Below are positions 1 to 64,000 of a stretch of 64,000 nt of DNA, piece after piece. The stretch is taken from IMG/VR virus record IMGVR_UViG_3300049460_000128, positions 186,001-250,000 of that record, one strand, 5' to 3'. Numbering within the stretch: position 1 is the stretch's first letter; each line of letters opens with the position of its first letter. The translations under genes and the position numbers were made by a program. The DNA is from a virus. The notes under the pieces were generated by a model that saw only the letters and a program-made list of their open reading frames with translations, was not told the origin of the DNA and did no database searches.

Positions 1-1058
1 TGATGGCCAATATGGGCATTATGGCGTTGTTTCAAATATTTTGCCATGTTACTGTTTCCAGTTAGTGGACCATGCTTTTCCACCAGAGCCAAATATGCAT
101 CACCGGTACAACCCCATAATTTTTCATTATTTTCCGATTTACGCTCGGCTGCTTCTCGCTTCTTACGATCAGCGGTTTTTTCCGGCATCTTACGATCAGA
201 ATACGTAATGCCATATTTGTTCAATATCTGCCCAACACGGGACCTGGACACTCCGAAAAATTCAGCAATTTGACGATACGTTGATCCGGCTTTATATGCC
301 GAAATCATTTCGGCAGTTCGTGGGTTTTCTGGTACGGATGGGATGATTTTTGGAGCGAGTTTCAAAGCTAATGCTTTGGCTTTGTTGAACACGATTTTTT
401 CTTGACGGACTCGTTCTTTTTTACGTTCGGCCGCTTCTTTTTTACGTTCGGCTCTACGGGCGGCAGCTAGTTGCAGCGCGATTTGCAATGGTGTTGGGTT
501 GGCGGGTTTAGTCGGTTTGACGATAGACTTGATCGGTTTACCAATGCCGTTTTTTCGCAAAATGAGACCAATACTCTGCGGATTCATACCAAACTCAGCC
601 CCTAACTCACCATGAGTTTTTCCCATATTGTAGCCAGCAATGATGCGTTGATCACGTTCAGCATTCTTCAATTTGAGCCCGACTGGCTCTTTGTATTTCT
701 GAACTTTCAGAGGAACTGGTGACTCCTCAGTAACCTTGCTTGGTTCCAGCAAGGGGATAAACGACCTGATCCTGTCCTTTTCCAGTTCAGCATCAACATG
801 TTTTCCATACTGACAAATGGCTTGATGGACCGTTACTTTGATCCCTTCAGTGACGGGGCCTTTATCGACATAGCATCCGCCTTCGTCAGCCTTGATACGA
901 TGCAACCGAAGCAGTTTTAGGAAACCTGCGGAGTCGAAGCCATACTCATCACGTAGTTGGGGAAAGTTTTCACCTGCTAGAAACCGTTCAAGTACCGTAC
1001 GAATCTGATTTTTATCCAACGCGAAAATTGGGATGATTCGTGATTGTTTGTTAGCCAT
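1..1058 (-). CDS. Multi-HTH DNA-binding protein, 3' end cut by window start
   Basis: Open on the minus strand from ATG at 1058 to the window edge, at least 352 aa. Three helix-turn-helix-like segments are visible: residues about 14-55, about 134-172 (ERDQRIIAGYNMGKTHGELG and on) and about 246-284 (ending VSRSRVGQILNKYGI). Each ends in an I/L-L-x-(K/L)-x-x-G/R-I pattern. A long Lys/Arg/Glu helix (about 198-222) and a second basic helix (about 297-312) link them. This suggests a protein that reads an extended or repeated DNA site. Repeated HTH units occur in phage regulators and in the DNA-recognition parts of homing enzymes. No nuclease motif is visible in the part present, but the C-terminus lies outside. 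No strong Shine-Dalgarno is seen at the start. Confidence 0.75.
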   Translation of the reverse strand, partial: MANKQSRIIPIFALDKNQIRTVLERFLAGENFPQLRDEYGFDSAGFLKLLRLHRIKADEGGCYVDKGPVTEGIKVTVHQAICQYGKHVDAELEKDRIRSFIPLLEPSKVTEESPVPLKVQKYKEPVGLKLKNAERDQRIIAGYNMGKTHGELGAEFGMNPQSIGLILRKNGIGKPIKSIVKPTKPANPTPLQIALQLAAARRAERKKEAAERKKERVRQEKIVFNKAKALALKLAPKIIPSVPENPRTAEMISAYKAGSTYRQIAEFFGVSRSRVGQILNKYGITYSDRKMPEKTADRKKREAAERKSENNEKLWGCTGDAYLALVEKHGPLTGNSNMAKYLKQRHNAHIGH

Positions 1059-1150
1059 TCCAGGGATACTTTCGTTAGCTCTCTTGATGTTGGTATTATA
1101 GTGAAATATTCACCACCACGCAAGTGAACCATCTAGATATCTCTGAATGT

Positions 1151-1387
1151 TTATGACAAACTGGCGCGCAGATTTGCTAAGGAGTGTTCAACTGCCTGAA
1201 TTTGATTCAGGACTGTGTTCTTTTGCTCAGTCAACATGCCGGCTGGGCCGCGCTGGGCGATCATTTCCAGTTCATCGGCAATAGAGAAGTACATGCGCTC
1301 GCGGAACGATGCAGCCAAGCGCATCAAGTCCTGATACACTTCATCAGCAAACTCGTTGTCTGCTGGTTGAATGAATTGCTGGGTCAT
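1151..1387 (-). CDS. Small hypothetical protein, 78 aa
   Basis: Predicted almost all helical (residues 13-45 and 53-77). The C-terminal half has heptad-like spacing, so it could be a small coiled-coil protein. Its ATG overlaps the stop of the next upstream gene as ATGA (1384-1387), so the two are probably translated together. Not recognised. Confidence 0.75.
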   Translation of the reverse strand: MTQQFIQPADNEFADEVYQDLMRLAASFRERMYFSIADELEMIAQRGPAGMLTEQKNTVLNQIQAVEHSLANLRASLS

Positions 1388-1719
1388 ACATTCCCTTTAA
1401 AACGCACTTCAACACGCAGATGGCCTTCATTGGTGCCCTTGATGCACAGTTCAGCCGAACGATCGGCAACCGTCACATACGCGACGATCAGCTTGTTGCG
1501 ATTGCATGCATCGGGTGTACCACTGCCGATCAGACCTTTCTTCTTGGCTGACCGCACGAAGCTGGTTGGGCTGATCAAACGCTTGGGGTGCATGACCATA
1601 CATTCGACCACTACACCAAGACCATTGCCCACGTCATATTGACGAGAACTCAGCACCATCGAACCGGTTACCAGCTCGTGAATGTGACTATGTGCAGCTA
1701 GGATGTAATCGACTGTCAT
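1384..1719 (-). CDS. Hypothetical protein, 111 aa
   Basis: The start is set at ATG 1719 (MTVDYILAAHSHIHELVTGS) because GAGAG stands 7 bases before it; the longer open frame to 1776 would run through the promoter. The protein is mixed alpha/beta with an HxHIHE segment near the N-terminus and a basic middle. Not recognised. First gene of a two-gene unit with the 78-aa gene, driven by the promoter at 1748-1776. Confidence 0.75.
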   Translation of the reverse strand: MTVDYILAAHSHIHELVTGSMVLSSRQYDVGNGLGVVVECMVMHPKRLISPTSFVRSAKKKGLIGSGTPDACNRNKLIVAYVTVADRSAELCIKGTNEGHLRVEVRFKGNV

Positions 1720-1747
1720 TTTGTTTCTCTCGTTATATCGTAGCAAC

Positions 1748-1776
1748 ATGATACAACCAAATGAACTAAAGGTCAA
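1748..1776 (-). promoter_or_regulatory. Sigma70-like promoter
   Basis: On the minus strand TTGACC (1771-1776), 17-base spacer, TATCAT (1748-1753). It points at the 111-aa gene starting at 1719. Confidence 0.65.
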
Positions 1777-1793
1777 GTATAATGCACAGTCGT

Positions 1794-1819
1794 AAAAATG
1801 CCCGGACTAGCCGGGCATT
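1794..1819 (-). terminator. Intrinsic terminator
   Basis: 9-bp stem AATGCCCGG/CCGGGCATT with a 5-base loop followed by a U run on the minus strand, just after the stop of the VWA gene (1823). Confidence 0.85.
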
Positions 1820-1822
1820 CAT

Positions 1823-3061
1823 TTAACTACCAGTACCTTCAGCGTTCTTGTCGTAGTACGCTGTGATGCCGAACGGAGCAACGATTTGGTCATTGCCGTG
1901 GATGACGAACAACGTGTCGCAGTAGTTGTCATCGCCCCAGCTACCACCTGGATAACCGTCGGTGAACATAACTAAGCGTTGAGGCTCGATGCCCTCGCGT
2001 TTCATCATTTCCCAGTTGACTTCAAAGTCAGTACCGCCACCACCCTTCGGATCATATTCCATGATCTCGTGGAGGTTTTCGGCCGTGAACACTTTGACGC
2101 CATACACCGCAGTGTCGAACGTCCACAGCGTCAGTTTGAAGTCACGGAAGATTTCCATGATGCCCTTAACTTCGCTCAGGAAGTCTTTCAGCATCTCGTC
2201 CGTCATCGAACCCGACGTGTCGATGGTCACAGCAATGTCGATGGAATCCATGACATTTTGGCCCGGGAAGATTGCGCTGTTGCCGCTACCCAGACTTGAC
2301 AAGCTGCGACGGCTGATTTTCTGGAACGTGAAGTCATCCTTGACGGTCGACTTGATGTGCGATTCCAGCAGAGTGCGCCAGTCCATTTTCGGCTGGGTGA
2401 ACGCTTCGATGAGGCGTTTAACGCCTGCCGGGACATTGCCAGCACCGACCGATTGAGCTGCTTGCATTGTTGCAGCGCGCACTTCGTTGCGGATTTGGTT
2501 GATGTCGTCTTCGGTCAGTTTTGGTGGGCCGTCTCTGCCCATAACGCGCACTTCAACACCGCCATCGCCATCTCCGTCATCGTCACCGGGCTGAGCCATT
2601 TCCAGGTGCTCGTCCAGGGTGATCTTGATCGTGGTCGAGTTTTTACCCAGAGTATCATACACCTCTTCCGAGGTCATGTGGTCTGTGTAGCGCTCGTCGA
2701 ACAGACCGCCCGGTGGCATGTCGCCCAGCTTTTCTTTCACCAACGTGTAGTTGACGATGTAGTCGTTGGCCATGTTCCACAGCTTCGGCTCGCGAGTACC
2801 ACGACGTCCCATGTGATCGTACACGCAATGCAGCACTTCGTGACCGAACAGGAACAGCAGCTGATTAGGCGTCAGACCTTTGATGAAATCTCGGTTGTAG
2901 TAGAAATGACGGCCGTCGGTCGCTGCGGTTTTGCACCAGCTAGACGCATCAATGATGATCAGACGCGCTGCGAGGGCACCGAAAAACGGCTTCTCCAGCA
3001 ACATCTTCACACGCGCTGAAACGATCGCGTAGACGATTGGGTCATTGAGATTGAGACTCAT
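1823..3061 (-). CDS. VWA-domain protein with metallopeptidase-like N-terminus
   Basis: 412 aa. The N-terminal half carries HEVLHCVYDH (about residue 74), the zinc-peptidase-like signature of the DUF2201 type. The C-terminal half is a von Willebrand A domain with an intact MIDAS motif, DTSGSMTDEM, and a later GGGGTDF, which normally bind a divalent metal and a partner. A short acidic linker (DDDGDGDGG) separates the halves. It lies directly downstream of a MoxR AAA+ gene; MoxR/VWA pairs act together as a chaperone or metal-insertion machine in bacteria. A phage use could be remodelling a host or virion complex, which is inference. Whether the HExxH is catalytic cannot be told from sequence. 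Confidence 0.85.
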   Translation of the reverse strand: MSLNLNDPIVYAIVSARVKMLLEKPFFGALAARLIIIDASSWCKTAATDGRHFYYNRDFIKGLTPNQLLFLFGHEVLHCVYDHMGRRGTREPKLWNMANDYIVNYTLVKEKLGDMPPGGLFDERYTDHMTSEEVYDTLGKNSTTIKITLDEHLEMAQPGDDDGDGDGGVEVRVMGRDGPPKLTEDDINQIRNEVRAATMQAAQSVGAGNVPAGVKRLIEAFTQPKMDWRTLLESHIKSTVKDDFTFQKISRRSLSSLGSGNSAIFPGQNVMDSIDIAVTIDTSGSMTDEMLKDFLSEVKGIMEIFRDFKLTLWTFDTAVYGVKVFTAENLHEIMEYDPKGGGGTDFEVNWEMMKREGIEPQRLVMFTDGYPGGSWGDDNYCDTLFVIHGNDQIVAPFGITAYYDKNAEGTGS

Positions 3062-3152
3062 ACAATGAATATCCTTATGAAATTCTTATTCTGCTAGTAT
3101 AGCGACATCGTGCCACATGCGCAATATCCCTACACTAGCAGGTCATCAACAA

Positions 3153-3166
3153 CGGCCCGAAGGCCG
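3153..3166 (-). terminator. Possible weak terminator after the MoxR gene
   Basis: 5-bp CGGCC/GGCCG stem with a UUCG loop on the minus strand just after the stop at 3173. The following bases are TTGTTG, not a clean U run, so it may be only a pausing hairpin. Confidence 0.4.
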
Positions 3167-3172
3167 CGCCAC

Positions 3173-4534
3173 TTAGTTGTTGATGATGATCTTCTTGTAC
3201 TGCTCAACGAACACGCCGAAGTTAGGCATCACTTTCGGGTTCAGCGGCAGTTTGAAGGTCGACAGCGCGGTCTTGCTGCCCATCACGATTACTTCAGGCA
3301 TGAAGTTCTTCATCATGAAGCCGATGAAGTTGTCGGCGCGTTGCAGCCACAGCGCTTTGTCTTCCTTCTTGTTGCCGTTGCGCTCGACGTTCACCAGCGA
3401 TTCACGCAGGGCGTAGCAGAGCGAGGTCGACAGTGCGTAGTGCAGCGACACGTCGCGAGTGGCCAGTTGCGGCGCTTTGCCGTTCAGGATGTCGTCGGTG
3501 CTTGGCAGCTGACTTGCTTCTTTGCGGAAAGCGTGGAATTTCATTGCCACACCTTCACCGACGGCGCCGGCGATCATGGCCAGCATGATCTGGTCATTGA
3601 TGCCGTCCGGGGCCACGTCAGCAGTGATCTTGCTGGTGAATTCCCACGAACGCGGCGTTGCGAAGCCACGCGATGCCGAAGCTGCGTCGAAGTTGTGCAG
3701 GTCGTCCTTGAACGCGCTGAGGTAACCAACTACTGCCGAATCGATGCCGGCCAGCAGTGCCCATTTTTGCCAGTCGTCGAAGTCGCTGCGCATTTCAATG
3801 TGAACGAAGCGGTTGGCGATCGGGGTTGGCATACGGAACGTGATGCCCTTGTCGTTTTCACGGTTACCAGCGGCCATAACCATCACGCCATCTGGGACAA
3901 CGTATTCACCCAGGCGACGATCCAGGATCAGCTGGTAAGCACCAGCTTGCACGGACGGCGCTGCCGAGTTGAACTCGTCCAGCATCAGGATGCCTTTTGC
4001 TTTGCCGTCGATGGTGAAGTGCAGCTTGCCTTCGACTGGCTCGCCGGCGTCGTTCAGCAGTACGGCGGTGAAGTTGTCTTGTGCTTGCGCAACGATTTTT
4101 GCCGTGGCGCCTTTGGTCAGGGACTTGACCGTGATGTCCACTTTTTGCACGTGGTGGATGCCGTTGTCGCCCAGCGGGTTGTTGAAGTAGATCACTTCTT
4201 CAACGTTTTCCAGGTTGCGGGTAGATTTGATGCGGATGTCGCGTGGCAGTGCAGTTGGCGCCGACCATTTCAAGCTAGGCACGCCGTTTTCGTTCGATGG
4301 GATTGGAACACCGCGCAGGTCAGTTGGTTCCATCTGGGACAGACGAATGTCGATGAGCGCTTCGCCGTCTTCAGTTGCTACTTGGTTAGTGATCGCGGAC
4401 TTCGCTACACCAGGTGGGCCCCAGATGAACAGGGATACTTTGCGCGGACGCATGTGACGAATCACGATTTGCGTTTCGCTAGGTTTCAGGGTGAGGGTAT
4501 CGATCTTCGATACGGATTTTGCTTTTGTTGACAT
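3173..4534 (-). CDS. MoxR-type AAA+ ATPase
   Basis: 453 aa. Walker A GPPGVAKS (about residues 39-46), Walker B GILMLDEFN (about 175-183), sensor-1 region VMVMAAGNREND and a PIANRF arginine-finger segment follow in MoxR/CbbQ order. Expected to hydrolyse ATP as a hexamer and work with the VWA protein downstream (112 bases between the two genes). An insertion between Walker A and B is larger than in compact MoxR proteins. The start MSTKAKS fits the open frame, and a promoter lies at 4586-4614. Confidence 0.9.
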   Translation of the reverse strand: MSTKAKSVSKIDTLTLKPSETQIVIRHMRPRKVSLFIWGPPGVAKSAITNQVATEDGEALIDIRLSQMEPTDLRGVPIPSNENGVPSLKWSAPTALPRDIRIKSTRNLENVEEVIYFNNPLGDNGIHHVQKVDITVKSLTKGATAKIVAQAQDNFTAVLLNDAGEPVEGKLHFTIDGKAKGILMLDEFNSAAPSVQAGAYQLILDRRLGEYVVPDGVMVMAAGNRENDKGITFRMPTPIANRFVHIEMRSDFDDWQKWALLAGIDSAVVGYLSAFKDDLHNFDAASASRGFATPRSWEFTSKITADVAPDGINDQIMLAMIAGAVGEGVAMKFHAFRKEASQLPSTDDILNGKAPQLATRDVSLHYALSTSLCYALRESLVNVERNGNKKEDKALWLQRADNFIGFMMKNFMPEVIVMGSKTALSTFKLPLNPKVMPNFGVFVEQYKKIIINN

Positions 4535-4585
4535 TCGTCTGTCCCTAGATAAAAAATGTTACTGCGGTGTGTTACAACAGTATCT

Positions 4586-4614
4586 ATAGTATATCTAGTG
4601 GCAACTAACGTCAA
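4586..4614 (-). promoter_or_regulatory. Sigma70-like promoter for MoxR/VWA
   Basis: Minus-strand TTGACG (4609-4614), 17-base spacer, TACTAT (4586-4591), about 50 bases upstream of the MoxR start. Confidence 0.6.
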
Positions 4615-4674
4615 GCACTTTTCATAATAATCAACTTTTTTCTGATATATTCATTTAGTGTTGCAACGCCACAC

Positions 4675-5103
4675 TCAGTCGTCCTTGATAATTTGCTTGC
4701 TATCGCTAACAAGACGAAAACGGGCTTCTATCAGATTGTCCAGCGAACCATCTGTCATTTTTAGCATTGCACCAAGTTCTGTGTCAAACAACGTCAAATC
4801 TTTATCGGATAACCAATATGGCATTTTTGAAACACGGTCCAAATATAGCAAATGAGGCAACTTTATAGCATATCCGGCCGGCATCTGGACGTGATAACTT
4901 TTAAAGAACGATTTGAGCAGATTCAGCCCAACCTCGCTTAAACGCAGGCCTCTAGCGGCATTTTCATTACCCCGGTACGAGTGGAAAATTAAGTAACATA
5001 CCTCCTGGGTCGTCAAGCCATCTACAAACGAACGCAGTGGATGCTCTTGTTCAGTTGCATGACGAATTAATTCATCTGCGATCATAGATTGTATTGTTGC
5101 CAT
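4675..5103 (-). CDS. Hypothetical protein, 142 aa
   Basis: Mostly helical soluble protein without recognised motif. Preceded by a T4-late-like promoter octamer (5161-5168) sitting in an unusual inverted-repeat region, so it may be a late or specially controlled gene. Confidence 0.8.
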   Translation of the reverse strand: MATIQSMIADELIRHATEQEHPLRSFVDGLTTQEVCYLIFHSYRGNENAARGLRLSEVGLNLLKSFFKSYHVQMPAGYAIKLPHLLYLDRVSKMPYWLSDKDLTLFDTELGAMLKMTDGSLDNLIEARFRLVSDSKQIIKDD

Positions 5104-5147
5104 ATTATCTCACAAAATGAATATTAAAAGGTGATGACTACCAGTTT

Positions 5148-5232
5148 GAATGAACCATAATATTTATAGGTTCATTCATCTACTGGTTAGATGAAAAGTA
5201 CGTCGTGCATGAACCTTTGGTGTAAGGTTCAT
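5148..5232. repeat. Two inverted repeats of the same AATGAACC arm
   Basis: Arms GAATGAACC (5148-5156) and GGTTCATTC (5169-5177) enclose the octamer TATAAATA. A second pair, ATGAACCTT (5209-5217) and AAGGTTCAT (5224-5232), follows. Four copies of one half-site within 85 bases look like operator DNA or tandem RNA hairpins upstream of the gene starting at 5103. Confidence 0.7.
5161..5168 (-). promoter_or_regulatory. T4-late-like promoter octamer TATAAATA
   Basis: Exact minus-strand match to the T4 late -10 consensus, 58 bases before the 142-aa gene, lying in the loop of an inverted repeat. Confidence 0.6.
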
Positions 5233-5281
5233 TGGTGGGGAAATTAAAACAGGATGAGACAGGATTCATTGCAAATCCCAT

Positions 5282-5306
5282 AAACTTGACTATCAATCAA
5301 GTTTTA
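5282..5306 (-). terminator. Weak hairpin after the 105-aa gene
   Basis: AAACTTGA/TCAAGTTT 8-bp stem with a 7-base loop just past the stop at 5309. No clear U run follows, so termination is uncertain. Confidence 0.4.
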
Positions 5307-5308
5307 GA

Positions 5309-5626
5309 TTATTCTTCGTCGGAATCAGCTTCTTCGTCAAATTCAAACACTTTGACACCGGTTGTCAGTTTGTACACGCCAAACTTGTCGGTCTTAAACA
5401 GCTTATTCAACTTCTCGGCCAGATTGTAAGCATGGCCGCTGTTACTGAAGCTACTCTTCTTGTACTTAGGGCCCGGATAGTTGACTAAACTATTCAACGA
5501 GCGCAAATTGATTGGTTTCTCTTCATAGAAGACAGCATAAATGGCATCCGCTGCCAAAATTTGCTCGCTCTTGTATGTCTTGCTGTCAGTATGAGACAAC
5601 AGAATCTCTGGTTTTGGTCGACTCAT
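5309..5626 (-). CDS. Hypothetical protein with acidic tail, 105 aa
   Basis: Basic, soluble core followed by a strongly acidic C-terminus (FDEEADSDEE). Not recognised. A late-like octamer CATAAATA lies 34 bases upstream of its ATG, suggesting late expression as a single-gene unit between terminators. Confidence 0.8.
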   Translation of the reverse strand: MSRPKPEILLSHTDSKTYKSEQILAADAIYAVFYEEKPINLRSLNSLVNYPGPKYKKSSFSNSGHAYNLAEKLNKLFKTDKFGVYKLTTGVKVFEFDEEADSDEE

Positions 5627-5659
5627 GGTGATACACCCCTGTGATTACTCTGGAACAAG

Positions 5660-5667
5660 TATTTATG
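5660..5667 (-). promoter_or_regulatory. T4-late-like promoter octamer CATAAATA
   Basis: Minus-strand octamer, one mismatch to TATAAATA, 34 bases before the 105-aa gene. Confidence 0.55.
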
Positions 5668-5703
5668 CGAATAAGCGGATTCATTAACAGATGTGTTTCG
5701 CAC

Positions 5704-5726
5704 AAAAAAGGCCCCAAGAAGGGGCC
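5704..5726 (-). terminator. Strong intrinsic terminator
   Basis: GGCCCC/GGGGCC stem with a 5-base loop followed by six U on the minus strand. It ends the glutaredoxin/small-membrane-protein unit. Confidence 0.9.
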
Positions 5727-5758
5727 CTTGCTACAAGGGTATTTATCGAAAAGCGATG

Positions 5759-5893
5759 TCACGTGAACGCAAGTATCAACAGCGTAACCAGGTTGGCCAA
5801 CGTGTACCCAATGATGAACCAGATAATCGCATTGACTACACGTTGACGTTCGTTGCCATCACTTGCGAGCTTTTCCAAGTAGTTGAAGAACAT
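5759..5893 (-). CDS. Small single-pass membrane protein, 44 aa
   Basis: Starts MFFNYLEKLASDGNERQRVV and continues into one hydrophobic span (about residues 22-43: NAIIWFIIGYTLANLVTLLI then LAF). The ATG overlaps the glutaredoxin stop as TAATG, and the terminator at 5704-5726 lies 33 bases beyond its stop. Position, overlap and the clean membrane segment support it as a real gene. Function unknown; a tiny inner-membrane protein. Confidence 0.7.
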   Translation of the reverse strand: MFFNYLEKLASDGNERQRVVNAIIWFIIGYTLANLVTLLILAFT

Positions 5894-6153
5894 TAAAATT
5901 CTTCGTCGAAGTTGCCGGCCGCTTTTCGTGCCAGGATGTCTGACTTCATCAGCTCCTGGAAGCCACCAATGCGCTCACCATCTAGGAAGATTTGTGGCAC
6001 TGAACGAACACCTGGATAGTTGGCATAGAACGCGGTGCGTTCATCGTCATCATCCAGATTCTTTTCCTCGAATGCAATGTCATTGCTTTTCAGGAAATTC
6101 TTGGCCGACGTGCAATACGGGCAAATGGTCTTACTATAGATTATTACTTCCAT
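5893..6153 (-). CDS. Glutaredoxin
   Basis: 86 aa, the usual length. Dithiol active site CPYC at residues 11-14, the cis-proline segment SVPQIF near residue 52 and the GG region (IGGFQEL) that binds glutathione. T4-type phages use such proteins to reduce ribonucleotide reductase; no reductase gene lies in this window, so the partner is not visible. Translationally coupled to a 44-aa membrane protein downstream. Confidence 0.93.
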   Translation of the reverse strand: MEVIIYSKTICPYCTSAKNFLKSNDIAFEEKNLDDDDERTAFYANYPGVRSVPQIFLDGERIGGFQELMKSDILARKAAGNFDEEF

Positions 6154-6185
6154 GATGATCTCCTTGTTTATCTATGGGAGGATAT

Positions 6186-6524
6186 TTAGTTCCTCTTGGG
6201 AAACCGAGCACTCTTGTCTCGTCCCGTAAATTTCGGCTCTGGGGCATCCAACTCCTGAGCCTCTTCCAATGCTTTCATTATGCCATGAACTTGCGTCTCA
6301 GACAGACCACCCTGACGCATGCGTTCAATAGCTCTTGCATTTGACCCCGTTATCTCTGGGTTCTTCAGGAACGATAGGTCCATTTTCGCCAATGCGTCAG
6401 AGGGTGACGGCTGCTGTGGTTTCACATAGCCGGTCTTTCGGCCCAGATAGATGCCCAGCCAAATACAAAACAGCAAGCCAACCAGTATGCCTACGCTCCA
6501 CAGCGCTTCAGTGTATTGTCCCAT
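6186..6524 (-). CDS. Membrane-anchored hypothetical protein, 112 aa
   Basis: One N-terminal transmembrane segment (about residues 9-27, WSVGILVGLLFCIWLGIYLG), then a charged cytoplasmic-type region. AAGGA stands 7 bases before ATG 6524; an adjacent ATG at 6527 is only 4 bases from it, so the second is preferred. Not recognised. Confidence 0.75.
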   Translation of the reverse strand: MGQYTEALWSVGILVGLLFCIWLGIYLGRKTGYVKPQQPSPSDALAKMDLSFLKNPEITGSNARAIERMRQGGLSETQVHGIMKALEEAQELDAPEPKFTGRDKSARFPKRN

Positions 6525-6543
6525 CATTTATCCTTAATGGTGG

Positions 6544-7014
6544 TCATAGCGACCGGTTCTGTGCTGCCAATTCTGTCATCATTTCAAGACGTGACTTGAA
6601 TGGTCCCATACTCTGATATTGCTCAACTGTCTTCAACAACGGGCAAAACCCTGGTACCCAACGCTTACTGAATTTGATACACCAGTAACCAGCAGCATGT
6701 TGCGTCTTGCCCCGCAGATACACTGGGCGATCACCAGCATGCTCGATAGTGATGTTCTGATGCTTCACTGGGAAACCGTTGATGTCTGATTCAACTTGAT
6801 TATCCAGGCCGTCTCCAGCTTCAACGATTTGTTCCTTTATCTTACCGCCTAGGAACTTCTCAATAGCCTTCATATCAGGAAACTTTTGTTCAACTTCTTT
6901 GGTGAGAAACAGATATGAATCTTCACTCTTGTTGATGAAAGCAACCGGAGTGCCGTTGGTATGGGCGATCCAGCTGTTTTCGGTAATCTTACGAAGCGTG
7001 TAATTTGCTGCCAT
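6544..7014 (-). CDS. Hypothetical protein, 156 aa
   Basis: Soluble alpha/beta protein. Its start overlaps the end of the CYTH gene by 26 bases, with GGAATTGAAAG just before ATG. The N-terminal half reads like a short beta-rich unit (YTLRKITENSWIAHTNGTPV). Not recognised. Confidence 0.78.
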   Translation of the reverse strand: MAANYTLRKITENSWIAHTNGTPVAFINKSEDSYLFLTKEVEQKFPDMKAIEKFLGGKIKEQIVEAGDGLDNQVESDINGFPVKHQNITIEHAGDRPVYLRGKTQHAAGYWCIKFSKRWVPGFCPLLKTVEQYQSMGPFKSRLEMMTELAAQNRSL

Positions 7015-7537
7015 CTTTCAATTCCTTGACTGTTGTTTTGACTAACTGTGGTTGTACCAATTGAGTATTGAAAAAACGGCGATCGTGACGAGGCACGAAA
7101 TACACCAGATGATCTTTGACGAATGCTGGAACTTCATCCGGCTCTTCCACACCGTCTGGTAGTTCCACTTCAGCCATCACGATATAGATCTGTTGATTTG
7201 ATTCTTCATACAGGAAGTCGACTTCCCAAGTGAGATCATTGTGTGGTACCGCGATACGCACTTTGTTGATAACGCGATCAACTTTTACCCATAATGCGTT
7301 GAAATCCTCAGTAGTGATTTCAGTTTCAATTTCAATCAACTTTCCGTTGACTGGCTGCTTGAAGGTAAAGTAGTTAGCCACGAGTTCATCATCCTTCATC
7401 GTTTGACGGATGCGCGTCTGATCATTTAGATAACCTTGGCGGATGTGATACGTGGTATGTGGTCCGGTGACTCGAGACATAAATTCACTCTGTGAAATCG
7501 TCTCCAATACGTATTTGCGTTCGTTCTCAATGGCCAT
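6989..7537 (-). CDS. CYTH-domain protein
   Basis: 182 aa. The N-terminus carries ENERKY, the ExExK signature that binds the triphosphate in CYTH enzymes (class IV adenylate cyclase, thiamine triphosphatase, inorganic triphosphatase). Alternating charged beta strands follow (LIEIETEITTEDF, VRIAVPHNDLTWEVDFLYEE, IYIVMAEVELPDG), consistent with the tunnel fold. Substrate cannot be assigned: likely an inorganic or nucleoside triphosphatase. Confidence 0.8.
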   Translation of the reverse strand: MAIENERKYVLETISQSEFMSRVTGPHTTYHIRQGYLNDQTRIRQTMKDDELVANYFTFKQPVNGKLIEIETEITTEDFNALWVKVDRVINKVRIAVPHNDLTWEVDFLYEESNQQIYIVMAEVELPDGVEEPDEVPAFVKDHLVYFVPRHDRRFFNTQLVQPQLVKTTVKELKDGSKLHAS

Positions 7538-7568
7538 AGTTAGTCCTCTATATTGCTGTCAGTATATA

Positions 7569-7597
7569 TAAAAAGACCATAATTCGCATTATGGTCT
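7569..7597 (-). terminator. Intrinsic terminator after RNase H gene
   Basis: 10-bp stem AGACCATAAT/ATTATGGTCT, GCGA loop, then UUUU on the minus strand, next to the stop at 7604. Confidence 0.88.
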
Positions 7598-7603
7598 CTT
7601 CAA

Positions 7604-8629
7604 TTATTTGGCGTACGGTGCATTCAGGTATGCGGTATGATCGGTGGCCTCTTTGCTGATGTTCACCAGACCATTCTTATCACAGAAGCGAAGCATGTGA
7701 ATGCCCACGTTACCCACTCGTGCTTTCTGAACTCGCTCAACAATCACATCATCCATCAAGGCCTTAATGTCATCTGGCTGACGAGTTAAGTCGATCAGAC
7801 TTTCGTTGAACTTGTACTTGTCCTGCACCTTTACCTCGATGGGCTCGTCGTTCTCGTCATAATCAGTCCAAGTCTGAAGCATCAGATTGTTCCAGTCAAA
7901 ACCACGATCAAAGCGATCATCCCAAGCCGCTTTCATCTTGTTCTCACGAACCTTTGGATAAGCGGAGAAGATATTATCACCAGCATCGCCACGAATGCAC
8001 TTCATGAACAAGGCGCGTCTCCACCATTCTGATTCTGGAATGAAGGTAGCAGGTGGGACCACTTTCTTACCAATCTTCAGCTTACCAGCACTCGTAACTG
8101 AGAACTCCACTACATCACCATCCTTGTCGCTCACTTGGTCTTTGCTGATAAGCAACTCACGCACGCCGTCGTAAATCTTCACATTATCAGCCAGCAATTG
8201 AATGAAGTCTGTGTCGCCACTTACAATCAAGTGTTCATCGCTTGGGTGCATCTGGATCCAGCGAGCAATGAAGTCATCACCCTCTACTCGATCCTTTTGC
8301 AAGACCGTTGCATTGGTCTTGGTCACCAGAAAGTCGGTCAACTCAGTGAATGTTTCGCTAAAGATCTGATTCTCTTCGCGCTCGCGTGCGGTAATGGTCA
8401 GGTCAGCTACTCGTCGATGTGCTTTATATAGCGGGTGCGAGTCAAAGCGCCAGCTCTTGCCTTCGAGACAGAAGACCACATGCTCGCCGCCATATTCACG
8501 CCACATTTTACGAATGGAGCGGAAGATTGCATGCAGGGCCAAGCCCGCTTTACTGTACGGGTCACCTGATACTGCATGACGCGCACGGTAAAACAAATTG
8601 GCGGTGTCTATAATGATGTATTTTGTCAT
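7604..8629 (-). CDS. rnh: T4 RNase H-like 5'-3' nuclease (FEN family)
   Basis: 341 aa. N-terminal YIIIDTANLFYRARHAVSG holds the first metal-binding aspartate of the PIN/FEN fold. VEGDDFIARW and IVSGDTDFIQLL supply the next acidic clusters, and CIRGDAGDNIFSAYPKVREN is the helix-hairpin DNA-binding turn. In T4 this enzyme removes RNA primers with polymerase and clamp, both encoded here at 34-38 kb. The leader contains AAATAACAATAAA, a motif shared with several other genes of the window. Confidence 0.88.
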   Translation of the reverse strand: MTKYIIIDTANLFYRARHAVSGDPYSKAGLALHAIFRSIRKMWREYGGEHVVFCLEGKSWRFDSHPLYKAHRRVADLTITAREREENQIFSETFTELTDFLVTKTNATVLQKDRVEGDDFIARWIQMHPSDEHLIVSGDTDFIQLLADNVKIYDGVRELLISKDQVSDKDGDVVEFSVTSAGKLKIGKKVVPPATFIPESEWWRRALFMKCIRGDAGDNIFSAYPKVRENKMKAAWDDRFDRGFDWNNLMLQTWTDYDENDEPIEVKVQDKYKFNESLIDLTRQPDDIKALMDDVIVERVQKARVGNVGIHMLRFCDKNGLVNISKEATDHTAYLNAPYAK

Positions 8630-8668
8630 TGATTTTTATTGTTATTTTGGAGTTGTTCGTTGCGTCAA

Positions 8669-9583
8669 TCAACTATACGAGGTTGGGCCGTTTGGGTCAC
8701 TTTCTTTTTTGATCACGCGCTTGCTGTTGAATGGCATCACGTCGCCCATATACATCTGATCTTGTGATTGAACTACGCCACGGCAAATGTCGGTGAACCA
8801 ACGCTCGACAATCTGATCTTCAGTAAAGCCCGTATAGCCAGCTTCACGCAGCTCGTCAATCCATTTATCATTCCAGTCAAACTCGAAATATAGACCATCG
8901 AGTTTGTCTTCTGGATTATACTCAGAGTTCAACACACAGATATATGGTTCACCCTTTATCGTCGCACACTGTTTCTCGTATGGTTGTTGTTCAATCAAAC
9001 CCAAGCTCAGATCGATATCCAGGATTTCCAGTTCGAGGTCAACACCAGGAGCAACCAGAATTTTGGCAACGCCAACCTTGTACTCGCGTTCTGTAATTTC
9101 ACCATGGACCCATTGAATGCGCAGCAACTCGCAAGCTAGTTCATCGCCTTCGAGGTTCAATTTCGCAAGCGCATTCATGTATGCTTTCTCGGAAATTTCT
9201 TCAAAGGACCAATCGATATGCAGCAGTTCAAACTCCAGGTCTTTGCCCGTAAGTGTGATCTTGGCTTTCTCAATTGCCAGCTTGCGTGAATTGATTTCGC
9301 CCCGTTGATGTTGAATATCCAACAGACGTAATGCTAGGTCATTGCCAGTTAGCGTGGCATGGGCATGCTTGATGTCATATTCATGACTGGTGATTTTATT
9401 GTGCTTCTTGCGATTTTTTAGTTTCGCAACAGTCAATGTCTCGGGAGCTTCGTCCCGATATTTGATTTCGGCCAGCTTGTCGTCAAGCTCAAGGCCGTTA
9501 AGTGTGTACTCAGCTTCTGCCACTTCACGTGTAGTGCCTTTCAACCCCCATGAGCTGGGCAACCAGCCAAATGGTATTTTCAT
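8669..9583 (-). CDS. Repeat-containing hypothetical protein, 304 aa
   Basis: Four or more degenerate repeats of about 38 residues, roughly residues 30-200. Each contains a core like L-x-G-x-D-L-A-x-x-L-L-x-I-(Q/D)-x-x-x-G-E-I-(S/T)-(E/S)-x-x-Y. Examples are LTGNDLALRLLDIQHQRGEI, LTGKDLEFELLHIDWSFEEI and LEGDELACELLRIQWVHGEI. The helical repeats suggest a scaffold or protein-binding role. The C-terminal 100 residues are non-repetitive and acidic. Not recognised. Confidence 0.8.
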   Translation of the reverse strand: MKIPFGWLPSSWGLKGTTREVAEAEYTLNGLELDDKLAEIKYRDEAPETLTVAKLKNRKKHNKITSHEYDIKHAHATLTGNDLALRLLDIQHQRGEINSRKLAIEKAKITLTGKDLEFELLHIDWSFEEISEKAYMNALAKLNLEGDELACELLRIQWVHGEITEREYKVGVAKILVAPGVDLELEILDIDLSLGLIEQQPYEKQCATIKGEPYICVLNSEYNPEDKLDGLYFEFDWNDKWIDELREAGYTGFTEDQIVERWFTDICRGVVQSQDQMYMGDVMPFNSKRVIKKESDPNGPTSYS

Positions 9584-9591
9584 AAATGCGA

Positions 9592-9645
9592 ATTCCCCGA
9601 ATCAAGTTCTACCTCTACTATAGAGACTCAATCGGGGAATCGCAA
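9592..9645 (-). promoter_or_regulatory. Sigma70-like promoter with flanking inverted repeat
   Basis: Minus-strand TTGCGA (9640-9645), 17-base spacer, TATAGT (9617-9622), upstream of the 304-aa repeat protein. ATTCCCCGA arms (9632-9640 and 9592-9600) flank the -10 box, a possible operator. Confidence 0.6.
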
Positions 9646-9659
9646 TATTTTACTTCAGA

Positions 9660-11597
9660 TCAAGCTTGCTGTTTCAGCCACTCTTTATTGAACGGATACT
9701 GAATGATCTCGGTACTAAGTACCATATCATCTTTAGCCAGTTCAATGAACTCCTGTTGCGCGATGGTGTTTTCCTTCAACAGTGCATTCACGATACGCGC
9801 AAACAGTGGCTTATTGCCTTTGATGAGATCCATGGCCCGAGCGTATTGATCATTCAAGATCTGTTCAATGGCTTTATTAGTTGCCGACAGATCAGTGACG
9901 TGGGTGACGCCGCCATTGCCCTGAGCATCGACGCGCGCCAGAGTATCACCAAGGCCGTAGTTACGAACCATATCGCTTGCAATCTTGGTTGCACGACTCA
10001 AGTCGTGTGACGCGCCAGAGCTGCGGTTGTTTGCGCCGAAGAACACTTCCTCGGCAACCGTGCCCGCCAGATAAGTCGCGATCTCATCCAGGTGATCCTG
10101 TTTGGTCATGATCGCGCCGCTTGTAGTAGGCAGCATGTAGCCACCTTCAAACGAAGCAGGATTGATCTTGATCTCAATCGGAGCACTCTTGGTCAGCGCC
10201 GCGAATACAAAACCGTGACCAGTTTCATGCACGGCAACCAATGTCTTGGTGTCGAGTGTGGTCTTGGACTTCTTGAGGTTCAGTTCGAGATCGACTGGGA
10301 AGTTGGTACTTGCATTGTTCCCTGTAACCACGATCGACTTCGCATCAGCACTCATCTTCATGCCGACATCCAGATAACCATTCTCGATGGCCCAGAACGT
10401 AGCATCGACCAACACACCACTGAAGATCATGTGGATCGACGAGAACACAGGACGAGTACCCTGAGTTGGATACACGGAGTTGTTGTAGATCTCACGATGG
10501 ATCGACTTGTCCAACGTGAAGACGATATCCGATACCGCAGTCATCTCGTCGATGTAACGCTTGCAGGTCGACTCAATCAAACGCTCATACGACAACTTGC
10601 TCATCGATGGATAGATGATGTGGTTGTTGCCCATACGTGCGATCTGCTCTGGACGGAAACGACGCTTCAGATGACGCTTGATGTCAGTGCTGCTGATCTT
10701 CTTGGTCATGTCATGGTAGAAGTCAGCATCGGTATCGCAATCGTCCGTGCTGTCACTGCCAGTGAATGCCGAATCCAGATTGCCGGAGATGAAGATCAGG
10801 AGCTTCGTGTAATCGATTTCCCACGACACACGCTGTTGCTTGAGATCGGCCAATGCCAGGCTGGTGCGGTCTGCATCCCATTTCATGATCTCGGAAACAG
10901 ATTCACTCAAACGCAGAAGCTTCTTGAGATTCTTGGCTTCATACGGATAGACCTTGAACGCACGTTGCTTCTTGGCTTTCTTTGGCTTTTCTTCCTCGTC
11001 CTCGTCGAGATCATCGTCGTCTTCAGTACCAACACCATCCTGGTCCCATGCACGATATGCCAACATCATCTCGATCTCAGCAAAGATTGATGCGTCGGCG
11101 GAGAATTTGCCATCACTAAGCAAAGTCCAGACGTCCTGGAAACGCTCAACCTTAACATCACCACCCACTTCATCAACAGTACGGAAGCGCTGGATCTCAT
11201 CCAACAGCAAGATGCCTGGCTTACCTTCGTCGATGGTGCTGGTACCCAACAGTTTAGTGATGCTGTTGGCATTGTAGGACGAAGTAACGGAACCACCGTC
11301 CATTTGAACTTCAACGAACTTTTCGTTGAATTGCAACAACGATACGATACGACGTACCAGTTGCGTTTTTCCCACACCAGTCATACCCCAGAGGTTGATG
11401 ATGACCGGGCGAGTAATGATATCTGGGAAGATATACCATGCCGAAATGGCAGAGATTACCTTGTCAATGATTGTATCAAGACCAAAGAACTCAGTCTTCA
11501 GTTGCGCGGCCACGCTGGCAAGCTTTGCACGCTTTTCGGCAATGACTGTATTGTCCAGTTTGGCTTTGATCGGTACTACGTTGTTGCTTGCGGTCAT
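9660..11597 (-). CDS. Soluble FtsH-like AAA+ / M41 metalloprotease
   Basis: 645 aa from ATG 11597, which has AAAGG 9 bases upstream; a TTG 10 codons earlier also keeps the frame open. Walker A GMTGVGKTQLVRR and Walker B ILLLDEIQRF define an AAA+ domain interrupted by an acidic/lysine-rich insert (DDDDLDEDEEEKPKKAKK). The C-terminal part is an M41 peptidase: HETGH zinc site, AGTVAEEVFFG, and GASHDLSRATKIASDMVRNY with the third zinc ligand. Unlike FtsH it has no N-terminal membrane segments, and the ATPase looks closer to the ClpX/HslU type. It probably unfolds and degrades host or phage proteins. Confidence 0.88.
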   Translation of the reverse strand: MTASNNVVPIKAKLDNTVIAEKRAKLASVAAQLKTEFFGLDTIIDKVISAISAWYIFPDIITRPVIINLWGMTGVGKTQLVRRIVSLLQFNEKFVEVQMDGGSVTSSYNANSITKLLGTSTIDEGKPGILLLDEIQRFRTVDEVGGDVKVERFQDVWTLLSDGKFSADASIFAEIEMMLAYRAWDQDGVGTEDDDDLDEDEEEKPKKAKKQRAFKVYPYEAKNLKKLLRLSESVSEIMKWDADRTSLALADLKQQRVSWEIDYTKLLIFISGNLDSAFTGSDSTDDCDTDADFYHDMTKKISSTDIKRHLKRRFRPEQIARMGNNHIIYPSMSKLSYERLIESTCKRYIDEMTAVSDIVFTLDKSIHREIYNNSVYPTQGTRPVFSSIHMIFSGVLVDATFWAIENGYLDVGMKMSADAKSIVVTGNNASTNFPVDLELNLKKSKTTLDTKTLVAVHETGHGFVFAALTKSAPIEIKINPASFEGGYMLPTTSGAIMTKQDHLDEIATYLAGTVAEEVFFGANNRSSGASHDLSRATKIASDMVRNYGLGDTLARVDAQGNGGVTHVTDLSATNKAIEQILNDQYARAMDLIKGNKPLFARIVNALLKENTIAQQEFIELAKDDMVLSTEIIQYPFNKEWLKQQA

Positions 11598-11645
11598 GGG
11601 GAAGAGCCTTTTAATAATTGGAGGCAAGTTGTATTGCCAGTTGCC

Positions 11646-11673
11646 AGTATACTGACATTACTCTTTCTTGCAA
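11646..11673 (-). promoter_or_regulatory. Sigma70-like promoter for the protease
   Basis: Minus-strand TTGCAA (11668-11673), 16-base spacer, TATACT (11646-11651) followed by GGCAACTGGCAA. Confidence 0.6.
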
Positions 11674-11691
11674 GTGGCAAGAAATTAACTT

Positions 11692-12096
11692 TTACGGAAT
11701 CACACAGTCAAGCGACTTCAACTGATCCATTAATTGCAGCTTACGAACCGCATAATAGGAGAACCAACGATCACGATTGTCCCATATGAATTCTTCATAC
11801 CGTGCCAACCCATTGCACGGACAGTCATCTGGAAATGCCATCTCATTGATCATCACATAATGGATACAGTCAACATCACGAACGATGATGTAGCTGTCTG
11901 GATCTTCCGCTGCCATCTTCTCCAGATCTGGAACAGTTTCATCCAAGTGACATACATACTCATCATGGATGTTACTGCTATCGATGGCAATATGCTCACG
12001 ATCACAATATGAACAATTGATCGCCGTTGCACCACCACCAGACAAAGAGTTCACAAACGCATCACTGACCTTGGGTCCATCATATTTTCTTTTCAT
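11692..12096 (-). CDS. Hypothetical protein with zinc-ribbon-like cysteines, 134 aa
   Basis: CSYCDREH (residues 28-35) and later C49 and DDCPC could bind a metal; spacing is irregular. Last gene of the small-protein array: its ATG overlaps the stop of the first FKL gene, so it shares that operon. It lacks the FKL motif. Confidence 0.75.
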   Translation of the reverse strand: MKRKYDGPKVSDAFVNSLSGGGATAINCSYCDREHIAIDSSNIHDEYVCHLDETVPDLEKMAAEDPDSYIIVRDVDCIHYVMINEMAFPDDCPCNGLARYEEFIWDNRDRWFSYYAVRKLQLMDQLKSLDCVIP

Positions 12097-12629
12097 ATAC
12101 TCAACTTAAACATTGTCATATCGGATTCAGTCATAGCAACCTTCCACTCAAAATCATGCAGCTCCTCGTCACCCAGGGCGTCATATATGGTTTTATACAA
12201 GTGAACTCTACCATTATGCCGGTTGATCAACTCATTGATTTCCGGCTTTAACATGAGATCAACATGGTGCCGTGGTACAACTATGCTATCCAACTGAGGG
12301 ACTTGTTTGAAATGAATAGTTGAACGAAACGCCTCAAAATGATCAGCAAACCAATCCTGCGAAATACGAAGCTCCGTCATATCTGGAAACTTATAGACGG
12401 ACAAGAACCAATAACCTAACTTCAACTCATAAGTCATATACTTGAGCTTGAACACTACCATATCGCCCAAGGAGTCAAACTCCATATAGGTCAAGAAGCC
12501 ATCGCCATCCGCATAACTCAACTTATGACCATCAGCCAAAATCAAACTCTCAGTGGTAAGAGCCAAGTCCCTAAGACTGGGATCATGCCCACACTGACCC
12601 TCATCATATATGGCAATGAAGTACGTCAT
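12093..12629 (-). CDS. FKL-family protein, double module, 178 aa
   Basis: The only visible fusion of two units of the array family. Copy one ends MEFDSLGDMVVFKLKYM (about residues 50-66) and copy two ends the protein with VAMTESDMTMFKLSI. A family unit is normally 62-106 aa, with a beta N-terminus, a helix and a C-terminal strand-helix holding F-(K/R)-L. The fusion shows that units can be joined in frame. ATGA overlap with the gene upstream. Confidence 0.85.
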   Translation of the reverse strand: MTYFIAIYDEGQCGHDPSLRDLALTTESLILADGHKLSYADGDGFLTYMEFDSLGDMVVFKLKYMTYELKLGYWFLSVYKFPDMTELRISQDWFADHFEAFRSTIHFKQVPQLDSIVVPRHHVDLMLKPEINELINRHNGRVHLYKTIYDALGDEELHDFEWKVAMTESDMTMFKLSI

Positions 12630-12838
12630 ATCAACACATCACTATACTTGAGTCGAAACATTACCGCCTGCTCATCACTCATAAACTGAATGTGAATGAA
12701 CCCCTGATCTATGAACAAAATCGTTGAGTCATATCCCTCAGATCTCAACTCACTAACAATCTCACCCTTCAACATGGGAAAACCCGTAGGCACACACAAC
12801 GCCTTTACGGCATTAGCAGTCAATCGAATATAACTCAT
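12626..12838 (-). CDS. FKL-family protein, 70 aa
   Basis: Motif IQFMSDEQAVMFRLKYS near the C-terminus. ATG 12838 overlaps the upstream stop as ATGA and is preferred over TTG 12844. Confidence 0.8.
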   Translation of the reverse strand: MSYIRLTANAVKALCVPTGFPMLKGEIVSELRSEGYDSTILFIDQGFIHIQFMSDEQAVMFRLKYSDVLI

Positions 12839-13086
12839 GGACAACTCAACTTGAATAGCATCAAGTCCTCTTCAGACTCAAAGGTAAGATACGGAGCATC
12901 AGTCTCCAACTCAACCTGACCATATCTGGTGTTTATAACAAACGGCTCCCGCCTACTAGACAATACACCTTTGTACTTGGCAACAACACCAGCATACGGC
13001 TCACGAATCGAAGACGGCGCATAGACAGCATACTGATTCATGGTACACTCACACCAGTCACTCGGTATTTTGATTGATATACTCAT
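12835..13086 (-). CDS. FKL-family protein, 83 aa
   Basis: N-terminus MSISIKIPSDWCE shows the I-x-I-P-x-x-W start seen in many members; C-terminus LTFESEEDLMLFKLSCP. Coupled to both neighbours by ATGA overlaps. Confidence 0.83.
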   Translation of the reverse strand: MSISIKIPSDWCECTMNQYAVYAPSSIREPYAGVVAKYKGVLSSRREPFVINTRYGQVELETDAPYLTFESEEDLMLFKLSCP

Positions 13087-13289
13087 AGGTGAGTCAACTT
13101 AAACAAGGCAGCCGAGGCTTCATCCGGAAACACAATACTGCAAAAACTCCAACCATGATGATCATCCCACTTAATGTCATACCCCATTCGTCTCGCTATA
13201 TCAATCACCTTATCAATATGACGGATCTGAGCAGTCGTGTAGGTATGCTGGTGATCATCAAAGACTTCAAGTTTAACGATTCCGGTCAT
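13083..13289 (-). CDS. FKL-family protein, 68 aa
   Basis: Ends IVFPDEASAALFKLTHL; its VFPDEASAALFKL is identical to that of the member ending at 18171, pointing to recent duplication or conversion. ATG 13289 chosen over GTG 13292. Confidence 0.82.
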   Translation of the reverse strand: MTGIVKLEVFDDHQHTYTTAQIRHIDKVIDIARRMGYDIKWDDHHGWSFCSIVFPDEASAALFKLTHL

Positions 13290-13566
13290 CACTTGGTATC
13301 ACATTAAGCCAATAGTCACTCATACTCAATTTAAACAAAACAGACTGTTCTGATGTCGTAAACTCCAGGTAGGTTTTTGGATTCTCGTCAAGAGTTTCGA
13401 CAGGAATGACCAGATTCAGCGTTCTTAGGTCAAACCCAGCATCCACGATTGCTAGCTGCATTGGGTACTTGAGGCCACCAAAACTCTTGGCCAATTTGCC
13501 ACCCATCATCACACTACGATGGTTCACCCAGTTGACCCAATGATCCGGTATTTCGATACGATCCAT
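13273..13566 (-). CDS. FKL-family protein with C-terminal tail, 97 aa
   Basis: Start ATG 13566 (MDRIEIPDHWVNW) matches the family N-terminus; the longer GTG frame would include the terminator hairpin. Motif LEFTTSEQSVLFKLSMS is followed by a 13-residue tail, so the motif need not be terminal. Confidence 0.8.
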   Translation of the reverse strand: MDRIEIPDHWVNWVNHRSVMMGGKLAKSFGGLKYPMQLAIVDAGFDLRTLNLVIPVETLDENPKTYLEFTTSEQSVLFKLSMSDYWLNVIPSDDRNR

Positions 13567-13571
13567 ATGCT

Positions 13572-13605
13572 TTATAAAAAACTTTGGTGCCACATTATGG
13601 CACCA
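13572..13605 (-). terminator. Intrinsic terminator inside the array
   Basis: TGGTGCCA/TGGCACCA stem (13586-13593 and 13599-13606 region) with a 5-base loop, then AAG and six U on the minus strand. It splits the array into at least two units. Confidence 0.65.
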
Positions 13606-13689
13606 TTTGTTGAGTTACTGCTGACCCATATATCATGTTACGGCGTCATGGATCGTCACCAGTCAGTCGTATGACTCTGGGATGACACC
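13606..13689. other. Intergenic gap in the array, 84 bases
   Basis: One of the few gaps inside the array. No convincing -35/-10 pair was found, although the gap sits between a stop and a terminator. Confidence 0.4.
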
Positions 13690-13965
13690 TTACATGTACG
13701 TGAGCTTAAACAGCGCAGCTTCGTCTTCATGCTCAAAATGCAGATATGGCAAGCTTACTGGAAATTTGAGTTTGATTGACTCGCCAGTATGAAGAGGAAA
13801 ATCGAAGATGACGTCCTCGGATTCCATCACCAGAGTTGCCGCATACTGACTTACGATGTTGATCTTTTCTGGACGTAATCCTGACTTAACTTCACCCAAC
13901 GCTGTAAACTTACGAACGCCGTAGAATATGTCGACCCAATCACTTGGTAGTTTTATTCGTATCAT
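13690..13965 (-). CDS. FKL-family protein, 91 aa
   Basis: N-terminus MIRIKLPSDWVDIFYG, C-terminus LHFEHEDEAALFKLTYM. Among the clearest full-length members; coupled upstream by ATGA. Confidence 0.85.
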   Translation of the reverse strand: MIRIKLPSDWVDIFYGVRKFTALGEVKSGLRPEKINIVSQYAATLVMESEDVIFDFPLHTGESIKLKFPVSLPYLHFEHEDEAALFKLTYM

Positions 13966-14282
13966 AGGTGGGTGAGCTTGAAAATAGTTGCCGCTGCGTC
14001 ATCATCGAATGCGACGTGTGGCCAATATTGGTCGGTTCTCTGGTAGGTATGGGACACAGTAAGACCATGCTCTGGTCCCAAGTCTGCAATCTTGACTGGG
14101 TGCATGATCATATAACCACCAGCCGCATTGACGATCTCCCAGTATTCATCATCCAAGCCATAATAGCCATGGGTTTGAGCTTTGACTACTCGATTTGACG
14201 GCAAGCCCTTGGCTGCTGAATGCCAGTAATCTCGGGCGTCGTACCACCACCAGAGATTGGGAGGGCGAAAAATTACTGGCAT
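13962..14282 (-). CDS. FKL-family protein, 106 aa
   Basis: Start ATG 14282 (MPVIFRPPNLWWWYD) overlaps the upstream gene by 10 bases. Ends VAFDDDAAATIFKLTHL. Longest single-module member of this cluster, with an aromatic-rich N-terminus. Confidence 0.82.
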   Translation of the reverse strand: MPVIFRPPNLWWWYDARDYWHSAAKGLPSNRVVKAQTHGYYGLDDEYWEIVNAAGGYMIMHPVKIADLGPEHGLTVSHTYQRTDQYWPHVAFDDDAAATIFKLTHL

Positions 14283-14536
14283 GATAGTTTGAACATCACC
14301 GCATCTTCTTCTGTTTGGAAGCATGCCATTATTTGATAATAGGGCTTTCGCATGGTTATATACTGGTCCCCATTATGGAACGAGTAATCCATGGATGTCT
14401 TACATCGCACAAGATGGCCATTGTGTTGCTTGACCATTGCCTCATAGGGCGAGTTATCAAGCTTAGCCATGAAAGCTTCCGCGACAAAGCTCCATTCGAT
14501 AGTCACATATTCTTCTGGAGTAGGAATCTGAATCAT
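14273..14536 (-). CDS. FKL-family protein, 87 aa
   Basis: N-terminus MIQIPTPEEYVTIEW; C-terminus ACFQTEEDAVMFKLSCQ. Confidence 0.84.
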   Translation of the reverse strand: MIQIPTPEEYVTIEWSFVAEAFMAKLDNSPYEAMVKQHNGHLVRCKTSMDYSFHNGDQYITMRKPYYQIMACFQTEEDAVMFKLSCQ

Positions 14537-14787
14537 AGCTCGGTCAACTTGAACAACACTGCATCAGCGTCAGTCTCAAAGGTCAGGCATGGACGCACGG
14601 CCACGTATGGATAGCTTGTACCATCGGGCAGATGCTTGACTAGCTCGTGACGCTCAAATGTGAATTGACAATTGAACTGTTCGAGTACGTGCAGACGCCC
14701 ATCGGTTAACCCTGACAGACGAAACGTTTCTTGCTTTGCATCAAAGCCCCATTTGCACCATTCATACGGTATAATAACTTTAGTCAT
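14533..14787 (-). CDS. FKL-family protein, 84 aa
   Basis: N-terminus MTKVIIPYEWCKWGF; C-terminus LTFETDADAVLFKLTEL. Confidence 0.84.
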   Translation of the reverse strand: MTKVIIPYEWCKWGFDAKQETFRLSGLTDGRLHVLEQFNCQFTFERHELVKHLPDGTSYPYVAVRPCLTFETDADAVLFKLTEL

Positions 14788-14981
14788 AGGTGTTTGAGTT
14801 TGAAAATTGCAGCGTCACCTTCGTTTTCAAACTCAATAACCCACAGGTAATGACCATCATTATCTGGAGCAGTCGCGAACACCTTGTAGCCATCAGCCCG
14901 ATAGGCGGCTATCTTGTTGTTGAATACCACATTAGGTCTGATCCTAAAGTAATCCTCAGCTAGTATGAAATGAACACTCAT
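14784..14981 (-). CDS. FKL-family protein, 65 aa
   Basis: One of the shortest members; little more than strand, helix and terminal motif IEFENEGDAAIFKLKHL. Confidence 0.82.
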   Translation of the reverse strand: MSVHFILAEDYFRIRPNVVFNNKIAAYRADGYKVFATAPDNDGHYLWVIEFENEGDAAIFKLKHL

Positions 14982-15217
14982 AGGTATGTTAGTTTGAACA
15001 TCACGGCATCTTCTTCATTGCGGAAGATCAACTTACAATATCTCCGTACATGCGGTATCATAATACCTTTATATGGCCTTTCTGATCTTTCAGTACAGGT
15101 TTTCCGTATAGCATGAACATCAGTCAAGTATTGTTCTATTTCTTGATTGATGAAGGTTGGCTCACCCCTCCAGGCAATGGCTGCTGGGCTACCGGGAGGT
15201 ATGATAAGCTCGATCAT
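14978..15217 (-). CDS. FKL-family protein, 79 aa
   Basis: N-terminus MIELIIPPGSP; basic middle; ends LIFRNEEDAVMFKLTYL. Confidence 0.83.
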   Translation of the reverse strand: MIELIIPPGSPAAIAWRGEPTFINQEIEQYLTDVHAIRKTCTERSERPYKGIMIPHVRRYCKLIFRNEEDAVMFKLTYL

Positions 15218-15465
15218 TTGCCCGCGTAGGCCTTGAGTGTCTCCTTTATTGCTTCCTGCTTGGCTTCTTCGGGAGTCAGCACTGGCTTCAAAGTTTCAAC
15301 GAGCAGAACCAGATCATGGGCTGTATTGGAAATCGACAAGCGAGTGTGTTTGCCGTATTGCTTCTTGAATTCCTTCAGGCGGTCAATTGCGTCGGTGATA
15401 TCAGTATTCAGAATTGGCAATTGATTCACTACTGCCCAGGTCATTGGTTGTGTGTTTTTAGTCAT
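15214..15465 (-). CDS. Unrelated small protein inside the array, 83 aa
   Basis: No FKL motif. Helical, with a Lys/Glu-rich C-terminus (LTPEEAKQEAIKETLKAYAG). Overlaps the gene upstream by 8 bases and the one downstream by 4, so it is part of the operon. Not recognised. Confidence 0.78.
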   Translation of the reverse strand: MTKNTQPMTWAVVNQLPILNTDITDAIDRLKEFKKQYGKHTRLSISNTAHDLVLLVETLKPVLTPEEAKQEAIKETLKAYAGK

Positions 15466-15682
15466 TTGGTATACTCAGTTTGAAAATTGCCAGATCACTC
15501 TCGGTCATGAACAGAAGAGTGTTGTTCCTGCCATTGTATATGGCGCCAAGATTATTTGCTAACTCTTGACACCAACTTGTCAACACACAGATGCGATCAC
15601 GATCCTCATTTGCCATAAGGAAAGTGACTCGATAGAAGTCAGTCTCTTTACCTGTTGGGGTTGGCAGTTTGAATGAAATCAT
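15458..15682 (-). CDS. FKL-family protein, 74 aa
   Basis: Start MISFKLPTPTG overlaps the C-terminal tail of the upstream member by 35 bases, an unusually long overlap. Motif LLFMTESDLAIFKLSIP. Confidence 0.8.
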   Translation of the reverse strand: MISFKLPTPTGKETDFYRVTFLMANEDRDRICVLTSWCQELANNLGAIYNGRNNTLLFMTESDLAIFKLSIPND

Positions 15683-15899
15683 TGTATGTCAATTTGAATA
15701 AAGCTGCGTCCGTGTCAGTCTCGAATTTGATTACGTAGCGACGATGCATCACCCATGTATATTGAGTGTCCCGTTGATATTCATGTTCAATGGCATGTCC
15801 GGCCAGGCGGAACACATTAAGGTATTCATCTTCACCTAACACAATCTCTTGACACAAATTGAAGTGCGGATGCCATCTCGAAATTGGAATTGTGATCAT
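15648..15899 (-). CDS. FKL-family protein with tail, 83 aa
   Basis: Motif IKFETDTDAALFKLTYN followed by a short tail whose DNA also encodes the next gene's start. Confidence 0.82.
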   Translation of the reverse strand: MITIPISRWHPHFNLCQEIVLGEDEYLNVFRLAGHAIEHEYQRDTQYTWVMHRRYVIKFETDTDAALFKLTYNDFIQTANPNR

Positions 15900-16183
15900 A
15901 AGTGCGTGAGTTTGAACAAGGCAGCTTCATCTTGAGTGGGAAATACCAGCCAATAACGAAGGTCAAGTGTTTGAATGATAGTGTCGCACTTCAGATGCTC
16001 TAAGGCTGGGCGCAGGATGGGATTGAAGCGGATGAAATGTGTGATGCCGGCCGGTGGCCATTTCCATGGAGTCACTTCCAATGCGGTATCAGGCAAGGCC
16101 ACTGGATCACGATAGATCAGCACCTTACCGATAAAGAATTCACATATGAAGCGTTCGAGACGCGGCTCGTTGATGTAGTCCAT
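15896..16183 (-). CDS. FKL-family protein, 95 aa
   Basis: Start ATG 16183 (MDYINEPRLERF) is placed after a -10-like TATACT (16191-16196); the frame stays open to 16207. Ends LVFPTQDEAALFKLTHL. May head a sub-operon. Confidence 0.78.
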   Translation of the reverse strand: MDYINEPRLERFICEFFIGKVLIYRDPVALPDTALEVTPWKWPPAGITHFIRFNPILRPALEHLKCDTIIQTLDLRYWLVFPTQDEAALFKLTHL

Positions 16184-16231
16184 ATTGCCAGTATAACAAA
16201 GCCACATGATGGCAAGTCTGGCAATATTTCA

Positions 16232-16459
16232 CTATTGAGTGAATGGTTCCATGTGGATCTTATCGGCCCACTTGAGACGAAACACGGCCATATCCTCTTC
16301 GTCGTCAAGCCATATCATCTGCTGATTATGGCCAAGTTTTGATGTGATGGATCCCACACGACCATCAAGACGAATCTCCGCAAGATGCGATTGGTATCGA
16401 GTGAAGCAATCGTGATAATTGCGCCATAGTGGCGACAAGATTATGTATGCGTAAGTCAT
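16232..16459 (-). CDS. FKL-family protein with tail, 75 aa
   Basis: Motif IWLDDEEDMAVFRLKWA with R in place of K, then a 10-residue tail. Coupled upstream by ATGA. Confidence 0.8.
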   Translation of the reverse strand: MTYAYIILSPLWRNYHDCFTRYQSHLAEIRLDGRVGSITSKLGHNQQMIWLDDEEDMAVFRLKWADKIHMEPFTQ

Positions 16460-16713
16460 AGGTGAGTCAATTTGAACAAGGCCGCAGCCTCTTCGGAGTC
16501 AAAGAATAAACGGGCATTCTCGATATCAATCTTCACCTGATTATCCTTACAAGTCTTATAGAAGTCTTCTCGTAGGAACCGACGGCGCACAGGCAAACCA
16601 CCGTCGTTCCATCCCGAAAGAACGGTTATGACACCAAGTGGGCAGGCCAATGAAGCCACGCCGGAAGTCGCGGCATCTTCTGGATCAACAATCTCACCGA
16701 ATATGAAACTCAT
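16456..16713 (-). CDS. FKL-family protein, 85 aa
   Basis: Start ATG 16713 (MSFIFGEIVDPED) has AGG 8 bases before it; the longer frame to 16791 would lie inside the neighbour. Ends LFFDSEEAAALFKLTHL. Confidence 0.8.
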   Translation of the reverse strand: MSFIFGEIVDPEDAATSGVASLACPLGVITVLSGWNDGGLPVRRRFLREDFYKTCKDNQVKIDIENARLFFDSEEAAALFKLTHL

Positions 16714-16972
16714 ATTGTAGCCTAAAAAGTACCGCGTCTGCTTCAGTCTCGAAGATAAAATACGCTGACGACATACCTTCGCCATATCCAATTTTCACCT
16801 CATCGTTGGTCTGCTTACGGGCCTCAGACATGGATTCAATGAGATCAAACAATGGACTTACCGTTGCGGGGTCGCGAGTGTAGAAGGTCAGGTGATAGCT
16901 AATTTCACCACAGTGATTTGATAGAATTCCAGATCGCTCATGTAGTCGATGAGCATTTGATGACCACGCCAT
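16694..16972 (-). CDS. FKL-family protein with unclear start
   Basis: Motif FIFETEADAVLFRLQYE is clear, but the first ATG (16972) overlaps the upstream gene by 85 bases and gives an N-terminus unlike the family. By family comparison the protein should begin near ISYHLTFYTRDP (about 16909), where the in-frame codon is ATT after GGTGAA. A frameshift joining it to the end of the upstream gene (VVKLAIT) is another explanation. Confidence 0.65.
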   Translation of the reverse strand: MAWSSNAHRLHERSGILSNHCGEISYHLTFYTRDPATVSPLFDLIESMSEARKQTNDEVKIGYGEGMSSAYFIFETEADAVLFRLQYEFHIR

Positions 16973-17166
16973 AACGGGTGATCAGCCGTAGTGCTCAGAT
17001 GTTCAGGTGTCTTGGGCAAAAGCTCGTGCAAGACTATTGTGTGCAAGCCTGGGTTTTCTGGAAGAATCCAGTCGCACCAAGCTTCTGCTTCGTCTTCTTC
17101 TACATCGTATTTCTTTGCCGCGTATTCGATCAGATCGTCGGCTTCAACTCGTACATTATGGTGCAT
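16888..17166 (-). CDS. Acidic small protein inside the array, 92 aa
   Basis: Acidic and helical (YDVEEDEAEAWCDWILPENP). It lacks the FKL motif, though it ends VVKLAIT, faintly like one. Not recognised. Confidence 0.72.
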   Translation of the reverse strand: MHHNVRVEADDLIEYAAKKYDVEEDEAEAWCDWILPENPGLHTIVLHELLPKTPEHLSTTADHPLWRGHQMLIDYMSDLEFYQITVVKLAIT

Positions 17167-17168
17167 GA

Positions 17169-17375
17169 TTACAGGTGGGTTAGTTTAAAAAGTGCTGCGG
17201 CATCTTCGGTTCTGAAAAACATCAAACCACGTTTGGTGTCATAGCTGATCTTGTGTTCACGCAGTAAAGCACCGAACTCAGCAGTCACATGTGACTGTTC
17301 TTTCCAGTCACTAGTGTAATAGTAGAAGATACGAAATTTGTGGGGAATTTCAACTTTAATCTTGGAACGTTTCAT
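17169..17375 (-). CDS. FKL-family protein, 68 aa
   Basis: Basic N-terminus MKRSKIKVEIPHKF; ends MFFRTEDAAALFKLTHL. ATGA coupling upstream. Confidence 0.83.
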   Translation of the reverse strand: MKRSKIKVEIPHKFRIFYYYTSDWKEQSHVTAEFGALLREHKISYDTKRGLMFFRTEDAAALFKLTHL

Positions 17376-17584
17376 AGGTATGTGAGTTTGAAAAGTGCTG
17401 CCTCTGCTTCATTCTGGAAGTCTATGTAATAGCATAGCTTGAAGTTGAATTGGCCATATTCTTCGTGTTTGGTTTTCACCTTAAAGCCAGCTGCTTCTAA
17501 TTTATCGAACCACGCATACTCGGCAAGGGCTGTCACACTCGAGACTGAGTATGCCATTCGATCAAGCAAAATTATTCTAACCAT
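17372..17584 (-). CDS. FKL-family protein, 70 aa
   Basis: MVRIILLDRMAY start, eight-base overlap with the upstream gene; ends IDFQNEAEAALFKLTYL. Confidence 0.83.
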   Translation of the reverse strand: MVRIILLDRMAYSVSSVTALAEYAWFDKLEAAGFKVKTKHEEYGQFNFKLCYYIDFQNEAEAALFKLTYL

Positions 17585-17765
17585 AGTGCGTTAACTTCCA
17601 AATGACTGCATCGGCTTCAGTTTCAAACTCCATCCAAATTTGTCGTCGACCATCCACTTCACCCCACCTGGGTTCATGGCCTTTACTTCGCCATTCTATC
17701 AGATCTCGAACGAAGGAATTATTGCGTGGCCTCAGTATAGCATCGTAAAGGATTACTCGTATCAT
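17577..17765 (-). CDS. FKL-family protein, 62 aa
   Basis: Shortest clear member, a minimal version of the fold: MIRVILYDAIL start, MEFETEADAVIWKLTHY end, with W replacing F. Confidence 0.82.
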   Translation of the reverse strand: MIRVILYDAILRPRNNSFVRDLIEWRSKGHEPRWGEVDGRRQIWMEFETEADAVIWKLTHYG

Positions 17766-17959
17766 AGGAATTTCAATTTGAATATGGCAGCGTCATCGTC
17801 AGTATCAAAATCCACATAGTATCGATAGATGGCATACCGTGTGTCGTAGTTATATTGCACATCCGATCTAACCTCGAAACCAGCACTCGTTATTTGCGTC
17901 AGCAGTGTGCCCCATTGCTTGAAGTTGTATCGTGTTTGATCGAGTTCGATGTGAATCAT
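17762..17959 (-). CDS. FKL-family protein, 65 aa
   Basis: MIHIELDQTRYNF start; ends VDFDTDDDAAIFKLKFL, with an unusually acidic motif. Confidence 0.82.
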   Translation of the reverse strand: MIHIELDQTRYNFKQWGTLLTQITSAGFEVRSDVQYNYDTRYAIYRYYVDFDTDDDAAIFKLKFL

Positions 17960-18174
17960 TTGACGAAGATTTCCGGATAGGTGAGTTTGAATATCGCAGC
18001 CGCTTCTTCACTACTGAAGACCACCTTGTATTTCTTGTATTTACGGCCGGTCTCATCCAGATACTCATCGAAGTCAAATTTCACTTCTTCTTTGATGAAG
18101 ACTTCTCGGGCAGCAAGCCAACGATCCTTGGTCCACAAATGGTCGATGTTGATGCCTACTGTCAAGATATTCAC
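17956..18174 (-). CDS. FKL-family protein, 72 aa
   Basis: Lys/Glu-rich middle (EVFIKEEVKFDFDEYLDE); motif VVFSSEEAAAIFKLTYP plus five residues. Confidence 0.82.
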   Translation of the reverse strand: MNILTVGINIDHLWTKDRWLAAREVFIKEEVKFDFDEYLDETGRKYKKYKVVFSSEEAAAIFKLTYPEIFVK

Positions 18175-18428
18175 AGTACATTCAGCTTAAACAATGCCGC
18201 AGAAGCTTCGTCTGGGAACACCAGAGTCATACGTCGATTGTCGTTGATTGCTAGATGGGTACGATCAGTTAGATTATGTTTTTCCAAATATGCCTTGATT
18301 TCTGGCATTTTGAATTCCCAATGTGATGGGGTTCCCGGCCACACTTGTTTAGTGATACTTGCCGGATCGTATTCGTCATATACCAGTGCCGCTTTAAACA
18401 GGTGATAGGGGATAATAATAGGTACCAT
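18171..18428 (-). CDS. FKL-family protein, 85 aa
   Basis: Start ATG 18428 (MVPIIIPYHLFKAAL) by family comparison; ends LVFPDEASAALFKLNVL, near-identical in its last part to the member ending at 13083. Confidence 0.8.
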   Translation of the reverse strand: MVPIIIPYHLFKAALVYDEYDPASITKQVWPGTPSHWEFKMPEIKAYLEKHNLTDRTHLAINDNRRMTLVFPDEASAALFKLNVL

Positions 18429-18480
18429 TCTAGCCTCATTAAGTTTGCCACATGATAGTATGGCACCACACATAGGTAAA

Positions 18481-18690
18481 TTACATATGCGTCAACTTGA
18501 ACAAGGCAGCTTCAGTTTCATCAACGAACGGTATGTAGAAAAAACGTTTATCGGCCTCATCGTAATAGTTGACCATACATCCAAGTTTCTGATACTTAGA
18601 CGCCTGTGCGCGTAACCGCTCACGATGATCCAGTTCACTTTGTGGTGAATGATAACTGATTTTGGTGCTGCCAATTATGAGTTTGATCAT
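18481..18690 (-). CDS. FKL-family protein, 69 aa
   Basis: MIKLIIGSTKISY start; basic middle; ends IPFVDETEAALFKLTHM. A 52-base gap with a TGCCA/TGGCA inverted repeat separates it from the next gene. Confidence 0.82.
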   Translation of the reverse strand: MIKLIIGSTKISYHSPQSELDHRERLRAQASKYQKLGCMVNYYDEADKRFFYIPFVDETEAALFKLTHM

Positions 18691-18920
18691 AGATGAGTGA
18701 GCTTAAAGATTGCGGCGGTGGCATCATCCGAAAATCTAATCTTCAGTAAATGTGGTGCGGTCACTTCGCCATCACCAATAACAGTTCCACCCGCAGTCTT
18801 AATCAGTCGTATGGCGTCATTGGTGACGCCCCAGTACATGCAGTCGATGTACCAAGGGCTAACACTGTCTCGGGGTATAACTTCGATTAGCCATTGTTCT
18901 GGTACTGGAAGGTCGATCAT
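18687..18920 (-). CDS. FKL-family protein, 77 aa
   Basis: ATG 18920 (MIDLPVPEQW) overlaps the upstream stop as TGATG; a TTG one codon earlier is less likely. Ends IRFSDDATAAIFKLTHL. Confidence 0.82.
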   Translation of the reverse strand: MIDLPVPEQWLIEVIPRDSVSPWYIDCMYWGVTNDAIRLIKTAGGTVIGDGEVTAPHLLKIRFSDDATAAIFKLTHL

Positions 18921-19144
18921 CAATATGTCAATCTAAAAAGTACCGCTTCTTCTTCGGTTTTGAGGTACAGGTATGGTTCGTCAAATGGCTCGTCAACTTC
19001 AAAGTTTTCACCCAACAGTTCTTTGAGAATTGGTTTCGCATACTCAGATGGAAACTTTGCCAAAACACAATCATGGAAACATGGAGCCGATTTGATGTCA
19101 ATATCCCAACACCAAAATTTATCTGGCAACGGTACGCGAATCAT
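18920..19144 (-). CDS. FKL-family protein, 74 aa
   Basis: MIRVPLPDKFWCWDI start; acidic middle; ends LYLKTEEEAVLFRLTY. Confidence 0.82.
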   Translation of the reverse strand: MIRVPLPDKFWCWDIDIKSAPCFHDCVLAKFPSEYAKPILKELLGENFEVDEPFDEPYLYLKTEEEAVLFRLTY

Positions 19145-19419
19145 TGGAATCGACCTGCAATAAGTTCTTCAGGGAGTTCGCTCGCATCGACGCCATATTG
19201 TAGCTTGAATACTGCTGCTTCTGCTATCTCATTATCTGGAAAGATGGCATACCAGACTGTTGGATCATCGCCTATGTATTTGGGCGAACAGTCATGTGCT
19301 ATTTTTGCCTCATCCAACTCTGCAATGATGACGTTACAACGGGCCAGACCCGCAGTAGCTTCCTCATATGTGGCACCAGGCTTGAATCTATTTTTGATGT
19401 GGAAGATGATTCGAATCAT
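19141..19419 (-). CDS. FKL-family protein with tail, 92 aa
   Basis: Motif AIFPDNEIAEAAVFKLQYG has a two-residue insertion before FKL and a 17-residue tail. Confidence 0.8.
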   Translation of the reverse strand: MIRIIFHIKNRFKPGATYEEATAGLARCNVIIAELDEAKIAHDCSPKYIGDDPTVWYAIFPDNEIAEAAVFKLQYGVDASELPEELIAGRFQ

Positions 19420-19655
19420 AGGTGTGTGAGCTTAAAAATGGCTGCTTCGGACTCGGTGGCGAATTCACACCAGAAGATATACGAAATGCTTTTGTCATAT
19501 ATAAACGACGTTGGCAAATCCATCATGCACAGCTTTTTGTTGTCGGTTGGTCTAGCTTCGAGTTTGATGTTGTTATCTGTTAGCATTTGCAGAAATTCAA
19601 CCGTATTTTTGAAGGTGTTCATGAACACCTGGACCTTGATTGTTTGGAGTGCCAT
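19416..19655 (-). CDS. FKL-family protein, 79 aa
   Basis: MALQTIKVQVFMNTF start, TAATG overlap upstream; ends CEFATESEAAIFKLTHL. Confidence 0.82.
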   Translation of the reverse strand: MALQTIKVQVFMNTFKNTVEFLQMLTDNNIKLEARPTDNKKLCMMDLPTSFIYDKSISYIFWCEFATESEAAIFKLTHL

Positions 19656-19882
19656 TACATGTAGGTGAGTTTGAAGATTGCTGCTTGTGTATCGTCGGCA
19701 AATACCACCACAACTTCAACATCATATTGCTCGTTGAGATACGAAAGCGAATAACCCTCGTCTTTGAGTTGGCGCTCAAGAACTGCACGACGTTCTTCTT
19801 CAATGATCCATTCAGATTTAGACCATATCTTCTCACGCATAAATGCGTACTTCAAATAGGAGTACAGGTAATGGCTTCTCAT
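19655..19882 (-). CDS. FKL-family protein, 75 aa
   Basis: ATG 19882 (MRSHYLYSYLKYAF) gives an ATGA overlap with the upstream stop. Long charged helix, then VVFADDTQAAIFKLTYM. Confidence 0.8.
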   Translation of the reverse strand: MRSHYLYSYLKYAFMREKIWSKSEWIIEEERRAVLERQLKDEGYSLSYLNEQYDVEVVVVFADDTQAAIFKLTYM

Positions 19883-20148
19883 TGATGATGTCCGTATTTC
19901 AGTTTCCACATGACTGCTTCTTCATCACTGTTAAACACCAGATGGATATCCCAGTTAACTTTTTCTGGTTTCAACGTGTAGGCTTCAGCAGGCAATGGTT
20001 GTCTTGCGATAACCCAACCCGGGAAATCGAAACGTACACCAGTCATGTCGATGCCAATAGGTACCATTACGCGCTTGAACATGGAAGTGTACGTTGAGGG
20101 ATGAGTCACGTACTCTATCCACGAGTTTGGTACTCGTATTCTGGTCAT
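19879..20148 (-). CDS. FKL-family protein, 89 aa
   Basis: MTRIRVPNSWIEYV start; motif LVFNSDEEAVMWKLKYG with W in place of F. Confidence 0.83.
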   Translation of the reverse strand: MTRIRVPNSWIEYVTHPSTYTSMFKRVMVPIGIDMTGVRFDFPGWVIARQPLPAEAYTLKPEKVNWDIHLVFNSDEEAVMWKLKYGHHQ

Positions 20149-20351
20149 AGGTGTGTCAACTTAAACATTGCGGCATCTTCTTCTGTATCGAATTCCATCC
20201 ATGCCTTTATCAAAATCGGGCGCATCATGAGTCCATTATATTCGGACTGACGTACGACTGGATGATTTTCGTTCTCCAACTTGTGTACACAGCGTATGGC
20301 CTCAACGGTAGATGGTGTGCCATACATGTCAAATAATAAAATCTTGATCAT
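20145..20351 (-). CDS. FKL-family protein, 68 aa
   Basis: MIKILLFDMYGTP start, similar to the member at 17577-17765; ends MEFDTEEDAAMFKLTHL. Confidence 0.83.
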   Translation of the reverse strand: MIKILLFDMYGTPSTVEAIRCVHKLENENHPVVRQSEYNGLMMRPILIKAWMEFDTEEDAAMFKLTHL

Positions 20352-20542
20352 AGGTGCGTCAATTTGAACAATGCAGCTTCATCTTCGGTATCAAACCACA
20401 TGTAGATCCACGAGTCATCCATTGCATATTGATAGCCCAGACGAATGATCTTAACACCCATGGCATCTACTTTGGACCAATCACGCCGCATTGCTGGCAC
20501 CGCCGGGTCTTCTGGTAACTTGATGACATTTAGACGGATCAT
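20348..20542 (-). CDS. FKL-family protein, 64 aa
   Basis: ATG 20542 (MIRLNVIKLPED) gives the usual 4-base overlap; ends MWFDTEDEAALFKLTHL. Confidence 0.82.
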   Translation of the reverse strand: MIRLNVIKLPEDPAVPAMRRDWSKVDAMGVKIIRLGYQYAMDDSWIYMWFDTEDEAALFKLTHL

Positions 20543-20739
20543 ATTCTGAGCTTCCATATGGCGTATGCGGCCTCATTGGGGAATTCAATATACCATTTCA
20601 AATGACGTCCCACCTTTTCATACTTGAAAATACTGCCATCAAGCCGTGCTAAGTCGATTTGCTTTGAGACCAATTCATATCGTTCTTTAGTTACATCGTC
20701 TTCTTCTTCCGAATCTAACACCTTGATTGTTATGGTCAT
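20539..20739 (-). CDS. FKL-family protein, 66 aa
   Basis: MTITIKVLDSEEEDDV start; ends IEFPNEAAYAIWKLRI, a diverged motif with W and R. Confidence 0.8.
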   Translation of the reverse strand: MTITIKVLDSEEEDDVTKERYELVSKQIDLARLDGSIFKYEKVGRHLKWYIEFPNEAAYAIWKLRI

Positions 20740-20954
20740 AGGTGCGTGAGTTTAAAAAGCATAGCTTCCTCTTCGGTCTCAAATTCCCAATAAGCCTGAA
20801 CAAGCCCTTCTGTTTCTTCCCGCACGATTGGGCGTGGTAAGTCAGGATGAGCAGACACCCAGGTTGCAGCGGCGCCGCGTAACTTCAAATGGAGCATAAT
20901 AGTGTTTCCTGATACACCAATTGCGCCCAATTCACGAAAGATTACCTTAGCCAT
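20736..20954 (-). CDS. FKL-family protein, 72 aa
   Basis: Ends WEFETEEEAMLFKLTHL. Shares GLVQAY-x-EFETEEEA with its upstream neighbour, so the two are a recent tandem duplicate. Confidence 0.83.
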   Translation of the reverse strand: MAKVIFRELGAIGVSGNTIMLHLKLRGAAATWVSAHPDLPRPIVREETEGLVQAYWEFETEEEAMLFKLTHL

Positions 20955-21177
20955 GCAATGACTCCCAATTGGTTAATTTGTACAGGGCAGCTTCTTCTTC
21001 AGTCTCAAACTCAACATAAGCTTGCACGAGACCCTGACCTTGGTTACGGGTGACTGGACGTTGCTGTGAAGGATTTTTGACGTGCCAGCGATTGTATTTC
21101 ATCATCAACCACATTTCAGTTGTGAGGGCCGCCGAGTTGGAATTGGTTTGACGTTCGTCAATGATCAATCGAAACAT
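20947..21177 (-). CDS. FKL-family protein, 76 aa
   Basis: Motif VEFETEEEAALYKLTNW (Y in place of F) plus a short tail. Tandem duplicate partner of the gene at 20736-20954; their N-terminal halves are already dissimilar. Confidence 0.83.
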   Translation of the reverse strand: MFRLIIDERQTNSNSAALTTEMWLMMKYNRWHVKNPSQQRPVTRNQGQGLVQAYVEFETEEEAALYKLTNWESLHG

Positions 21178-21179
21178 GA

Positions 21180-21398
21180 TTACATGTGAGTGAGTTTGAA
21201 GAGGAGCGCCTCTTCATCGTTGGGAAATTCCCAATAGAGATAAATTTCTTCGTCTGTTTCGTCAATACTGAGTAGTGGCATCCAGTTAAATTGATTGCGC
21301 CAACCATAACTAATAAGCCTCACATCAAAGCGCTGCATGTCTTGCATAAAGTCATCGCCAGTACTGAGAGGCTCGCGGTATACTATTAGTCGATACAT
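21180..21398 (-). CDS. FKL-family protein, 72 aa
   Basis: MYRLIVYREPLSTG start right after a terminator hairpin; ends WEFPNDEEALLFKLTHM. No separate Shine-Dalgarno is visible other than GGGGAG in the hairpin stem. Confidence 0.82.
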   Translation of the reverse strand: MYRLIVYREPLSTGDDFMQDMQRFDVRLISYGWRNQFNWMPLLSIDETDEEIYLYWEFPNDEEALLFKLTHM

Positions 21399-21400
21399 GA

Positions 21401-21421
21401 TAAAAGGGGATTGCTCCCCTT
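21401..21421 (-). terminator. Hairpin/terminator in the array
   Basis: AAGGGGA/TCCCCTT stem with a GCAA tetraloop followed by UU-A-U on the minus strand. It sits right before the start codon at 21398, so it may attenuate transcription or hide the ribosome site. Confidence 0.6.
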
Positions 21422-21453
21422 CCCTTACTTAATTGCTTCATTGAATAGTTACA

Positions 21454-21678
21454 TCAAGTAGCACCCGGCCACCTGTGACTCAATTTGTACATCATGGCTT
21501 CTTCCTCATCATCGAACAGAAAGTAAACACTGATGCCTTTCTTGCCGCCACGCATTTGAAGAAGTTCCTCGTCGAGCGCCGCACTGTTATTCCAGTTACT
21601 CATAAATTCCCACAAGATATCCCATGACCCAACAGGATACGGGTGAGGAACAAAGCGGACGACGAGTTCGTACATCAT
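21454..21678 (-). CDS. FKL-family protein, 74 aa
   Basis: MMYELVVRFVPHPYP start; motif FLFDDEEEAMMYKLSHR plus five residues. Confidence 0.81.
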   Translation of the reverse strand: MMYELVVRFVPHPYPVGSWDILWEFMSNWNNSAALDEELLQMRGGKKGISVYFLFDDEEEAMMYKLSHRWPGAT

Positions 21679-22052
21679 TGAGCCTTGAAGTCGGCCAGCA
21701 AACGCTCTTCAGCAGCCACACCAGTCAGACCGCGATACCACAAGGTAGCCGAGATAGCCACTGAGTCCCGTTGGATTTCATGCAAGACACGGTTAGCCAT
21801 TTCCAGGTTGTATGTGACCAATACTGGGGTCTGACCCGCGACACTGTCAGCAACCGCAGTAAAGCCATGGCCACTCAAAGCAGCCACGAGAGTGTCGAGG
21901 CTTTTGTGATTGCGTTCATCAACCTCAGGGTAGTGCATGTGGAGGATTGCCATCGGGGTGCCGCCCATCTCGCGAGCAAACGCCTGGAAGACGTCATTGT
22001 GGCTGAGGCCGATCATGTCGTCGGCGATGGTGCTAAAGTCTGGTGTATTCAT
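21675..22052 (-). CDS. Unrelated hypothetical protein in the array, 125 aa
   Basis: No FKL motif. Alpha/beta protein, MNTPDFSTIADDMIGLSHND start. ATGA coupling to the FKL gene downstream. Not recognised. Confidence 0.78.
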   Translation of the reverse strand: MNTPDFSTIADDMIGLSHNDVFQAFAREMGGTPMAILHMHYPEVDERNHKSLDTLVAALSGHGFTAVADSVAGQTPVLVTYNLEMANRVLHEIQRDSVAISATLWYRGLTGVAAEERLLADFKAQ

Positions 22053-22085
22053 TTTATTGGTATGCTATGTGTTTAAATTGCGAAT

Positions 22086-22367
22086 TTATTCAACGTTGGT
22101 TTTCATATCGTTAACGAAGCTATAACGCCGCAATGCCGTGATGGTGTCGTCATACGTCAATCGAAATACGACAAGCTCGGATTCGGTATCAAATTCCACA
22201 TGGTAGTGTTCAATCACGTTATAATGACTATAGCCACCTTTGGACGGGTGGATTTCTTCAGACACATGCCCCACCTTATATCCAAGTGACTCCAGCATGG
22301 CAATGAATGCCAACACCTCTTGATTACTACCACGACATGAATAGCTGTGAAACTGATACTGAATCAT
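22086..22367 (-). CDS. FKL-family protein with tail, 93 aa
   Basis: Motif VEFDTESELVVFRLTYD followed by a 20-residue tail. Second gene after the presumed start of the array operon. Confidence 0.8.
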   Translation of the reverse strand: MIQYQFHSYSCRGSNQEVLAFIAMLESLGYKVGHVSEEIHPSKGGYSHYNVIEHYHVEFDTESELVVFRLTYDDTITALRRYSFVNDMKTNVE

Positions 22368-22567
22368 TGTTGTGATGTGATGACTATTGGCAACACGACT
22401 TCGCGGAAGTGTTGCGCTGCTTCTTCGGTAGCAAAGTCAATCGCACCCTGATACTTGCCTGCCTCTTGGATTTCGCGATATTGAAATCCAGCAGCTTTCA
22501 TATTTCCTTGCATCAGCATGCGAGGGAATTGGTCTTGCTGGATTTCAAATGTAACAGTGATTGTCAT
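22364..22567 (-). CDS. Degenerate FKL-family protein, 67 aa
   Basis: MTITVTFEIQQDQF start and IDFATEEAAQHFREVVL near the end: the strand and A-x-x-F survive but FKL has become FRE. First gene of the array in transcription order. Confidence 0.75.
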   Translation of the reverse strand: MTITVTFEIQQDQFPRMLMQGNMKAAGFQYREIQEAGKYQGAIDFATEEAAQHFREVVLPIVITSQQ

Positions 22568-22583
22568 TATTTCGCTTTCAGTT

Positions 22584-22612
22584 TTGACTTATGGTATTTG
22601 GTACGTATCATA
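22584..22612. promoter_or_regulatory. Overlapping opposed promoters
   Basis: Plus strand: TTGACT (22584-22589), 16-base spacer, TATCAT (22606-22611), reading into the homing endonuclease. Minus strand: TATGAT (22607-22612) with an extended TGC before it, reading into the array. The -10 boxes overlap, so use of one would block the other. Confidence 0.45.
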
Positions 22613-22649
22613 GCAGAGTAACATAAACCATACCATACTAAAATAATAC

Positions 22650-23393
22650 ATGACATATCAATGCCAAGAATGCACCAAATCATTCACCACAAGGTCTGGG
22701 TTGACCGGCCACAGTCAAACACATAAGGTCAAGAAGCCTATTGTGATGAAAGAATGCTCTATTTGTTTTACTGAATTTGATGCAATGGTCAGACGAAAGA
22801 ATGGCCAATACGTGGTGAAAGAAACATGCTCAGATGACTGTCATTTGGCATTGAGAATAACCAGAGCTACTATGACCAAACGTCCTGATGTTATTTCTCT
22901 TGGCAAAAGTGTACATGGTGACAAGTTTGACTATTCACAAACTGTTTATGTTGATGCTAAAACTCCAATCATGATAGGATGTCCTATACACGGCAGTGTG
23001 AAAGTAAGTATCTACGGCCATTTGAAAAAATATGGCTGTCCTCGGTGTGGGACTGAAGTGAAGTCTAGAGCATTTGTTGATAATGTATTGAACGCACCAG
23101 GTGGAAAAATATCAAAACAAGAAACTATTTGGCTGGATGAGCTTGGTATAGTGGAAAGACAATATAAAGCTCAAACCAGCCAGCGTTCAATATTAGTTGA
23201 TGGGTATGATGCTATTACAAATACGGTGTATCTATTCCATGGCGTTTTTTGGCATGGCCATCCTGATCATTTTCCAGCAGATCAAATGCATCCAATCAAA
23301 CACGCATCATACGGAGAGCTATATGAAAAGACCCTCTTCGAAGAGGGTCTTTTGCGTGATGCTGGTTATAACGTGATTAGTAAATGGGGATAA
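22650..23393 (+). CDS. Vsr-like free-standing homing endonuclease with zinc fingers
   Basis: 247 aa, one of the few plus-strand genes. An N-terminal C2H2 finger (CQECTKSFTTRSGLTGHSQTH) is followed by a second cysteine cluster (CSICFTEF to CSDDCH) and a third (CPIHGS to CPRCG) before the nuclease core. That core, KQETIWLDELGI then SILVDGYDAITNTVYLFHGV and FWHGHPDHF, matches the E...D...HGxFWHGHP layout of Vsr-like (EDxHD) homing enzymes. It probably makes a site-specific cut that spreads its own gene. It is inserted between the FKL array and queE. A 28-bp palindrome lies inside its last codons. Confidence 0.78.
   Translation: MTYQCQECTKSFTTRSGLTGHSQTHKVKKPIVMKECSICFTEFDAMVRRKNGQYVVKETCSDDCHLALRITRATMTKRPDVISLGKSVHGDKFDYSQTVYVDAKTPIMIGCPIHGSVKVSIYGHLKKYGCPRCGTEVKSRAFVDNVLNAPGGKISKQETIWLDELGIVERQYKAQTSQRSILVDGYDAITNTVYLFHGVFWHGHPDHFPADQMHPIKHASYGELYEKTLFEEGLLRDAGYNVISKWG
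23326..23353. terminator. 28-bp perfect palindrome, bidirectional terminator in a coding region
   Basis: AAAAGACCCTCTTC and its exact reverse complement, with U tails both ways. It lies inside the endonuclease gene, 40 bases past the queE stop on the other strand. It can end queE transcripts, and on the plus strand could cut the endonuclease mRNA before its stop codon. Confidence 0.85.
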
Positions 23394-24413
23394 TCATTTG
23401 CCGATGACATTGTCAAACAGGAAGCAATGTGCTCTTGTGGCCACATTATAACCACGAGCAATTGCGCCTTCAGCGACCTTGGCTTGAACCAAACGTTGAC
23501 CCGCCGCGGTGGCACCTACGGGCATGATCCAAACAGGCCAGGTGACGCCAGCAGCGCGGAACAAAGCAGTCGCACGTTCTACCTCATCCCATGCACGATC
23601 GCTGCCATCCGACACGAATTTCAGCTGGCCGGCGTTGCTGAGCGCAGCATACGCGGCTACGATTTCTGGCTTGATGGCGTCATCCCATTTTTCGCCACTC
23701 AGGAACAGTTTAGGCGACACAGACCAGAACCACTCAACACCCTGAAGTGCTTCAACGGCAGGAGGTAGGCCCGTGAACGAATCAGCGCACAGATTTTGCA
23801 GGTCAGTCATGTAGAAGCTTTGCTGCATGGCTTCGCTGTCGATGGTATCAGCATCTGGGAAATGACCGCTCAGATAGCTGGAGAATTTGTCGCGTGCCTT
23901 TTGCGTGCCGTTTGTTTCAACAGTCACGTACTTGGGCATGTTGCCGCGCTTTGCGAACTCTAGCATGATGTCCACGATTGCGTTCTGGGACATCATTGGC
24001 TCGCCGCCCGTAAAGGCCATGTGAGTCCATTGACCAGACTTTGGATGCAGGAAACGACCGTCGGGATTGCTTGGCGATTTCAGGAAGGCTTCCAGCTCAT
24101 CACAGATCTTTTCCACCGACCCTTTGCGGGCAAGGTGTGCGTATTTTTTCGACCACGAATACGAGCTGTCACAACCTTTATTGAACACTGGAAGTTCTTC
24201 CATGCTCTTGTAAGGGGTGATGTCGATCTTGCGGTAATCCAAATCCCATGTTTCAGGCTGATCTGGATTCGTTTGGCCGAAGCCCTCACATTCGAAGTTA
24301 CAGCCCCAGAAACGGATCCAAATTGTCGGAATACCGGTGTATCTTCCTTCGCCCTGGATTGTGTTACCAAAAATCTCAGAGTACTGGTACTCTTTAATGC
24401 GTGTAGTAGTCAT
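23394..24413 (-). CDS. queE: QueE, 7-carboxy-7-deazaguanine synthase (radical SAM)
   Basis: 339 aa. N-terminal GNTIQGEGRYTGIPTIWIRF is the QueE substrate/SAM loop and is followed by C38-x3-C42. The third cysteine usual at +3 is absent; C81 in NKGCDSSYSW is the likely third cluster ligand, giving an atypical C-x3-C-x38-C arrangement with an insert. THMAFTGGEPMMSQ is the GGEP SAM motif. The enzyme converts 6-carboxy-tetrahydropterin to CDG on the route to preQ0. FolE and two QueD-like genes lie within 6 kb. Confidence 0.9.
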   Translation of the reverse strand: MTTTRIKEYQYSEIFGNTIQGEGRYTGIPTIWIRFWGCNFECEGFGQTNPDQPETWDLDYRKIDITPYKSMEELPVFNKGCDSSYSWSKKYAHLARKGSVEKICDELEAFLKSPSNPDGRFLHPKSGQWTHMAFTGGEPMMSQNAIVDIMLEFAKRGNMPKYVTVETNGTQKARDKFSSYLSGHFPDADTIDSEAMQQSFYMTDLQNLCADSFTGLPPAVEALQGVEWFWSVSPKLFLSGEKWDDAIKPEIVAAYAALSNAGQLKFVSDGSDRAWDEVERATALFRAAGVTWPVWIMPVGATAAGQRLVQAKVAEGAIARGYNVATRAHCFLFDNVIGK

Positions 24414-24440
24414 TGTATTTCAATGTAATGTGGTGTTGCC

Positions 24441-24469
24441 ATTCTAGACAGAAGACTTGAGTCAATCAA
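24441..24469 (-). promoter_or_regulatory. Sigma70-like promoter for queE
   Basis: Minus-strand TTGATT (24464-24469), 17-base spacer, TAGAAT (24441-24446). Confidence 0.55.
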
Positions 24470-24472
24470 TAG

Positions 24473-24501
24473 AAAAATATGGGCCACGAAGGCCCATATT
24501 T
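24473..24501 (-). terminator. Strong intrinsic terminator
   Basis: AATATGGGCC/GGCCCATATT stem with a 5-base loop and a U run, starting at the stop codon of the 64-aa gene. Confidence 0.88.
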
Positions 24502-24695
24502 CACAACTTCTTCAAATATTCATACGCCTCAGCCAAATTCCAAAACTTTTTGGAGAATGACTTTAGGAATATGGTTCTGCCTGAATGTTCTGCATACACA
24601 TCGACCGATAGGTTAAAGACACCATATGACTCGGTTAACGTGTAGCTATTTGAACGTTTACTGGATCGGCGCCAGCCAACTAGATGATATGCCAT
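24501..24695 (-). CDS. Small basic protein, 64 aa
   Basis: Basic N-terminus (GWRRSSKRSNSY), then two short strands and a helix. Stands alone between a promoter at 24722 and a terminator at its stop, so it is expressed by itself. Not recognised. Confidence 0.78.
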   Translation of the reverse strand: MAYHLVGWRRSSKRSNSYTLTESYGVFNLSVDVYAEHSGRTIFLKSFSKKFWNLAEAYEYLKKL

Positions 24696-24721
24696 TTACG
24701 CTAATGAACTCCTACAACGAC

Positions 24722-24727
24722 ATTATA
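24722..24727 (-). promoter_or_regulatory. Extended -10 promoter
   Basis: Consensus TATAAT preceded by TGC on the minus strand; the AGCAC/GTGCT inverted repeat lies just upstream. No clear -35. Serves the 64-aa gene. Confidence 0.55.
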
Positions 24728-24763
24728 GCACAATCGTGCTGAAGTTGCTGTAGGCAAACAAGT

Positions 24764-25015
24764 TCATTCAGTAATTTCAACGAGCTTATAGATACGATAC
24801 GCGCCACGTGGATTGATCACTTGACCGCGTGAGTCAACCTTGCCTTCACGGCGCAGCTGGCTCTCTTCCTGACGGTTGCAATAGTCACGAAACCCTTCTG
24901 CATCTTTCATCGTACCATATTGATTGGTACCACCGTAAGAGTAAAAGCCCACATGACCATCTGGCTTTTCAGGATACCAGGGCCGGCCGACAGCATAGTT
25001 GAATTGTTCGCTCAT
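24764..25015 (-). CDS. Hypothetical protein, 83 aa
   Basis: ATG 25015 (MSEQFNYAVGRPWYP) overlaps the upstream phosphoribosyltransferase stop as ATGA; the longer frame to 25042 is less likely. Gly/Tyr-rich N-terminal half, charged C-terminal half. Not recognised. Confidence 0.75.
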   Translation of the reverse strand: MSEQFNYAVGRPWYPEKPDGHVGFYSYGGTNQYGTMKDAEGFRDYCNRQEESQLRREGKVDSRGQVINPRGAYRIYKLVEITE

Positions 25016-25539
25016 TCGTATTCCCAAGGATAGACGATCCATTCTGGCTTTTCGATCTTGTTGATCTCTTCGCCAGAATAGTCTGGACTGAACAGTGTAG
25101 CACCTAAATTGTGCTGCAACACTGCAACTCGAATACGTGCCATGTCGTATGTTTCAAGATCAACATCATAGCCATTGGCTTCAGCAACTGCGGTTGCCAT
25201 ATCGCGAGCATTGGCGAGATGGGTTTCCAACTGTTGGTGAATTTCATGCAGGGTATGACCTTCATCACAGATGTCGTCTACGATGAGCACTCGTTTATTG
25301 CTACGAATAACTTCCACCAATTTTTCAATTGGGTCGGCACCTGGATGATCACGAAGAGAATACTTGAAAGCAACCATAGGTACATCGTAGTAGTGGCTGA
25401 CATGCACGGCAGGAATCATCCCACCGCGCACAAGACCTACCACGATATCTGGTTTGTACTCATCGAGAGCCATTTGACGATACATGACATTCAGCATGTC
25501 GTGCATATCAGTGTAACCGAGATATCGTTTCTTGATCAT
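25012..25539 (-). CDS. Purine-type phosphoribosyltransferase
   Basis: 175 aa. VLIVDDICDEGHTL is the PRPP-binding loop of type I phosphoribosyltransferases; DIVVGLVRGGMIPAV is the loop that contacts pyrophosphate. The C-terminal VYPWEYE resembles xanthine/guanine phosphoribosyltransferases. Likely attaches ribose-5-phosphate to a purine or a 7-deazapurine base. ATGA overlap with folE upstream suggests a joint role in guanine or deazaguanine supply, which is inference. Confidence 0.85.
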   Translation of the reverse strand: MIKKRYLGYTDMHDMLNVMYRQMALDEYKPDIVVGLVRGGMIPAVHVSHYYDVPMVAFKYSLRDHPGADPIEKLVEVIRSNKRVLIVDDICDEGHTLHEIHQQLETHLANARDMATAVAEANGYDVDLETYDMARIRVAVLQHNLGATLFSPDYSGEEINKIEKPEWIVYPWEYE

Positions 25540-26213
25540 TTGATGTGCTTGACCGAATTCAGGAATTCAGTACGCATACCCAGTTCAGTGCGGAACTTAC
25601 CACCCATGTAGGTAGTAATGGTCGAACTCGTGGAGTCTTCAACACCGCGGGTTTGAACGCACATGTGTTCAGCATCCAGGTGGACTGCTACATCATCCGT
25701 TTTCAGAATGAACTTCAGTGCTTCAGCGATCTGAACGGTCAGACGCTCTTGGATCTGTGGACGACGTGCGAAGTATTCCACGATACGATTCAGCTTGCTC
25801 AGACCCAGTACGGTGCCATTTGGCATGTAGGCAATAGTTGCTTTGCCGATGATTGGGACCAAGTGGTGTTCGCAGTTCGATTGAACCGTGATACCAGTTT
25901 CAACAACCATTTGATCGTAGTTGATTTTGTTTTCAACTGCGGTACACTTTGGGAAATTCTCAGGATCCAGACCCCAGAAGATTTCGCTGGTGTACATTTT
26001 GGCAACGCGCAATGGAGTTTCCATCAGGCTGTCATCTTTCAGATCCATACCCAGAGTTTCCAGAATGCTCGTTACAGCTTTCTCGATCTTGGAGATCTTT
26101 TGTTTGATAGTCAGACCGTTGTCGATCATTGGAGTTTGCAGACCCAACGATTCCAGGTGTGCTTGAACTTGCTTACCCAATTCCGGGTCGGTTTTTGTTT
26201 TGTTAAAAGACAT
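25536..26213 (-). CDS. folE: GTP cyclohydrolase I
   Basis: 225 aa. NCEHHLVPIIGKA (zinc cysteine and histidine) and HLDAEHMCVQTRGV (second zinc cysteine) are the family signatures. It makes dihydroneopterin triphosphate from GTP, the first step of folate and of queuosine/7-deazaguanine synthesis. With QueE and the QueD-like proteins the second role is more likely here. AGAGG lies 7 bases before ATG. Confidence 0.93.
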   Translation of the reverse strand: MSFNKTKTDPELGKQVQAHLESLGLQTPMIDNGLTIKQKISKIEKAVTSILETLGMDLKDDSLMETPLRVAKMYTSEIFWGLDPENFPKCTAVENKINYDQMVVETGITVQSNCEHHLVPIIGKATIAYMPNGTVLGLSKLNRIVEYFARRPQIQERLTVQIAEALKFILKTDDVAVHLDAEHMCVQTRGVEDSTSSTITTYMGGKFRTELGMRTEFLNSVKHIK

Positions 26214-26284
26214 CAGCTACCTCTTATAGCGTAAATTGTTATGAACTATGACCTCTTGCCATAGCTATGTGGGAATCATCGATC

Positions 26285-26336
26285 AACATGACACGGTAAA
26301 GAACGGCTCTCGTGGCCGGTTACGGGACGTCATGTT
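26285..26336 (-). other. Structured leader or small RNA upstream of folE
   Basis: 52-base imperfect hairpin: outer 8-bp stem AACATGAC/GTCATGTT (26285-26292 and 26329-26336), then inner GTAA/TTAC and CGGC/GCCG pairs. It lies in the 220-base gap between folE and galE, downstream of a late-like octamer. No known riboswitch class was recognised. Confidence 0.5.
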
Positions 26337-26361
26337 AGTCAACTAGGACTTTGTCCACATC

Positions 26362-26369
26362 TATTTATG
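26362..26369 (-). promoter_or_regulatory. T4-late-like octamer CATAAATA
   Basis: Minus strand, about 150 bases upstream of folE; the structured element lies between. The gap 26214-26434 holds nothing else that I can identify. Confidence 0.4.
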
Positions 26370-26434
26370 AACTCAATTAAGTATCATACAAACATGATAG
26401 CAAGTTGAGATCATGGCTCATAATTAAAGTTGAA

Positions 26435-27412
26435 TTATTTCGTGTACCACTTGTAGGCACTACCGATGATGGACTCGATATTCGAGAAGAATGGAGTCCA
26501 ATGCAATACGTCATGTGCCTCATCAGCATTGGCGATAAGTTCTGCTGGATCACCAGCACGGATGGGACCAACTTCAAGATCGAACATGCCATAACGCTCA
26601 GTCACGTAGTCGATGATCTGCTGATTACTGATGCCCTGGTTGGTGCCAAGATTCAATACTCGTGCTTGTGGTGTGTCATCGGTCAACGTCAACTCAAAAG
26701 CTTTGATGTGTGCTTGTGCGATATCCCAGACGTGGATATAGTCACGAACGCAAGTACCATCAGCTGTTGGATATTCGTTGCCATTCAACACGAAGGTCGT
26801 GTTGTTGATCTTTGCTTCAAGAACACGGGCAACGATATGAGTTGCACCTGGTTCTTGACCCAAGTCTGATGTTCCTGGCATTGCGCCAGCGGCATTGAAG
26901 TAACGGAAGCAGACACTCGGAATGCCGTAAGCTGACTGATAATCAGCCAGGATTTGTTCGGTCATTGCCTTCGTCTTGCCGTAAGGGCTGATGGGATTGA
27001 CGAGATCGCTCTCAAACGCTGGAACGTTAGCTTCGCCGTACACACTAGCGGATGAGCTGAACAATACGACTGGTGACTTCTCCATGTCTTTCAGAGCATT
27101 CAGCAGTTTGATGGTCTTCAACACATTGTTTTCGTAGTATTCGGCTGGATTCTTCACTGAAGGACCAACCAAGCTGGTACCAGCACAATGAACGATCAGG
27201 TCTGGTTTCATGTCAACGATGCCCTGAAGTGTACCCTCATTGGCGAAGTCGTCCATGATAAACCAGTCAACATCTTTCAACGTGTGACCACGACGCACAC
27301 GGTCAACAACTACCATCTTGCAATCAGGATAATGTTGCTTGAATGCGCGTACGATGTGGCTTCCAATGTAGCCGCAGCCACCTGTTACCACTATTGTTTT
27401 TTTATCTGACAT
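26435..27412 (-). CDS. galE: UDP-glucose 4-epimerase (extended SDR)
   Basis: 325 aa. TGGCGYIGSH is the NAD-binding glycine loop, SSSASVYG holds the catalytic serine, and YGKTK is the Tyr-x-x-x-Lys pair. The C-terminal half has the NAAG, YPTADGTCVRDYIHV and NLGTNQG segments typical of GalE. It interconverts UDP-glucose and UDP-galactose and probably supplies the adjacent glycosyltransferase (42 bases upstream). The target could be phage DNA, the capsid or the host surface. Confidence 0.93.
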   Translation of the reverse strand: MSDKKTIVVTGGCGYIGSHIVRAFKQHYPDCKMVVVDRVRRGHTLKDVDWFIMDDFANEGTLQGIVDMKPDLIVHCAGTSLVGPSVKNPAEYYENNVLKTIKLLNALKDMEKSPVVLFSSSASVYGEANVPAFESDLVNPISPYGKTKAMTEQILADYQSAYGIPSVCFRYFNAAGAMPGTSDLGQEPGATHIVARVLEAKINNTTFVLNGNEYPTADGTCVRDYIHVWDIAQAHIKAFELTLTDDTPQARVLNLGTNQGISNQQIIDYVTERYGMFDLEVGPIRAGDPAELIANADEAHDVLHWTPFFSNIESIIGSAYKWYTK

Positions 27413-27454
27413 AAATTTCTCGTTTGAATGGGATTGCGGACAACCCCGTACATC

Positions 27455-28630
27455 TTAATACTTCGCAGTACTGGTGTGTTTACGATAATCCGTATCCATA
27501 CGCAACCACTCTTCGCCATTACCCTCAACGATGTCCAGGATACGGTCGATAGTGCCATCATTGTGATCCGAAATCTTGCCGATGTTGCGATGCGGTGCAT
27601 CCAGCAGTTTTTCCAGTTTCAGCAATGCATCTTCCAGACTCCAAGGCACGTACAGGCGCTCGTAGTCATTCGCGAAGGTCTCTGGGAATGAACGATAAGC
27701 TGGGTACAGGACATTCGAACCCAGAGCATCACCTTCGCTCACAGTATTGCTGACCCAATCCTGCAACGCACAGTTGAACAGCACACGAGTGTCATTCAGC
27801 AAGGCGTAGTATTCGTTCTTTTGCAAGCCTTCATGAATGGTCAGAATGCCTTTGGCTTGCAGGTCGCGAGTGCGAGCCATATAGCTGTCGTTGTTGCTCT
27901 TCAGCGCGCCACCTGACATCAGACAAAACTCAACAGGACGATTTGGATGCAAACGCTTCCATTCTTCAGCCAAGTCCATGAAGAAGTCAGGTTGCTTTTC
28001 CTGATCCCAACGCGCAGCAAAGCCAACACGATATGCACGTTCATGGAACGGCTTGATCGAGTCAACACGGCCTACAACTTCTTGTTTGCCAAATGCCAAG
28101 CCCGAGATGTTGTAGATTGGGGCCGTCCAACCAGCAATCTTCATGTGAGCGACCATTTCTTCGTTGGTGGCCAGCACACCGTCAACGAACGAGTCAACCA
28201 TCTTCTCATACAGACCCATCCACTTTTCCATCTTCCACACGTGAACGAAATCATCTGGGTCGATAGTTTGCGCCAAGCAGCGGACGAACACTTTCGGGCG
28301 ATTACTTGCTGGGGTTTGATCCATGATGTATGGCAAGCTTTCGATGCCAGGGGTGTACATGTCTTCAAACAAGATTACGTCGTCGCTGGTAACTTCGCCG
28401 TCTTTCATCATCTTGACCAGACGTGCCATCTGTGTCATTGAGTAGTAGGAACGACCGTGTGCGTCAAGGACTTGCCCAGTAACGATAGCCTTGCTGTTGT
28501 CCAGGTTATCGCCTTCGACAGTCACGAAGTCAACATCGCGACGTTTGAATACTGCTTCATACCATTGCTGCAACTGGTAGGTGTATCGTGCTTGGTAACT
28601 TTCCAAGCCAATATGAAAAAGCTTTCTCAT
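27455..28630 (-). CDS. GT-B-type glycosyltransferase
   Basis: 391 aa. N-terminal IGLESYQARYTYQLQQWYEA. In the C-terminal Rossmann half, RVGFAARWDQEKQPDFFMDL and NCALQDWVSNTVSEGDALGS are a GT4-like donor region with the conserved glutamate. Overall layout resembles phage glycosyltransferases that modify DNA bases or cell-wall sugars; the acceptor is not predictable. Its neighbours are galE downstream and a hypothetical gene upstream. A sigma70-like promoter lies at 28677. Confidence 0.8.
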   Translation of the reverse strand: MRKLFHIGLESYQARYTYQLQQWYEAVFKRRDVDFVTVEGDNLDNSKAIVTGQVLDAHGRSYYSMTQMARLVKMMKDGEVTSDDVILFEDMYTPGIESLPYIMDQTPASNRPKVFVRCLAQTIDPDDFVHVWKMEKWMGLYEKMVDSFVDGVLATNEEMVAHMKIAGWTAPIYNISGLAFGKQEVVGRVDSIKPFHERAYRVGFAARWDQEKQPDFFMDLAEEWKRLHPNRPVEFCLMSGGALKSNNDSYMARTRDLQAKGILTIHEGLQKNEYYALLNDTRVLFNCALQDWVSNTVSEGDALGSNVLYPAYRSFPETFANDYERLYVPWSLEDALLKLEKLLDAPHRNIGKISDHNDGTIDRILDIVEGNGEEWLRMDTDYRKHTSTAKY

Positions 28631-28676
28631 CTATTATCCTCTTGGGAATCTGTGTTCCCTGTTTTCTTATCCGGCT

Positions 28677-28711
28677 ATTATACGCCACATCAAGTATTTG
28701 ACCAAATACTT
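28677..28711 (-). promoter_or_regulatory. Sigma70-like promoter within an inverted repeat
   Basis: Minus-strand TTGGTC (28700-28705), 17-base spacer, TATAAT (28677-28682). AAGTATTT/AAATACTT arms (28692-28699, 28704-28711) surround the -35. Confidence 0.65.
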
Positions 28712-28712
28712 C

Positions 28713-29099
28713 CTAGTAGTCTTCTGCCGTTTTCAATACAGGGATCCAGCCAAGATCCCTGAAGTGTTGAAGCACGTTATCTAGAACATCAGTCAACTCA
28801 TCCATGTACATGAATACGTAAGTGCTTGTGATTTTGTGATGTGACCAACGAAGTGTTTCAATGATTTGATGTGCGTATCGGTGGGAGCATGCCCACTTAC
28901 GGCGTGAATCGTAGGTGTCCATTGACAGGGCATCAATGACTTGACTTGCTTCGTCTTGGGTGACATCTCGCTGCTTGAACCACTTATATCGTGCGATCAC
29001 GGTATAAAGTTGTCGTGACGTGTCGTCCTCAATCAGCATCTCCACCAAAGCCGGCGAAGTGCTGATATCGGTTTCTAGATCAACGATCCAATCACTCAT
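28713..29099 (-). CDS. Hypothetical protein, 128 aa
   Basis: Helical and acidic, rich in Trp/Tyr/His in the middle (SRRKWACSHRYAHQIIETL). Overlaps the QueD-like gene upstream by 8 bases. Not recognised. Confidence 0.77.
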   Translation of the reverse strand: MSDWIVDLETDISTSPALVEMLIEDDTSRQLYTVIARYKWFKQRDVTQDEASQVIDALSMDTYDSRRKWACSHRYAHQIIETLRWSHHKITSTYVFMYMDELTDVLDNVLQHFRDLGWIPVLKTAEDY

Positions 29100-29460
29100 A
29101 CTTGAAGGTCTGCGTCATACGACCTTCCGTGATGGTGATTTCTTGGACTGGGATGATCAGCAGAGTGGCGAACTCATCCTCGATAGCATCCGTCAATTCT
29201 TCAGATATCATAGCCAACGTTTTGTGATCGGCCGTCAGGGTCTTGTTTTTGTACAGTTCATTCAACCATACCGAAACTTCCGGATGAGTCATAACATCCA
29301 GAACATCAGCATACAGCTTAACCTGGATGTCAATCGAATGACGGAAGACTTGCTTGCTCGTTGGTGCAGCCATCACAACGGTGGGATCACCACTGCCGTC
29401 AATATGCAATACACGAGTCACAACCAGATTACAGCCAAGGATCACTTGAGTTGGTTTCAT
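29092..29460 (-). CDS. QueD-like paralogue lacking most zinc ligands
   Basis: 122 aa. Aligns to the gene upstream over FRHSIDIQVKLY, WLNELYKNKTL, LAMISEELTDAI and IPVQEITITEG. It keeps one of the three metal histidines (H41), so it is probably not catalytic by itself; a structural partner or specificity subunit of the intact protein is possible. Starts by ATGA overlap. Confidence 0.65.
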   Translation of the reverse strand: MKPTQVILGCNLVVTRVLHIDGSGDPTVVMAAPTSKQVFRHSIDIQVKLYADVLDVMTHPEVSVWLNELYKNKTLTADHKTLAMISEELTDAIEDEFATLLIIPVQEITITEGRMTQTFKYE

Positions 29461-29864
29461 TTCTCACCTTTGAATGACATGATGGCGCCGTTTTCGCCGT
29501 CTTCCGCGACTTCAATCGTGGCGTCACGACCAGGATATTTGGCCTTGATTTCATTCCACAGATCGGTGGCAATCATCTCGCACGATTTGAAGTCAAGTTC
29601 AAGCGTGCCGCCCTTGTACAGGTTTTCCAGCCAGCGTTTGAACTGGATAAACTCGATGTCACGGTCAGCATGGAAAATGTCTAGAGTGACGCGGAAATGG
29701 AAGATGTGACGATGTGGATATCCCAGGAACGAAACATCGTATTCATCGCCAGTAGCCAGACTTGGATCAGTCAATGCTGCGGGATATTTGTGGGTGCCCT
29801 CTTTCTGGAAGGTCACGAAGATCTTGGATGCGACCAAGTCTTCAGATGGAGTAAATGCTGCCAT
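29457..29864 (-). CDS. QueD/6-pyruvoyl-tetrahydropterin synthase-like protein
   Basis: 135 aa, near the family length. Histidines at 25 (KEGTHKYPA) and 51, 53, 56 (HRHIFHF) could form the zinc site. DIEFIQFKRWL matches the M-x-x-D-F-x-x-L-K strand-helix and ATIEVAEDGENGA the V-x-V-x-E-T strand of QueD. QueD turns dihydroneopterin triphosphate into 6-carboxy-tetrahydropterin, the QueE substrate, so the step between FolE and QueE would be covered. The catalytic cysteine usually between the histidines is not seen. Confidence 0.6.
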   Translation of the reverse strand: MAAFTPSEDLVASKIFVTFQKEGTHKYPAALTDPSLATGDEYDVSFLGYPHRHIFHFRVTLDIFHADRDIEFIQFKRWLENLYKGGTLELDFKSCEMIATDLWNEIKAKYPGRDATIEVAEDGENGAIMSFKGEK

Positions 29865-29867
29865 GTG

Positions 29868-30140
29868 TTATACCTTTGTGATAGCCAAGATGGCCAGTTT
29901 ATTTTTGCTGCGCTCTGCCGCACGTTTGTTTGATGCACGACTGAGTTCGTTGGAACGCTCAAGATTTTTGGCACGCCAGGCAGCTTGATATTCACGTTGA
30001 TATTCACGATACTTTTCGCGATTGCTATCACGCCATTTTTGCAATTTAGCCGCATGCGGGCTAACCAGCCGAAGCTCGCCAATGCGGGGACGACCTGGCT
30101 TAAAGCCCGTATTCCAAGGTTTCTTTTGTGTCTCAGTCAT
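29868..30140 (-). CDS. Basic helical protein, 90 aa
   Basis: Highly charged, Arg/Lys/Glu-rich helix (WRDSNREKYREYQREYQAAW) after a GRPRIG AT-hook-like turn. Suggests nucleic-acid binding. Overlaps by one base with the gene upstream. Confidence 0.75.
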   Translation of the reverse strand: MTETQKKPWNTGFKPGRPRIGELRLVSPHAAKLQKWRDSNREKYREYQREYQAAWRAKNLERSNELSRASNKRAAERSKNKLAILAITKV

Positions 30141-30505
30141 TATTTGTCTTTGTGTGCGCGGTGAACAAATCTAGGAAAATCCGTTTCACCTAGTGGGTCA
30201 TAGTAGTAGTCATGCAGGTCTTGGTTCAATTGAGCAAACTCATCGGACCATACCTGACAAATGTGCATGGTATGATTTGCCACGCCATTCGTGGGCGCAT
30301 CAACCTGCATGTAGTAGAGGATAGACTGTCCCACTTTACTTTGCAATTTAGACTGCTCCAATTCTGCCAACGCAGGATCCATCTTTGCCCAAGTGGCTGC
30401 ACGCCGATACTCAATCATGCTGTTGATTGCTTCGTGTGTGGCCGGTTTGGTGCGAGCCATCTGTTCGAGGAAGTATTGATTCAAATCGTGATGCATATTA
30501 GCCAT
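30140..30505 (-). CDS. Hypothetical protein, 121 aa
   Basis: ATG 30505 (MANMHHDLNQYFLEQM) overlaps the upstream FKL gene by 8 bases; the longer frame to 30613 is antisense-like filler within that gene. Helical and soluble. Not recognised. Confidence 0.77.
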   Translation of the reverse strand: MANMHHDLNQYFLEQMARTKPATHEAINSMIEYRRAATWAKMDPALAELEQSKLQSKVGQSILYYMQVDAPTNGVANHTMHICQVWSDEFAQLNQDLHDYYYDPLGETDFPRFVHRAHKDK

Positions 30506-30824
30506 TAAAAGGAAGAGGGGAAAGTGAACGCTCAGAACAGAAAGCCAATTTGAATAGAGTAGCATCGTCACTAGTTGTGAACATAAAGTAACTGTTGACA
30601 TTATACCAATCATTCACTTCAAAATTGGCAATGCACCATTCCTCTGCTTCGCGGCGCTGTCTGATATCAAGGATTGACATCTCTATAAATCGCCCATAGT
30701 AATGAGTCATCTCATACTTGGATGGAATATGCTGACCTGTTTTGCCATAGTAGCGATCCATGAATTTGCGGACAGGCTCGCCTGCAATCTCACTCAATAC
30801 TTCGTAGTGTTCGTTCAAACTCAT
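30498..30824 (-). CDS. FKL-family protein, second cluster, 108 aa
   Basis: Motif FMFTTSDDATLFKLAFC with a 14-residue tail. Larger N-terminal part (MSLNEHYEVLSEIAGEPVRK) than in the main array. ATGA overlap upstream. Confidence 0.8.
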   Translation of the reverse strand: MSLNEHYEVLSEIAGEPVRKFMDRYYGKTGQHIPSKYEMTHYYGRFIEMSILDIRQRREAEEWCIANFEVNDWYNVNSYFMFTTSDDATLFKLAFCSERSLSPLPFNG

Positions 30825-31186
30825 TTGTCAGCCCAGGTTAATTTGTACAAGACAGCATCATCCATATTGACGAACACGTAGCCATACATCGCATTGTTGA
30901 AGTCGTGCTTTTTGTCAAGTAAGGGGATGAACTTGTATGTTTTTACTCCCTTGGATTGTATCCACTCCTTGCACTCTGGTGTCCGCAATTGACGAATAAC
31001 ATCAGCCAACGGCATTAGTACCAGAGTGTGATCTGCATGCCACTTATACGTTTGTGGATCAACGACCACGTAGCCACATTCATCCATTGCCGGATCTGCC
31101 AAGTCATAGTTGTTTCCAAACCAGACATGCGGGTCGCAACCTTGCAGTTTGCATTTTTGATTTATTTCTTGCTGAACTTGTTCCAT
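30821..31186 (-). CDS. FKL-family protein, second cluster, 121 aa
   Basis: Motif YVFVNMDDAVLYKLTWA near the end, Y in place of F. The first 24 bases overlap the HhH-GPD gene. Confidence 0.8.
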   Translation of the reverse strand: MEQVQQEINQKCKLQGCDPHVWFGNNYDLADPAMDECGYVVVDPQTYKWHADHTLVLMPLADVIRQLRTPECKEWIQSKGVKTYKFIPLLDKKHDFNNAMYGYVFVNMDDAVLYKLTWADK

Positions 31187-31722
31187 AGCATCAAATCGAA
31201 GTCAGCTGGAGTCATATTCACTTTCTTGGCTTCTGCCAAGAAAGCTTGCTCCAATACTGGATATTGTTTCGGGCTGGGCGTGCCGGTTGGTACATCATAG
31301 CCAAGCGTTCCCAGGTACTTTGTGATGTGGCGATCTAACACCGCGATGTTTTGATTTGGGCGACTGTGGATCAAAAAGAACCTTGCTGTTTTGTCACCCA
31401 CACCCGTTATGGCTTTCAGCCCGTCAACATCAACCGTGCGCAAATTCAATGCAACACTTTGAGCAAAGCCTTGTGTCAAACGAGTATATTGCCCCAGTCG
31501 TGCTTCTTTCAAATTCGCCGCCAAGGTATCTTTGCTCATCATAACCCGAATACGATCAAATGGCGAACCTGATGTTTCAATCAACAGGAACTTTTCCAAT
31601 GCCCTAGCTTGCGTCCTTGCGGTCTTACCAGCAACTACCTGACAGAACAGCCAATACAATTCTAACTCGGCATCAGTCCTCGTGTAATTGGTTACGATAG
31701 TTGGATCAACAAGTAAATTCAT
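31162..31722 (-). CDS. HhH-GPD DNA glycosylase-like protein
   Basis: 186 aa. LKAITGVGDKTARFFLI is the helix-hairpin-helix and AVLDRHITKYL places an aspartate at the catalytic position of the HhH-GPD superfamily (EndoIII, MutY, OGG1). No C-terminal iron-sulphur cysteines. It may excise damaged or modified bases; in a phage that makes modified DNA it could act on modification or on host DNA. Starts in a TAATG overlap. Confidence 0.75.
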   Translation of the reverse strand: MNLLVDPTIVTNYTRTDAELELYWLFCQVVAGKTARTQARALEKFLLIETSGSPFDRIRVMMSKDTLAANLKEARLGQYTRLTQGFAQSVALNLRTVDVDGLKAITGVGDKTARFFLIHSRPNQNIAVLDRHITKYLGTLGYDVPTGTPSPKQYPVLEQAFLAEAKKVNMTPADFDLMLWNKFSKK

Positions 31723-32147
31723 TAACGACGCCCATTGTCAAATGCACGACGTGTGATGTCGTTCATGGTCTTGAGATCATGGATAGACATATTGACTTCA
31801 CCCAGGTAGCCGATGATTGAGCGAATGAAAACCACAATATGTGGCTCATGATCGGGCATTGTTTCGAGTTCCTTGAAGGCGTCTTGGAACGACGGATAAA
31901 CGATTTTAGAGTCTTCCTGCTCCGCAACCTCACGAGCGATGTCAATAAGCTTTTCCATGACGTCCTCGCCATAATACCAGCGCATTGCACCCAACAGATC
32001 AGACATCTCAATCAAAGCCATGATGACGCAGAACTGTTCAAATGCGTCCATGCACTCAAGGTATTCTTCTCGAATCTTGGAGAATTCCCCCAAGACGCCT
32101 TTTTCGATTACACGAATATGGTAACCAGGATTTTCTTCTTTGCTCAT
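31722..32147 (-). CDS. MazG-like NTP pyrophosphohydrolase
   Basis: 141 aa, all-helical. IREEYLECMDAFEQ supplies the E-E-x-x-E helix and ALIEMSDLLGAMRWY the E-x-x-D helix of the all-alpha NTP-PPase fold. Such phage enzymes cleave non-canonical dNTPs or tune (p)ppGpp. Coupled to the FKL gene upstream. Confidence 0.6.
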   Translation of the reverse strand: MSKEENPGYHIRVIEKGVLGEFSKIREEYLECMDAFEQFCVIMALIEMSDLLGAMRWYYGEDVMEKLIDIAREVAEQEDSKIVYPSFQDAFKELETMPDHEPHIVVFIRSIIGYLGEVNMSIHDLKTMNDITRRAFDNGRR

Positions 32148-32530
32148 ATATCTGAATAGGTTAAACGAAACATTACGGCATCTGCCAGATCATCAAAGCC
32201 AAGCAGGTAACCACCTGAGATTAAAGATCGCGGCGATGCCATTTGAGTTACTGCATAACGACGAGCCGTGATATTACCAACTGTCATAATATCCGATGTT
32301 ACAAGACCAAACCATTTTGTCGCTGGAGTATCTCTACGTAAGGTCAAACGCTTTACGCCACTGTTGAGCAACACAAAGGTTTGGCACTGGTGCTCCAACA
32401 ATTCGTCATACATGCTGGGCTTCATCCAGAATAATACGCCCGGAATATTGATGTCACCATAGGTTGATACGCGCTCGTCAGTCACGATACACTGTATATC
32501 AACACCTGGAAGGGTTACGGTTATTGCCAT
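32144..32530 (-). CDS. FKL-family protein, second cluster, 128 aa
   Basis: MAITVTLPGVDIQC start shared in pattern (hydrophobic-x-L-x-G-V) with three neighbours; ends LGFDDLADAVMFRLTYS. Confidence 0.82.
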   Translation of the reverse strand: MAITVTLPGVDIQCIVTDERVSTYGDINIPGVLFWMKPSMYDELLEHQCQTFVLLNSGVKRLTLRRDTPATKWFGLVTSDIMTVGNITARRYAVTQMASPRSLISGGYLLGFDDLADAVMFRLTYSDI

Positions 32531-32850
32531 GTTAGTTTGAACATCGTTGCTACTGAAAGGTCATTGAACAGAAACAACATGTGGGGCGTATAATCGCCCA
32601 AGTAGATGTTGCCATTGGAGATGATATGAATAGGCACAGACGCATATGGACATGGCATTGGGTCAGACCAAGATTCCACAGTCCAATCCTCATATGCTTC
32701 ACGTGTGATGATGACGCCAATTTCCCAATCGTACAACGTTTTGTCAGTGAAGTGTGAAAACCACTTGCAAGTGGAGAACCCGTCATTTTCCGTCTTACGC
32801 GAACGAGTGGTCCAGATTGGTTCACTAACGCCTGCGGGCTTAAAGATCAT
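32521..32850 (-). CDS. FKL-family protein, second cluster, 109 aa
   Basis: ATG 32850 (MIFKPAGVSEPIW) chosen over GTG 32856, giving an ATGA overlap. Ends FLFNDLSVATMFKLTWQ. Confidence 0.8.
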   Translation of the reverse strand: MIFKPAGVSEPIWTTRSRKTENDGFSTCKWFSHFTDKTLYDWEIGVIITREAYEDWTVESWSDPMPCPYASVPIHIISNGNIYLGDYTPHMLFLFNDLSVATMFKLTWQ

Positions 32851-33176
32851 GACCACCTCAACTTGAAAAGTGCCGCAATGTCTTCACGTTCAAACACAAA
32901 GATACTATGGATATCATTTGAACTACTAGCCAGATTGATAGCATGCACCAGTTCATACTCGCCAGGATCATCAATGCCGAGATTATTGTGTGTGGTGATA
33001 TGTTCCTTCAATTTGGTGGTGGTTTTCGATGAAACCAGCACAGCATAGCCATCCGTCAGGCTGATGGATTTAGTCACAGTGAACCAGTGACTATCGAGTG
33101 CCGCAGCCGAATTGAACGCAGATAGGTCAGCATCGAACCATATCGCACCGTCAAGGCCTTTTAATTGTATTTGCAT
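32847..33176 (-). CDS. FKL-family protein, second cluster, 109 aa
   Basis: ATG 33176 (MQIQLKGLDGAIWF) by family comparison. Ends FVFEREDIAALFKLRWS. Confidence 0.8.
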   Translation of the reverse strand: MQIQLKGLDGAIWFDADLSAFNSAAALDSHWFTVTKSISLTDGYAVLVSSKTTTKLKEHITTHNNLGIDDPGEYELVHAINLASSSNDIHSIFVFEREDIAALFKLRWS

Positions 33177-33241
33177 GATGAATTGGTAGATTAGGTGCCA
33201 TAGTATGGCACGCCAAACTGGTTGCCACAATAATACCTGAA
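33177..33241. repeat. GTGCCA/TGGCAC inverted repeat between FKL genes
   Basis: GTGCCATAGTATGGCAC around 33196-33212. A related palindrome is the terminator stem at 13586-13606 and a half-matching one lies near 18450, so a GTGCCA palindrome recurs in gaps between FKL genes. Confidence 0.5.
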
Positions 33242-33583
33242 CTATAGCCAGGTAAGCTTGAACATCACGGCATCTTCCAGCGCCCTAAAACCAAACAATG
33301 TTAAGCATTGCACTCTAGAATTTTTGCCAACTACATACCACACTGGCGTTTTAGTGACCGGATAGCCAATTTCTGATAGAAATTCATCCCAAGCGGTAGG
33401 GGTTTTGAACTTTAGGGTGGCAGATGGCACCAGGATGTACTGTGTATTTTGCGAATTTATAAGTGGCAAAAACTTGTTACCATCAATAACGTATTTCGTT
33501 TGATCATCTATAATTCGCAGAAATGACAAATTGTCAGACAGAATGTGAATAGGATGGGGCACGCCCTTGAGATTAACTATCAT
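33242..33583 (-). CDS. FKL-family protein, second cluster, 113 aa
   Basis: MIVNLKGVPHPIHIL start; ends FGFRALEDAVMFKLTWL. The FGF strand is shared with the next member upstream. Confidence 0.82.
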   Translation of the reverse strand: MIVNLKGVPHPIHILSDNLSFLRIIDDQTKYVIDGNKFLPLINSQNTQYILVPSATLKFKTPTAWDEFLSEIGYPVTKTPVWYVVGKNSRVQCLTLFGFRALEDAVMFKLTWL

Positions 33584-33876
33584 GGATAGGTCAACTTGAA
33601 CAAAACGGCTTGAGTTTCATCTTTGAAGCCAAACATCATAACGGCATCAAGCTCTCGCCCATTTTCGACCGGATACACGGGGCCCATGATCACTCGGGAA
33701 AAGTCCGGATTGTTAACTATGTCAAGCGAAATGACACGAGAATGCTGATACGGACGTATCAAACAATGCACACAATCCGCGTAGACATTTTTCATGAATG
33801 GCGAACGATATACATCAGTTGAGTTACGGATACCGTTGAATGATACAGGGCCTATGCCTGGTAGAATTACTTGCAT
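33580..33876 (-). CDS. FKL-family protein, second cluster, 98 aa
   Basis: ATG 33876 (MQVILPGIGPVSF) with AAAGGAG upstream; ends FGFKDETQAVLFKLTYP. First gene after the promoter at 33895. Confidence 0.82.
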   Translation of the reverse strand: MQVILPGIGPVSFNGIRNSTDVYRSPFMKNVYADCVHCLIRPYQHSRVISLDIVNNPDFSRVIMGPVYPVENGRELDAVMMFGFKDETQAVLFKLTYP

Positions 33877-33894
33877 GAATACTCCTTTGTTGTC

Positions 33895-33922
33895 AGTATA
33901 AAGCAAAAATCCCTTAGAACAA
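33895..33922 (-). promoter_or_regulatory. Sigma70-like promoter overlapping a terminator
   Basis: Minus-strand TTGTTC (33917-33922), 16-base spacer, TATACT (33895-33900). The -35 lies inside the terminator stem that ends the clamp transcript. Confidence 0.6.
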
Positions 33923-33953
33923 ATCTGGAGTAACCAGCTGTTCTAAGGGATTT
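33907..33953 (-). terminator. Terminator after the sliding clamp gene
   Basis: 15-bp perfect stem AAATCCCTTAGAACA/TGTTCTAAGGGATTT; the 17-base loop has an inner CTGG/CCAG. A UU run follows on the minus strand. Confidence 0.8.
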
Positions 33954-33986
33954 ACTTGTCACTTGGGCCTCACGACCCAAGCTTCA

Positions 33987-34733
33987 TTAACGACGTCGTG
34001 CTGGAAGGATATAAGCATAGGTTGCATTCTCAGTAGCTACACTGATTTGCATTGCACCTTTGCTCGTCACATTCACGGAGTAGTCATTGCCGTCTGCCAT
34101 TTTCAGAATCGACAGGAACTGTTGGATTGGCCACAGCAGTTCGCCTTTCAGCTCGCCAGTGATCTCAGTAGCGAAGACCATCTGGGCACGGTGGGTTGCT
34201 GAACCTTCATCGCCGATTGCCAGTACAACATTGCTGTCTTTGGTTTTCACCGAGAAGAACTGCTCGCCTTGCGAGTACAGGCCAGCCAGCGCCGCAAACT
34301 CTTGGATCTTGCTCTTGGTTGGAACGAACGAAATGTCCCATTTGATGTCCGCAACCAGCGGTTGCTCAGGTACCAGATTGCCCGACATCAGGCGGAAATT
34401 GGAACCCATACCGTTTTCGTCACGGAATTCAAACTCTTCTGGAACGCTTTTGCCGCCCAGGTCACGACGTTTAACGTTGAAGGTCGCAGCTTCAGTTTGA
34501 TAGCTGGAGAAGTTCAGCAGACCAGTCAGCAGCGGCAGCGAGCTAACACCAAAGTCGCCGATCAGCGACTCTTGAGTTTCTGCCAGTTTGGCCTTGATGA
34601 TAACGGTCTTTTCGCCATCAACTGCTTCGATCTTGGTTTCTTCAGCTGAACCAGTTACTTTGATGGTGTCGATAAAGCCCAGACCACCAATTTTCTTCAT
34701 CACTTCTTTGAGTACAGTTTGCATATTTGTCAT
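33987..34733 (-). CDS. 45: DNA sliding clamp (T4 gp45-like)
   Basis: 248 aa. Beta-rich protein with two similar halves; VIIKAKLAETQESLIGDFGV and LKGELLWPIQQFLSILKMAD fit the clamp layout. It encircles DNA as a trimer, holds the polymerase and in T4 also activates late transcription. The polymerase gene lies 92 bases upstream. AAAGG sits right before ATG 34733, so ATG 34724 (MQTVLKEV) may be the true start. No clamp-loader gene lies between clamp and polymerase, unlike T4. Confidence 0.82.
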   Translation of the reverse strand: MTNMQTVLKEVMKKIGGLGFIDTIKVTGSAEETKIEAVDGEKTVIIKAKLAETQESLIGDFGVSSLPLLTGLLNFSSYQTEAATFNVKRRDLGGKSVPEEFEFRDENGMGSNFRLMSGNLVPEQPLVADIKWDISFVPTKSKIQEFAALAGLYSQGEQFFSVKTKDSNVVLAIGDEGSATHRAQMVFATEITGELKGELLWPIQQFLSILKMADGNDYSVNVTSKGAMQISVATENATYAYILPARRR

Positions 34734-34768
34734 ACCTTTGTTGTTATTGTTTTCTTGTTGTGCCAGGT

Positions 34769-34813
34769 GCAGCTCAAGTGTTTGTATTCTACATGAGCTG
34801 CCCTTGATAGCAA
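34769..34813 (-). promoter_or_regulatory. Sigma70-like promoter for the clamp with inverted repeat
   Basis: Minus-strand TTGCTA (34808-34813), 16-base spacer, TAGAAT (34786-34791). GCAGCTCA/TGAGCTGC arms (34769-34776, 34794-34801) flank the -10. Confidence 0.6.
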
Positions 34814-34825
34814 ATTAAATCTGGC

Positions 34826-37804
34826 TTACCACTTGAACAAATCGTTACTTACATCTTCGTTGGTCAAGGTCAAGTCCCACTTCAAAACACCCAAGAGGTT
34901 GTTCAATTTGAAGTCGATGATTGTCTCTTCCATCGTAGTGTGATCAAACGGCAATTCTTTGAACCACTGCGGCAAGTGCGGCTCGTCAATCGGATAAGCG
35001 ATTGAGGTCATACCCATCGGATTTGGCTTCAGTTTGCAAACAATGATCTTCTGACCATCAGTCAATGACATGGAGAAATTGTCGTTGTGCATCTTACGCA
35101 ATTTCATGTAATTGATCGAGGCCAAAACGTGCCCAGCAATGATGTCTCGCTTCTTCTTTTCATTGGCTTTGTGGCCAGCGTAAATGTCCAGCTTACCAGC
35201 ACTTGCATTATTGACCATGTTCGTTTTCTCAGTCAAGCCATTGCACTTCTTAGGCGAACCTTTTTCCCAACCTGGTTTGTTCCTGAACTCTTTCCTGAAC
35301 ACTTTGATCATGTCAAAGATTTCATCCTGGGACTTACCAGTCAGCGTTGCCATCAGCACGTCTTCCAAGAAGTCTTGCATGTATTGTGGCGTGTCTGAAC
35401 GTTTCAGGTCCAAGCCCATAACTTTCAGCTTACCAGGTTTGCCGTCAATGTCGTAGCGCTCACCCTCTTTGTCGTACATGAGGACCGCGTACTTCTTCTT
35501 CTTGATGAACAAGCCCTTAGAAGCGACGAGTTCGCGACCTGCTGCGATAATTCCACCGCGCTCGATGCCAGTGTTGAAACCCTTGTGCATGAACTCTGGG
35601 AAGCTCTCATTGACTGCATCACCAATGCCATCATACAGTTGAATAATGTTGTCACGAGTGAATTCAAAACTTGCATATTCAGGACGCTTCTGCCATACAG
35701 CTTTCGCACTGAAGTAACTGGAGTCAGTATCCGCGTAGATGATTGCCTCACCCTTGAAGTCATACTCACCTGTGATGATCTCGTTAATCTTCGAGTTCAT
35801 GTGTTTGGCAATCGAACGACCAGTCAACGTTACTGATTGACCAATACGTTTGTCGTAGAACTTCATGCTGGAGTTCAACAACGCACCATACAAACTGTTA
35901 AGCAGAATCTTACGCGCTTGCTGACGTTGATTCCAGAATGTCTTCCAATACTTGGCATCCTTTTCATCATTAGCAGTAATGCGCCCATCTTCGATCACAA
36001 AATTGTGATTGACCATTACCTGAGCTACAACCTTGGCATCTTTCTTGTACAGGGCTTTCGTGAACGCGCCCGAGTCCAAATCATTTGCGGTCAGGGTTGG
36101 CAGCAATCCATTTACTTCAGAGATGAAAGCACTTGGATCAGCATCGAAAGTCTTTGCCAAGTTGGTGCTCTTATCAGTCACATATGCGAAAGTTTTCTCG
36201 CGTGCCTGCATCTCTTTACGCTGACGATACCACGTCGCCAGCAAGCTTGGAATCACGCCAACTTTGTCAGTGCGGAAGATCGTGCCGTTTGCAGTAATGC
36301 ACAGTGGGCGACCTTCGTGGAAGATGAAGTTGTACAGTTCATCAGCCCTAAATACCTTAGTTGTGCCATCTTCAAAGTCAACCGTAATTGCATCCTTGGT
36401 ACGAGCCATAACCTTGTCGTATTCCAGAGTAGAGAATACATTTTCCCACAGTTCAGGCTTTGGTACTTTGTTAGCAATCCGCATTGCGATCATGGCTTCA
36501 GTATCCAGCGGACGAATGTGACCATACAACGTCTCAGGACTCATGTTCAATGCGCGCAGCGTTGATGGGTACAGGGAGTTAATGTCGCAGCAACCAATCT
36601 CATCCTGAATACCAGTCTTCGGCTTGGCCACGTATGCGCCAACGGCCGCATTGCTCAAGTCTTCTTCGTCATCATCGTCCGAATCAAATTCTTCGTCGAA
36701 CTCGTCATCAACTACTTCGGCGGCTTTACGGTCAGGGATGACCATACCCAGGTCATGTGCTTCCAGCATGATCGAGTTTTCGATCAAGGCCACGGAGCCA
36801 TTAGTGGTCTTCAACAGCACGCAGTTGGTGTGCGCAATCTGATTGGCCAGTTCGATGAATTTCTTCTTGGCATCAATCTTAACCATCAGCATAACGTCTT
36901 GACGGTTGTATTCAAGGAAGCGTTCAAAGTCCTTCTTGTACAAGTCGTCTAGCGTACCTTCGTAGACGGTCTTGTTTTCTTTCACCTCAATCTCGCCAAC
37001 GAAGTCAAGACGATATGAGTGCAACTGCTGTGGATTGTGCTTCTGATACAGTTCCAGATAGTCAAGGTGAATACGACCCACTGTATCGTAGGTGATACTT
37101 TTCTTCTTGAACTTGATGTACTCACGACGACGTGGCAATTGATTCCACAAACAGAAGCGACGAGTCTCATCTTTGCTGATCACTCGAGTGATTCGATTCA
37201 CCAAATATGGTACGTCGAAGCCGGTTGAGTTCCAACCAGTAATCACATCTGAGTCTTCAATGATATCCAGGAATGCTTTCAGCATATCACCTTCGTCTTC
37301 GAACAAGAAGCTGTTCTCAAACTTGTCATTGATACGCTGTGCTTCTTCGATCGCCATACCTGGAGGTGGCATGCACAGCGTTACCAATTGATTAGCCCAA
37401 CTCAAGTATACGGAAATTGCGGTCACGTTATTGAACGGGTCTTCGGTTGGTGCGAATCCTCGTTTAGTATCAAACGCGACCTCAATGTCGAAAAATGCGA
37501 TATTGAGTGCTGGTGCTTCAATGTTTCGGTAGTTTTCTTCCAGACTGCGGAAGACAGGATTGACATCGCTTTCAAACAAACGCTTGTTTGCTAGGATGTT
37601 TTTTTCACGGTTAAATGCTTTACCGTTATTGGTACTATACTTGCTGAGGGCATCACCAAAAATACTAACATGGTTGCCTCGTGTATCAGGGTAATACAGT
37701 GTGTAGTTACATGGCAGAGTCTTGTGAACTCGTTCTCCATTTACACGTTCAACGACCAGGATCTGATCTTTCTCCCGGACGTGCATCGCATCAATATAAC
37801 TCAT
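34826..37804 (-). CDS. 43: Family-B DNA polymerase (T4 gp43-like)
   Basis: 992 aa. 3'-5' exonuclease motifs FFDIEVAF, VITGWNSTGFDVPYLVNR and YNRQDVMLMVKID; polymerase motifs A (DINSLYPSTLRALNM), B (ARKILLNSLYGALLN) and C (IIYADTDSSYFS). All catalytic acids are present. The C-terminal SNDLFKW probably binds the clamp, as the gp43 tail does. An acidic insert (DDEFDEEFDSDDDDEEDL) before motif A is unusual. Shine-Dalgarno GAGG lies 7 bases before ATG, inside the duplicated leader. Confidence 0.96.
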   Translation of the reverse strand: MSYIDAMHVREKDQILVVERVNGERVHKTLPCNYTLYYPDTRGNHVSIFGDALSKYSTNNGKAFNREKNILANKRLFESDVNPVFRSLEENYRNIEAPALNIAFFDIEVAFDTKRGFAPTEDPFNNVTAISVYLSWANQLVTLCMPPPGMAIEEAQRINDKFENSFLFEDEGDMLKAFLDIIEDSDVITGWNSTGFDVPYLVNRITRVISKDETRRFCLWNQLPRRREYIKFKKKSITYDTVGRIHLDYLELYQKHNPQQLHSYRLDFVGEIEVKENKTVYEGTLDDLYKKDFERFLEYNRQDVMLMVKIDAKKKFIELANQIAHTNCVLLKTTNGSVALIENSIMLEAHDLGMVIPDRKAAEVVDDEFDEEFDSDDDDEEDLSNAAVGAYVAKPKTGIQDEIGCCDINSLYPSTLRALNMSPETLYGHIRPLDTEAMIAMRIANKVPKPELWENVFSTLEYDKVMARTKDAITVDFEDGTTKVFRADELYNFIFHEGRPLCITANGTIFRTDKVGVIPSLLATWYRQRKEMQAREKTFAYVTDKSTNLAKTFDADPSAFISEVNGLLPTLTANDLDSGAFTKALYKKDAKVVAQVMVNHNFVIEDGRITANDEKDAKYWKTFWNQRQQARKILLNSLYGALLNSSMKFYDKRIGQSVTLTGRSIAKHMNSKINEIITGEYDFKGEAIIYADTDSSYFSAKAVWQKRPEYASFEFTRDNIIQLYDGIGDAVNESFPEFMHKGFNTGIERGGIIAAGRELVASKGLFIKKKKYAVLMYDKEGERYDIDGKPGKLKVMGLDLKRSDTPQYMQDFLEDVLMATLTGKSQDEIFDMIKVFRKEFRNKPGWEKGSPKKCNGLTEKTNMVNNASAGKLDIYAGHKANEKKKRDIIAGHVLASINYMKLRKMHNDNFSMSLTDGQKIIVCKLKPNPMGMTSIAYPIDEPHLPQWFKELPFDHTTMEETIIDFKLNNLLGVLKWDLTLTNEDVSNDLFKW

Positions 37805-37811
37805 TTTAATT

Positions 37812-37846
37812 CCTCATATCCCATTTTTGGCTGGGTGACCCTATTG
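37812..37846 (-). repeat. Polymerase leader, copy A of a 35-bp direct repeat
   Basis: 33 of 35 bases identical to 38586-38620. Contains the polymerase Shine-Dalgarno (GAGG) and a CCCA/TGGG stem with an 8-base loop just before it, comparable in layout to the T4 gp43 translational operator. Confidence 0.8.
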
Positions 37847-37896
37847 AATTATCACATTTCAGTGATACTTGAGTTTAACAAAGCCATCTAAAAACT

Positions 37897-37904
37897 CATA
37901 AATA
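37897..37904 (+). promoter_or_regulatory. T4-late-like octamer for the GIY-YIG gene
   Basis: CATAAATA on the plus strand, 64 bases before the endonuclease start. Confidence 0.5.
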
Positions 37905-37967
37905 GAAAATGCCAGTCGCGATGTCCCCACATCCACTGGCTCTAACTACTTTCAAGGAGTAATCAGC

Positions 37968-38555
37968 GTGGCTATTTATAGCATCTACACCTTTACCAAT
38001 ATGACTAATCAAAAAGTGTATGTTGGTATATCAAACAACCCAGAACGACGTATGAAGACTCATATTTCTATGTCAAACAACAGTTCAAACTATCTGTTAC
38101 ATAAGGCAATCCGTAAATATGGCGTCGACAAATTTACGTTCAATGTAATAGCTCAAACGTGGACGAAAGAACTGGCATTTTCATTAGAGCAATATTTCAT
38201 TGATGATTTGGCATCGTATTTTCATGACTCTAGATTTGGTGGATACAACATGACCAAAGGTGGCGATGGTGTTGATTCCGAAACTGCTCGTAAAAATATT
38301 CAAAAACGAAATAAGTCGGCGGTTGCCGCTGGCACCCATAATTTTCAAGGCGATACTGGCTCGCAAATGCAAAAGGATAGATTTGCTGCCGGTACACATA
38401 ACTGGTCTGGTGATAATGGCAAGCTACTATCCAAGCAACGGTTTGATGATGGCACACATAATCAATTACTAGTTCATGTATGTCCACATTGCCAAAAACG
38501 AGGAAAAGGGGCAGTGATGTTTAGACATCACTTTGAACGGTGCAAACATCGTTAA
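37968..38555 (+). CDS. GIY-YIG homing endonuclease (Seg-like)
   Basis: 195 aa, starting at GTG 37968 with AAGGAG 8 bases upstream. YSIYTFTNMTNQKVYVGISN is the GIY-YIG core, with R at PERRMKTH and the catalytic glutamate in LEQYFIDDL. Three repeats around AAGTHNFQGD, AAGTHNWSGD and DDGTHN follow, then a C-terminal zinc finger (CPHCQKRGKGAVMFRHHFER then C). It is inserted on the opposite strand in the polymerase leader, between two copies of a 35-bp repeat. Confidence 0.9.
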   Translation: MAIYSIYTFTNMTNQKVYVGISNNPERRMKTHISMSNNSSNYLLHKAIRKYGVDKFTFNVIAQTWTKELAFSLEQYFIDDLASYFHDSRFGGYNMTKGGDGVDSETARKNIQKRNKSAVAAGTHNFQGDTGSQMQKDRFAAGTHNWSGDNGKLLSKQRFDDGTHNQLLVHVCPHCQKRGKGAVMFRHHFERCKHR

Positions 38556-38585
38556 TTGCATCAACGTATGACATTACTTACTTAC

Positions 38586-38620
38586 CTCATATCCCATTTC
38601 TGGCTGGGTGACCTTATTGT
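38586..38620 (-). repeat. Polymerase leader, copy B of the 35-bp repeat
   Basis: Lies 14 bases downstream of a TATACT -10 (38634-38639) on the minus strand but no longer next to a start codon. Two base changes from copy A, one in the hairpin loop. Confidence 0.8.
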
Positions 38621-38633
38621 GGTTTGGCAGTCA

Positions 38634-38662
38634 GTATATGGCTTCTATACTGACTTGCCTAT
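38634..38662 (-). promoter_or_regulatory. Probable original polymerase promoter
   Basis: Minus-strand TAGGCA (38657-38662), 17-base spacer, TATACT (38634-38639). It now reads first through copy B and antisense through the endonuclease before the polymerase gene. Confidence 0.5.
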
Positions 38663-38967
38663 TAACCGTGCCAGGTATTCCACAGTCCCACAATATCAAT
38701 ACACCAGAAGAACAGATTCAAGAACACCCAGAACCCATTCGACCGCATGTAACTTGATACCATGAGCAAACTGCTACCACACAGGTAGAAGAAATACACT
38801 TCAAGCAAATTTGGATTCGGCGCGGTTATTGCCAATGACCCACTTGCTATCATACATGACAGCGTGCCAGCCATTTCAATCCAAAAGACCAGGGGATTTT
38901 CACGCAAGTCCTTGCGCCAATTCTCGATGATCCCGTCGAAGAACTGCTTATTGAAAATATTACGCAT
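38662..38967 (-). CDS. Small membrane protein, 101 aa
   Basis: Three hydrophobic spans (about residues 28-48, 55-72 and 78-98) after a charged N-terminus (WRKDLREN). Overlaps the phosphatase gene upstream by 8 bases. Not recognised; the size suggests an inner-membrane accessory protein. Confidence 0.75.
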   Translation of the reverse strand: MRNIFNKQFFDGIIENWRKDLRENPLVFWIEMAGTLSCMIASGSLAITAPNPNLLEVYFFYLCGSSLLMVSSYMRSNGFWVFLNLFFWCIDIVGLWNTWHG

Positions 38968-39427
38968 TGCTATCCTTATCAGTCGGAGCCAATGCCATTA
39001 GCCATTCCGTGAATGTTTCGTTATGAAGAGCATCAGCTCCTCGTTCAGCACGAATGTGCTCTATGGCGTCACCAGGCGTCATACCGCGCTTGATCAACGC
39101 AAGAGCTATAACCAGTGCTGAACGGTTCAAACCCGCGCTACAGTGAACGAGGGTTGGTCCCATACTTGTGAATCTGTTAACAGTTTCAGCAAGCTCATGA
39201 AGCTTTGTCAAATCAGGCATCCAGGCAGCATCGTCGAATGGATAAACAATCGCCATTGTGCCATTAGGAATGTGATAAGTTGGAGCCTTATTTACCGCAA
39301 TGATGTACTGATATCGCATCGCATCAACGGGATTGCCACCAATCCAAAGATTGTCAGCAATCTTGTCTTCGTTGTTGACCAGAACAATTCCGCCAAAGCT
39401 TGACTTCAGTTTGTCACTTATCTTCAT
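38960..39427 (-). CDS. Dual-specificity protein phosphatase
   Basis: 155 aa. GPTLVHCSAGLNRSALVIAL contains the H-C-x5-R catalytic loop; an aspartate in YPFDDAAWMPDL is a likely general acid. Expected to remove phosphate from proteins or RNA 5' ends. Overlaps the upstream lipoprotein gene by 14 bases. Confidence 0.87.
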   Translation of the reverse strand: MKISDKLKSSFGGIVLVNNEDKIADNLWIGGNPVDAMRYQYIIAVNKAPTYHIPNGTMAIVYPFDDAAWMPDLTKLHELAETVNRFTSMGPTLVHCSAGLNRSALVIALALIKRGMTPGDAIEHIRAERGADALHNETFTEWLMALAPTDKDSNA

Positions 39428-39821
39428 TTAATCCCAATGCCTTTCGGTCACTATCTGACAATTTGTCCAGTGCTTCTTTACGTTGACGAGCAAACTGGAT
39501 GGCCTTGAACTCTTCGTCGCTCATTGGCTTGCCAATTGTTGCCTTATAGACATCAGTCTTACCCTCACGATATGCTTCGTTGGTGACTGCCTTGTCTGGG
39601 CAAATGACCACATTCATGGTAGCCAGATATACTGAACTTCCATTTGGCTTATACCAAGACAGATCACCAACTTCACAATTACGGAAGGTGCCATATTTTA
39701 CAAACTTGGCTTCATTGCTCTTGCCTTGCAGTACATCCTGGACGATTGGCTCGTTGGGATCTTTACTACATGCAGACAGGGCAACCGCCAGCAAACTTGC
39801 TACTAAGAGTGATTTCTTCAT
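39414..39821 (-). CDS. Lipoprotein, 135 aa
   Basis: Signal MKKSLLVASLLAVALSAC ends in a lipobox (LSAC), so it is lipidated at Cys18. The rest is soluble and acidic and would face the periplasm. Could be a superinfection-exclusion type protein, which is a guess. Confidence 0.82.
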   Translation of the reverse strand: MKKSLLVASLLAVALSACSKDPNEPIVQDVLQGKSNEAKFVKYGTFRNCEVGDLSWYKPNGSSVYLATMNVVICPDKAVTNEAYREGKTDVYKATIGKPMSDEEFKAIQFARQRKEALDKLSDSDRKALGLNEDK

Positions 39822-39849
39822 GATTTAATGGGGCGCGAAGCCCCGTTGA

Positions 39850-40128
39850 TTACGAACCGCGACCAGCAGCTTCCAGAATTTCTTCCAGAGTGTCTTGTTC
39901 TTGACGAGCTTTGCTAATGCTCGATTTGAAAGCAACACGAATTGCTTTGTTGAGTACGCCTGGTTTCACGCGCAGTTCTGCGGCTACTTCTTTGACAGTT
40001 TCAGACAGACCAGTGCGCAGGTCTGCGATCTCTTGGGATACTTTGATACCCAAATCAATGGCGTGCTTGATCTTCTTCTTGTCTTCGGCGGTGAGGTCTT
40101 TCATTACATCGAAATCAGTATTAGACAT
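39850..40128 (-). CDS. DsbA-like dsDNA-binding protein, 92 aa
   Basis: Helical protein, MSNTDFDVMKDLTAEDKKKI start, with VKEVAAELRVKPGVLNKAIR. Length and pattern resemble the T4 DsbA family, which binds late promoter DNA; the match is by eye only. Leader holds the ATAACAATAACAAAGG motif. Confidence 0.55.
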   Translation of the reverse strand: MSNTDFDVMKDLTAEDKKKIKHAIDLGIKVSQEIADLRTGLSETVKEVAAELRVKPGVLNKAIRVAFKSSISKARQEQDTLEEILEAAGRGS

Positions 40129-40171
40129 GTGTCTTCCTTTGTTATTGTTATTGTGTGTACTGCGGAGTTTT

Positions 40172-40215
40172 ATAATATGATGCTAACTTGATTTCACAAA
40201 ATTGTTTATCAAGTT
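40172..40215 (-). promoter_or_regulatory. Sigma70-like promoter for the DsbA-like gene
   Basis: Minus-strand TTGTGA (40194-40199), 16-base spacer, TATTAT (40172-40177). AACTTGAT/ATCAAGTT arms (40185-40192, 40208-40215) flank the -35. Confidence 0.5.
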
Positions 40216-41225
40216 TTACTGCGTTGTTCGTTGAGTTGATCACTAGCCAGGTTCTTCATCTTTGCTTCAACCTCAATATCCATCCAAGACAAGTGACTCA
40301 ATGCCCAGTCATTGGTGGCTTGATTCCAGCAGTAGTCGGAGTGAGCACGCAAATCACGCAAACTCTTACCAGCCGCCCGTTGTTCATGGAAGTCGGGAAG
40401 TACCAAGGGATCAGCATTAACCAATGCTTCAGGCCTACTGATACTGTAGTGACCTAATGGGCGAACACCACGCCAACTTGCTTTCACATAGTCGATACGA
40501 TGATCGTCAGGTTGAATGAAGTGACCTTCACTCTTAATCCACTCGTGGTGAATGTCCAAGACAATGGCGGCGTGATCGGCCAAGTATTCCAGTTCAGTCA
40601 ATCCGAAAGAGTACTCATCATTCTCAATAGTGATGAGATTTCGCCCATCTTCGCTCAAGCCTTCAAGACCACGAATCAAGCCCGCTACACCACCGGCGCG
40701 ACTGCCTGTATGGATATTGATAGCTGCGCCATTGGGGTGCCAGCCAGTAGCAAAGCCCATCATACGCATCATCTCGACGTGGTATTCGAACTCGGCGATC
40801 GCGCGATAGTATGTTGATTCATTGACTGAATTCAGAACACAGTATTGGCCAGGATGGAATGAAACTCTAACGTCGTATTGGCGTGCGATAGCGCCAATCT
40901 TTTCAAAGCCTGTTTCCATTACTTCGCGCATGGCAGGTTCGCCATATACCCAATTACCAACGTCATGCGTGTAGGCGGGCAGTAGATCAGAACCGAAACG
41001 AATCATTCGTTGTTCTTCTGGAAGCAAGCTGATATGCGTGATCAGACGTTCCGTTGTATCCATGTTGTGGGTCACAAGACCCAACAGCTTGGTGATGAGT
41101 TGATTGTCTGTCAGCTTGCCCAATGACGTGATTGTTGTTGTTTTGGGATTCATTAATCCCTCGGCTGCTTCGTCGCGTGTTGGACTGAGCCAATTACAAC
41201 AAAAACCTAATCTTCCTTGTGTCAT
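40209..41225 (-). CDS. uvsE: UV-damage endonuclease (UvsE/UVDE family)
   Basis: 338 aa. TIM-barrel protein with RLGFCCNW at the N-terminus, RFGSDLLPAYTHDVGNW, VSFHPGQYCVLNSVNE, INIHTGSRAGG, LITIENDEYSFG and IVLDIHHEW, which carry the metal-binding His/Glu/Asp set of the family. It nicks 5' to pyrimidine dimers and other lesions. T4 uses a different enzyme (DenV), so this is a distinct repair solution. Confidence 0.93.
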   Translation of the reverse strand: MTQGRLGFCCNWLSPTRDEAAEGLMNPKTTTITSLGKLTDNQLITKLLGLVTHNMDTTERLITHISLLPEEQRMIRFGSDLLPAYTHDVGNWVYGEPAMREVMETGFEKIGAIARQYDVRVSFHPGQYCVLNSVNESTYYRAIAEFEYHVEMMRMMGFATGWHPNGAAINIHTGSRAGGVAGLIRGLEGLSEDGRNLITIENDEYSFGLTELEYLADHAAIVLDIHHEWIKSEGHFIQPDDHRIDYVKASWRGVRPLGHYSISRPEALVNADPLVLPDFHEQRAAGKSLRDLRAHSDYCWNQATNDWALSHLSWMDIEVEAKMKNLASDQLNEQRSKT

Positions 41226-41361
41226 GAGTAACCGTTCTAGCTGATGATTCAGCTTTTATTATTGTTGAATGCCAGTGTACTATTGGCTATGTGGAATGTA
41301 CAGAAAAAGCAGTGACAGAAGCGCAGATTGCGCCCAGTCATCTATTTAGTATTGTACGTAC

Positions 41362-41850
41362 TTAATACGGGTATGCGTCTGTGTCACGACGTGGGTAATC
41401 GTTGCTGTAATTCCATTCCATGTTGTGTTCACCATATTCCAAAGCATCATCTTTCCACCGCATTTTGGTGGTGATGTGCTCTGAAAACTTCAGAGCGAAT
41501 GCTACTTGACTCGCTTCACTCTCAAAGAAGAATCGATAGTAGCCATGGCTCACAGAGTAACCGTAATCACTATACGGGCGCCCTTTGATTTTTGGTTTGT
41601 GGTAATAACCAAGCCCCAAGTATGCCATGATCACCGTGTCACTCAATACGTGTTCGACGAATTGACGTATCTCGCCTTTGAGACGATTTCGGTTCTCATA
41701 ATCGTAAGTGTCATCCATTAGTTTGATGTGGATGGAGCATTCATACTTGAAGACTGGACATCGGTTATCAACAATAGCCATACCGTGCGGGCAATACCAA
41801 GGCAGCATGCCAGTATCTTCCAGGTGTTTAAGAGTGTGAAGTTGACCCAT
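41362..41850 (-). CDS. Divergent FKL-like protein, 162 aa
   Basis: FFFESEASQVAFALKFS at about residues 110-126 matches the family motif but with FALKF in place of FKL. A basic/acidic tail of about 35 residues follows. Isolated from both clusters; its ATG overlaps the ligase-like gene stop as TAATG. Confidence 0.7.
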   Translation of the reverse strand: MGQLHTLKHLEDTGMLPWYCPHGMAIVDNRCPVFKYECSIHIKLMDDTYDYENRNRLKGEIRQFVEHVLSDTVIMAYLGLGYYHKPKIKGRPYSDYGYSVSHGYYRFFFESEASQVAFALKFSEHITTKMRWKDDALEYGEHNMEWNYSNDYPRRDTDAYPY

Positions 41851-42860
41851 TATATGTTTGCGAATCTTATAGAGTTTTTGTTCTTGTTCTTACCAACCTG
41901 ATACGGCGCATCAGGATCTTTCACATAGATACTAAAGTGACCTTCATCATATACCATCTGAGCAAATTCTTCCAAGTTAGCCTTACCTTCGGGAGTGTTA
42001 CAGTTGACCGTCAGTTTCTGTACCATGCGATAATTGGAATTTTGCAAACGAAGCATTACCCCCAATGCACCACTCAATATGGCCTGTCGTTCGTTGTATG
42101 GAATAAAGCATTCACCCTTGTAATAATCTTGAAGCGGCATGCAGTCGTATAGATGAATTATAATCACGTCGTTGATGCGTTGAACCACCACCTCAAGTGC
42201 CATACTGCATGGTAGTATGTCAAATGATGCCAATGGATCTAGCAAGATCCGATGTCTCGTTTGCCCAACTTCATAATATGCAGTGACTGACTGATATTCT
42301 TTATCGAGAACCAAAATAGCAGGATCGCCCGTAATTACAGGTACGATTACCTTCGTGCCCTTAATCTTATCCAATTGATTGATCTTGTTTTCGATATGAT
42401 GGCCTTGCAGCTCAAACTCACGCACCATATAACCCAAAGTCTTCGGATCACTCAACGACAGTTTCTTGAGGATCTTGTTGATGGTTTGGATTTTCACCCA
42501 AGGCCACGAACGCAACAGGATGTGACGATAGAAGTCATTCCACTCCTTAGCATCAACGATGCTCGCAGCATCGTTGATGAGCTGTTTCCGTTCCTTGGTG
42601 GTCAAGTATCGGTGTCGCAGTTTGTTGCAAAGTTGATGAAAATCCACGAAGGTGAATGGAGATACAAAGTCATCTTCGTCATCACCAGGTTCAATTGTGG
42701 CAATGGTGAATATGTCGTAGTTGATGTCGAAATTACGTGCCAGTTGTGCGGCAGTAAAGAAGTTTCGTTCACCAGACATCCACAAATCAATTAAGATTTG
42801 TTCGACGGCCAAACGATCTTTTGCTGTATCTAATGAATGAATGATGTCCAGTATTGCCAT
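41850..42860 (-). CDS. DNA-ligase-like protein without catalytic lysine
   Basis: 336 aa. The helical N-terminus and the order of segments follow phage ATP-dependent ligases: MALEVVVQ (motif III-like glutamate, residue 223), IIIHLYDCMPLQDYY (IIIa-like, about 234-247), NERQAILSGALG, and EGHFSIYVKDPDAPY (motif IV-like, about 306-320). At the motif I position, K-x-D-G is replaced by VITGDPAIL (about 175-183). The OB domain is missing. It probably cannot adenylate itself; a structural or regulatory descendant of a ligase is likely. GGAGAG precedes the ATG. Confidence 0.6.
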   Translation of the reverse strand: MAILDIIHSLDTAKDRLAVEQILIDLWMSGERNFFTAAQLARNFDINYDIFTIATIEPGDDEDDFVSPFTFVDFHQLCNKLRHRYLTTKERKQLINDAASIVDAKEWNDFYRHILLRSWPWVKIQTINKILKKLSLSDPKTLGYMVREFELQGHHIENKINQLDKIKGTKVIVPVITGDPAILVLDKEYQSVTAYYEVGQTRHRILLDPLASFDILPCSMALEVVVQRINDVIIIHLYDCMPLQDYYKGECFIPYNERQAILSGALGVMLRLQNSNYRMVQKLTVNCNTPEGKANLEEFAQMVYDEGHFSIYVKDPDAPYQVGKNKNKNSIRFANI

Positions 42861-42906
42861 ATGCTCTCCTGACGTCAGGATAACACCATGGCAACACTGT
42901 ACAAAA

Positions 42907-43545
42907 TTAATTGATATCGCGGAGGATTTTGAGGAGTGATCCCAGCTCAGATTGCTTCACGACTGCAAAGCCCTGGCTGTTGAGGAACGTCAGAAAGTTT
43001 TCTGGATTGTTCGTGTTGATATCACGATATTGTTCGGGCAAATCGTCCCATGCTCTCATGAGAGGATGGGTTTTGTTCTTGAGACTCAGAACTGCACCAA
43101 AACTCCATCCTTCATTTGCTTTCTCACGCATCCAGGACGCATGTTGAACTTTTGCCAATTGAGCACACAGAGCCTGATATTCGTCTTGTGGTAAGGTTAA
43201 ATCGGCTACTGCTTGATTGAGCTTTTGATCTTGGGTAGGATTGATGGCAATCTGGAAGTTGCCAGGAGGACTTACACGCTTCCATGCGTCAGCGACTTTT
43301 GCAAGTTCGCTTGGCAACAAGTCGCGCATAAGAGGAATAATGAATTCAGTTTTGTCATTGTATGAACGTCGAACCATGCGCGTAGTTACGGGCTGGCCAT
43401 TCAGATCCAAAGTTTCAACACCAGTCATGATGCCCTGCGGCGCATTGCTCATAACGGTTTTAAACCAAAGACGTCCATCCGTAACAGTGATGTGGTCATC
43501 ACTGACTAATTTGATATATCGTGGAATATTGGCTTGTTTGAGCAT
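42907..43545 (-). CDS. RyR-domain protein, 212 aa
   Basis: The C-terminal half (about residues 128-200) shows HASWMREKANEGWSFG, then KTHPLMRAWDDLPEQYRD and NFLTFLNSQGFAVV, the H-x-x-W-x6-G-W-x-(Y/F)-G and H-P-x-L...W-D-x-L-P pattern of RyR domains. Bacterial and phage RyR domains are thought to bind nucleotide-like ligands. The N-terminal half is a separate beta-rich region. Preceded by an exact late octamer (43578-43585). Confidence 0.78.
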   Translation of the reverse strand: MLKQANIPRYIKLVSDDHITVTDGRLWFKTVMSNAPQGIMTGVETLDLNGQPVTTRMVRRSYNDKTEFIIPLMRDLLPSELAKVADAWKRVSPPGNFQIAINPTQDQKLNQAVADLTLPQDEYQALCAQLAKVQHASWMREKANEGWSFGAVLSLKNKTHPLMRAWDDLPEQYRDINTNNPENFLTFLNSQGFAVVKQSELGSLLKILRDIN

Positions 43546-43577
43546 TGAAAATCATCCGAATTATTGGTTCATTAGGT

Positions 43578-43585
43578 ATTTATAA
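43578..43585 (-). promoter_or_regulatory. T4-late-like octamer TATAAATA
   Basis: Exact match on the minus strand, 33 bases before the RyR-domain gene. Confidence 0.65.
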
Positions 43586-43629
43586 AACCCTACTAAATAG
43601 TCTACAACGCCAATCTGGAAGGATCAATT

Positions 43630-44010
43630 ATGAAGAAAGTTGAGAAAATCGACAAAGAACAAGTCTGGAAGCAAGCGTGGAGACCAGCGGCGGCCTATCT
43701 GTATTTGGCAATTTGCTTTGCTGACTTCATTGGCTTTCCCGTATATTACATGGCACTGGCACGCGTCAATGATGCAGCAGTGGTTGAGCAAGCACTAAAG
43801 TTCAAAGATGGTACGGCCCAGGTGGAAGTACTGAAGACATTGCGTCATGAACAAACATGGACACCAATTACCACGGTAGGCGGTGGTATGATTCACATCG
43901 CATTGGGATCAATCATTGGAGTTTCTGCGTGGACACGAGGTCAAGAGAAAATTGAACTGGTGAAACAAGGACCAGGAACTGAGGGCGGTGAGCCTCCTCA
44001 GAATTCGTAA
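43630..44010 (+). CDS. Holin-like membrane protein, 126 aa
   Basis: WRPAAAYLYLAICFADFIG and GGGMIHIALGSIIGVSAWTR are hydrophobic spans; the W-(R/T)-P...G-x-x-x-G-x-x-A-W-T-R-G-x-E-K layout resembles the three-helix holins of gene-transfer agents and some phages. AAGGA lies 7 bases before ATG. Would form membrane lesions at lysis; the spanins are encoded at 61.2-62.1 kb. No endolysin was recognised in the window. Confidence 0.7.
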   Translation: MKKVEKIDKEQVWKQAWRPAAAYLYLAICFADFIGFPVYYMALARVNDAAVVEQALKFKDGTAQVEVLKTLRHEQTWTPITTVGGGMIHIALGSIIGVSAWTRGQEKIELVKQGPGTEGGEPPQNS

Positions 44011-44014
44011 AGGT

Positions 44015-44042
44015 AAAAAAGCCCGGAACCTCCGGGCTTTTC
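44015..44042. terminator. Bidirectional terminator
   Basis: GCCCGGA/TCCGGGC stem, 3-base loop, A run before and T run after. Serves the convergent holin and fibre genes. Confidence 0.92.
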
Positions 44043-44044
44043 GT

Positions 44045-46063
44045 TTATGCCTGAATGTATTCGATAACCAGAACAGCCGCACCTGCTGCGGGACCACCTG
44101 TTACCGTTACAAGCAATTGTGTATCAGTTGCATAATTGGTACTTACGTTCATGTCATACAGCCCAACCGAAGTTTCATCAATCATGTTAGCATCAACCAA
44201 TTCATCAACTGCGCCAACACGACCAACGGTCAATTGTGCGCCAGCTGAGTAAGCGGTTGTTACCTTAACCATCACACGACGTACCAGACCCTTGATAACC
44301 TCACCAATGTTCATGGTTGCAGTCGACAATGTGATTTCGCGAGTTTGCAACGAACCAACCTTGTTTGCAACACCAGCATCACCAACAACCGAAGCCAACT
44401 GACTTACGTTGACTGCATCAGTTGGGGCAACACCATTCGCAACATTGACAATGGTAGTGCTATTGGCACTGATCTTACCAGCACCCTTAGGGGCCAGGAT
44501 CAGATCAATGTCTACTTCCGAACCACCAGTGCTGTATGTGAACGAGGTAGTACCGCTGATCAGTTTACCCTGGCTGGTAGAGCCAGTTGTCATTATGAAA
44601 TTGGTGTGTGTATTACCCGCACCAGTTTGAATAATAACGTCGCCTGAACCCAGAGTACCATTACCACCACGCAGGACCAGATCACCACCAACGGTGTCAG
44701 AGTCGCCACCGGCAACGATCAGGTTAGCATCTCTATCAGCAACGATTTCTGATGTTGAACCAGTTTCACCAATGATTACTTCGCCTAGTGGGCCCTTGGC
44801 ATTCAGACGCAGATTAACATTGTCTTCCAGACTATCAATCGAGAATGTAAACTCGCCGGCAGTCAAGTTGCTGAACACACCGCTCGTATCAGCATTTGGA
44901 CCTGATGCAAAGGTCGCAACACGAGTAGCTAGATCACTTACACCTTTCGCATCAATGGTAACAACACCAACAGATTCGTCAGTTGCAACCATGGAAGTTG
45001 GCGTAGTTTTGTTATCAACAATGCGAGTCGAGCTGAGGTTAGCGATGTCTGAAGCCAAAGCAATCAGTTCATCGGAAACCGTACCGGCATTGTAGGTTAC
45101 ATCACTAGCACTCAACTTAGCATTGATCCAAGCCGTACCATTGTATTTCAGTGCCTGACCGGTAACTGGCGAGGTGATTGTTACATCACTCAGGTCATCA
45201 ATACCATTCGTACCAAATGACAGATTAGTACCGTCACTCTTCAGAATTGTACCAGCAGCACCAACAGCCAGAGTACCCAATGGACCCGTGCCGTTACCAA
45301 TAATCAGTGCTTTGGGTGTGAATGTAGTGGCACCAGTACCGCCATGAGCAACATCAATCGTCGCGCCATTCCAGGTACCAGTGGTGATTGTACCCAGTGT
45401 AGTAATCGATGCTTGACCCAGATAAGTGGAATCAATATCAATACTATCGGCATTGACCAAGATACGACCATTGGTACCAACAACCTTGATTTCTTGACCA
45501 TTACGAACCAGACCATCACCCGCAACAATCAGACCAGCTGATGAGAACTGAGTGAAGTTCAGTGGGGTAGTGCCTACGACAATCGCATCGTCAGTGCTAA
45601 GTGTCCAACCGGTGTCATGGTTAGTCGTGCCTTGCTCCACAAACGTAAATGCGCTTGCGGTAAGGTTTGTACCGTTTGCGTCGCTGGAACGTACCCAGGC
45701 TGACACGGCAACAGTATAAATGCCGTTTTGTGTTGCGTCTGCTTGATCTTTAACCAGGACACGATCGCCTGCCGAAACCATAACATCGTCAATCAGTTGA
45801 CCGCCAGACAGAGTGATGGCAGCAGTAGTTGCAACTTTTACTGATTGTTTTACATCAAGACCTTGGACTCGGTCATCAACATATTTTCGTGTGGCAGCAT
45901 GATTATCATCAGTTGGTGCTGCGACTGAGACATTCGCGTAGCTTTGTTCGTTGGCTGTTCTGAAAGTGAAAGCATCACTTGCCTGAAACACTTTGGCGCC
46001 GCCTTTGCCAAATTGTAATTTAGTACCAACCCCAACTAAGCTGAAATTTTTAATATCGGCCAT
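44045..46063 (-). CDS. Tail-fibre/structural protein A, 672 aa
   Basis: N-terminal IKNFSLVGVGTKLQFGKGGA is shared with the next gene. DDNHAATRKYVDDRVQGLDV and SAGDRVLVKDQADATQNGIY are segments common in phage fibre proteins. Repetitive beta structure runs to about residue 590. The last 80 residues, beginning near IKGLVRRVMVKVTTAY and ending AAVLVIEYIQA, form a domain also present in the two proteins upstream. Late octamer at 46090. Confidence 0.82.
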   Translation of the reverse strand: MADIKNFSLVGVGTKLQFGKGGAKVFQASDAFTFRTANEQSYANVSVAAPTDDNHAATRKYVDDRVQGLDVKQSVKVATTAAITLSGGQLIDDVMVSAGDRVLVKDQADATQNGIYTVAVSAWVRSSDANGTNLTASAFTFVEQGTTNHDTGWTLSTDDAIVVGTTPLNFTQFSSAGLIVAGDGLVRNGQEIKVVGTNGRILVNADSIDIDSTYLGQASITTLGTITTGTWNGATIDVAHGGTGATTFTPKALIIGNGTGPLGTLAVGAAGTILKSDGTNLSFGTNGIDDLSDVTITSPVTGQALKYNGTAWINAKLSASDVTYNAGTVSDELIALASDIANLSSTRIVDNKTTPTSMVATDESVGVVTIDAKGVSDLATRVATFASGPNADTSGVFSNLTAGEFTFSIDSLEDNVNLRLNAKGPLGEVIIGETGSTSEIVADRDANLIVAGGDSDTVGGDLVLRGGNGTLGSGDVIIQTGAGNTHTNFIMTTGSTSQGKLISGTTSFTYSTGGSEVDIDLILAPKGAGKISANSTTIVNVANGVAPTDAVNVSQLASVVGDAGVANKVGSLQTREITLSTATMNIGEVIKGLVRRVMVKVTTAYSAGAQLTVGRVGAVDELVDANMIDETSVGLYDMNVSTNYATDTQLLVTVTGGPAAGAAVLVIEYIQA

Positions 46064-46089
46064 ATAGGTTCTCCTGAGGAATGTACGGG

Positions 46090-46097
46090 TATTTATG
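46090..46097 (-). promoter_or_regulatory. T4-late-like octamer CATAAATA
   Basis: Minus strand, 27 bases before fibre protein A. Confidence 0.6.
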
Positions 46098-46130
46098 CGT
46101 TCAAATGAACAAATGTGCGTACACTTAATT

Positions 46131-46160
46131 CAAAAAGTAAAGGGCACCGCAGTGCCCTTT
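46131..46160 (-). terminator. Intrinsic terminator after fibre protein B
   Basis: AAAGGGCAC/GTGCCCTTT stem, 4-base loop, then AC and five U on the minus strand. Confidence 0.88.
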
Positions 46161-46184
46161 ATCATGTCTACCTACCAGTAAAAA

Positions 46185-48170
46185 TTACAGGTATTCAACA
46201 ACCACAGTACCTGCAACCGTACCAGCCGCAACGAAAATCTTCAGCGCGGTGTCAGTTGCGTAGATCTGGTTAACTTCAACCACGTACACGCCAGTGCCAG
46301 TCGAATCGACATCAGCGGTAGAAGCGAGTTGATTGTTAACAGTCAGAGTACCAACTTGTACGTCAGCATCGGTAGCGCCAGCAGCAGTGATGTACACTTT
46401 CACGCGGTGAACCATACCCTTCACGGTGCCCAGATCGACAACAGTTGCCGAACCAGTTGCAGTGAATGTGGCGTAAACGGCACGGCCAGCATTAGCAACA
46501 CCAGCAGAAATCTTGCTGTCGGTGTAAGCCTTGGAATCAACCAGAGCTTGGTCAGCCTTAGCAGTTGCATCTGCGGCAGCAGCATCGATTGCATCAGAGA
46601 TCTCGCCTTCCAGCAGAGTTACTTTGCCATCAACATACGCCAGCAGCGACGAATTCAGTGCAGTGTCAGCAGCCTTGTAAGCTGTGTCCATTGCCTTGAG
46701 AGCAACGTCAAGAGCGGTCAGGGAGCTAACAACCGAAGTAGCCGAATTCAGGTAGTTGGTACCTGTGAATGTGGCAAACGTACCGTCAGTGTTCAGACCA
46801 ACAGCGCCTTCAATTGCATCAACTTCATCTTGCAGGGCCGTGATCGAACCCGAACCCAGAGCAGCCAGTGCATCCGATACCGATTTGATCTGTGCATCCA
46901 ACAGGAAGTCCGCACCTTTCAGTGTGGTAGCGCTGTTGATGTAGTTCGAAGTGGTTTCAGCTACATAAGCACCAGCAGCCGACAGACCAGCACCTGCTTG
47001 CGTAGCATCCAGTTCACCCTGAACAGCAGTGATTGCAGCGCCACGAGCAGTAACTTCAGCCGACAGGTCAGTACGCAGAGCGGTGATTTCGGTAGTCAGA
47101 GCATCCGAAACCTTAACACCAGTTGCACTCATCGACAACGACGAACCATCCAGTTTCAGAGTCAGAGTCGAATCAGCACCAACTTCATCTGGTGTGAAGT
47201 GCAGACCACCAGTGCTCGATACTTGTACATCCAGACGGTTACCGTTTTTCAACAGACCCAGACCAGCAACGATCTGACCGGTACCAGTGAACTGGACCCA
47301 TGCAGTACCGTTGAATACCCAACCTTGTTGGTCAGCATCGTCAAACAGTGCCCAGCTTGTGCTTGGAGTTTGACCACCGTCAAAATCAGCACCGTCGAAG
47401 GTGTAGATCTTGTTGTCAGCGTCAACCAGAACGCGATCGCCAGCAACCGAAGTCAGGGCATCACGTGCAGCAATGTCAGCAACCTTAGCGGTTACTGGAG
47501 CTTGCCAGGTCAGACCACCAGCAACGGAGTCAACGTAGTTCTTGGTAGCAGCGCCGAGTGGCAGTGTAGGGTCAGCATTCAGAATCAATGCGCCAGTCAG
47601 TGTGCCACCAGTCAGGTTCAGTTTCAGTGCTTCAGCGGCAGTTGCACGAGCAACTTCAGCAGCCAGTGCATCGGATACGCCAGTTACAGCAGTTGCGCGG
47701 TCAGCGATTTCGCCGGTCAGAGCAGCACCGACAGCTTCCAGAGCTTCTTTGAACGAGGTCTTACCGAATGCAGCAGAACCAGCAGCGAACGCAACCAGAG
47801 TACCATCAGTACCCAGACCAACAGCGGTCTCGATAGCATTTACTTCAGTTTGCAGAGCAGTCGTGTTAGCGGCAGCTTGAGCAACAGCATCAGCAACAGC
47901 AGCGGTCAGCTGGCTGAAGTTGATTGCGTCACCATTTGCAGTACCATTTGCCACGTTAGTGACTTTGTTGGCACCCATGTCGATCGTTGCAGTAGCACCA
48001 ACGGTCAGACCTGCAATCGTTGCGTTACCCGCATTGATTGGAGCAGCGGCTGAGCCAGCTGCATTTTTGAAAGTGAAAACATTTGTGTCGTTGATCAGAC
48101 GTGGACCAGCTTTACCAAACTGAACGTCTGTTGCTACACCAACGAGACCAAAATTCTTAATATTAGCCAT
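46185..48170 (-). CDS. Tail-fibre/structural protein B, 661 aa
   Basis: N-terminal IKNFGLVGVATDVQFGKAG parallels protein A. Ala-rich helical stretches (DAVAQAAANTTALQTEVNAI) with two copies of an ALQ-x-EV-x-AIE-x-AVGL unit suggest trimeric coiled coil. A GDRVLVDADNKIYTFDG segment and the shared C-terminal beta domain (from about VKGMVHRVKVYITAAG to GTVVVEYL) follow. Probably an alternative or partner fibre to A. Confidence 0.82.
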   Translation of the reverse strand: MANIKNFGLVGVATDVQFGKAGPRLINDTNVFTFKNAAGSAAAPINAGNATIAGLTVGATATIDMGANKVTNVANGTANGDAINFSQLTAAVADAVAQAAANTTALQTEVNAIETAVGLGTDGTLVAFAAGSAAFGKTSFKEALEAVGAALTGEIADRATAVTGVSDALAAEVARATAAEALKLNLTGGTLTGALILNADPTLPLGAATKNYVDSVAGGLTWQAPVTAKVADIAARDALTSVAGDRVLVDADNKIYTFDGADFDGGQTPSTSWALFDDADQQGWVFNGTAWVQFTGTGQIVAGLGLLKNGNRLDVQVSSTGGLHFTPDEVGADSTLTLKLDGSSLSMSATGVKVSDALTTEITALRTDLSAEVTARGAAITAVQGELDATQAGAGLSAAGAYVAETTSNYINSATTLKGADFLLDAQIKSVSDALAALGSGSITALQDEVDAIEGAVGLNTDGTFATFTGTNYLNSATSVVSSLTALDVALKAMDTAYKAADTALNSSLLAYVDGKVTLLEGEISDAIDAAAADATAKADQALVDSKAYTDSKISAGVANAGRAVYATFTATGSATVVDLGTVKGMVHRVKVYITAAGATDADVQVGTLTVNNQLASTADVDSTGTGVYVVEVNQIYATDTALKIFVAAGTVAGTVVVEYL

Positions 48171-48217
48171 CTTTAACTCCTTGTTATGATTTAAATCCCC
48201 GAGTGGGTTTTCGTGGA

Positions 48218-48225
48218 TATTTATA
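48218..48225 (-). promoter_or_regulatory. T4-late-like octamer TATAAATA
   Basis: Exact match on the minus strand, 48 bases before fibre protein B. Confidence 0.62.
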
Positions 48226-48257
48226 TGAACCTAGGCGCCAATTTAACTCTGTGTTAA

Positions 48258-50252
48258 TCACAGATATGAAACAATGACTTTCGCCGCGCCTGTTGATGAA
48301 CCAGCGGAGTCAAGATGTACAAATAATTCACCATCCTCATCACCTTCGTAGATGTAAGTGGTGTTGGCTTCGTACGAACCAATGTTTGAAAGATCAGTAT
48401 TGTCGCTAGTGATAACCTCGTCTGGGGTTGAGGCTGTACCAACACTGATAGTTGCTTGTGAGTTGAATGGAGTAGTCACCACAACAGTCACGTTCACGAT
48501 TCGAGTACCTGACGAGACATTACCCAAAGAGACGACTGCCGAGTCTTTGGTGACGTCTACCGTCATTGTGCTGGCATCGGTCTTCGCTGAATCGTAGTTG
48601 GCAATCATGGTCCAAGTTGCACCAGTGCGAACATAGAGTTCCCATTCACCAGTCGTATTGCCATTTTGAACATAGACTTGATCACCAGAACGTGGGCTCG
48701 CGATTGCATTCAAGGCTGTGAGATTTGCAACAATCTGCCCGCTGCTGGTAGCAGTCATAGTTTTGTCCACAACCAAAGCCAAAGGCAACGAGCCGTTTGC
48801 GGCACTTTGAATGCCCGCGTCAATAGTGAATTGACCTGAAACATCCGTAACTGTGATTGCTCCGCCATCTGCGCGAATCAATTTCAAACGAGTTGTCGCC
48901 GCTGCTGGATTATTTTCCGGCACACCCAACATATCCGTGACCGTCTTGTCCTCGCCTGAAGTGGTTGTAGGTGTGACGTTTACGAAGTTGATATCAAGTC
49001 CTTCTGATTGCGTAAAGACAACAAAACCGGTATTGGAATCAAATGATGCATAGACGCCATGGATTGCAGTTTGCTCATTAACCGATCGAATAACATCCCA
49101 CCAACCAACTTGCCCAGAAGTACCAAAACTGATACTAGGGAGTGATACAATGGTTGATACTCCATTGATAGTGAATTGCATATTAGTGGTAGGAGTCGAT
49201 GTTGGATACGCTACTGTACCAGATACGATAGTGCTTGGCGACCCCATAGATGCCGTGACACCATGATTTGCCGTTGTCGAATTGATGGCAGATATGATGC
49301 TTGACGCATCAACCGTTGTATCACCTACAAAAGGAATTACATGATTATTCAGCTTAATGATGTTGCCAGGATATGTAACGGGCGTGTCAATTGATCCAAC
49401 CGTAAATGCTTTAACAGCATTGGTCATCTTGATGTAAAGGGCATTATTTCCACCTGTAATCACAGCACGGTCCCCGGTCACAGGATCAATGCCCAAAAGG
49501 TCACCTGCCACACCTGGTAGTCCAGGTTCAAGATCATCAATGATCTTTGTGCTTGGCGACAGATAAAAATAATGCGGCCCTGGTCCTACTGCCAATACGG
49601 TACCGGCAATGTAGATGTCGTCACTTGTAGCATTGACGAATTTACCCGTGACGTTGTCAATACGTACCACTTGCCCTTCAGCAAATCCATGATTCAATTG
49701 GAAGAAACGGTTCTCTACAGTTGGATTGAACACACGAAAACGCGATTCAATTTGACTGGTGATCGTCAAGTCGATACCAACTGGTAATGGATTCAACACT
49801 GGCAACCCGTCATCGCCAAGTTCAAAAAATACCAAATTATTATTGGAAGCAAATGCTCCAGTACCTGTCTGTGATGCATCAGCGAACGTGTTATAACGAT
49901 CGACGTCTTCAACGATGCATTGGATTGACGTATCACTAAGGCTAATTATTGATACAATACGCACGGCCCGTGGCTCTGTGACGGAAAACACCCACATTCC
50001 AGGTGTGATGTCCAAGCCCGTGTATGTATTTGGCACACGAGTCAGGTGACTGCTGTGTGCTGCTGAAAAAACATCGGCCGTTAAAATCCAACGAACTGGA
50101 GCACCGATTACGCCTTGCCACCATTGATCACCAAAGCCATCGTCATACAGCCAACTCTCCAAACCCACAATAGTTTGCCCATAGCCAGTAATGACCTTGC
50201 TGGGCAAATATTTGCGAATTGAGCTACTTGTTAAATTATTCTGAATTGCCAT
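48258..50252 (-). CDS. Structural protein C, 664 aa
   Basis: Unlike A and B in its N-terminal two thirds (KVITGYGQTIVGLESWLYDD and on), rich in beta strands and NTT/GST repeats. It ends with the same C-terminal domain (from about RIVNVTVVVTTPFNSQ to GAAKVIVSYL). Likely a baseplate or fibre component. TAATG overlap with the gene upstream. Confidence 0.78.
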   Translation of the reverse strand: MAIQNNLTSSSIRKYLPSKVITGYGQTIVGLESWLYDDGFGDQWWQGVIGAPVRWILTADVFSAAHSSHLTRVPNTYTGLDITPGMWVFSVTEPRAVRIVSIISLSDTSIQCIVEDVDRYNTFADASQTGTGAFASNNNLVFFELGDDGLPVLNPLPVGIDLTITSQIESRFRVFNPTVENRFFQLNHGFAEGQVVRIDNVTGKFVNATSDDIYIAGTVLAVGPGPHYFYLSPSTKIIDDLEPGLPGVAGDLLGIDPVTGDRAVITGGNNALYIKMTNAVKAFTVGSIDTPVTYPGNIIKLNNHVIPFVGDTTVDASSIISAINSTTANHGVTASMGSPSTIVSGTVAYPTSTPTTNMQFTINGVSTIVSLPSISFGTSGQVGWWDVIRSVNEQTAIHGVYASFDSNTGFVVFTQSEGLDINFVNVTPTTTSGEDKTVTDMLGVPENNPAAATTRLKLIRADGGAITVTDVSGQFTIDAGIQSAANGSLPLALVVDKTMTATSSGQIVANLTALNAIASPRSGDQVYVQNGNTTGEWELYVRTGATWTMIANYDSAKTDASTMTVDVTKDSAVVSLGNVSSGTRIVNVTVVVTTPFNSQATISVGTASTPDEVITSDNTDLSNIGSYEANTTYIYEGDEDGELFVHLDSAGSSTGAAKVIVSYL

Positions 50253-50953
50253 TAGAAGGTCACCACAATTTGAACAAAACCGTTGGCAATGGTCGCCATT
50301 GTTGAGACCAATTGATACTGGAAAGTTGTGGTGTTCAAGGCCGTCGTACCAGAGGTCGCCATCTTGACAACACCGGTTGCGGCTGTATTACCACCTGAAA
50401 CATAGACATAGAGTGGATTAGAAGTTGACGTAGTACCAACCCAGAAATTGACTGATTTTGGTGGACGACCAACGTTGTGCGTAATGGTCGTAACGCCACT
50501 AGCAACGGATACAGACCAACCAGATGGCAAATTAGTTGTCAGCGTGGTTGCGGCATCAGCACCATTGGTTGTAGTATTACCGGCATTCATTTGGGAAGTG
50601 AAAATAAACACACCTGGGGCGATACTGTTCGCAGGATTGGCACCACCGCCACCTGATGCTGCATCGAGCGTAACGGTGGTACCGTTGTCAGTAACAGTCA
50701 TGTTGGTGCCAGCAACCAGCTTCTTGAATTCGAAATTACTACCAGTCTTTTGATTGAACACACCCACGCCAGTTGCACCAACGTTCGATGCCGTTTCAGC
50801 ACCAATTTCAACAATGGAATCAGAGCCATTATTCTTCTTCATGAACAGCTTACCATCATTGGTATTCATTGCCAACTCACCCAATGCCAAGTCGGTTGTC
50901 AGTGGAATCTTTGATGCTACCGCGCTACGTTTAATCTTAATCACTTGTGCCAT
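50252..50953 (-). CDS. Short tail-fibre-type protein, 233 aa
   Basis: N-terminal IKIKRSAVASKIPLTTDLAL then GELAMNTNDGKLFMKKNNG is the particle-attachment segment seen in many fibres. Gly/Ser/Thr-rich C-terminal part. Likely a virion protein. Confidence 0.78.
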   Translation of the reverse strand: MAQVIKIKRSAVASKIPLTTDLALGELAMNTNDGKLFMKKNNGSDSIVEIGAETASNVGATGVGVFNQKTGSNFEFKKLVAGTNMTVTDNGTTVTLDAASGGGGANPANSIAPGVFIFTSQMNAGNTTTNGADAATTLTTNLPSGWSVSVASGVTTITHNVGRPPKSVNFWVGTTSTSNPLYVYVSGGNTAATGVVKMATSGTTALNTTTFQYQLVSTMATIANGFVQIVVTF

Positions 50954-50969
50954 ATGGCCTCCAGAAGGT

Positions 50970-50994
50970 AAAAAGGGGAGCTATATAGCTCCCC
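50970..50994 (-). terminator. Intrinsic terminator
   Basis: GGGGAGCTAT and its exact complement, then five U on the minus strand, after the 429-aa fibre gene. Confidence 0.88.
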
Positions 50995-51022
50995 TGTGGT
51001 TCAACTATATGTTCCTATTTAC

Positions 51023-52312
51023 TTAGAACGAGCCGCCATCCAAATCAGCAGCAGTCAAGTAACCAGCATCATTGGTGAATGCACTAACGACGGTTGGAGC
51101 CGTGTACGAAATTACACCCGTTGATGTGTTGTATGCCAGCGAACCAGTTACCGATATTGCTGCACGAGCGTTCGTGTCAGTGTAAGCAGCTGGGATGGTT
51201 GGTTTGTTGGTCAAGTCAGTGTAGCTGCCCGATGTAGCTACAGTTGCCAGACCAGTGATCTTGGCAGTTGACAAAGTACCACCGATCGAACCCAAGCTCA
51301 AGTTTGCCTGGTTAACGTCAACCGAGATCGAACCACTCGAAGTGATTGGCGAACCTGAGACAGTGATCGTACCGCTCGACGACAGAGCAACACTAGTAAC
51401 CGTACCAGTACCACCACCAGTAGCCAATGCGGACAGATCCAAGATACCAGTTGTCGAATTGTAGGTAGCACCTGACGAGCCAGCAGTCAAGCTGATGGCT
51501 GCACGAGCCAAGGCGTCAGTGTATTGAGTTGGGATTACTGGTTTGTTGATCAGGTCAGTGTATGAACCCGTAGTAGCGACTGTGGTCAGAGCTGGTTTAC
51601 CAGTCAACGATGCATAAGCGCCATCGAACAGTGTTGGTTTGTTGGTCAAGTCAGCATACGAACCTGATGTTGCAACGGTTGCATATGTTGGTTTGCCAGT
51701 CAATGACGCATACGTGCCATCGAATGTTGGCGTACCTGACAGATCGGAGTAAGCACCCGAGAAAGCGACCGTTGCCAGTGCCGAGGTGTTTGCCTTCAGG
51801 GCAATGCTGTTGGTAACAGTGGTTGCAAAGTTTGCATCAGCACCCAGAGCATCCGACAGTTCTTTCAGGGTATCCAGTGTGCCTGGTGCGCCGTTGACCA
51901 AAGAAGCAACCTTGGTATCAACATACGACGTTGAAGCAGCACCAGAGATGTCACTGGTGGTCAGTACAACGGCGCCAGTACGACCGGCGACGGAAGTAAC
52001 AGCACCACCGGCGCCCAGTACAGCGGCGTCCAATTGACCTTTGGTGATTGCATGACTAGCCGCTGTACCATCTGGAATGGTTACTGCGGCTGTGAATGTT
52101 TTTGCACCCGTGATAGTATCATCACCGGTGATCGACACCATTGCTTTACCACCGATTGCTTCAATTGTAGTTGCAGAACCACCAGCGCCACCAGTACCTT
52201 TACCGTAGTACAGGACGCCATCAACTTCATTGAATGCCAATTCGGCATTTTGCAGGGATGCTGGAGCGCCAGCTGCACCGCTTGTACGGCGTTTAATACG
52301 AATAACTGACAT
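51023..52312 (-). CDS. Tail-fibre protein, 429 aa
   Basis: N-terminal VIRIKRRTSGAAGAPASLQN then AELAFNEVDGVLYYGKGTGG attachment segment. The middle holds repeats of the form YASLTGKP and GSYTDLTNKP, a tail-fibre shaft repeat. Homotrimeric fibre is likely. Confidence 0.85.
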   Translation of the reverse strand: MSVIRIKRRTSGAAGAPASLQNAELAFNEVDGVLYYGKGTGGAGGSATTIEAIGGKAMVSITGDDTITGAKTFTAAVTIPDGTAASHAITKGQLDAAVLGAGGAVTSVAGRTGAVVLTTSDISGAASTSYVDTKVASLVNGAPGTLDTLKELSDALGADANFATTVTNSIALKANTSALATVAFSGAYSDLSGTPTFDGTYASLTGKPTYATVATSGSYADLTNKPTLFDGAYASLTGKPALTTVATTGSYTDLINKPVIPTQYTDALARAAISLTAGSSGATYNSTTGILDLSALATGGGTGTVTSVALSSSGTITVSGSPITSSGSISVDVNQANLSLGSIGGTLSTAKITGLATVATSGSYTDLTNKPTIPAAYTDTNARAAISVTGSLAYNTSTGVISYTAPTVVSAFTNDAGYLTAADLDGGSF

Positions 52313-52403
52313 ATGAATATTCCTTCAAAAAGCGACGAACATTTCCGAGGTTGGTCGCTGGAGTTAAGTATTGTTATTTAGTCGAGATATTGATTTATCT
52401 CGA

Positions 52404-54533
52404 TTAGAAGTTACCGCCGTCTGTCAAATCTGAAACAATCATTGTGGTGTTCCATTTTTGTGCTTCAGCATCCCAAACCAAAATAGATTGATCTGTTAAA
52501 CCTGCAATCACTACATCGTCCAAACCATTCAGGAAGGTCGCCCCTGGCAAGCCATCAGCGCCAGCTGGGCCTTGTTCGCCCTGTGGACCTTGTTCACCCG
52601 GCAAGCCCTGTGGACCGATTGGACCTTGAATACCCTGTTCGCCTTGCGCACCATCAGTACCGTCTACACCGGCTGGACCAATTGGGCCAATTTCGCCAGG
52701 AACGCCTTGTGGGCCCTGAATACCCTGGTTACCAGTGTCACCCTTGTCGCCTTTAGGGCCGGTTGACGAAGTCCAGTTATAGTTGGTACCATCCCAGTGC
52801 AGATACGTATCAGCTACTGATGGAGTCGCGACTGTGGACAGATTGCCCGTGCCGTTACCAACGATCAGAGAGTTCGAGGCAAATGCCGTTACACCAGTAC
52901 CACCGTGTGCAACATTCAATGTACCACTCAGGTTGTTCAAGGTCAGGTTCGATTCAACCAGATCAATAACGAATGAACCGTTTGATGTGATTGGGCTGCC
53001 AGTTACTGACAACTTGTTCGAACCAGAAGTCAATGCCACACTTGTTACCGTGCCAGTACCGCTAGATGCCAATGCCCAAGTAAAGGCTGTGCCATCCCAT
53101 TTCAGAACACTATTGGCCAATGTCGGAGCAGCAATGAAGTTCACTGCGCTTGTACCATTACCAACCAGGATGCCATTTACGGTATGAATCGTACGACCAG
53201 TACCACCCTTTGTTGTGCTCAACGAACCACCCAGGTTGTTCAAAGTCAGTGCTGACTCATTGACGTCGAAGTCAAATGTGCCGCTGCTTGTGATGGTGCC
53301 ACCGTTTACAATGATCTTGGAACTCAATGCGTTAGCGGTGATGCTAGTAACCGAACCCAAGCCAACTGCTGGTTTGTTCGTCAGGTCGTTGAACGAACCC
53401 GAGAATGCAACCGTGGCAAATGTTGGTTTGCCCACGATATCGTTGTACTGACCAGTCGTTGCAACCGTGGACAAATCAGCGAGATCGGAAGCCGACAGAG
53501 TTGCGTATTCCAAGCCGGATGCAGAGCTGTTGACACGCATGACTTGCTTGGCCGAACCGATAGTCGTCAGACCCGTACCGCCCTTAGCTGTTGGTAATAC
53601 ACCGCCAATGTTAGCGTGGTTCAAGTTTGATTCAACGATGTCTACCGTGAAGGTGCCAGTCGAAGTAACTGGGGAACCAGTCACAGTGACTTTGTTGGAT
53701 GCAGCCGACAAGCCAACACTCGTAACCGTACCCAGAGTACGCCATACAAATGCCGAACCATTCCACATGATGGTTTGATTTGCCGCAGTCGGTGCGACAG
53801 TTGAGGTCAATGCAGAGCTACCACCAACCATCAGACCATTGGTCGTGAAGGTCGTTGCGCCAGTACCGCCTTTGCTAACTGCCAGATTACCAGACAGGTT
53901 ATTAATTGCGATGTTGGATTCAACCACATCCAAGGTCACAGTGCCCGTCGAAGTAACGGTACCATTGACAATGCTCAGACGTGACGAATTGGCTTGCAGT
54001 GTGATGCTCGTAACACCGCCGCTACCGCTACCGTTACCGTTACCATTATCAGCTGGGACGATCCATTCATAGTCCATACCATTCCAGGTAAGAACTGCGC
54101 CTAAGTCTGAAGGAACTGCGATTGACTGAATAGCAGCAGCACCGTTACCCAACAACAGAGCATGGACGGGCAAGCCGTCTGCACCTGCACCAGTACCACC
54201 TTTCTGCACATTCAGGATACCTTGAAGTTCGTTCAAGGTCGTGGAAATTGCACCAGTTGCCGTCAGTGTAAGGGTCTCTGCATCACCTTCGATAGAGATA
54301 CCATCACCAGCTACAATTGAGCGGAATTGAAGCTTTACGTCGTGTTGGCCGTTTGAACCCGCATAGATGCCGTTGCCGATACCCAGGTTGTCACCCAACA
54401 CCGATGAGACTGTATTTGTTGCTGAATCACCAGCAGTATCCGATGATGTAGATGGGCCTGTAGTTGGGCCCGCATCAACCGGAGTATTATAGATCGGTTT
54501 ACCGTCAGTACCGATGCCGTATTGTTGTGACAT
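52404..54533 (-). CDS. Tail fibre with collagen-like segment, 709 aa
   Basis: Repeated units of about 60 residues with (L/I)NNL-G-(G/N)-(S/N)-L and KGGTG cores, then a Gly-x-Y collagen-like stretch near residues 592-655 ([20 protein letters not shown] start), then a short cap ([20 protein letters not shown]). Collagen-like segments form trimeric rods in phage fibres. Confidence 0.88.
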
Positions 54534-54553
54534 ACAAATTCTCCAGAAATATC

Positions 54554-54967
54554 TTAATTATTAATTAGCACTCGGTCAACCTGACCAAGGAGGCCCGCCA
54601 GTACATTTGCTTCTGTTCCAGGAATGGACAGATCACGATCTACTCGCACGCGGATCCATGTAAAATTTCCAATTATGTTCATGCCAACCGTACCAGTATC
54701 ACCCGTAATACCAGTAGGGTTTACGGGATCTTTAGGATAATTCAAAGAAGGACTGCCCTGAATGATGATCGGAAACCAATCAAATTCTGTCGGATCGTTG
54801 GCAATACTGGCTTCAAACCAAACACGCCCAGTAAAATTCAACAGGTAGATGGATACAGTATGGAGACCATCCGTATAGCCATACCAACCATCAGCACGAA
54901 TTTTATCACCCGTGACCGCTAGCTGACCCATAGTATTACTTAACATTACGATGCTAGTTTTGCTCAT
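54554..54967 (-). CDS. Virion structural protein, 137 aa
   Basis: ATG 54967 ([16 protein letters not shown]) has AAGGA 7 bases upstream; the frame is open to 54988. Beta-rich with W-F-E-A-S and W-I-R-V-R-V-D segments, like small beta-sandwich proteins next to fibres in T4-like cyanophages. Confidence 0.7.
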
Positions 54968-54989
54968 GATAGATCCTTGGATTTTCATC

Positions 54990-54997
54990 TATTTATT
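54990..54997 (-). promoter_or_regulatory. T4-late-like octamer AATAAATA
   Basis: Minus strand, 23 bases before the 137-aa structural gene. Confidence 0.5.
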
Positions 54998-55033
54998 ATT
55001 TGAGGACCAGAATTAAAGCAGTATCATCCACTC

Positions 55034-55717
55034 ATGACCTCATTACACACATTCGCAGCATGGCGCAATGATCCCATTTGCAAATCATTTGAATATCTGG
55101 ACACCCTGCTGGATGGACTCAACTATGTGATTGCTGGTGGCTCGGTTAGAAAATTATTCCTGCACGAGCCCATTGAAGACTCAGACATTGATGTCTGGTT
55201 TTATGACGAAGAGTCGTTGACTACAGCTAAGAATCGCCTGATGGATATCATGCGCCCAAATATCCATCACAATGTCAATCTACCGTGGAGTAAGCCATTC
55301 TTCAATACGTTTAGCCTGTGTTCACATTCAGAATTTGGCTATACGCTCGTGTATGAAGATGTAATTGGTTTGACTACGGGAACAACAGTTCAATTGCTAC
55401 GCAAGCAATCAACCAATAATGGCATTGACGGTGTGATTGGAGTCTTCGACTATACGATCTGCCAGTTTGGATACTCGAAAGGAACGATCTATGCTACACA
55501 GGCAGCGATGGCTGATCATCAGGCAGGCATACTACGCCTCAATGAAAAATACGATCCCAAGGTCTGCTATGACCGCGCCTTGAAGTATATTGGGAAGGGT
55601 TATACGCCAACAAGAGACCTGTTCGACAAACTGTTTCTGCATGACCGTCAAACTTTGACGCACAGCTCAATCGATATTGAAAATTTGAACTATACGGATA
55701 TATTCAAACGTGTCTAA
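55034..55717 (+). CDS. Nucleotidyltransferase-fold protein
   Basis: 227 aa. YVIAGGSVRKLFLHEPIEDS followed by DIDVWFYDEES gives the G-G-S-x-R...D-x-D-x-W pattern of the polymerase-beta nucleotidyltransferase superfamily. The first two metal-binding aspartates are present. Plus strand, diverging from the fibre operon, in a two-gene unit with the next gene. Function (tRNA-like, toxin-like or modification) unknown. Confidence 0.75.
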   Translation: MTSLHTFAAWRNDPICKSFEYLDTLLDGLNYVIAGGSVRKLFLHEPIEDSDIDVWFYDEESLTTAKNRLMDIMRPNIHHNVNLPWSKPFFNTFSLCSHSEFGYTLVYEDVIGLTTGTTVQLLRKQSTNNGIDGVIGVFDYTICQFGYSKGTIYATQAAMADHQAGILRLNEKYDPKVCYDRALKYIGKGYTPTRDLFDKLFLHDRQTLTHSSIDIENLNYTDIFKRV

Positions 55718-56105
55718 ATTCAACGACCTTGACGTCTCATTGGTGATGAGCAAGCTGAGTTCCGGAATTGCATACACTCAGGTAAAAACTACGCGAAAGA
55801 ACTGGCAAATTGTTGTAGTGGCCGGAGTACCAATTGAATTCCGTCAACTGTGCATTCTCATGCTGTCTTGGGCAAGTGGTAATTTTAGAGATGAGTTACG
55901 AAATCAATTCCATGACGACACCATGGCAATGTGGAGAGACATCAAATGGCTTCCTGGCAAGAAAGTCAAAGATGACGAGTGGGACTTGCCGTTTTTCTGT
56001 ATGAAGGCATTGAAAGCAGCATCGAGTGATACTGCTGCCGAACTTGATCTGCTGCCACTTGCACAGCAGATCAGTCGAGAACTACACGAAGCAGTTACTC
56101 TTTAG
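55710..56105 (+). CDS. Hypothetical protein, 131 aa
   Basis: GTG start overlapping the nucleotidyltransferase gene by 8 bases, so translated together. Helical C-terminal half. Could be the partner of the nucleotidyltransferase. Its end overlaps the convergent gene by 11 bases. Confidence 0.75.
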   Translation: MSKFNDLDVSLVMSKLSSGIAYTQVKTTRKNWQIVVVAGVPIEFRQLCILMLSWASGNFRDELRNQFHDDTMAMWRDIKWLPGKKVKDDEWDLPFFCMKALKAASSDTAAELDLLPLAQQISRELHEAVTL

Positions 56106-56274
56106 AGACTTCCACTACAGCGCCAGTACCAGCAACCAGTTCACCAACAATTGCTTCCAATTGTTCGCATACTTCAACGGGGGTGGCGTGGTCCTCTGCT
56201 ACGAAATCTTCCGGGTTGCCCTTTACTACTTTGCTGATAGTGACTTTGATGGTTTCGGTGTGAATGAATGCCAT
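56095..56274 (-). CDS. Small hypothetical protein, 59 aa
   Basis: ATG 56274 (MAFIHTETIKVTISKV) with AAGGAG 7 bases upstream and a late-like octamer 26 bases before. Short alpha/beta protein ending VVEVSKE. Not recognised. Confidence 0.75.
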   Translation of the reverse strand: MAFIHTETIKVTISKVVKGNPEDFVAEDHATPVEVCEQLEAIVGELVAGTGAVVEVSKE

Positions 56275-56299
56275 GATAATACTCCTTGAGTTAAAGTAG

Positions 56300-56307
56300 T
56301 ATTTATC
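56300..56307 (-). promoter_or_regulatory. T4-late-like octamer GATAAATA
   Basis: Minus strand, 26 bases before the 59-aa gene. Confidence 0.5.
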
Positions 56308-56317
56308 TTTCATGTAA

Positions 56318-56343
56318 AGAAAAAGCCGGGTTGCCCCGGCTTT
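56318..56343 (-). terminator. Intrinsic terminator
   Basis: AAAGCCGGG/CCCGGCTTT stem, 4-base loop, then UU-C-UUU on the minus strand, after the 136-aa gene. Confidence 0.88.
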
Positions 56344-56346
56344 CGC

Positions 56347-56757
56347 TTATTCCTCGGAGTATTCCAAGTCATCTTCGTCTTCGTCTTCGTCTTCGTCTGA
56401 TTCATATACCACATCAGCTTCTGGACGAACTTTTGGCTTACGGCCACGGCGTTTAGGTGCGTCGTTATTCATGCCATCTGCCCTGATACCATGAATCAAT
56501 CCCAATGCGGCTGGATCCAGGCCTTCAATTTTCTTCAGACCCAAGTAGTCAGTTTCAACTACCTCCATGGCATCGTTGGTCAATTCAATAATGGTATTGA
56601 ATGCAAACGGGTGAGTATAAAAACGCTTGACCTTAAATGTACCTTTGGCTTTTACCAACTTTCCTTTCTCATTTTCTTTGTCATATTGGGCTTCAACGGT
56701 CATTCCCGGAGTGATCAGTTTCAGTTCGAGAAGGCGGCGAAAGAGTGCTGGGTGCAT
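56347..56757 (-). CDS. Hypothetical protein with acidic tail, 136 aa
   Basis: MHPALFRRLLELKLITPGMT start, KOW/OB-like beta middle (GTFKVKRFYTHPFAF), an AT-hook-like RRGRKPK (about residue 101) and a long Asp/Glu tail. DNA or chromatin-like binding is suggested. The leader motif AATAACAATAACAAAGG supports this start although it overlaps the upstream gene by 65 bases. Confidence 0.75.
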   Translation of the reverse strand: MHPALFRRLLELKLITPGMTVEAQYDKENEKGKLVKAKGTFKVKRFYTHPFAFNTIIELTNDAMEVVETDYLGLKKIEGLDPAALGLIHGIRADGMNNDAPKRRGRKPKVRPEADVVYESDEDEDEDEDDLEYSEE

Positions 56758-57430
56758 GAATGGTACCTTTGTTATTGTTATTATTTTTGGTATGCACTAC
56801 TGGTTCAACTATGATTGCACGAGCAACATTTTTGATAATTCCAGAATACGTCAATTTTGTCATAAGCACGTCATCCTCGTGTTTCAAATAACAGATGAGG
56901 GATGCACTTGACGATCGTAGTTTAACACGACTGGCGTCGTTTTCGTCAGCCAAGGTGGCAACACACCACTGTATTACTTCAGCGGTTGTTTGCTTGCCAA
57001 GATTTGTCTGAAATGTGACCTTCCATTCATACTCGTTATGAAACCAATGTGAACGATACACAACAAAGCCATTCGATCGCAAAACGTCAATCTGATCCTC
57101 AACACTTGGTTGCATGATCTCAGATATATGATAGCGACACGTGATCTCAGCCACCTTACAAAAGTGGTCAAAGTCAGTTTTTTCCGCGAAGTAGAATTTC
57201 CAAGAACTACGGCGCCCCTTTGTGAGCTTGAACCGTTCCTCGGTATCTGGGCATGCAGCCATAAGAGCGTCAAGTGACTTCTTTGACATGCGCCCTACAC
57301 GGTAATCCATTTGATCCCTGAAAACCCAAGACCCACCAGGATTATGAATGGCAACCACATAGGCGTACTTCCCCCACATGATTTTAGGCAGAGTCGAATA
57401 CTTGACCCTGTGCTTTGATGCTAACGACAT
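56693..57430 (-). CDS. Large divergent FKL-like protein, 245 aa
   Basis: CYLKHEDDVLMTKLTYS near residue 190 looks like a diverged family motif (TKL in place of FKL). An earlier strand-helix WKFYFAEKTDFDHFCKV could be a second half. The Asn-rich end is a by-product of the next gene's leader. Leader CATAACAATAAA. Confidence 0.65.
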   Translation of the reverse strand: MSLASKHRVKYSTLPKIMWGKYAYVVAIHNPGGSWVFRDQMDYRVGRMSKKSLDALMAACPDTEERFKLTKGRRSSWKFYFAEKTDFDHFCKVAEITCRYHISEIMQPSVEDQIDVLRSNGFVVYRSHWFHNEYEWKVTFQTNLGKQTTAEVIQWCVATLADENDASRVKLRSSSASLICYLKHEDDVLMTKLTYSGIIKNVARAIIVEPVVHTKNNNNNKGTIHAPSTLSPPSRTETDHSGNDR

Positions 57431-57473
57431 TGGTTTTTATTGTTATGAATGTTTGGCACTACGATGTTACGGC

Positions 57474-57504
57474 AACAGGGGATCAGCCTCGCCAATCCCC
57501 TGTT
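57474..57504. repeat. Hairpin after clpA
   Basis: AACAGGGGAT/ATCCCCTGTT, 10-bp stem with an 11-base loop. The U run is only on the plus strand, so it may block antisense transcription into clpA; on the minus strand it is a plain hairpin after the stop. Confidence 0.6.
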
Positions 57505-57509
57505 TTTCG

Positions 57510-59816
57510 TTAAGCCGCTACCGCGACTGATTTGAAGCTGTCCAGCTTAATCTCGCCGTTTTCCAACACGACATTCACAACCGAACCTTGGCCCAATTGA
57601 TCGAAGATCATAGCTTTACTGAGCGGCTTCTTGACCTTGTCTTGAATCAGACGGTCAAGTGGGCGGGCGCCCATCGCCGGATCGTAGCCCTTGTCGGCCA
57701 GATAACCCAGTGCTTCGTCGCTGAAGTTCAGCGTGATGCCTTTTTGACCAACTTTGTCCACCACCACTTTGATGAACTTATTGACAATTTTCAGCATGTT
57801 GGTGCGGCCCAAAGCTTTGAAGCGCACGATTGCATCCAGACGATTGCGGAACTCTGGAGAGAACAAACGATTCACCACATCCTTGTCTTCGTCTGCGCGA
57901 TCCTGCATTGCAAAACCCAACGGAGCCTTGGCTGCATCACTAGCACCCGCGTTACTGGTCATGATGACAATAACTTGATTGAATGGTACCATCTTACCAG
58001 CACTATTCGTCAGCTCGCCGTGATCAAACACTTGCAGGAACAAGTTGAAGATATCCGGATGCGCCTTTTCAACTTCGTCGAGCAGCAGCACGCAGCTTGG
58101 CGTCTTTTCAATCGCATTCACGAGCAAGCCATTGCCAGCACCGCCTTCGCCGTAACCCACGTAGCCAGGAGCCGCGCCGATCAGTTTGGCAACCGAGTGT
58201 TTTTCCATGTATTCGCTCATATCGAAGCGAACGATTGGCAATGACAGCGATTCAGCCAAGATCTTGGCGGTTTCAGTTTTACCGACACCAGTAGGGCCAG
58301 TGAACAGGTATGCGCCGGCGGTCTTGTTGTCGTCACGCAGACCAGCACGAGCAACAATCACGCCGTCATTCAGGGTTTCCAGTGCGCCATCTTGACCCAT
58401 TACACCAGCTTGCAACTTGCTTTGCAGCTTCAGCAGAACTTCGCGCTCATCGCCGTCGATGTTTTCAACTGGGATATGGGCTACTTTGCTGACTTCCACC
58501 TGGATGAGTTCCGAGGTGATGACCGTGGCTTTGTCAGCGTCCTTGACACGTTGGCGCGAACCAGCAGCATCCAGAATGTTGATAGCTTTGTCAGGCAGTT
58601 TCTGGCTTGGCATGAAACGAGCAGTCAGGTCAACTGCTTTATCCAGGGCTTCGTCCGTAAAGGTGACGCCGTGGAAAGCTTCGTACGATGCACGCAGACC
58701 ACGCAGGATCAGTTTGCAATTTTCAATCGAAGGCTCGTTGACGTCCAGCTTGTGGAAGCGGCGCATCAGGGCGCGATCTTTCTCGAAATACTTGCGGTAT
58801 TCTTCGTAAGTGGTCGAGCCGATGCAACGCAGTTTGCCTTTTGCCAAAGCCGGTTTCAGCAGATTGGCAACGTCCATGCCGCCCTGATTACTACCCGCAC
58901 CAGCACCCATGATCATGTGGATCTCGTCGATGAACAGGATTGGATCTTCGATGAACGACAGCGCTTGCAGGACGTGTTTCATGCGCTCTTCGAAGTCACC
59001 GCGGAACTTTGTGCCGGCGATCAGGTTGCCGATTTCCAGACTGTACACGACACTGTCGCGGATGATCGATGGGACTTTGCCCTGGACAATCATGTGGGCC
59101 AGACCTTCAGCAATGGCGGTCTTACCAACACCAGGATCGCCGACCATGATGACGTTATTGGAGCGACGACGTGCAGTGATCTGGATGATTTCTGCAACTT
59201 CGTTTTCACGGCCGATAACAGGATCGATGTCGCCGTTTGCTGCTACTTCGTTGAGGTTGATCGTGTACTTGGCCAGGAACGCGACAGCTTCGTCTTTGTT
59301 CGTGATGTCTTTTTGGCGCACTTCGCCGTCAGGACCACGCTGGACGTTTGGTTGACCTTGTGGGCTTGCTTCTTGTTCGCTGGCACCGAAGTATTCTTTC
59401 AGACTCAGCGGATCGAGGCCGATCTTGTGCAGGAAGTGGGCGGCATGACTGTCGTCTTGTTCGGCCACACCCAGCAGCAAGTCAGCAGCGGTTGCTTGTT
59501 TGCGCTTGGTGAACATCGCATGGGCAACGACGTGTTGAACAGTGTTGCCCAACGTTTCGGTTTGGCGAACTTGCCAATTGGCAGGGGCTTGGGGAATGAA
59601 TGGACCTTCCATGTAGTCGGTCAGGATACCACGCAGGTCATCTTGATCGATTTGGAAAGATTCGAAGATCGTTTTTACTTCTTGTTCTTCGATCAATGCA
59701 AACAGCAAGTGTTCTTGTGTTACGTATTCGTGGTCATACTTCCGTGCAAGCTCAAATGCTGCGCGCACGATGCGTATCGCCTCGGCGTTGTCAAACTCCG
59801 TGGATTTATTGCTCAT
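57510..59816 (-). CDS. clpA: ClpA, AAA+ unfoldase
   Basis: 768 aa (E. coli ClpA is about 758). N-domain (about 1-140), first AAA+ domain with GDPGVGKTAIAEGL and LFIDEIHMIMG, second with GPTGVGKTETAKIL and LLLDEVEKAHPDIF. APLGFAMQDR occupies the position of the IGL/IGF loop that docks on ClpP. No ClpP gene is in the window, so it may use the host peptidase or work alone as an unfoldase. Confidence 0.95.
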   Translation of the reverse strand: MSNKSTEFDNAEAIRIVRAAFELARKYDHEYVTQEHLLFALIEEQEVKTIFESFQIDQDDLRGILTDYMEGPFIPQAPANWQVRQTETLGNTVQHVVAHAMFTKRKQATAADLLLGVAEQDDSHAAHFLHKIGLDPLSLKEYFGASEQEASPQGQPNVQRGPDGEVRQKDITNKDEAVAFLAKYTINLNEVAANGDIDPVIGRENEVAEIIQITARRRSNNVIMVGDPGVGKTAIAEGLAHMIVQGKVPSIIRDSVVYSLEIGNLIAGTKFRGDFEERMKHVLQALSFIEDPILFIDEIHMIMGAGAGSNQGGMDVANLLKPALAKGKLRCIGSTTYEEYRKYFEKDRALMRRFHKLDVNEPSIENCKLILRGLRASYEAFHGVTFTDEALDKAVDLTARFMPSQKLPDKAINILDAAGSRQRVKDADKATVITSELIQVEVSKVAHIPVENIDGDEREVLLKLQSKLQAGVMGQDGALETLNDGVIVARAGLRDDNKTAGAYLFTGPTGVGKTETAKILAESLSLPIVRFDMSEYMEKHSVAKLIGAAPGYVGYGEGGAGNGLLVNAIEKTPSCVLLLDEVEKAHPDIFNLFLQVFDHGELTNSAGKMVPFNQVIVIMTSNAGASDAAKAPLGFAMQDRADEDKDVVNRLFSPEFRNRLDAIVRFKALGRTNMLKIVNKFIKVVVDKVGQKGITLNFSDEALGYLADKGYDPAMGARPLDRLIQDKVKKPLSKAMIFDQLGQGSVVNVVLENGEIKLDSFKSVAVAA

Positions 59817-59850
59817 TAGTTTTCCTTATGCTGGCCCGTTTTGCTTCTCT

Positions 59851-60270
59851 TCACCTGCCATTCTTGCGATATTGCAGATTGGCTTGGTATATACTGTTAG
59901 CCAGTGTAACACCTGCTTGTAGTTTGTCAAGGCAGAATTTGCCATTTCCTAAAAAAATGGCATGATGGATTTGGTCACGATATGGCGTCAGTTCGCGCTG
60001 AATGAGCGACACAATTGCTTGACGGTCGCTGTGACGAACAAAGTAGCCAGATTGGGATTTAGTTTCGAGACCATACAGCTCGCCATTTATCTCCTCAACA
60101 CGCTGGTCGAGATCATGTTCGGCATCGATGCAAGTTTGAGCACCGCGTTGCGATTGGCGAACAACACCGTCATTTACACCCTGGGCAATGGGAATGCCAG
60201 CTTCGTTGTACTGTTGCGCCCATACAACTTCTGGCAATGCCAGGGCTAACAGCAAAATGACAGATTTCAT
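59851..60270 (-). CDS. Exported hypothetical protein, 139 aa
   Basis: ATG 60270 (MKSVILLLALALPEVVWAQQ) is a clear signal peptide with cleavage after VWA; GGAG precedes it. Two cysteines in the mature part. Periplasmic. Lies between clpA and dnaJ genes. Confidence 0.78.
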   Translation of the reverse strand: MKSVILLLALALPEVVWAQQYNEAGIPIAQGVNDGVVRQSQRGAQTCIDAEHDLDQRVEEINGELYGLETKSQSGYFVRHSDRQAIVSLIQRELTPYRDQIHHAIFLGNGKFCLDKLQAGVTLANSIYQANLQYRKNGR

Positions 60271-60316
60271 TTGTGTGCTCCAGTATATCGTAATACCACA
60301 TTGTTGCACACAAATG
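60268..60316 (-). promoter_or_regulatory. -10 element flanked by an 11-bp inverted repeat
   Basis: TATACT (60282-60287, minus) lies between CATTTGTGTGC (60268-60278, including the start codon) and GCACACAAATG (60306-60316). No good -35. Possible operator or start-site hairpin. Confidence 0.5.
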
Positions 60317-60324
60317 AATAAAAA

Positions 60325-61257
60325 TCAACTACTTAATGAGTCGCGAATGTCAACAAGTTCAAGTATCTGAGCATCAGTCAATTGCATGATATCTGGAACC
60401 ACTGACACAAACTCAATAAACATGTCACCACGACGGCTAGCATGTTGGATGTTCATGCCATGATTTGGAATACGAATTTTGGAATGGGGCTGAGTGCCGG
60501 CACGAACTTGAACGAGCAGCTTCTTACCATCAATGGTCGGTACAGTAAGTTCAGTACCAATCATCAAATCCAAGACATTGATTTTTTGCAAGAATGTAAT
60601 CGTGCTATCTTCACGCAAAAACTGTTCATGCTTAGTAACATGGATGGTCACATACAAGTCGCTGATCTTCACATTGGCATGTTGCCGCCAACCACCACCC
60701 TTACAACGAACTTGTTGACCGTCGTTAATACCAGGCGGAATGGTAACTTGCACCGTGATTGGTGTGAGATTGGACGTATTGTAGAACCGTGATGACGCCG
60801 ATGGCTTTGGAACATACGTGACATTACTGACAATGCCCGTATGTGCTTCTTCCAACGTAATATTAACGTCAACGAACTGGTCAGGATTTACCTTGTTACC
60901 CCAGTCGCTATAGTCATCTTGCGGGTAGGCTTTGCTATGACGACGCAGCAGTTCATCAATATCGTCAAAGTCGCCGCGCTTGGACTCCCAGGCTTCCTTG
61001 AAGTAGTCGGCCGAATCCCAGGAACGAGTACTGGCACGTGGTCTCGTGCTGCGATCATATGTATCACGCTTATCTGGGTCAGTCAAGACCTCATATGACT
61101 CTTTGATTTGTTTGAACTTATCTTCTGCGCCTGCATCCGAATTGCGATCCGGATGGTATTTCATGGCGAGCTTGCGATATGCTTTTTTGATTTCATCCTC
61201 GGTTGCCGTTTTGGCTACACCGAGGATTTCGTAGTGATCATTTTTTTGTTGTGTCAT
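60325..61257 (-). CDS. DnaJ-type co-chaperone (class B)
   Basis: 310 aa from ATG 61257 ([16 protein letters not shown]). J domain with YHPDRN (HPD at about 37-39), then a charged linker in place of the Gly/Phe region, and two beta domains ([35 protein letters not shown]). No CxxCxGxG zinc fingers, so CbpA-like. Would recruit the host DnaK. Overlaps the o-spanin gene by 20 bases. Confidence 0.93.
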
Positions 61258-61624
61258 TCTGATCTTTCGGGGTGGTATCACGACGAAGGTTGATAACACC
61301 TGTTGTATATTGGATCACAGATTTCTGCTCCAAAATATACCGTTGCATTTCGTCAAGGTTGCCAGTCAAATTTTGGAGATTGTCTTGGTCCAGTGAGTAT
61401 AGCACGATGGTTGCCGTCTTGTCTGTTAGCAGCTTTTCTAATTCTGGTCTAGTCAAAATAACCCAATTAACTGGCTTCAAAACCATAGGCTGTGCGGTTG
61501 GGATTGACGCAATGTCACCAATTGGCTGTGGGACAATCACAACTTCTGGCTTCTTGGTCTCCCACAATGCACATCCACTAAGACCGAACAGCAATATGAA
61601 TATGGCTAGAATTTTACTTACCAT
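61238..61624 (-). CDS. Outer-membrane spanin lipoprotein (Rz1-like)
   Basis: ATG 61624 ([18 protein letters not shown]) ends in a lipobox (LSGC). The mature part has [20 protein letters not shown], like the N-L-x-x-N-(L/M)-x-E-x-x-R-Y-I segment of lysis lipoproteins. With the membrane protein upstream it would fuse inner and outer membranes at lysis. Overlaps that gene by 11 bases. Confidence 0.75.
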
Positions 61625-62051
61625 TTTGAACACCCTTCGTGGCAGTATTGAGCTTGTCAAAGTAATCATTGAACGACTTGTTCAATTGATTTTGCGAGTC
61701 CTTAACGTTAGACGTAACTTGTGTTTTGAACTTAGACGAATTGACCACATTCGACAACGCATTGGCATTGGCGCGAATGTTCGTCAACTGAACGTTGAAG
61801 GTGTCATTCAGCTCTTTGATGCTCTTGATGTCAGACGCCAATACTTCATTTGCTGCTTTGATCTGTGTGTTTTGTTCTTGCAAACTGGCAATGATGGCCT
61901 TGTTGGATTCAACGGTGGCTTTCATATTTTCCAGATATGAATACAAGAAAAATACGCCGCCAAGAATCAATCCAATACCAATAATCCAAGGCAAAAACTG
62001 CTTCAGATATTTGCCTATTGTGTTTGATGCAAACCATTCAAGTAGAAACAT
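61614..62051 (-). CDS. Inner-membrane spanin (Rz-like)
   Basis: 145 aa. One transmembrane helix (about residues 18-40) followed by a long periplasmic coiled coil (ENMKATVESNKAIIASLQEQ and on). This topology and the lipoprotein partner downstream define an i-spanin. Confidence 0.75.
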   Translation of the reverse strand: MFLLEWFASNTIGKYLKQFLPWIIGIGLILGGVFFLYSYLENMKATVESNKAIIASLQEQNTQIKAANEVLASDIKSIKELNDTFNVQLTNIRANANALSNVVNSSKFKTQVTSNVKDSQNQLNKSFNDYFDKLNTATKGVQNGK

Positions 62052-62084
62052 ATAAACCTCTTGGGGAGCGAACTCCCCCGTAAA

Positions 62085-64000
62085 TTAAGCGTAAACGCCA
62101 GTCATGGTGTACCATTGGCTAGTGGTGGTGGCAACAAACATCAGACGAGCGTTCGGGCCCAGCGAATAGGCGGCATTCAAGCCCAGTGCATCAATTGCGA
62201 CACTCGCCGACGGGAACACACTGATTGTCACCCCGGTAGTATTGATCAAGATACACGTCTGACCTGCGACTGGTACTGGCAATACTACCGCCTGCGCGGT
62301 ACCAGCAGTCGCAGTAGAAATTACTGTGATCTGATTGGTGATGCTTGCTCCATTACCCTGTGTACTACCAGCAGCCGCCAAACTTGGTGATACCGAACTG
62401 ATAACAAAACGTCCTGTCACATTACCAGTCGCAGTAATGTTTGTGGTGGACGTAATAGCACCGGCAACATTCAATGACGTCAATGTGCCAACCGAGGTAA
62501 TTGCTGGTTGAGCTGCATTGGTGACCGTCTGTGCGCTGGTGGCGGTGGCAGCATTGCCAGTTGTGTTACCTGATGCATCTATGTTGAGGGCGACGATCTT
62601 TGCCAACACACCACTAGCAGTAATACCATTCCATACGTTCACTTGCGTGATAGCACCAGATGCTCCCCGGTAGTTCATATTCAACTGCCCGCCAGCGAAG
62701 CCATTAGCCAGTGTCATCTCATTGGTATTGTCAACGTTCTTATAGCCCGTCAGATTGCCCGTCAGATTGCCCGTAAATGATGGCGCGGTAACAATACCAG
62801 GGACAGTCAACGCACCAGCATCAGTCACCGTCAAAATAGGGGTCGAGTACGCGTCGTTGAGAACTTGGAAGTTGCCATTTTGTGAGCGGACATATTTGAT
62901 TGGAGTTGTCGCACCATTACCAACCAGTTTGATATTGGCTCCGTTTGCACCGGTGTCAGTGATCAATATTGAGGTTGATGAACCTGATGTAGTTACATTC
63001 AAATTGCCCGTCAATGTGCCACCAGTAAGCGGCAGTTTTGTGGCATCAGCAACAGTTATATTCGCGGTACCGTCAAATGCGACACCATTTATAGTACGAG
63101 CAGTTTGAAGCTTGGTTGCAGTTGCCGCATTGCCCGATGTGTTACCTTGGGATATCGCATTAGTTACAAATGCCGTAGTTGCAATTAGCTGTGAGTTATC
63201 AGATGGTGGCTGAGTTCCGGCTGTCCACAAACCACTCAAATTCATTGTCGTGTCTGAAATTTGCTGGATCGATGCCATTGCAACACCAGCCCCGTAGGTG
63301 CTAGTGCTAGTCAGGAACGAAATTGGTTGAGTAACCGCCGTATTACTGGCTGGTTTCAAGGCAATACCATACTGAGTTCCATTCCCCGTGTAATTGATAG
63401 TCACACCCGAGCTGACACCCGTATATGCGCCAGTTGCACCATTGAGGTAAGCAAGACCAGTACTCTGAAGGTTGGTTGCACTAAGGGTACCGCTTACGGT
63501 AGCACCTAAGGTGGTAGTTTGGAATCGTTGACTACCTGCAACGAATGATGTGAATGTACCATCAGGAGCAACCGTAACTCTTGAGGTATTGCCAACCATA
63601 TCAAAAAGAATCAAGTTAGTTCCACCTGCGGAGCCATCAACACCTACAGCCCAACCCAGAACACCAGTATCACGGTAGAATTTAATTTGACCATTGCCGC
63701 CAACACTAGCAGTTGGATTACCAGCAAACACATGACCAGTTGCATTGACTGAGGTCGCTGACGTAATGGCTCCAGATACAGTCAATGGGCCAGTCATAGC
63801 ATCGCCTGCCTTATTGACTGGTGTAAAACCCAACGCACTAGTGATATCACTCGGAATCACGGAAGTCGTCCCCGTCACACGGCCGTAACCGTCAGTATTC
63901 AATTTACGGAACAAGCCAGTACCTGAGTCAGTAACCAGAGCTAAATCCAGTCCGCCAACACTTGATACAATACGGGTTGCAGAAGCCGACAGTGCCGAAA
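62085..64000 (-). CDS. Tail-fibre protein, 5' end cut by window end
   Basis: Open to the window edge, at least 637 aa; a start at 63914 would be an internal TTG. Repeats built on GNLTGN, SATSVNATGHVFAG and NAATATKLQTARTINGVAFD are fibre shaft repeats. The C-terminal cap has ITVISTATAGTAQAVVLPVP. 33 bases upstream of the spanin unit. Confidence 0.85.
   Translation of the reverse strand, partial: SALSASATRIVSSVGGLDLALVTDSGTGLFRKLNTDGYGRVTGTTSVIPSDITSALGFTPVNKAGDAMTGPLTVSGAITSATSVNATGHVFAGNPTASVGGNGQIKFYRDTGVLGWAVGVDGSAGGTNLILFDMVGNTSRVTVAPDGTFTSFVAGSQRFQTTTLGATVSGTLSATNLQSTGLAYLNGATGAYTGVSSGVTINYTGNGTQYGIALKPASNTAVTQPISFLTSTSTYGAGVAMASIQQISDTTMNLSGLWTAGTQPPSDNSQLIATTAFVTNAISQGNTSGNAATATKLQTARTINGVAFDGTANITVADATKLPLTGGTLTGNLNVTTSGSSTSILITDTGANGANIKLVGNGATTPIKYVRSQNGNFQVLNDAYSTPILTVTDAGALTVPGIVTAPSFTGNLTGNLTGYKNVDNTNEMTLANGFAGGQLNMNYRGASGAITQVNVWNGITASGVLAKIVALNIDASGNTTGNAATATSAQTVTNAAQPAITSVGTLTSLNVAGAITSTTNITATGNVTGRFVISSVSPSLAAAGSTQGNGASITNQITVISTATAGTAQAVVLPVPVAGQTCILINTTGVTISVFPSASVAIDALGLNAAYSLGPNARLMFVATTTSQWYTMTGVYA

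Follow-up and report, generated by a model that had tools for sequence, protein, structure and literature searches.

A lineage-specific expansion of small FKL-motif genes at a conserved locus of a giant phage

The window analysed here is a stretch of 64,000 nucleotides from a 297-kb phage record (IMG/VR record IMGVR_UViG_3300049460_000128). All 42 open reading frames (ORFs) between positions 12093 and 22567 lie head to tail on the minus strand, and they include 38 genes and one degenerate copy of a single family of small proteins, here termed FKL (array 1, Table 1). Two further frames (15214-15465 and 21675-22052) are outside the family, and membership of 22364-22567 is doubtful (E 1.3). Four-base ATGA overlaps were found at 22 of the 41 junctions between these frames, while a Shine-Dalgarno core was present at 3 of the 42 starts, compared with 9 of 21 other genes. 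Together, the overlaps and the scarcity of Shine-Dalgarno cores show a pattern of translational coupling across the array. No promoter is claimed for array 1, because promoter- and terminator-like sites in the region were no more frequent than in shuffled sequences. When codon usage was learned from the window's other genes, 40 of the 42 frames had the best codon score of the six frames. The surroundings of the array are genes of DNA modification, repair and nucleotide metabolism, outside the virion module.

Table 1. FKL genes and neighbouring features of the window.
Feature	Coordinates	Strand	Remarks
5'-3' exonuclease gene	7604..8629	-	conserved downstream anchor of array 1 locus
AAA + Peptidase_M41 (FtsH-type) gene	9660..11627	-	closely downstream of array 1
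134-aa gene	11692-12096		between array 1 and AAA/M41 gene
Array 1, 38 FKL genes + degenerate copy	12093..22567	-	between QueE and AAA/M41 protease gene
FKL gene	12093..12629	-	178 aa; domain present twice (motifs at aa 49 and 164)
FKL gene	12626..12844	-
FKL gene	12835..13086	-	strict I-x-I-P-x-x-W
FKL gene	13083..13292	-
FKL gene	13273..13593	-	true start probably downstream of terminator-like hairpin 13605-13585
Terminator-like hairpin + T-run	13585..13605	-	within array 1; weak, whole region unenriched for such sites
FKL gene	13690..13965	-
FKL gene	13962..14324	-
FKL gene	14273..14536	-
FKL gene	14533..14787	-
FKL gene	14784..14981	-
FKL gene	14978..15217	-
FKL gene	15458..15682	-
FKL gene	15648..15899	-
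FKL gene	15896..16207	-
FKL gene	16232..16459	-
FKL gene	16456..16791	-
FKL gene	16694..16972	-
Degenerate FKL copy	16888..17166	-	ending ...FYQITVVKLAIT
FKL gene	17169..17375	-
FKL gene	17372..17584	-	structure predicted
FKL gene	17577..17765	-
FKL gene	17762..17959	-
FKL gene	17956..18174	-
FKL gene	18171..18473	-
FKL gene	18481..18690	-
FKL gene	18687..18923	-
FKL gene	18920..19144	-
FKL gene	19141..19419	-
FKL gene	19416..19655	-
FKL gene	19655..19909	-
FKL gene	19879..20148	-
FKL gene	20145..20351	-
FKL gene	20348..20557	-
FKL gene	20539..20739	-	divergent motif ...AYAIWKL, E 2e-4
FKL gene	20736..20954	-
FKL gene	20947..21177	-
FKL gene	21180..21398	-
FKL gene	21454..21678	-
FKL gene	22086..22367	-
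QueE-like radical-SAM gene	23394..24413	-	conserved upstream anchor; name from sequence, Pfam match weak
Array 2, seven longer FKL genes (108-128 aa)	30498..33906	-	interrupted by 31162-31722 and 31722-32147
FKL gene, array 2	30498..30824	-
FKL gene, array 2	30821..31186	-
FKL gene, array 2	32144..32530	-
FKL gene, array 2	32521..32856	-
FKL gene, array 2	32847..33230	-
FKL gene, array 2	33242..33583	-
FKL gene, array 2	33580..33906	-

Members of the family have in common a C-terminal strand and helix, F-x5-A-x2-F-K-L-T-aromatic. In the form F-x5-A-x2-F-K/R-L-x-aromatic this motif is clear in 37 genes of array 1 and divergent in 20539-20739, which makes 38. A preliminary description of this DNA had reported 38 paralogous genes plus a degenerate copy with a shared C-terminal motif, and the motif, the profile cross-validation and the codon score all confirm it. 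It had also ascribed an N-terminal I-x-(I/L)-P-x-x-W to many of the genes; this was too strong, because the strict form occurs in 3 of the 38 only (relaxed form, 11). In five rounds of cross-validation with half of the members used for training, profiles found 23-25 of the 26 members left out of training (E<0.01); beyond these, they retrieved a single window ORF, 20539-20739. No shuffled ORF matched the profile below E 1.1. A chance or frame artefact is thus ruled out by cross-validation, shuffles and codon score. Moreover, an alignment built from the window matched a nearly independent set assembled from other phages in profile-profile comparison (E 8e-13). The F and K codons of the motif are used at about 50:50, the same as elsewhere, and since they vary freely the motif cannot be an RNA or DNA signal near the start of the next gene; it is conserved at the protein level. 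As a separate observation, CTT was never used for the leucine of KL (0 of 37, about 19% expected). Avoidance of HindIII sites was ruled out as the cause, because AAGCTT occurs 24 times in the window against about 16 expected.

The paralogs of array 1 are mostly about 20-35% identical. The C-terminal helix, A-[VAM]-[LMI]-F-K-L-T-[WYH], is constant and almost wholly hydrophobic, and the strands, loops and inserts N-terminal to it are strongly diversified. A constant C-terminus behind a variable body recalls a tag for targeting or assembly, and tails are at most 3 aa in 98 of 149 relatives; the products might then be structural or packaged proteins, either heterogeneous decoration or internal proteins, with a common C-terminal assembly tag. 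This seems very unlikely, since several pairs can be aligned from end to end, which indicates one domain and rules out a tag on unrelated proteins, and since the array lies outside the virion module. The proteins are mostly acidic (pI from 4.3 to 9.7, median about 5.5; most net charges between -8 and +1) and contain 1.3% cysteine. A strongly acidic, Ocr-like DNA mimic was rejected on their charge.

The fold was taken from AlphaFold2 models of two members, one from the window and one distant. The model of 17372-17584 has the topology beta-alpha-beta-beta-alpha (pLDDT 92.3, pTM 0.75), and the same topology was obtained for the distant member (pLDDT 82). Each FKL product is predicted to be a single domain of this kind, with two in 12093-12629. 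No matching family was found in Pfam, PHROGs, NCBIfam or PDB, and window members had no match in PADLOC, which holds defence proteins only; the family is therefore without a name in these collections, as first supposed. The motif was not printed in any paper found by a literature text search, which returned two unrelated text matches. Foldseek gave no significant match in PDB (best E 0.32), and the fold offers no catalytic or binding clue. The model of the distant member matches, at probability 1.0, numerous small uncharacterised proteins from uncultured phages. In one window member, the last two strands and the C-terminal helix gave a weak match to the Phage Rha family (TIGR02681; E 0.006). 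Kinship with Rha or antirepressors was rejected, as this was the only match among 32 members and none emerged when profiles were compared with phi80 Rha.

The motif had been likened to the end of a ferredoxin-like or RRM-like fold, and FKL proteins might accordingly bind nucleic acids or act in transcription or DNA organisation, as a group of phage regulators comparable to the expanded zinc ribbons of phage G. The first five secondary-structure elements of these folds do come in the same order as in the FKL model, and a nucleolin RRM profile was matched weakly (E 0.004). However, the RRM has four strands (beta-alpha-beta-beta-alpha-beta), whereas the FKL model stops at the second helix and lacks the fourth. 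In the third strand, aromatic residues stand at -3 in 14% and at -5 in 8% of the whole family (background 14%), although the values for window members are 41% and 17%. Being no commoner than background family-wide, they do not form an RNP1 platform in the family. Thus the order of elements stands, but a complete RRM or ferredoxin fold is unsupported, both for want of the final strand and for the lack of family-wide enrichment in RNP1-like aromatics. The mostly acidic character of the proteins also argues against nucleic-acid binding. FKL also forms the C-terminal part of an XRE HTH protein (HTH_3 passes the Pfam cut-off; FKL part E 2e-5), of a Zn_ribbon_4 protein and of a DUF6745-type protein, and is thus a modular domain. 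Fusions to HTH and zinc-ribbon domains could favour a regulatory role; yet they suggest that DNA binding comes from the partner domains. Altogether, an RRM-like or regulatory function appears unlikely. RAM/ACT-type C-terminal domains occur on HTH regulators. They resemble the XRE-FKL arrangement in being small alpha/beta C-terminal domains on HTH proteins, but neither sequence similarity nor significant structural similarity to FKL was found.

The family extends well beyond array 1. An iterated profile detected at least 59 members in the whole record, about 15 of them beyond the window, and the window contains a second array flanked by clamp and glycosylase genes, which adjoin each other in the cultured Sinorhizobium phage Phosso. 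The earlier account was therefore correct for array 1 itself but did not cover array 2, nor the members beyond the window and in other phages. Relatives carry 22-40 copies, with about 40 in Phosso, and hundreds of members were found in other phages. At most one was found in Atu_ph07, a cultured relative, and none in eight other phages, including T4, phiKZ, phage G and RaK2. Single-protein queries against phages and IMG/VR retrieved no relatives. A hand-written, consensus-like query gave Phosso as the only plausible match and was left out of the evidence. Among bacteria, FKL was present in 8 of 298 Microvirga-family genomes and in 1 of 398 from its order; the bacterial genes often adjoin integrases or resolvases. 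A plasmid search for the XRE-FKL protein found none. As judged from these sequences, FKL appears to be a widespread, unnamed family of small phage proteins, apparently restricted to phages and mobile elements, and array 1 is an expansion of it in one lineage, at a locus that is conserved.

The interval between the QueE-like and exonuclease genes measures 14.8 kb with 38 copies here; in 22 relatives it spans 0.69-4.34 kb and contains 0-10 copies. Best-hit pairs of FKL proteins from the two closest relatives have a median identity of 43%, against 80% for other genes. In three relatives, the genes around the array are 54-59% identical to those here, but array 1 shares only 0-2 best-hit pairs with them. 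These comparisons show a fast turnover of both copy number and sequence at one unchanged position, which is what would be expected if, as was proposed at the outset, the phage gains from variety. Alternatively, the array could be largely neutral, consisting of recombination duplicates that drift and are lost, with variety of no benefit. Copy number at the locus does vary freely, from 0 to 38, and one copy is degenerate. But stops would abound in a neutral array of such divergence, whereas a clear helix motif and an open frame are kept in 37 of 38 copies at mostly 20-35% identity, and 40 of the 42 frames retain phage codon usage. Neutrality is thus distinctly unlikely. It may also be considered that FKL proteins are adaptors that deliver different host proteins to an AAA+ protease, for example the FtsH-type enzyme encoded downstream, the constant helix being the delivery signal. 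The AAA + Peptidase_M41 gene was not found in four relatives searched, which have a small array or none at the locus, and a host-takeover protein of phage SPO1 acts in an adaptor-like manner on host ClpCP (PMC6873191). However, genomes G001 and G003 and Phosso have FKL arrays without that protease, and a single adjacency is weak evidence, so that delivery to the protease seems improbable indeed.

Our preferred reading, held tentatively and as somewhat short of probable, is that array 1 is a quickly renewed panel of proteins for host takeover or counter-defence, built on a shared docking domain. The FKL products would be synthesised jointly, through translational coupling on their mRNA. Because the C-terminal helix is constant and almost wholly hydrophobic, it may provide a common docking or dimer surface; it is hydrophobicity alone that suggests this role. 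The individual proteins might each have their own binding partner, from the host or a mobile element, and the whole set could then act as a rapidly changing panel. Both the targets in the host and the benefit of variety are inferences. Against the panel speak the near absence of the family from Atu_ph07, the good conservation of a few scattered members and a fold that gives no hint of catalysis or binding. Quite improbable, in our estimate, is a broader version in which FKL serves phages at large as a docking module: stand-alone domains would form a combinatorial heterodimerising or adaptor panel, and the HTH-fused FKL of host mobile elements would sense or answer FKL-bearing phages.

The nearest precedent for the scale of the expansion is the zinc-ribbon expansion of Bacillus phage G, with about 35 copies (PMC7824862), where likewise one small domain has been expanded in one lineage to several dozen copies in a giant phage. 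The domains differ, FKL being a cysteine-poor beta-alpha-beta-beta-alpha domain. The host-takeover genes of SPO1 are not known to form one paralogous family, unlike array 1, in which all 38 are paralogs. The SPO1 module (26 genes, PMC6873191) is comparable only in how it works, as many clustered phage genes thought to hit different host processes.

The unnamed family defined here numbers hundreds of members in environmental giant phages. Phosso offers a cultured system for its study, and gain and loss of the array can be traced from phage to phage at the locus anchored by the QueE and exonuclease genes. Should the array prove to be a set of binders directed at the host, nature would have supplied a library of small host inhibitors or adaptors, and the reason why giant phages retain so many small genes would become testable. 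A few scattered FKL members are well conserved (71-73% identity in the closest pair of relatives), and therefore the family has stable roles as well.

Array 1 consists of 42 ORFs that follow one another from 22567 down to 12093 on the minus strand with almost no spacing; ATGA overlaps occur at 22 of the 41 junctions, and the median protein length is 78 aa. Since 40 of the 42 ORFs score best among the six frames with a codon table taken from the other genes, the reading frames are real. For the C-terminal block, a profile of 27 columns was built from 18 members in each of five trials; of the 26 members held out it recovered 23-25 (E<0.01), and no shuffled ORF matched below E 1.1. This bears out the earlier claim that these genes form one family, FKL (our working name), although members with E values near the threshold are not secure one by one. 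The sole additional ORF recovered was the 38th member; with one further ORF being a degenerate copy, the count in the preliminary description was exact. The N-terminal I-x-(I/L)-P-x-x-W, said there to be shared by many members, proved rarer (strict form 3/38, relaxed form 11/38). The leucine of the KL motif is never encoded by CTT (0/37, vs 19% elsewhere in the same genes), an absence that HindIII avoidance does not explain.

Features of the FKL loci and their surroundings (window positions, or positions within a numbered locus)
Feature	Coordinates	Strand	Remark
5'-3' exonuclease gene	7604-8629		conserved anchor
Gene with homologs in relatives	8669-9583
AAA + Peptidase_M41 (FtsH-type) gene	9660-11627	-	just downstream of array 1
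Array 1	12093-22567	-	38 FKL genes, one degenerate copy
FKL gene	12093-12629	-	domain present in two copies
FKL gene	17372-17584	-	product modelled
38th member	20539-20739	-
C2H2-finger + DUF723 protein gene	22650-23393	+	between QueE and array 1; product looks like a stand-alone endonuclease
QueE-like gene	23394-24413	-	conserved anchor
QueE-like + GTP cyclohydrolase (FolE-like) genes	23394-26213	-	suggesting 7-deazaguanine DNA modification
Array 2	30498-33906	-	seven FKL members, 108-128 aa; found by the same profile
Glycosylase-like gene	31162-31722
Sliding clamp gene	33987-34733
GIY-YIG endonuclease gene	37968-38555	+	adjoins DNA polymerase gene; likely homing
Possible divergent FKL relative	41362-41850	-	RFFFESEASQVAFALKF; by eye like conserved 277-310-aa FKL proteins of relatives G001 and G003
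Possible divergent FKL relative	56693-57430	-	LKHEDDVLMTKLTY
Microvirga XRE-FKL proteins	L158:5557-6009; L176:1096-1557		integrase gene nearby in L158
FKL protein, winged-helix-like N-terminus	L165:5558-6226
FKL after zinc ribbon (Zn_ribbon_4)	L084:1035-1487		phage contig
FKL after DUF6745-type repeat region	L086:10074-10565		phage contig

The family is not limited to array 1. Models trained solely on array 1 recovered 5-7 of the seven members of array 2, which is bordered by the sliding clamp gene and by genes beyond the glycosylase-like gene; in Sinorhizobium phage Phosso the clamp and glycosylase genes are adjacent, about 100 bases apart. Further matches lie near 17.7, 183-184, 253, 258-264, 270 and 288 kb of the whole record, and an iterated model placed 44 members inside the window and 15 elsewhere in the record. 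At E<=0.01, 40 FKL places were found in Phosso, one in Agrobacterium phage Atu_ph07 and none in T4, phiKZ, phage G, RaK2, S-PM2, P-SSM2, CcrColossus or phiM12. Three IMG/VR relatives carry 22-34 members each in the regions read. A DNA pattern encoding D/E-A-x2-FKLTW-x-stop matched 86 IMG/VR stretches, and all 80 loci obtained contained profile-positive ORFs (304 in total), with dense arrays in other environmental phage contigs (21 in 13 kb of L130; 17 in 11 kb of L125).

The IMG/VR record (296,594 bases, possibly a fragment), of which the window spans bases 186001-250000, comes from a giant T4-related phage, because its DNA polymerase is closest, among named phages, to those of Phosso (52%), Atu_ph07 (49%) and the RaK2 group (42%); from this kinship the host is probably an alphaproteobacterium. 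Three relatives, G001, G002 and G003, preserve the gene order QueE - FKL cluster - 8669-9583 homolog - 5'-3' exonuclease - ... - MoxR - VWA; their clusters contain about 8, 2-3 and 12 FKL genes, respectively. By a stricter count, 22 distinct contigs with both anchors hold 0-10 FKL genes in a QueE-exonuclease interval of 0.69-4.34 kb, against 38 in 14.8 kb here. The locus is conserved, but its FKL content varies. Between G001 and G003 the median identity is 43% for reciprocal-best FKL pairs and 80% for other genes. Array 1 shares 0-2 such pairs with each of the three; the other genes of these relatives have 54-59% identity to those of the window phage. The members of array 1 mostly match one another best. 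The array is a local, lineage-specific and rapidly diverging expansion. Neutral duplication might also generate an array, but it is disfavoured because nearly every copy retains an intact frame and the helix despite very low mutual identity.

Searches of PHROGs, Pfam, NCBIfam and PADLOC yielded no family convincingly common to the members, in agreement with the earlier statement that the family is nameless. AlphaFold2 models (single chains, from paralog alignments) of the 17372-17584 product (31 relatives, pLDDT 92.3) and of a distant member (64 relatives, pLDDT 82) both gave beta-alpha-beta-beta-alpha, and the two nearly disjoint alignment sets matched in profile comparison (E 8e-13). The predicted fold corresponds to the first five elements of the ferredoxin-like fold. 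The proposed ferredoxin-like/RRM-like resemblance therefore holds for element order but not for the last strand, which is missing, nor for the RNP1-like aromatics of RRMs, which are not enriched across the family; nucleic-acid binding is a rival reading of the proteins. Foldseek found no significant match in the PDB (best E 0.32); for the distant member, many small, uncharacterised proteins from uncultured phages matched at probability 1.0. Beyond the conserved F, the helix A-[VAM]-[LMI]-F-K-L-T-[WYH], is hydrophobic nearly all round except for the lysine and threonine, with +7, +8 and +13 as the columns independent of the search pattern, which demanded several others. We infer that it forms a shared contact surface.

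In a genome-collection scan a few alphaproteobacteria proved to carry FKL domains, which a model trained without them confirmed. Two Microvirga proteins, which may descend from one fusion, combine an N-terminal XRE helix-turn-helix (HTH_3 above the Pfam cut-off) with a C-terminal FKL domain. A 442-aa protein joins an FKL end to a putative coiled coil and winged helix; Pfam confirmed neither these nor the winged-helix-like N-terminus of the L165 protein. With one motif variant scanned, so that the frequencies are not a census, copies occurred in 8/298 genomes of one family (E<=1e-3) and 1/398 in the order (E<=1e-4). Because they are rare and several adjoin integrases or resolvases, the bacterial copies look like mobile-element genes.

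The evolutionary pattern and the modular fusions support, as the best reading, that array 1 may encode a panel of small proteins. Its co-translated members would have a docking helix in common and diversify in the remainder, each with its own target among the proteins of the host or of mobile elements. Alternatively, the proteins could be virion components, or protease adaptors; consistent with the latter, the AAA + Peptidase_M41 gene lies just downstream of array 1 and was not found in four relatives.

The open-licence papers and the databases searched contained no description of the FKL domain, of the number of copies it reaches in a single phage or of its fixed locus; an existing, unlinked annotation is possible, because the literature covered was open-licence and scans with single sequences have little power for a domain this short. 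Expanded sets of small phage genes as such are already known. In scale, phage G comes nearest among reported cases: its zinc-ribbon expansion numbers about 35 copies, which the authors of that study termed unprecedented (PMC7824862). If the panel reading is right, the nearest in use is the host-takeover cluster of SPO1, whose 26 genes include one that modulates host ClpCP (PMC6873191). As far as tested, neither belongs to the FKL family.

Follow-up and report, generated by a model that had tools for sequence, protein, structure and literature searches.

Polymerase start duplicated around an endonuclease gene

The locus raises the question of how an endonuclease gene came to lie, on the opposite strand, between two leaders of one DNA polymerase gene, and what its arrival did to that gene. 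The window analysed here is the whole stretch of 64,000 nucleotides, positions 186001-250000 of an uncultured large-phage record of 296,594 bases in total. Two copies of a 35-bp direct repeat flank the endonuclease (37812-37846 and 38585-38619; 33/35 bases identical, 773 bases from start to start), exactly as located by a previous sequence-only reading, which had also rightly placed copy A beside the polymerase start. The features of the locus, from low to high coordinates, are:

34826-37804, minus strand: family B DNA polymerase gene, intact, 992 aa, starting MSYIDAMHV (Pfam DNA_pol_B and exo1; phrog_262 DNA polymerase, 1.9e-181)
37812-37846, minus strand: leader copy A (direct-repeat comparison), ending 7 nt before the polymerase ATG
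37815-37812, minus strand: SD sequence GAGG of copy A, 7 nt before the ATG
37835-37832 / 37823-37820, minus strand: hairpin stem of copy A (CCCA/TGGG), with loop GCCAAAAA at 37831-37824
37968-38555, plus strand: GIY-YIG endonuclease gene, 195 aa, GTG start, finger-like C-terminal end CxxC...HxxxxC
38521-38574, minus strand: 17-codon open frame beginning at the stub, MSYVDAINDVCTVQSDV (read from the sequence)
38554-38574, minus strand: stub of the old polymerase start, ATG plus codons 2-7, MSYVDAI (codon reading and start-pattern scan)
38585-38619, minus strand: leader copy B (direct-repeat comparison)
38588-38585, minus strand: SD sequence GAGG of copy B, 10 nt before the ATG
38608-38605 / 38596-38593, minus strand: hairpin stem of copy B, with loop GCCAGAAA at 38604-38597
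38662-38967, minus strand: 101-aa gene resembling, by eye, the gene directly before the polymerase in four related loci (L002, L003, L005, L006)

Comparison of the two flanks of the GIY-YIG gene with each other recovered the repeat at E = 3.8e-10; none of 11 other phage GIY-YIG genes treated likewise gave a repeat below E = 0.049, leaving the window's own as the one among the 12 compared with a flanking repeat of this kind. Along the polymerase strand the order is: the 101-aa gene, leader B, SD, ATG and seven codons (MSYVDAI); then the antisense endonuclease, the endonuclease 5' region, leader A, SD, ATG and the whole polymerase. The homology continues beyond copy B, a point overlooked in the earlier reading, through the SD and the ATG into seven codons of the polymerase, as far as the stop codon of the endonuclease: the GAGG of copy B is followed by ten bases and then by ATG TCA TAC GTT GAT GCA ATT, the last of these codons touching the stop codon of the GIY-YIG gene. 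Because this stub abuts the endonuclease stop, the endonuclease sits within an old polymerase start. The proposal that an insertion duplicated the 5' region of the polymerase stands, while its restriction to the leader does not: the duplicated unit comprises leader, SD, ATG and seven codons, indicating that the insertion occurred in the coding start and not in the leader. Since the 101-aa gene still adjoins copy B, copy B marks the ancestral position. This anatomy and the stub are shown by direct comparison of the letters.

Given its origin in an uncultured virus record, the window could in principle be an assembly chimera of two related phages. This is very unlikely: the longest exact run common to copies A and B is 15 nt, short for an assembler to join on (typical assembler word lengths exceed such a run), and the junction between stub and endonuclease has no repeat.

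Two different polymerase starts

The window was compared with 85 related loci (L002-L006 and L008-L087), which include near-duplicates (e.g. L003/L004, L017/L019, L021/L022, L069/L070 and L072/L087) and cover about 170 to 4000 bases of upstream sequence. A start-codon-pattern scan recovered the annotated polymerase start in 85/85 loci and found two in the window, at 38574 and 37804; no related locus has a second start by this pattern (0/85), the sole extra match, in L059, lying inside the polymerase frame. Starts like the stub occur in relatives (L006, MSYVDAIY; L008, MSYVDAIF).

The stub and the intact start agree at 14/21 bases (82 distinct polymerase starts: mean 15.8, sd 1.9). Five of the seven differences are silent, and Ser2 is encoded by TCA in the stub but by AGT in the intact start; by their codons, the two look like pieces of two different functional polymerase genes. 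The leaders differ at 2/35 bases and the starts at 7/21 (Fisher P 0.010, or 0.0046 without the ATG, for a split chosen post hoc), and two diverged parents alone therefore fit poorly. The contrast would be consistent with selection acting on the leader as RNA, recoding of the start against cutting, or homogenisation of the leaders. The polymerase is closest to that of L003 (73% identity), and sliding identity along the gene is mosaic, without a clear break in kinship; a donor breakpoint within the polymerase was sought in this pattern, which was not decisive.

These figures also bear on an event inside one phage, that is, a tandem or long target duplication with the endonuclease between the copies and later divergence. 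It would account for leaders that are 33/35 identical, more than the starts suggest for separate phages, and a long target duplication should leave just such a succession: leader-to-codon-7, insert, leader-to-codon-7. A free stub, however, should not keep the residues of the family while changing 7/21 bases, a TCA/AGT serine among them, and GIY-YIG enzymes leave 2-nt overhangs according to the consulted part of PMC2988022, far below some 65 nt. We regard this origin as unlikely, though a serious competitor.

A self-splicing intron joining stub to polymerase, with copy A within it, is extremely improbable. Removal of the 770 nt between homologous positions would yield a believable protein, and the boundaries (a T in front, a final G) would be compatible with a group I intron, a coincidence expected about 1 time in 16. 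On the other hand, Rfam gave no match at curated cut-offs in L001, which spans the region, and no credible match at E up to 5 in 37700-38760, so that no group I or II core was found there; furthermore, the endonuclease runs antisense, and copy A is followed by an ATG and has an SD of its own.

The endonuclease gene

The 195-aa product belongs to the GIY-YIG family (Pfam GIY-YIG, 44.9 bits, cut-off 22.6), matches the homing endonucleases of phrog_314 (9.3e-24) and aligns to I-TevI structures (1mk0, 1ln0) at E about 0.003, an alignment in which we take the catalytic Arg and Glu positions of I-TevI to be kept. Having its own gene without an intron, inside or beside a conserved polymerase gene, it is predicted to be a free-standing homing-type endonuclease. 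A search for close relatives of it gave one partial match (31%) in viral_contigs and 355 phage records, each below 60% identity. Its 5' region contains:

37897-37904, plus strand: CATAAATA, a sequence that we take to resemble the T4 late promoter box, with a putative promoter role
37911-37940, plus strand: hairpin GCCAGT...ACTGGC, upstream of the ribosome site of the gene (37954-37959)

The 83-nt stretch with this hairpin folds with z -1.52 (17/200 shuffles as low). An operator of the I-TevI type, in which the endonuclease promoter resembles the target, was sought in six comparisons with mixed outcome: the endonuclease 5' region scored well against a relative-like start (6/1000 shuffles as good) and poorly against copies A and B (258/1000 and 980/1000). 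As six comparisons were made in all, such an operator is not claimed.

The leader hairpin as a conserved RNA element

The leader is itself conserved as RNA. It forms a hairpin whose 8-nt loop reads GCCNNAA(A), and many uncultured phages have this element, often as a tandem pair, in front of their polymerase gene. A search for stems of at least four pairs with an 8-base loop GCC..AA, at most 120 bases upstream of the polymerase, found it in 48/85 related loci (19 single, 29 double) and in both window copies. The background elsewhere in these loci was 23 in 1,498,744 positions, or 0.0018 expected per leader, a control that takes in two true elements, those of L068 lying further upstream. Among 78 distinct units chosen for the loop word and nothing else, the inner four pairs formed in 75, 74, 73 and 72, and the pairing vanished once one arm was shifted. 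An alignment of 76 of these units (one unit of L013, overlapping a better one, and one of L016, unpaired, were left out) gave a covariation score of 0.821 compared with 0.285 for shuffled alignments (0/500 shuffles as high), with 89.5% of cells pairing vs 60.5% in shuffles; the invariant GCC..AA loop is itself a consequence of selecting units by that motif. The single leaders A, B and L003 fold no better than shuffles (z 0.71, -0.40 and 0.80), and the case for an RNA element therefore rests on covariation and not on energy. The L003 leader has one hairpin with a different stem (TGCCG/CGGCA) and a loop identical to that of copy B.

The element appears to be tied to one gene. A scan of viral_contigs for the tandem-loop and linker pattern gave at least 120 matches, all those listed lying upstream of this polymerase: 118 directly before its start and 2 with a small gene between (of the 80 matches itemised, 11 are contigs already part of the data set). 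An RNA-model search of the window's own record (296,594 bases) returned copies A and B as its two best matches, both part of the training set; a third (17.1 bits, E 0.055) had broken pairs, and the hairpin was rejected as the element of a regulon. The exact leader pattern had 0 matches in viral_contigs. Rfam gave no match at curated cut-offs in seven loci, and none credible with E as high as 5. The hairpin is absent from 37/85 related loci, including L002, L005 and L006 (67-72% polymerase identity), and from seven named jumbo phages (Phosso, Atu_ph07, 121Q, Vibrio 2.275.O, whose annotated polymerase start is doubtful, RaK2, GAP32 and SE_PL).

Two leader hairpins in 29/85 related loci would suggest that the endonuclease simply entered between tandem hairpins, and in the letter they match what the earlier reading had named as its refutation, namely two leader copies in endonuclease-free relatives. 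These hairpins, however, share one leader ahead of a single start, their loops being about 27-33 nt apart, whereas each window copy has its own SD and polymerase start; as no second start occurs in the 85 loci, tandem hairpins leave copy B unexplained. Moreover, the closest relatives by polymerase, L003 and L004, have a single hairpin each. Entry between tandem hairpins was ruled out by the stub, and we consider it scarcely credible.

As separate observations, a TAAATA box, presumably T4-late-like, lies 24-30 bases before the first hairpin loop in 52/94 distinct leaders (shuffled mean 6.6). In L068 (2898-3512), L160 and L126 the tandem leader hairpins are separated from the polymerase by a small gene, without a duplicated start; that of L068 matches a PHROG named ferrochelatase, the polymerase hairpins there preceding a foreign gene.

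Promoter-like sequences before the two leaders

According to the earlier reading, a promoter-like TATACT before copy B marks the promoter from which the insertion separated the polymerase. The hexamer is present, 13 nt before copy B (38638-38633, minus strand), and its signal is weak. The features concerned are:

37848-37856, minus strand: TGTGATAAT, a weak extended -10-like sequence (GATAAT at 37853-37848 after TG), 1-2 nt upstream of copy A
38629-38655, minus strand: 10-bp perfect inverted repeat with a 7-nt loop, holding TATACT, without a T run

The inverted repeat folds better than expected (56-nt stretch, z -4.93, 0/200 shuffles as low), and no terminator was found at 38629-38655. A consensus promoter scan of 1.3 kb found 4 sites compared with 3.6 in shuffles. 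TATACT is therefore weak evidence of a promoter, since it lies within the inverted repeat and the scan count is as in shuffles. No -35 was found for TGTGATAAT, which is also absent from the promoter-scan matches. As copy A has its own GATAAT and the box of neither copy stands out in the scan, a separation of the polymerase from its promoter is possible but unsupported.

Proposed origin of the duplicated start

The most probable account is a one-sided insertion at about codon 7 of the polymerase that brought a replacement leader and start, with the hairpin as a control element. A free-standing GIY-YIG gene would have entered the polymerase at about codon 7 and supplied a substitute for the part that it broke. 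The target of the enzyme, now or formerly, may be the conserved polymerase start in a related phage without the endonuclease gene. Repair through homology on the polymerase side only would then have copied the polymerase start, leader and endonuclease of the donor, while the other end was joined, without homology, to the broken start. What remains of the recipient start would be the stub and leader B, and leader A with the differently coded start would be the donor's; we infer this route between two related phages from the arrangement of the copies. Sequence searches, viral_contigs included, brought up no close relative, whether carrying the insert or lacking it, so that donor and recipient are not seen.

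The hairpin would bind a protein and so control translation of the polymerase, with the polymerase, as in T4, the most likely ligand. If it does have this regulatory role, a viable insertion would have needed a leader besides a start codon. As a widespread RNA element with clear covariation before one gene, the leader makes autogenous control of replication testable far outside the T4 group.

A further reading, offered tentatively and with less confidence than the one-sided insertion, is that of a gene-repair cassette, in which the endonuclease cuts the most strongly conserved part of the phage polymerase gene, the start, and carries a recoded, cleavage-resistant start together with the operator hairpin governing polymerase synthesis. 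Such a cassette would enter essential coding sequence without needing an intron, the invaded polymerase would become dependent on it, and the near-identical leaders beside divergent starts would then reflect selection for a start that resists cleavage. The usual view of free-standing endonucleases is that they either keep out of coding sequence or split genes; breaking an essential gene while restoring its start and control region, as this cassette would, amounts to a third way, known so far from fungal mitochondria, where it concerns the opposite end of the gene.

Comparison with known systems

The nearest analogue found is in fungal mitochondria, where, in the parts of the reports consulted, mobile endonuclease ORFs have produced gene hybrids (atp6 of Allomyces and Glomus; atp9, cox2 and nad3 of Glomus) by bringing a replacement C-terminus (PMC3630166, PMC4019555). 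For atp6 of Glomus, identity between the two ends is 63.5% in bases and 91% in residues (PMC3630166, PMC4019555). As in the window, an endonuclease lies in a conserved essential gene between two diverged copies of a gene end, one functional and the other displaced, and the differences are mostly silent, there read as transfer between species. The fungal cases as reported differ in that the 3' end is replaced and the endonucleases are mostly LAGLIDADG, whereas the window is from a phage and has a 5' end with leader and an antisense endonuclease. Since the N-terminus and leader are duplicated, and not the C-terminus, the locus would work like a fungal hybrid and is not filed as one. These hybrids, as far as they are set out in PMC3630166, were overlooked in the earlier statement that a duplication of this kind does not normally accompany insertion by homing enzymes.

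The free-standing seg and mob endonucleases of T4-type phages, among them seg43(25) in gene 43 of Aeromonas phage 25, are described in the consulted part of PMC2988022. They share with the window the GIY-YIG type, the lack of an intron, a replication gene next to or around the endonuclease, and a T4-late-like box and hairpin before the endonuclease gene. In that part of PMC2988022 the insertions are intergenic or gene-splitting, in contrast to the duplicated polymerase start of the window, and no duplication is described in the seg/mob account ('duplicat' occurs 0 times in the available text). Nor do the available parts of the phage-endonuclease reviews PMC2988022 and PMC10448857 describe a duplicated start.

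The window hairpins resemble the T4 operator in standing just upstream of the ribosome site of the polymerase, as they do in 48/85 loci and both copies. The T4 leader reads AGCCU-AAUAACUC-GGGCU, which we take to fold as a hairpin with an 8-nt loop, the loop length also found here. The consulted part of PMC3014915 describes for the T4/RB69 operator how T4 gp43 binds the hairpin before its own start and represses translation. That operator has a UAAC-type loop, whereas the window element has GCCNNAA(A), without a UAAC-type loop, and often forms two hairpins, with a putative polymerase binding; conversely, the T4 leader contains no GCC..AA. In the open-access literature, no account was found of the leader RNA element or of gene hybrids formed at the 5' end.

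Other observations in the region

Upstream of the locus, phosphatase-like and lipoprotein-like genes (38960-39821, minus strand) lie between the 101-aa gene and a 92-aa gene, the counterparts of which look adjacent in L002, L003, L005 and L006. In Agrobacterium phage Atu_ph07 (L089, 2953-5966) the annotation splits the polymerase into two adjacent CDS, and directly upstream of it, on the opposite strand, lies a 165-aa ORF. Elsewhere in the window, 29 small ORFs of 65-128 aa on the minus strand (24 in 12626-21398 and 5 in 32144-33876) share a C-terminal motif like F-x-x-[DE]-x-x-A-A-[LMI]-FKLTHL, on bodies that look unrelated.
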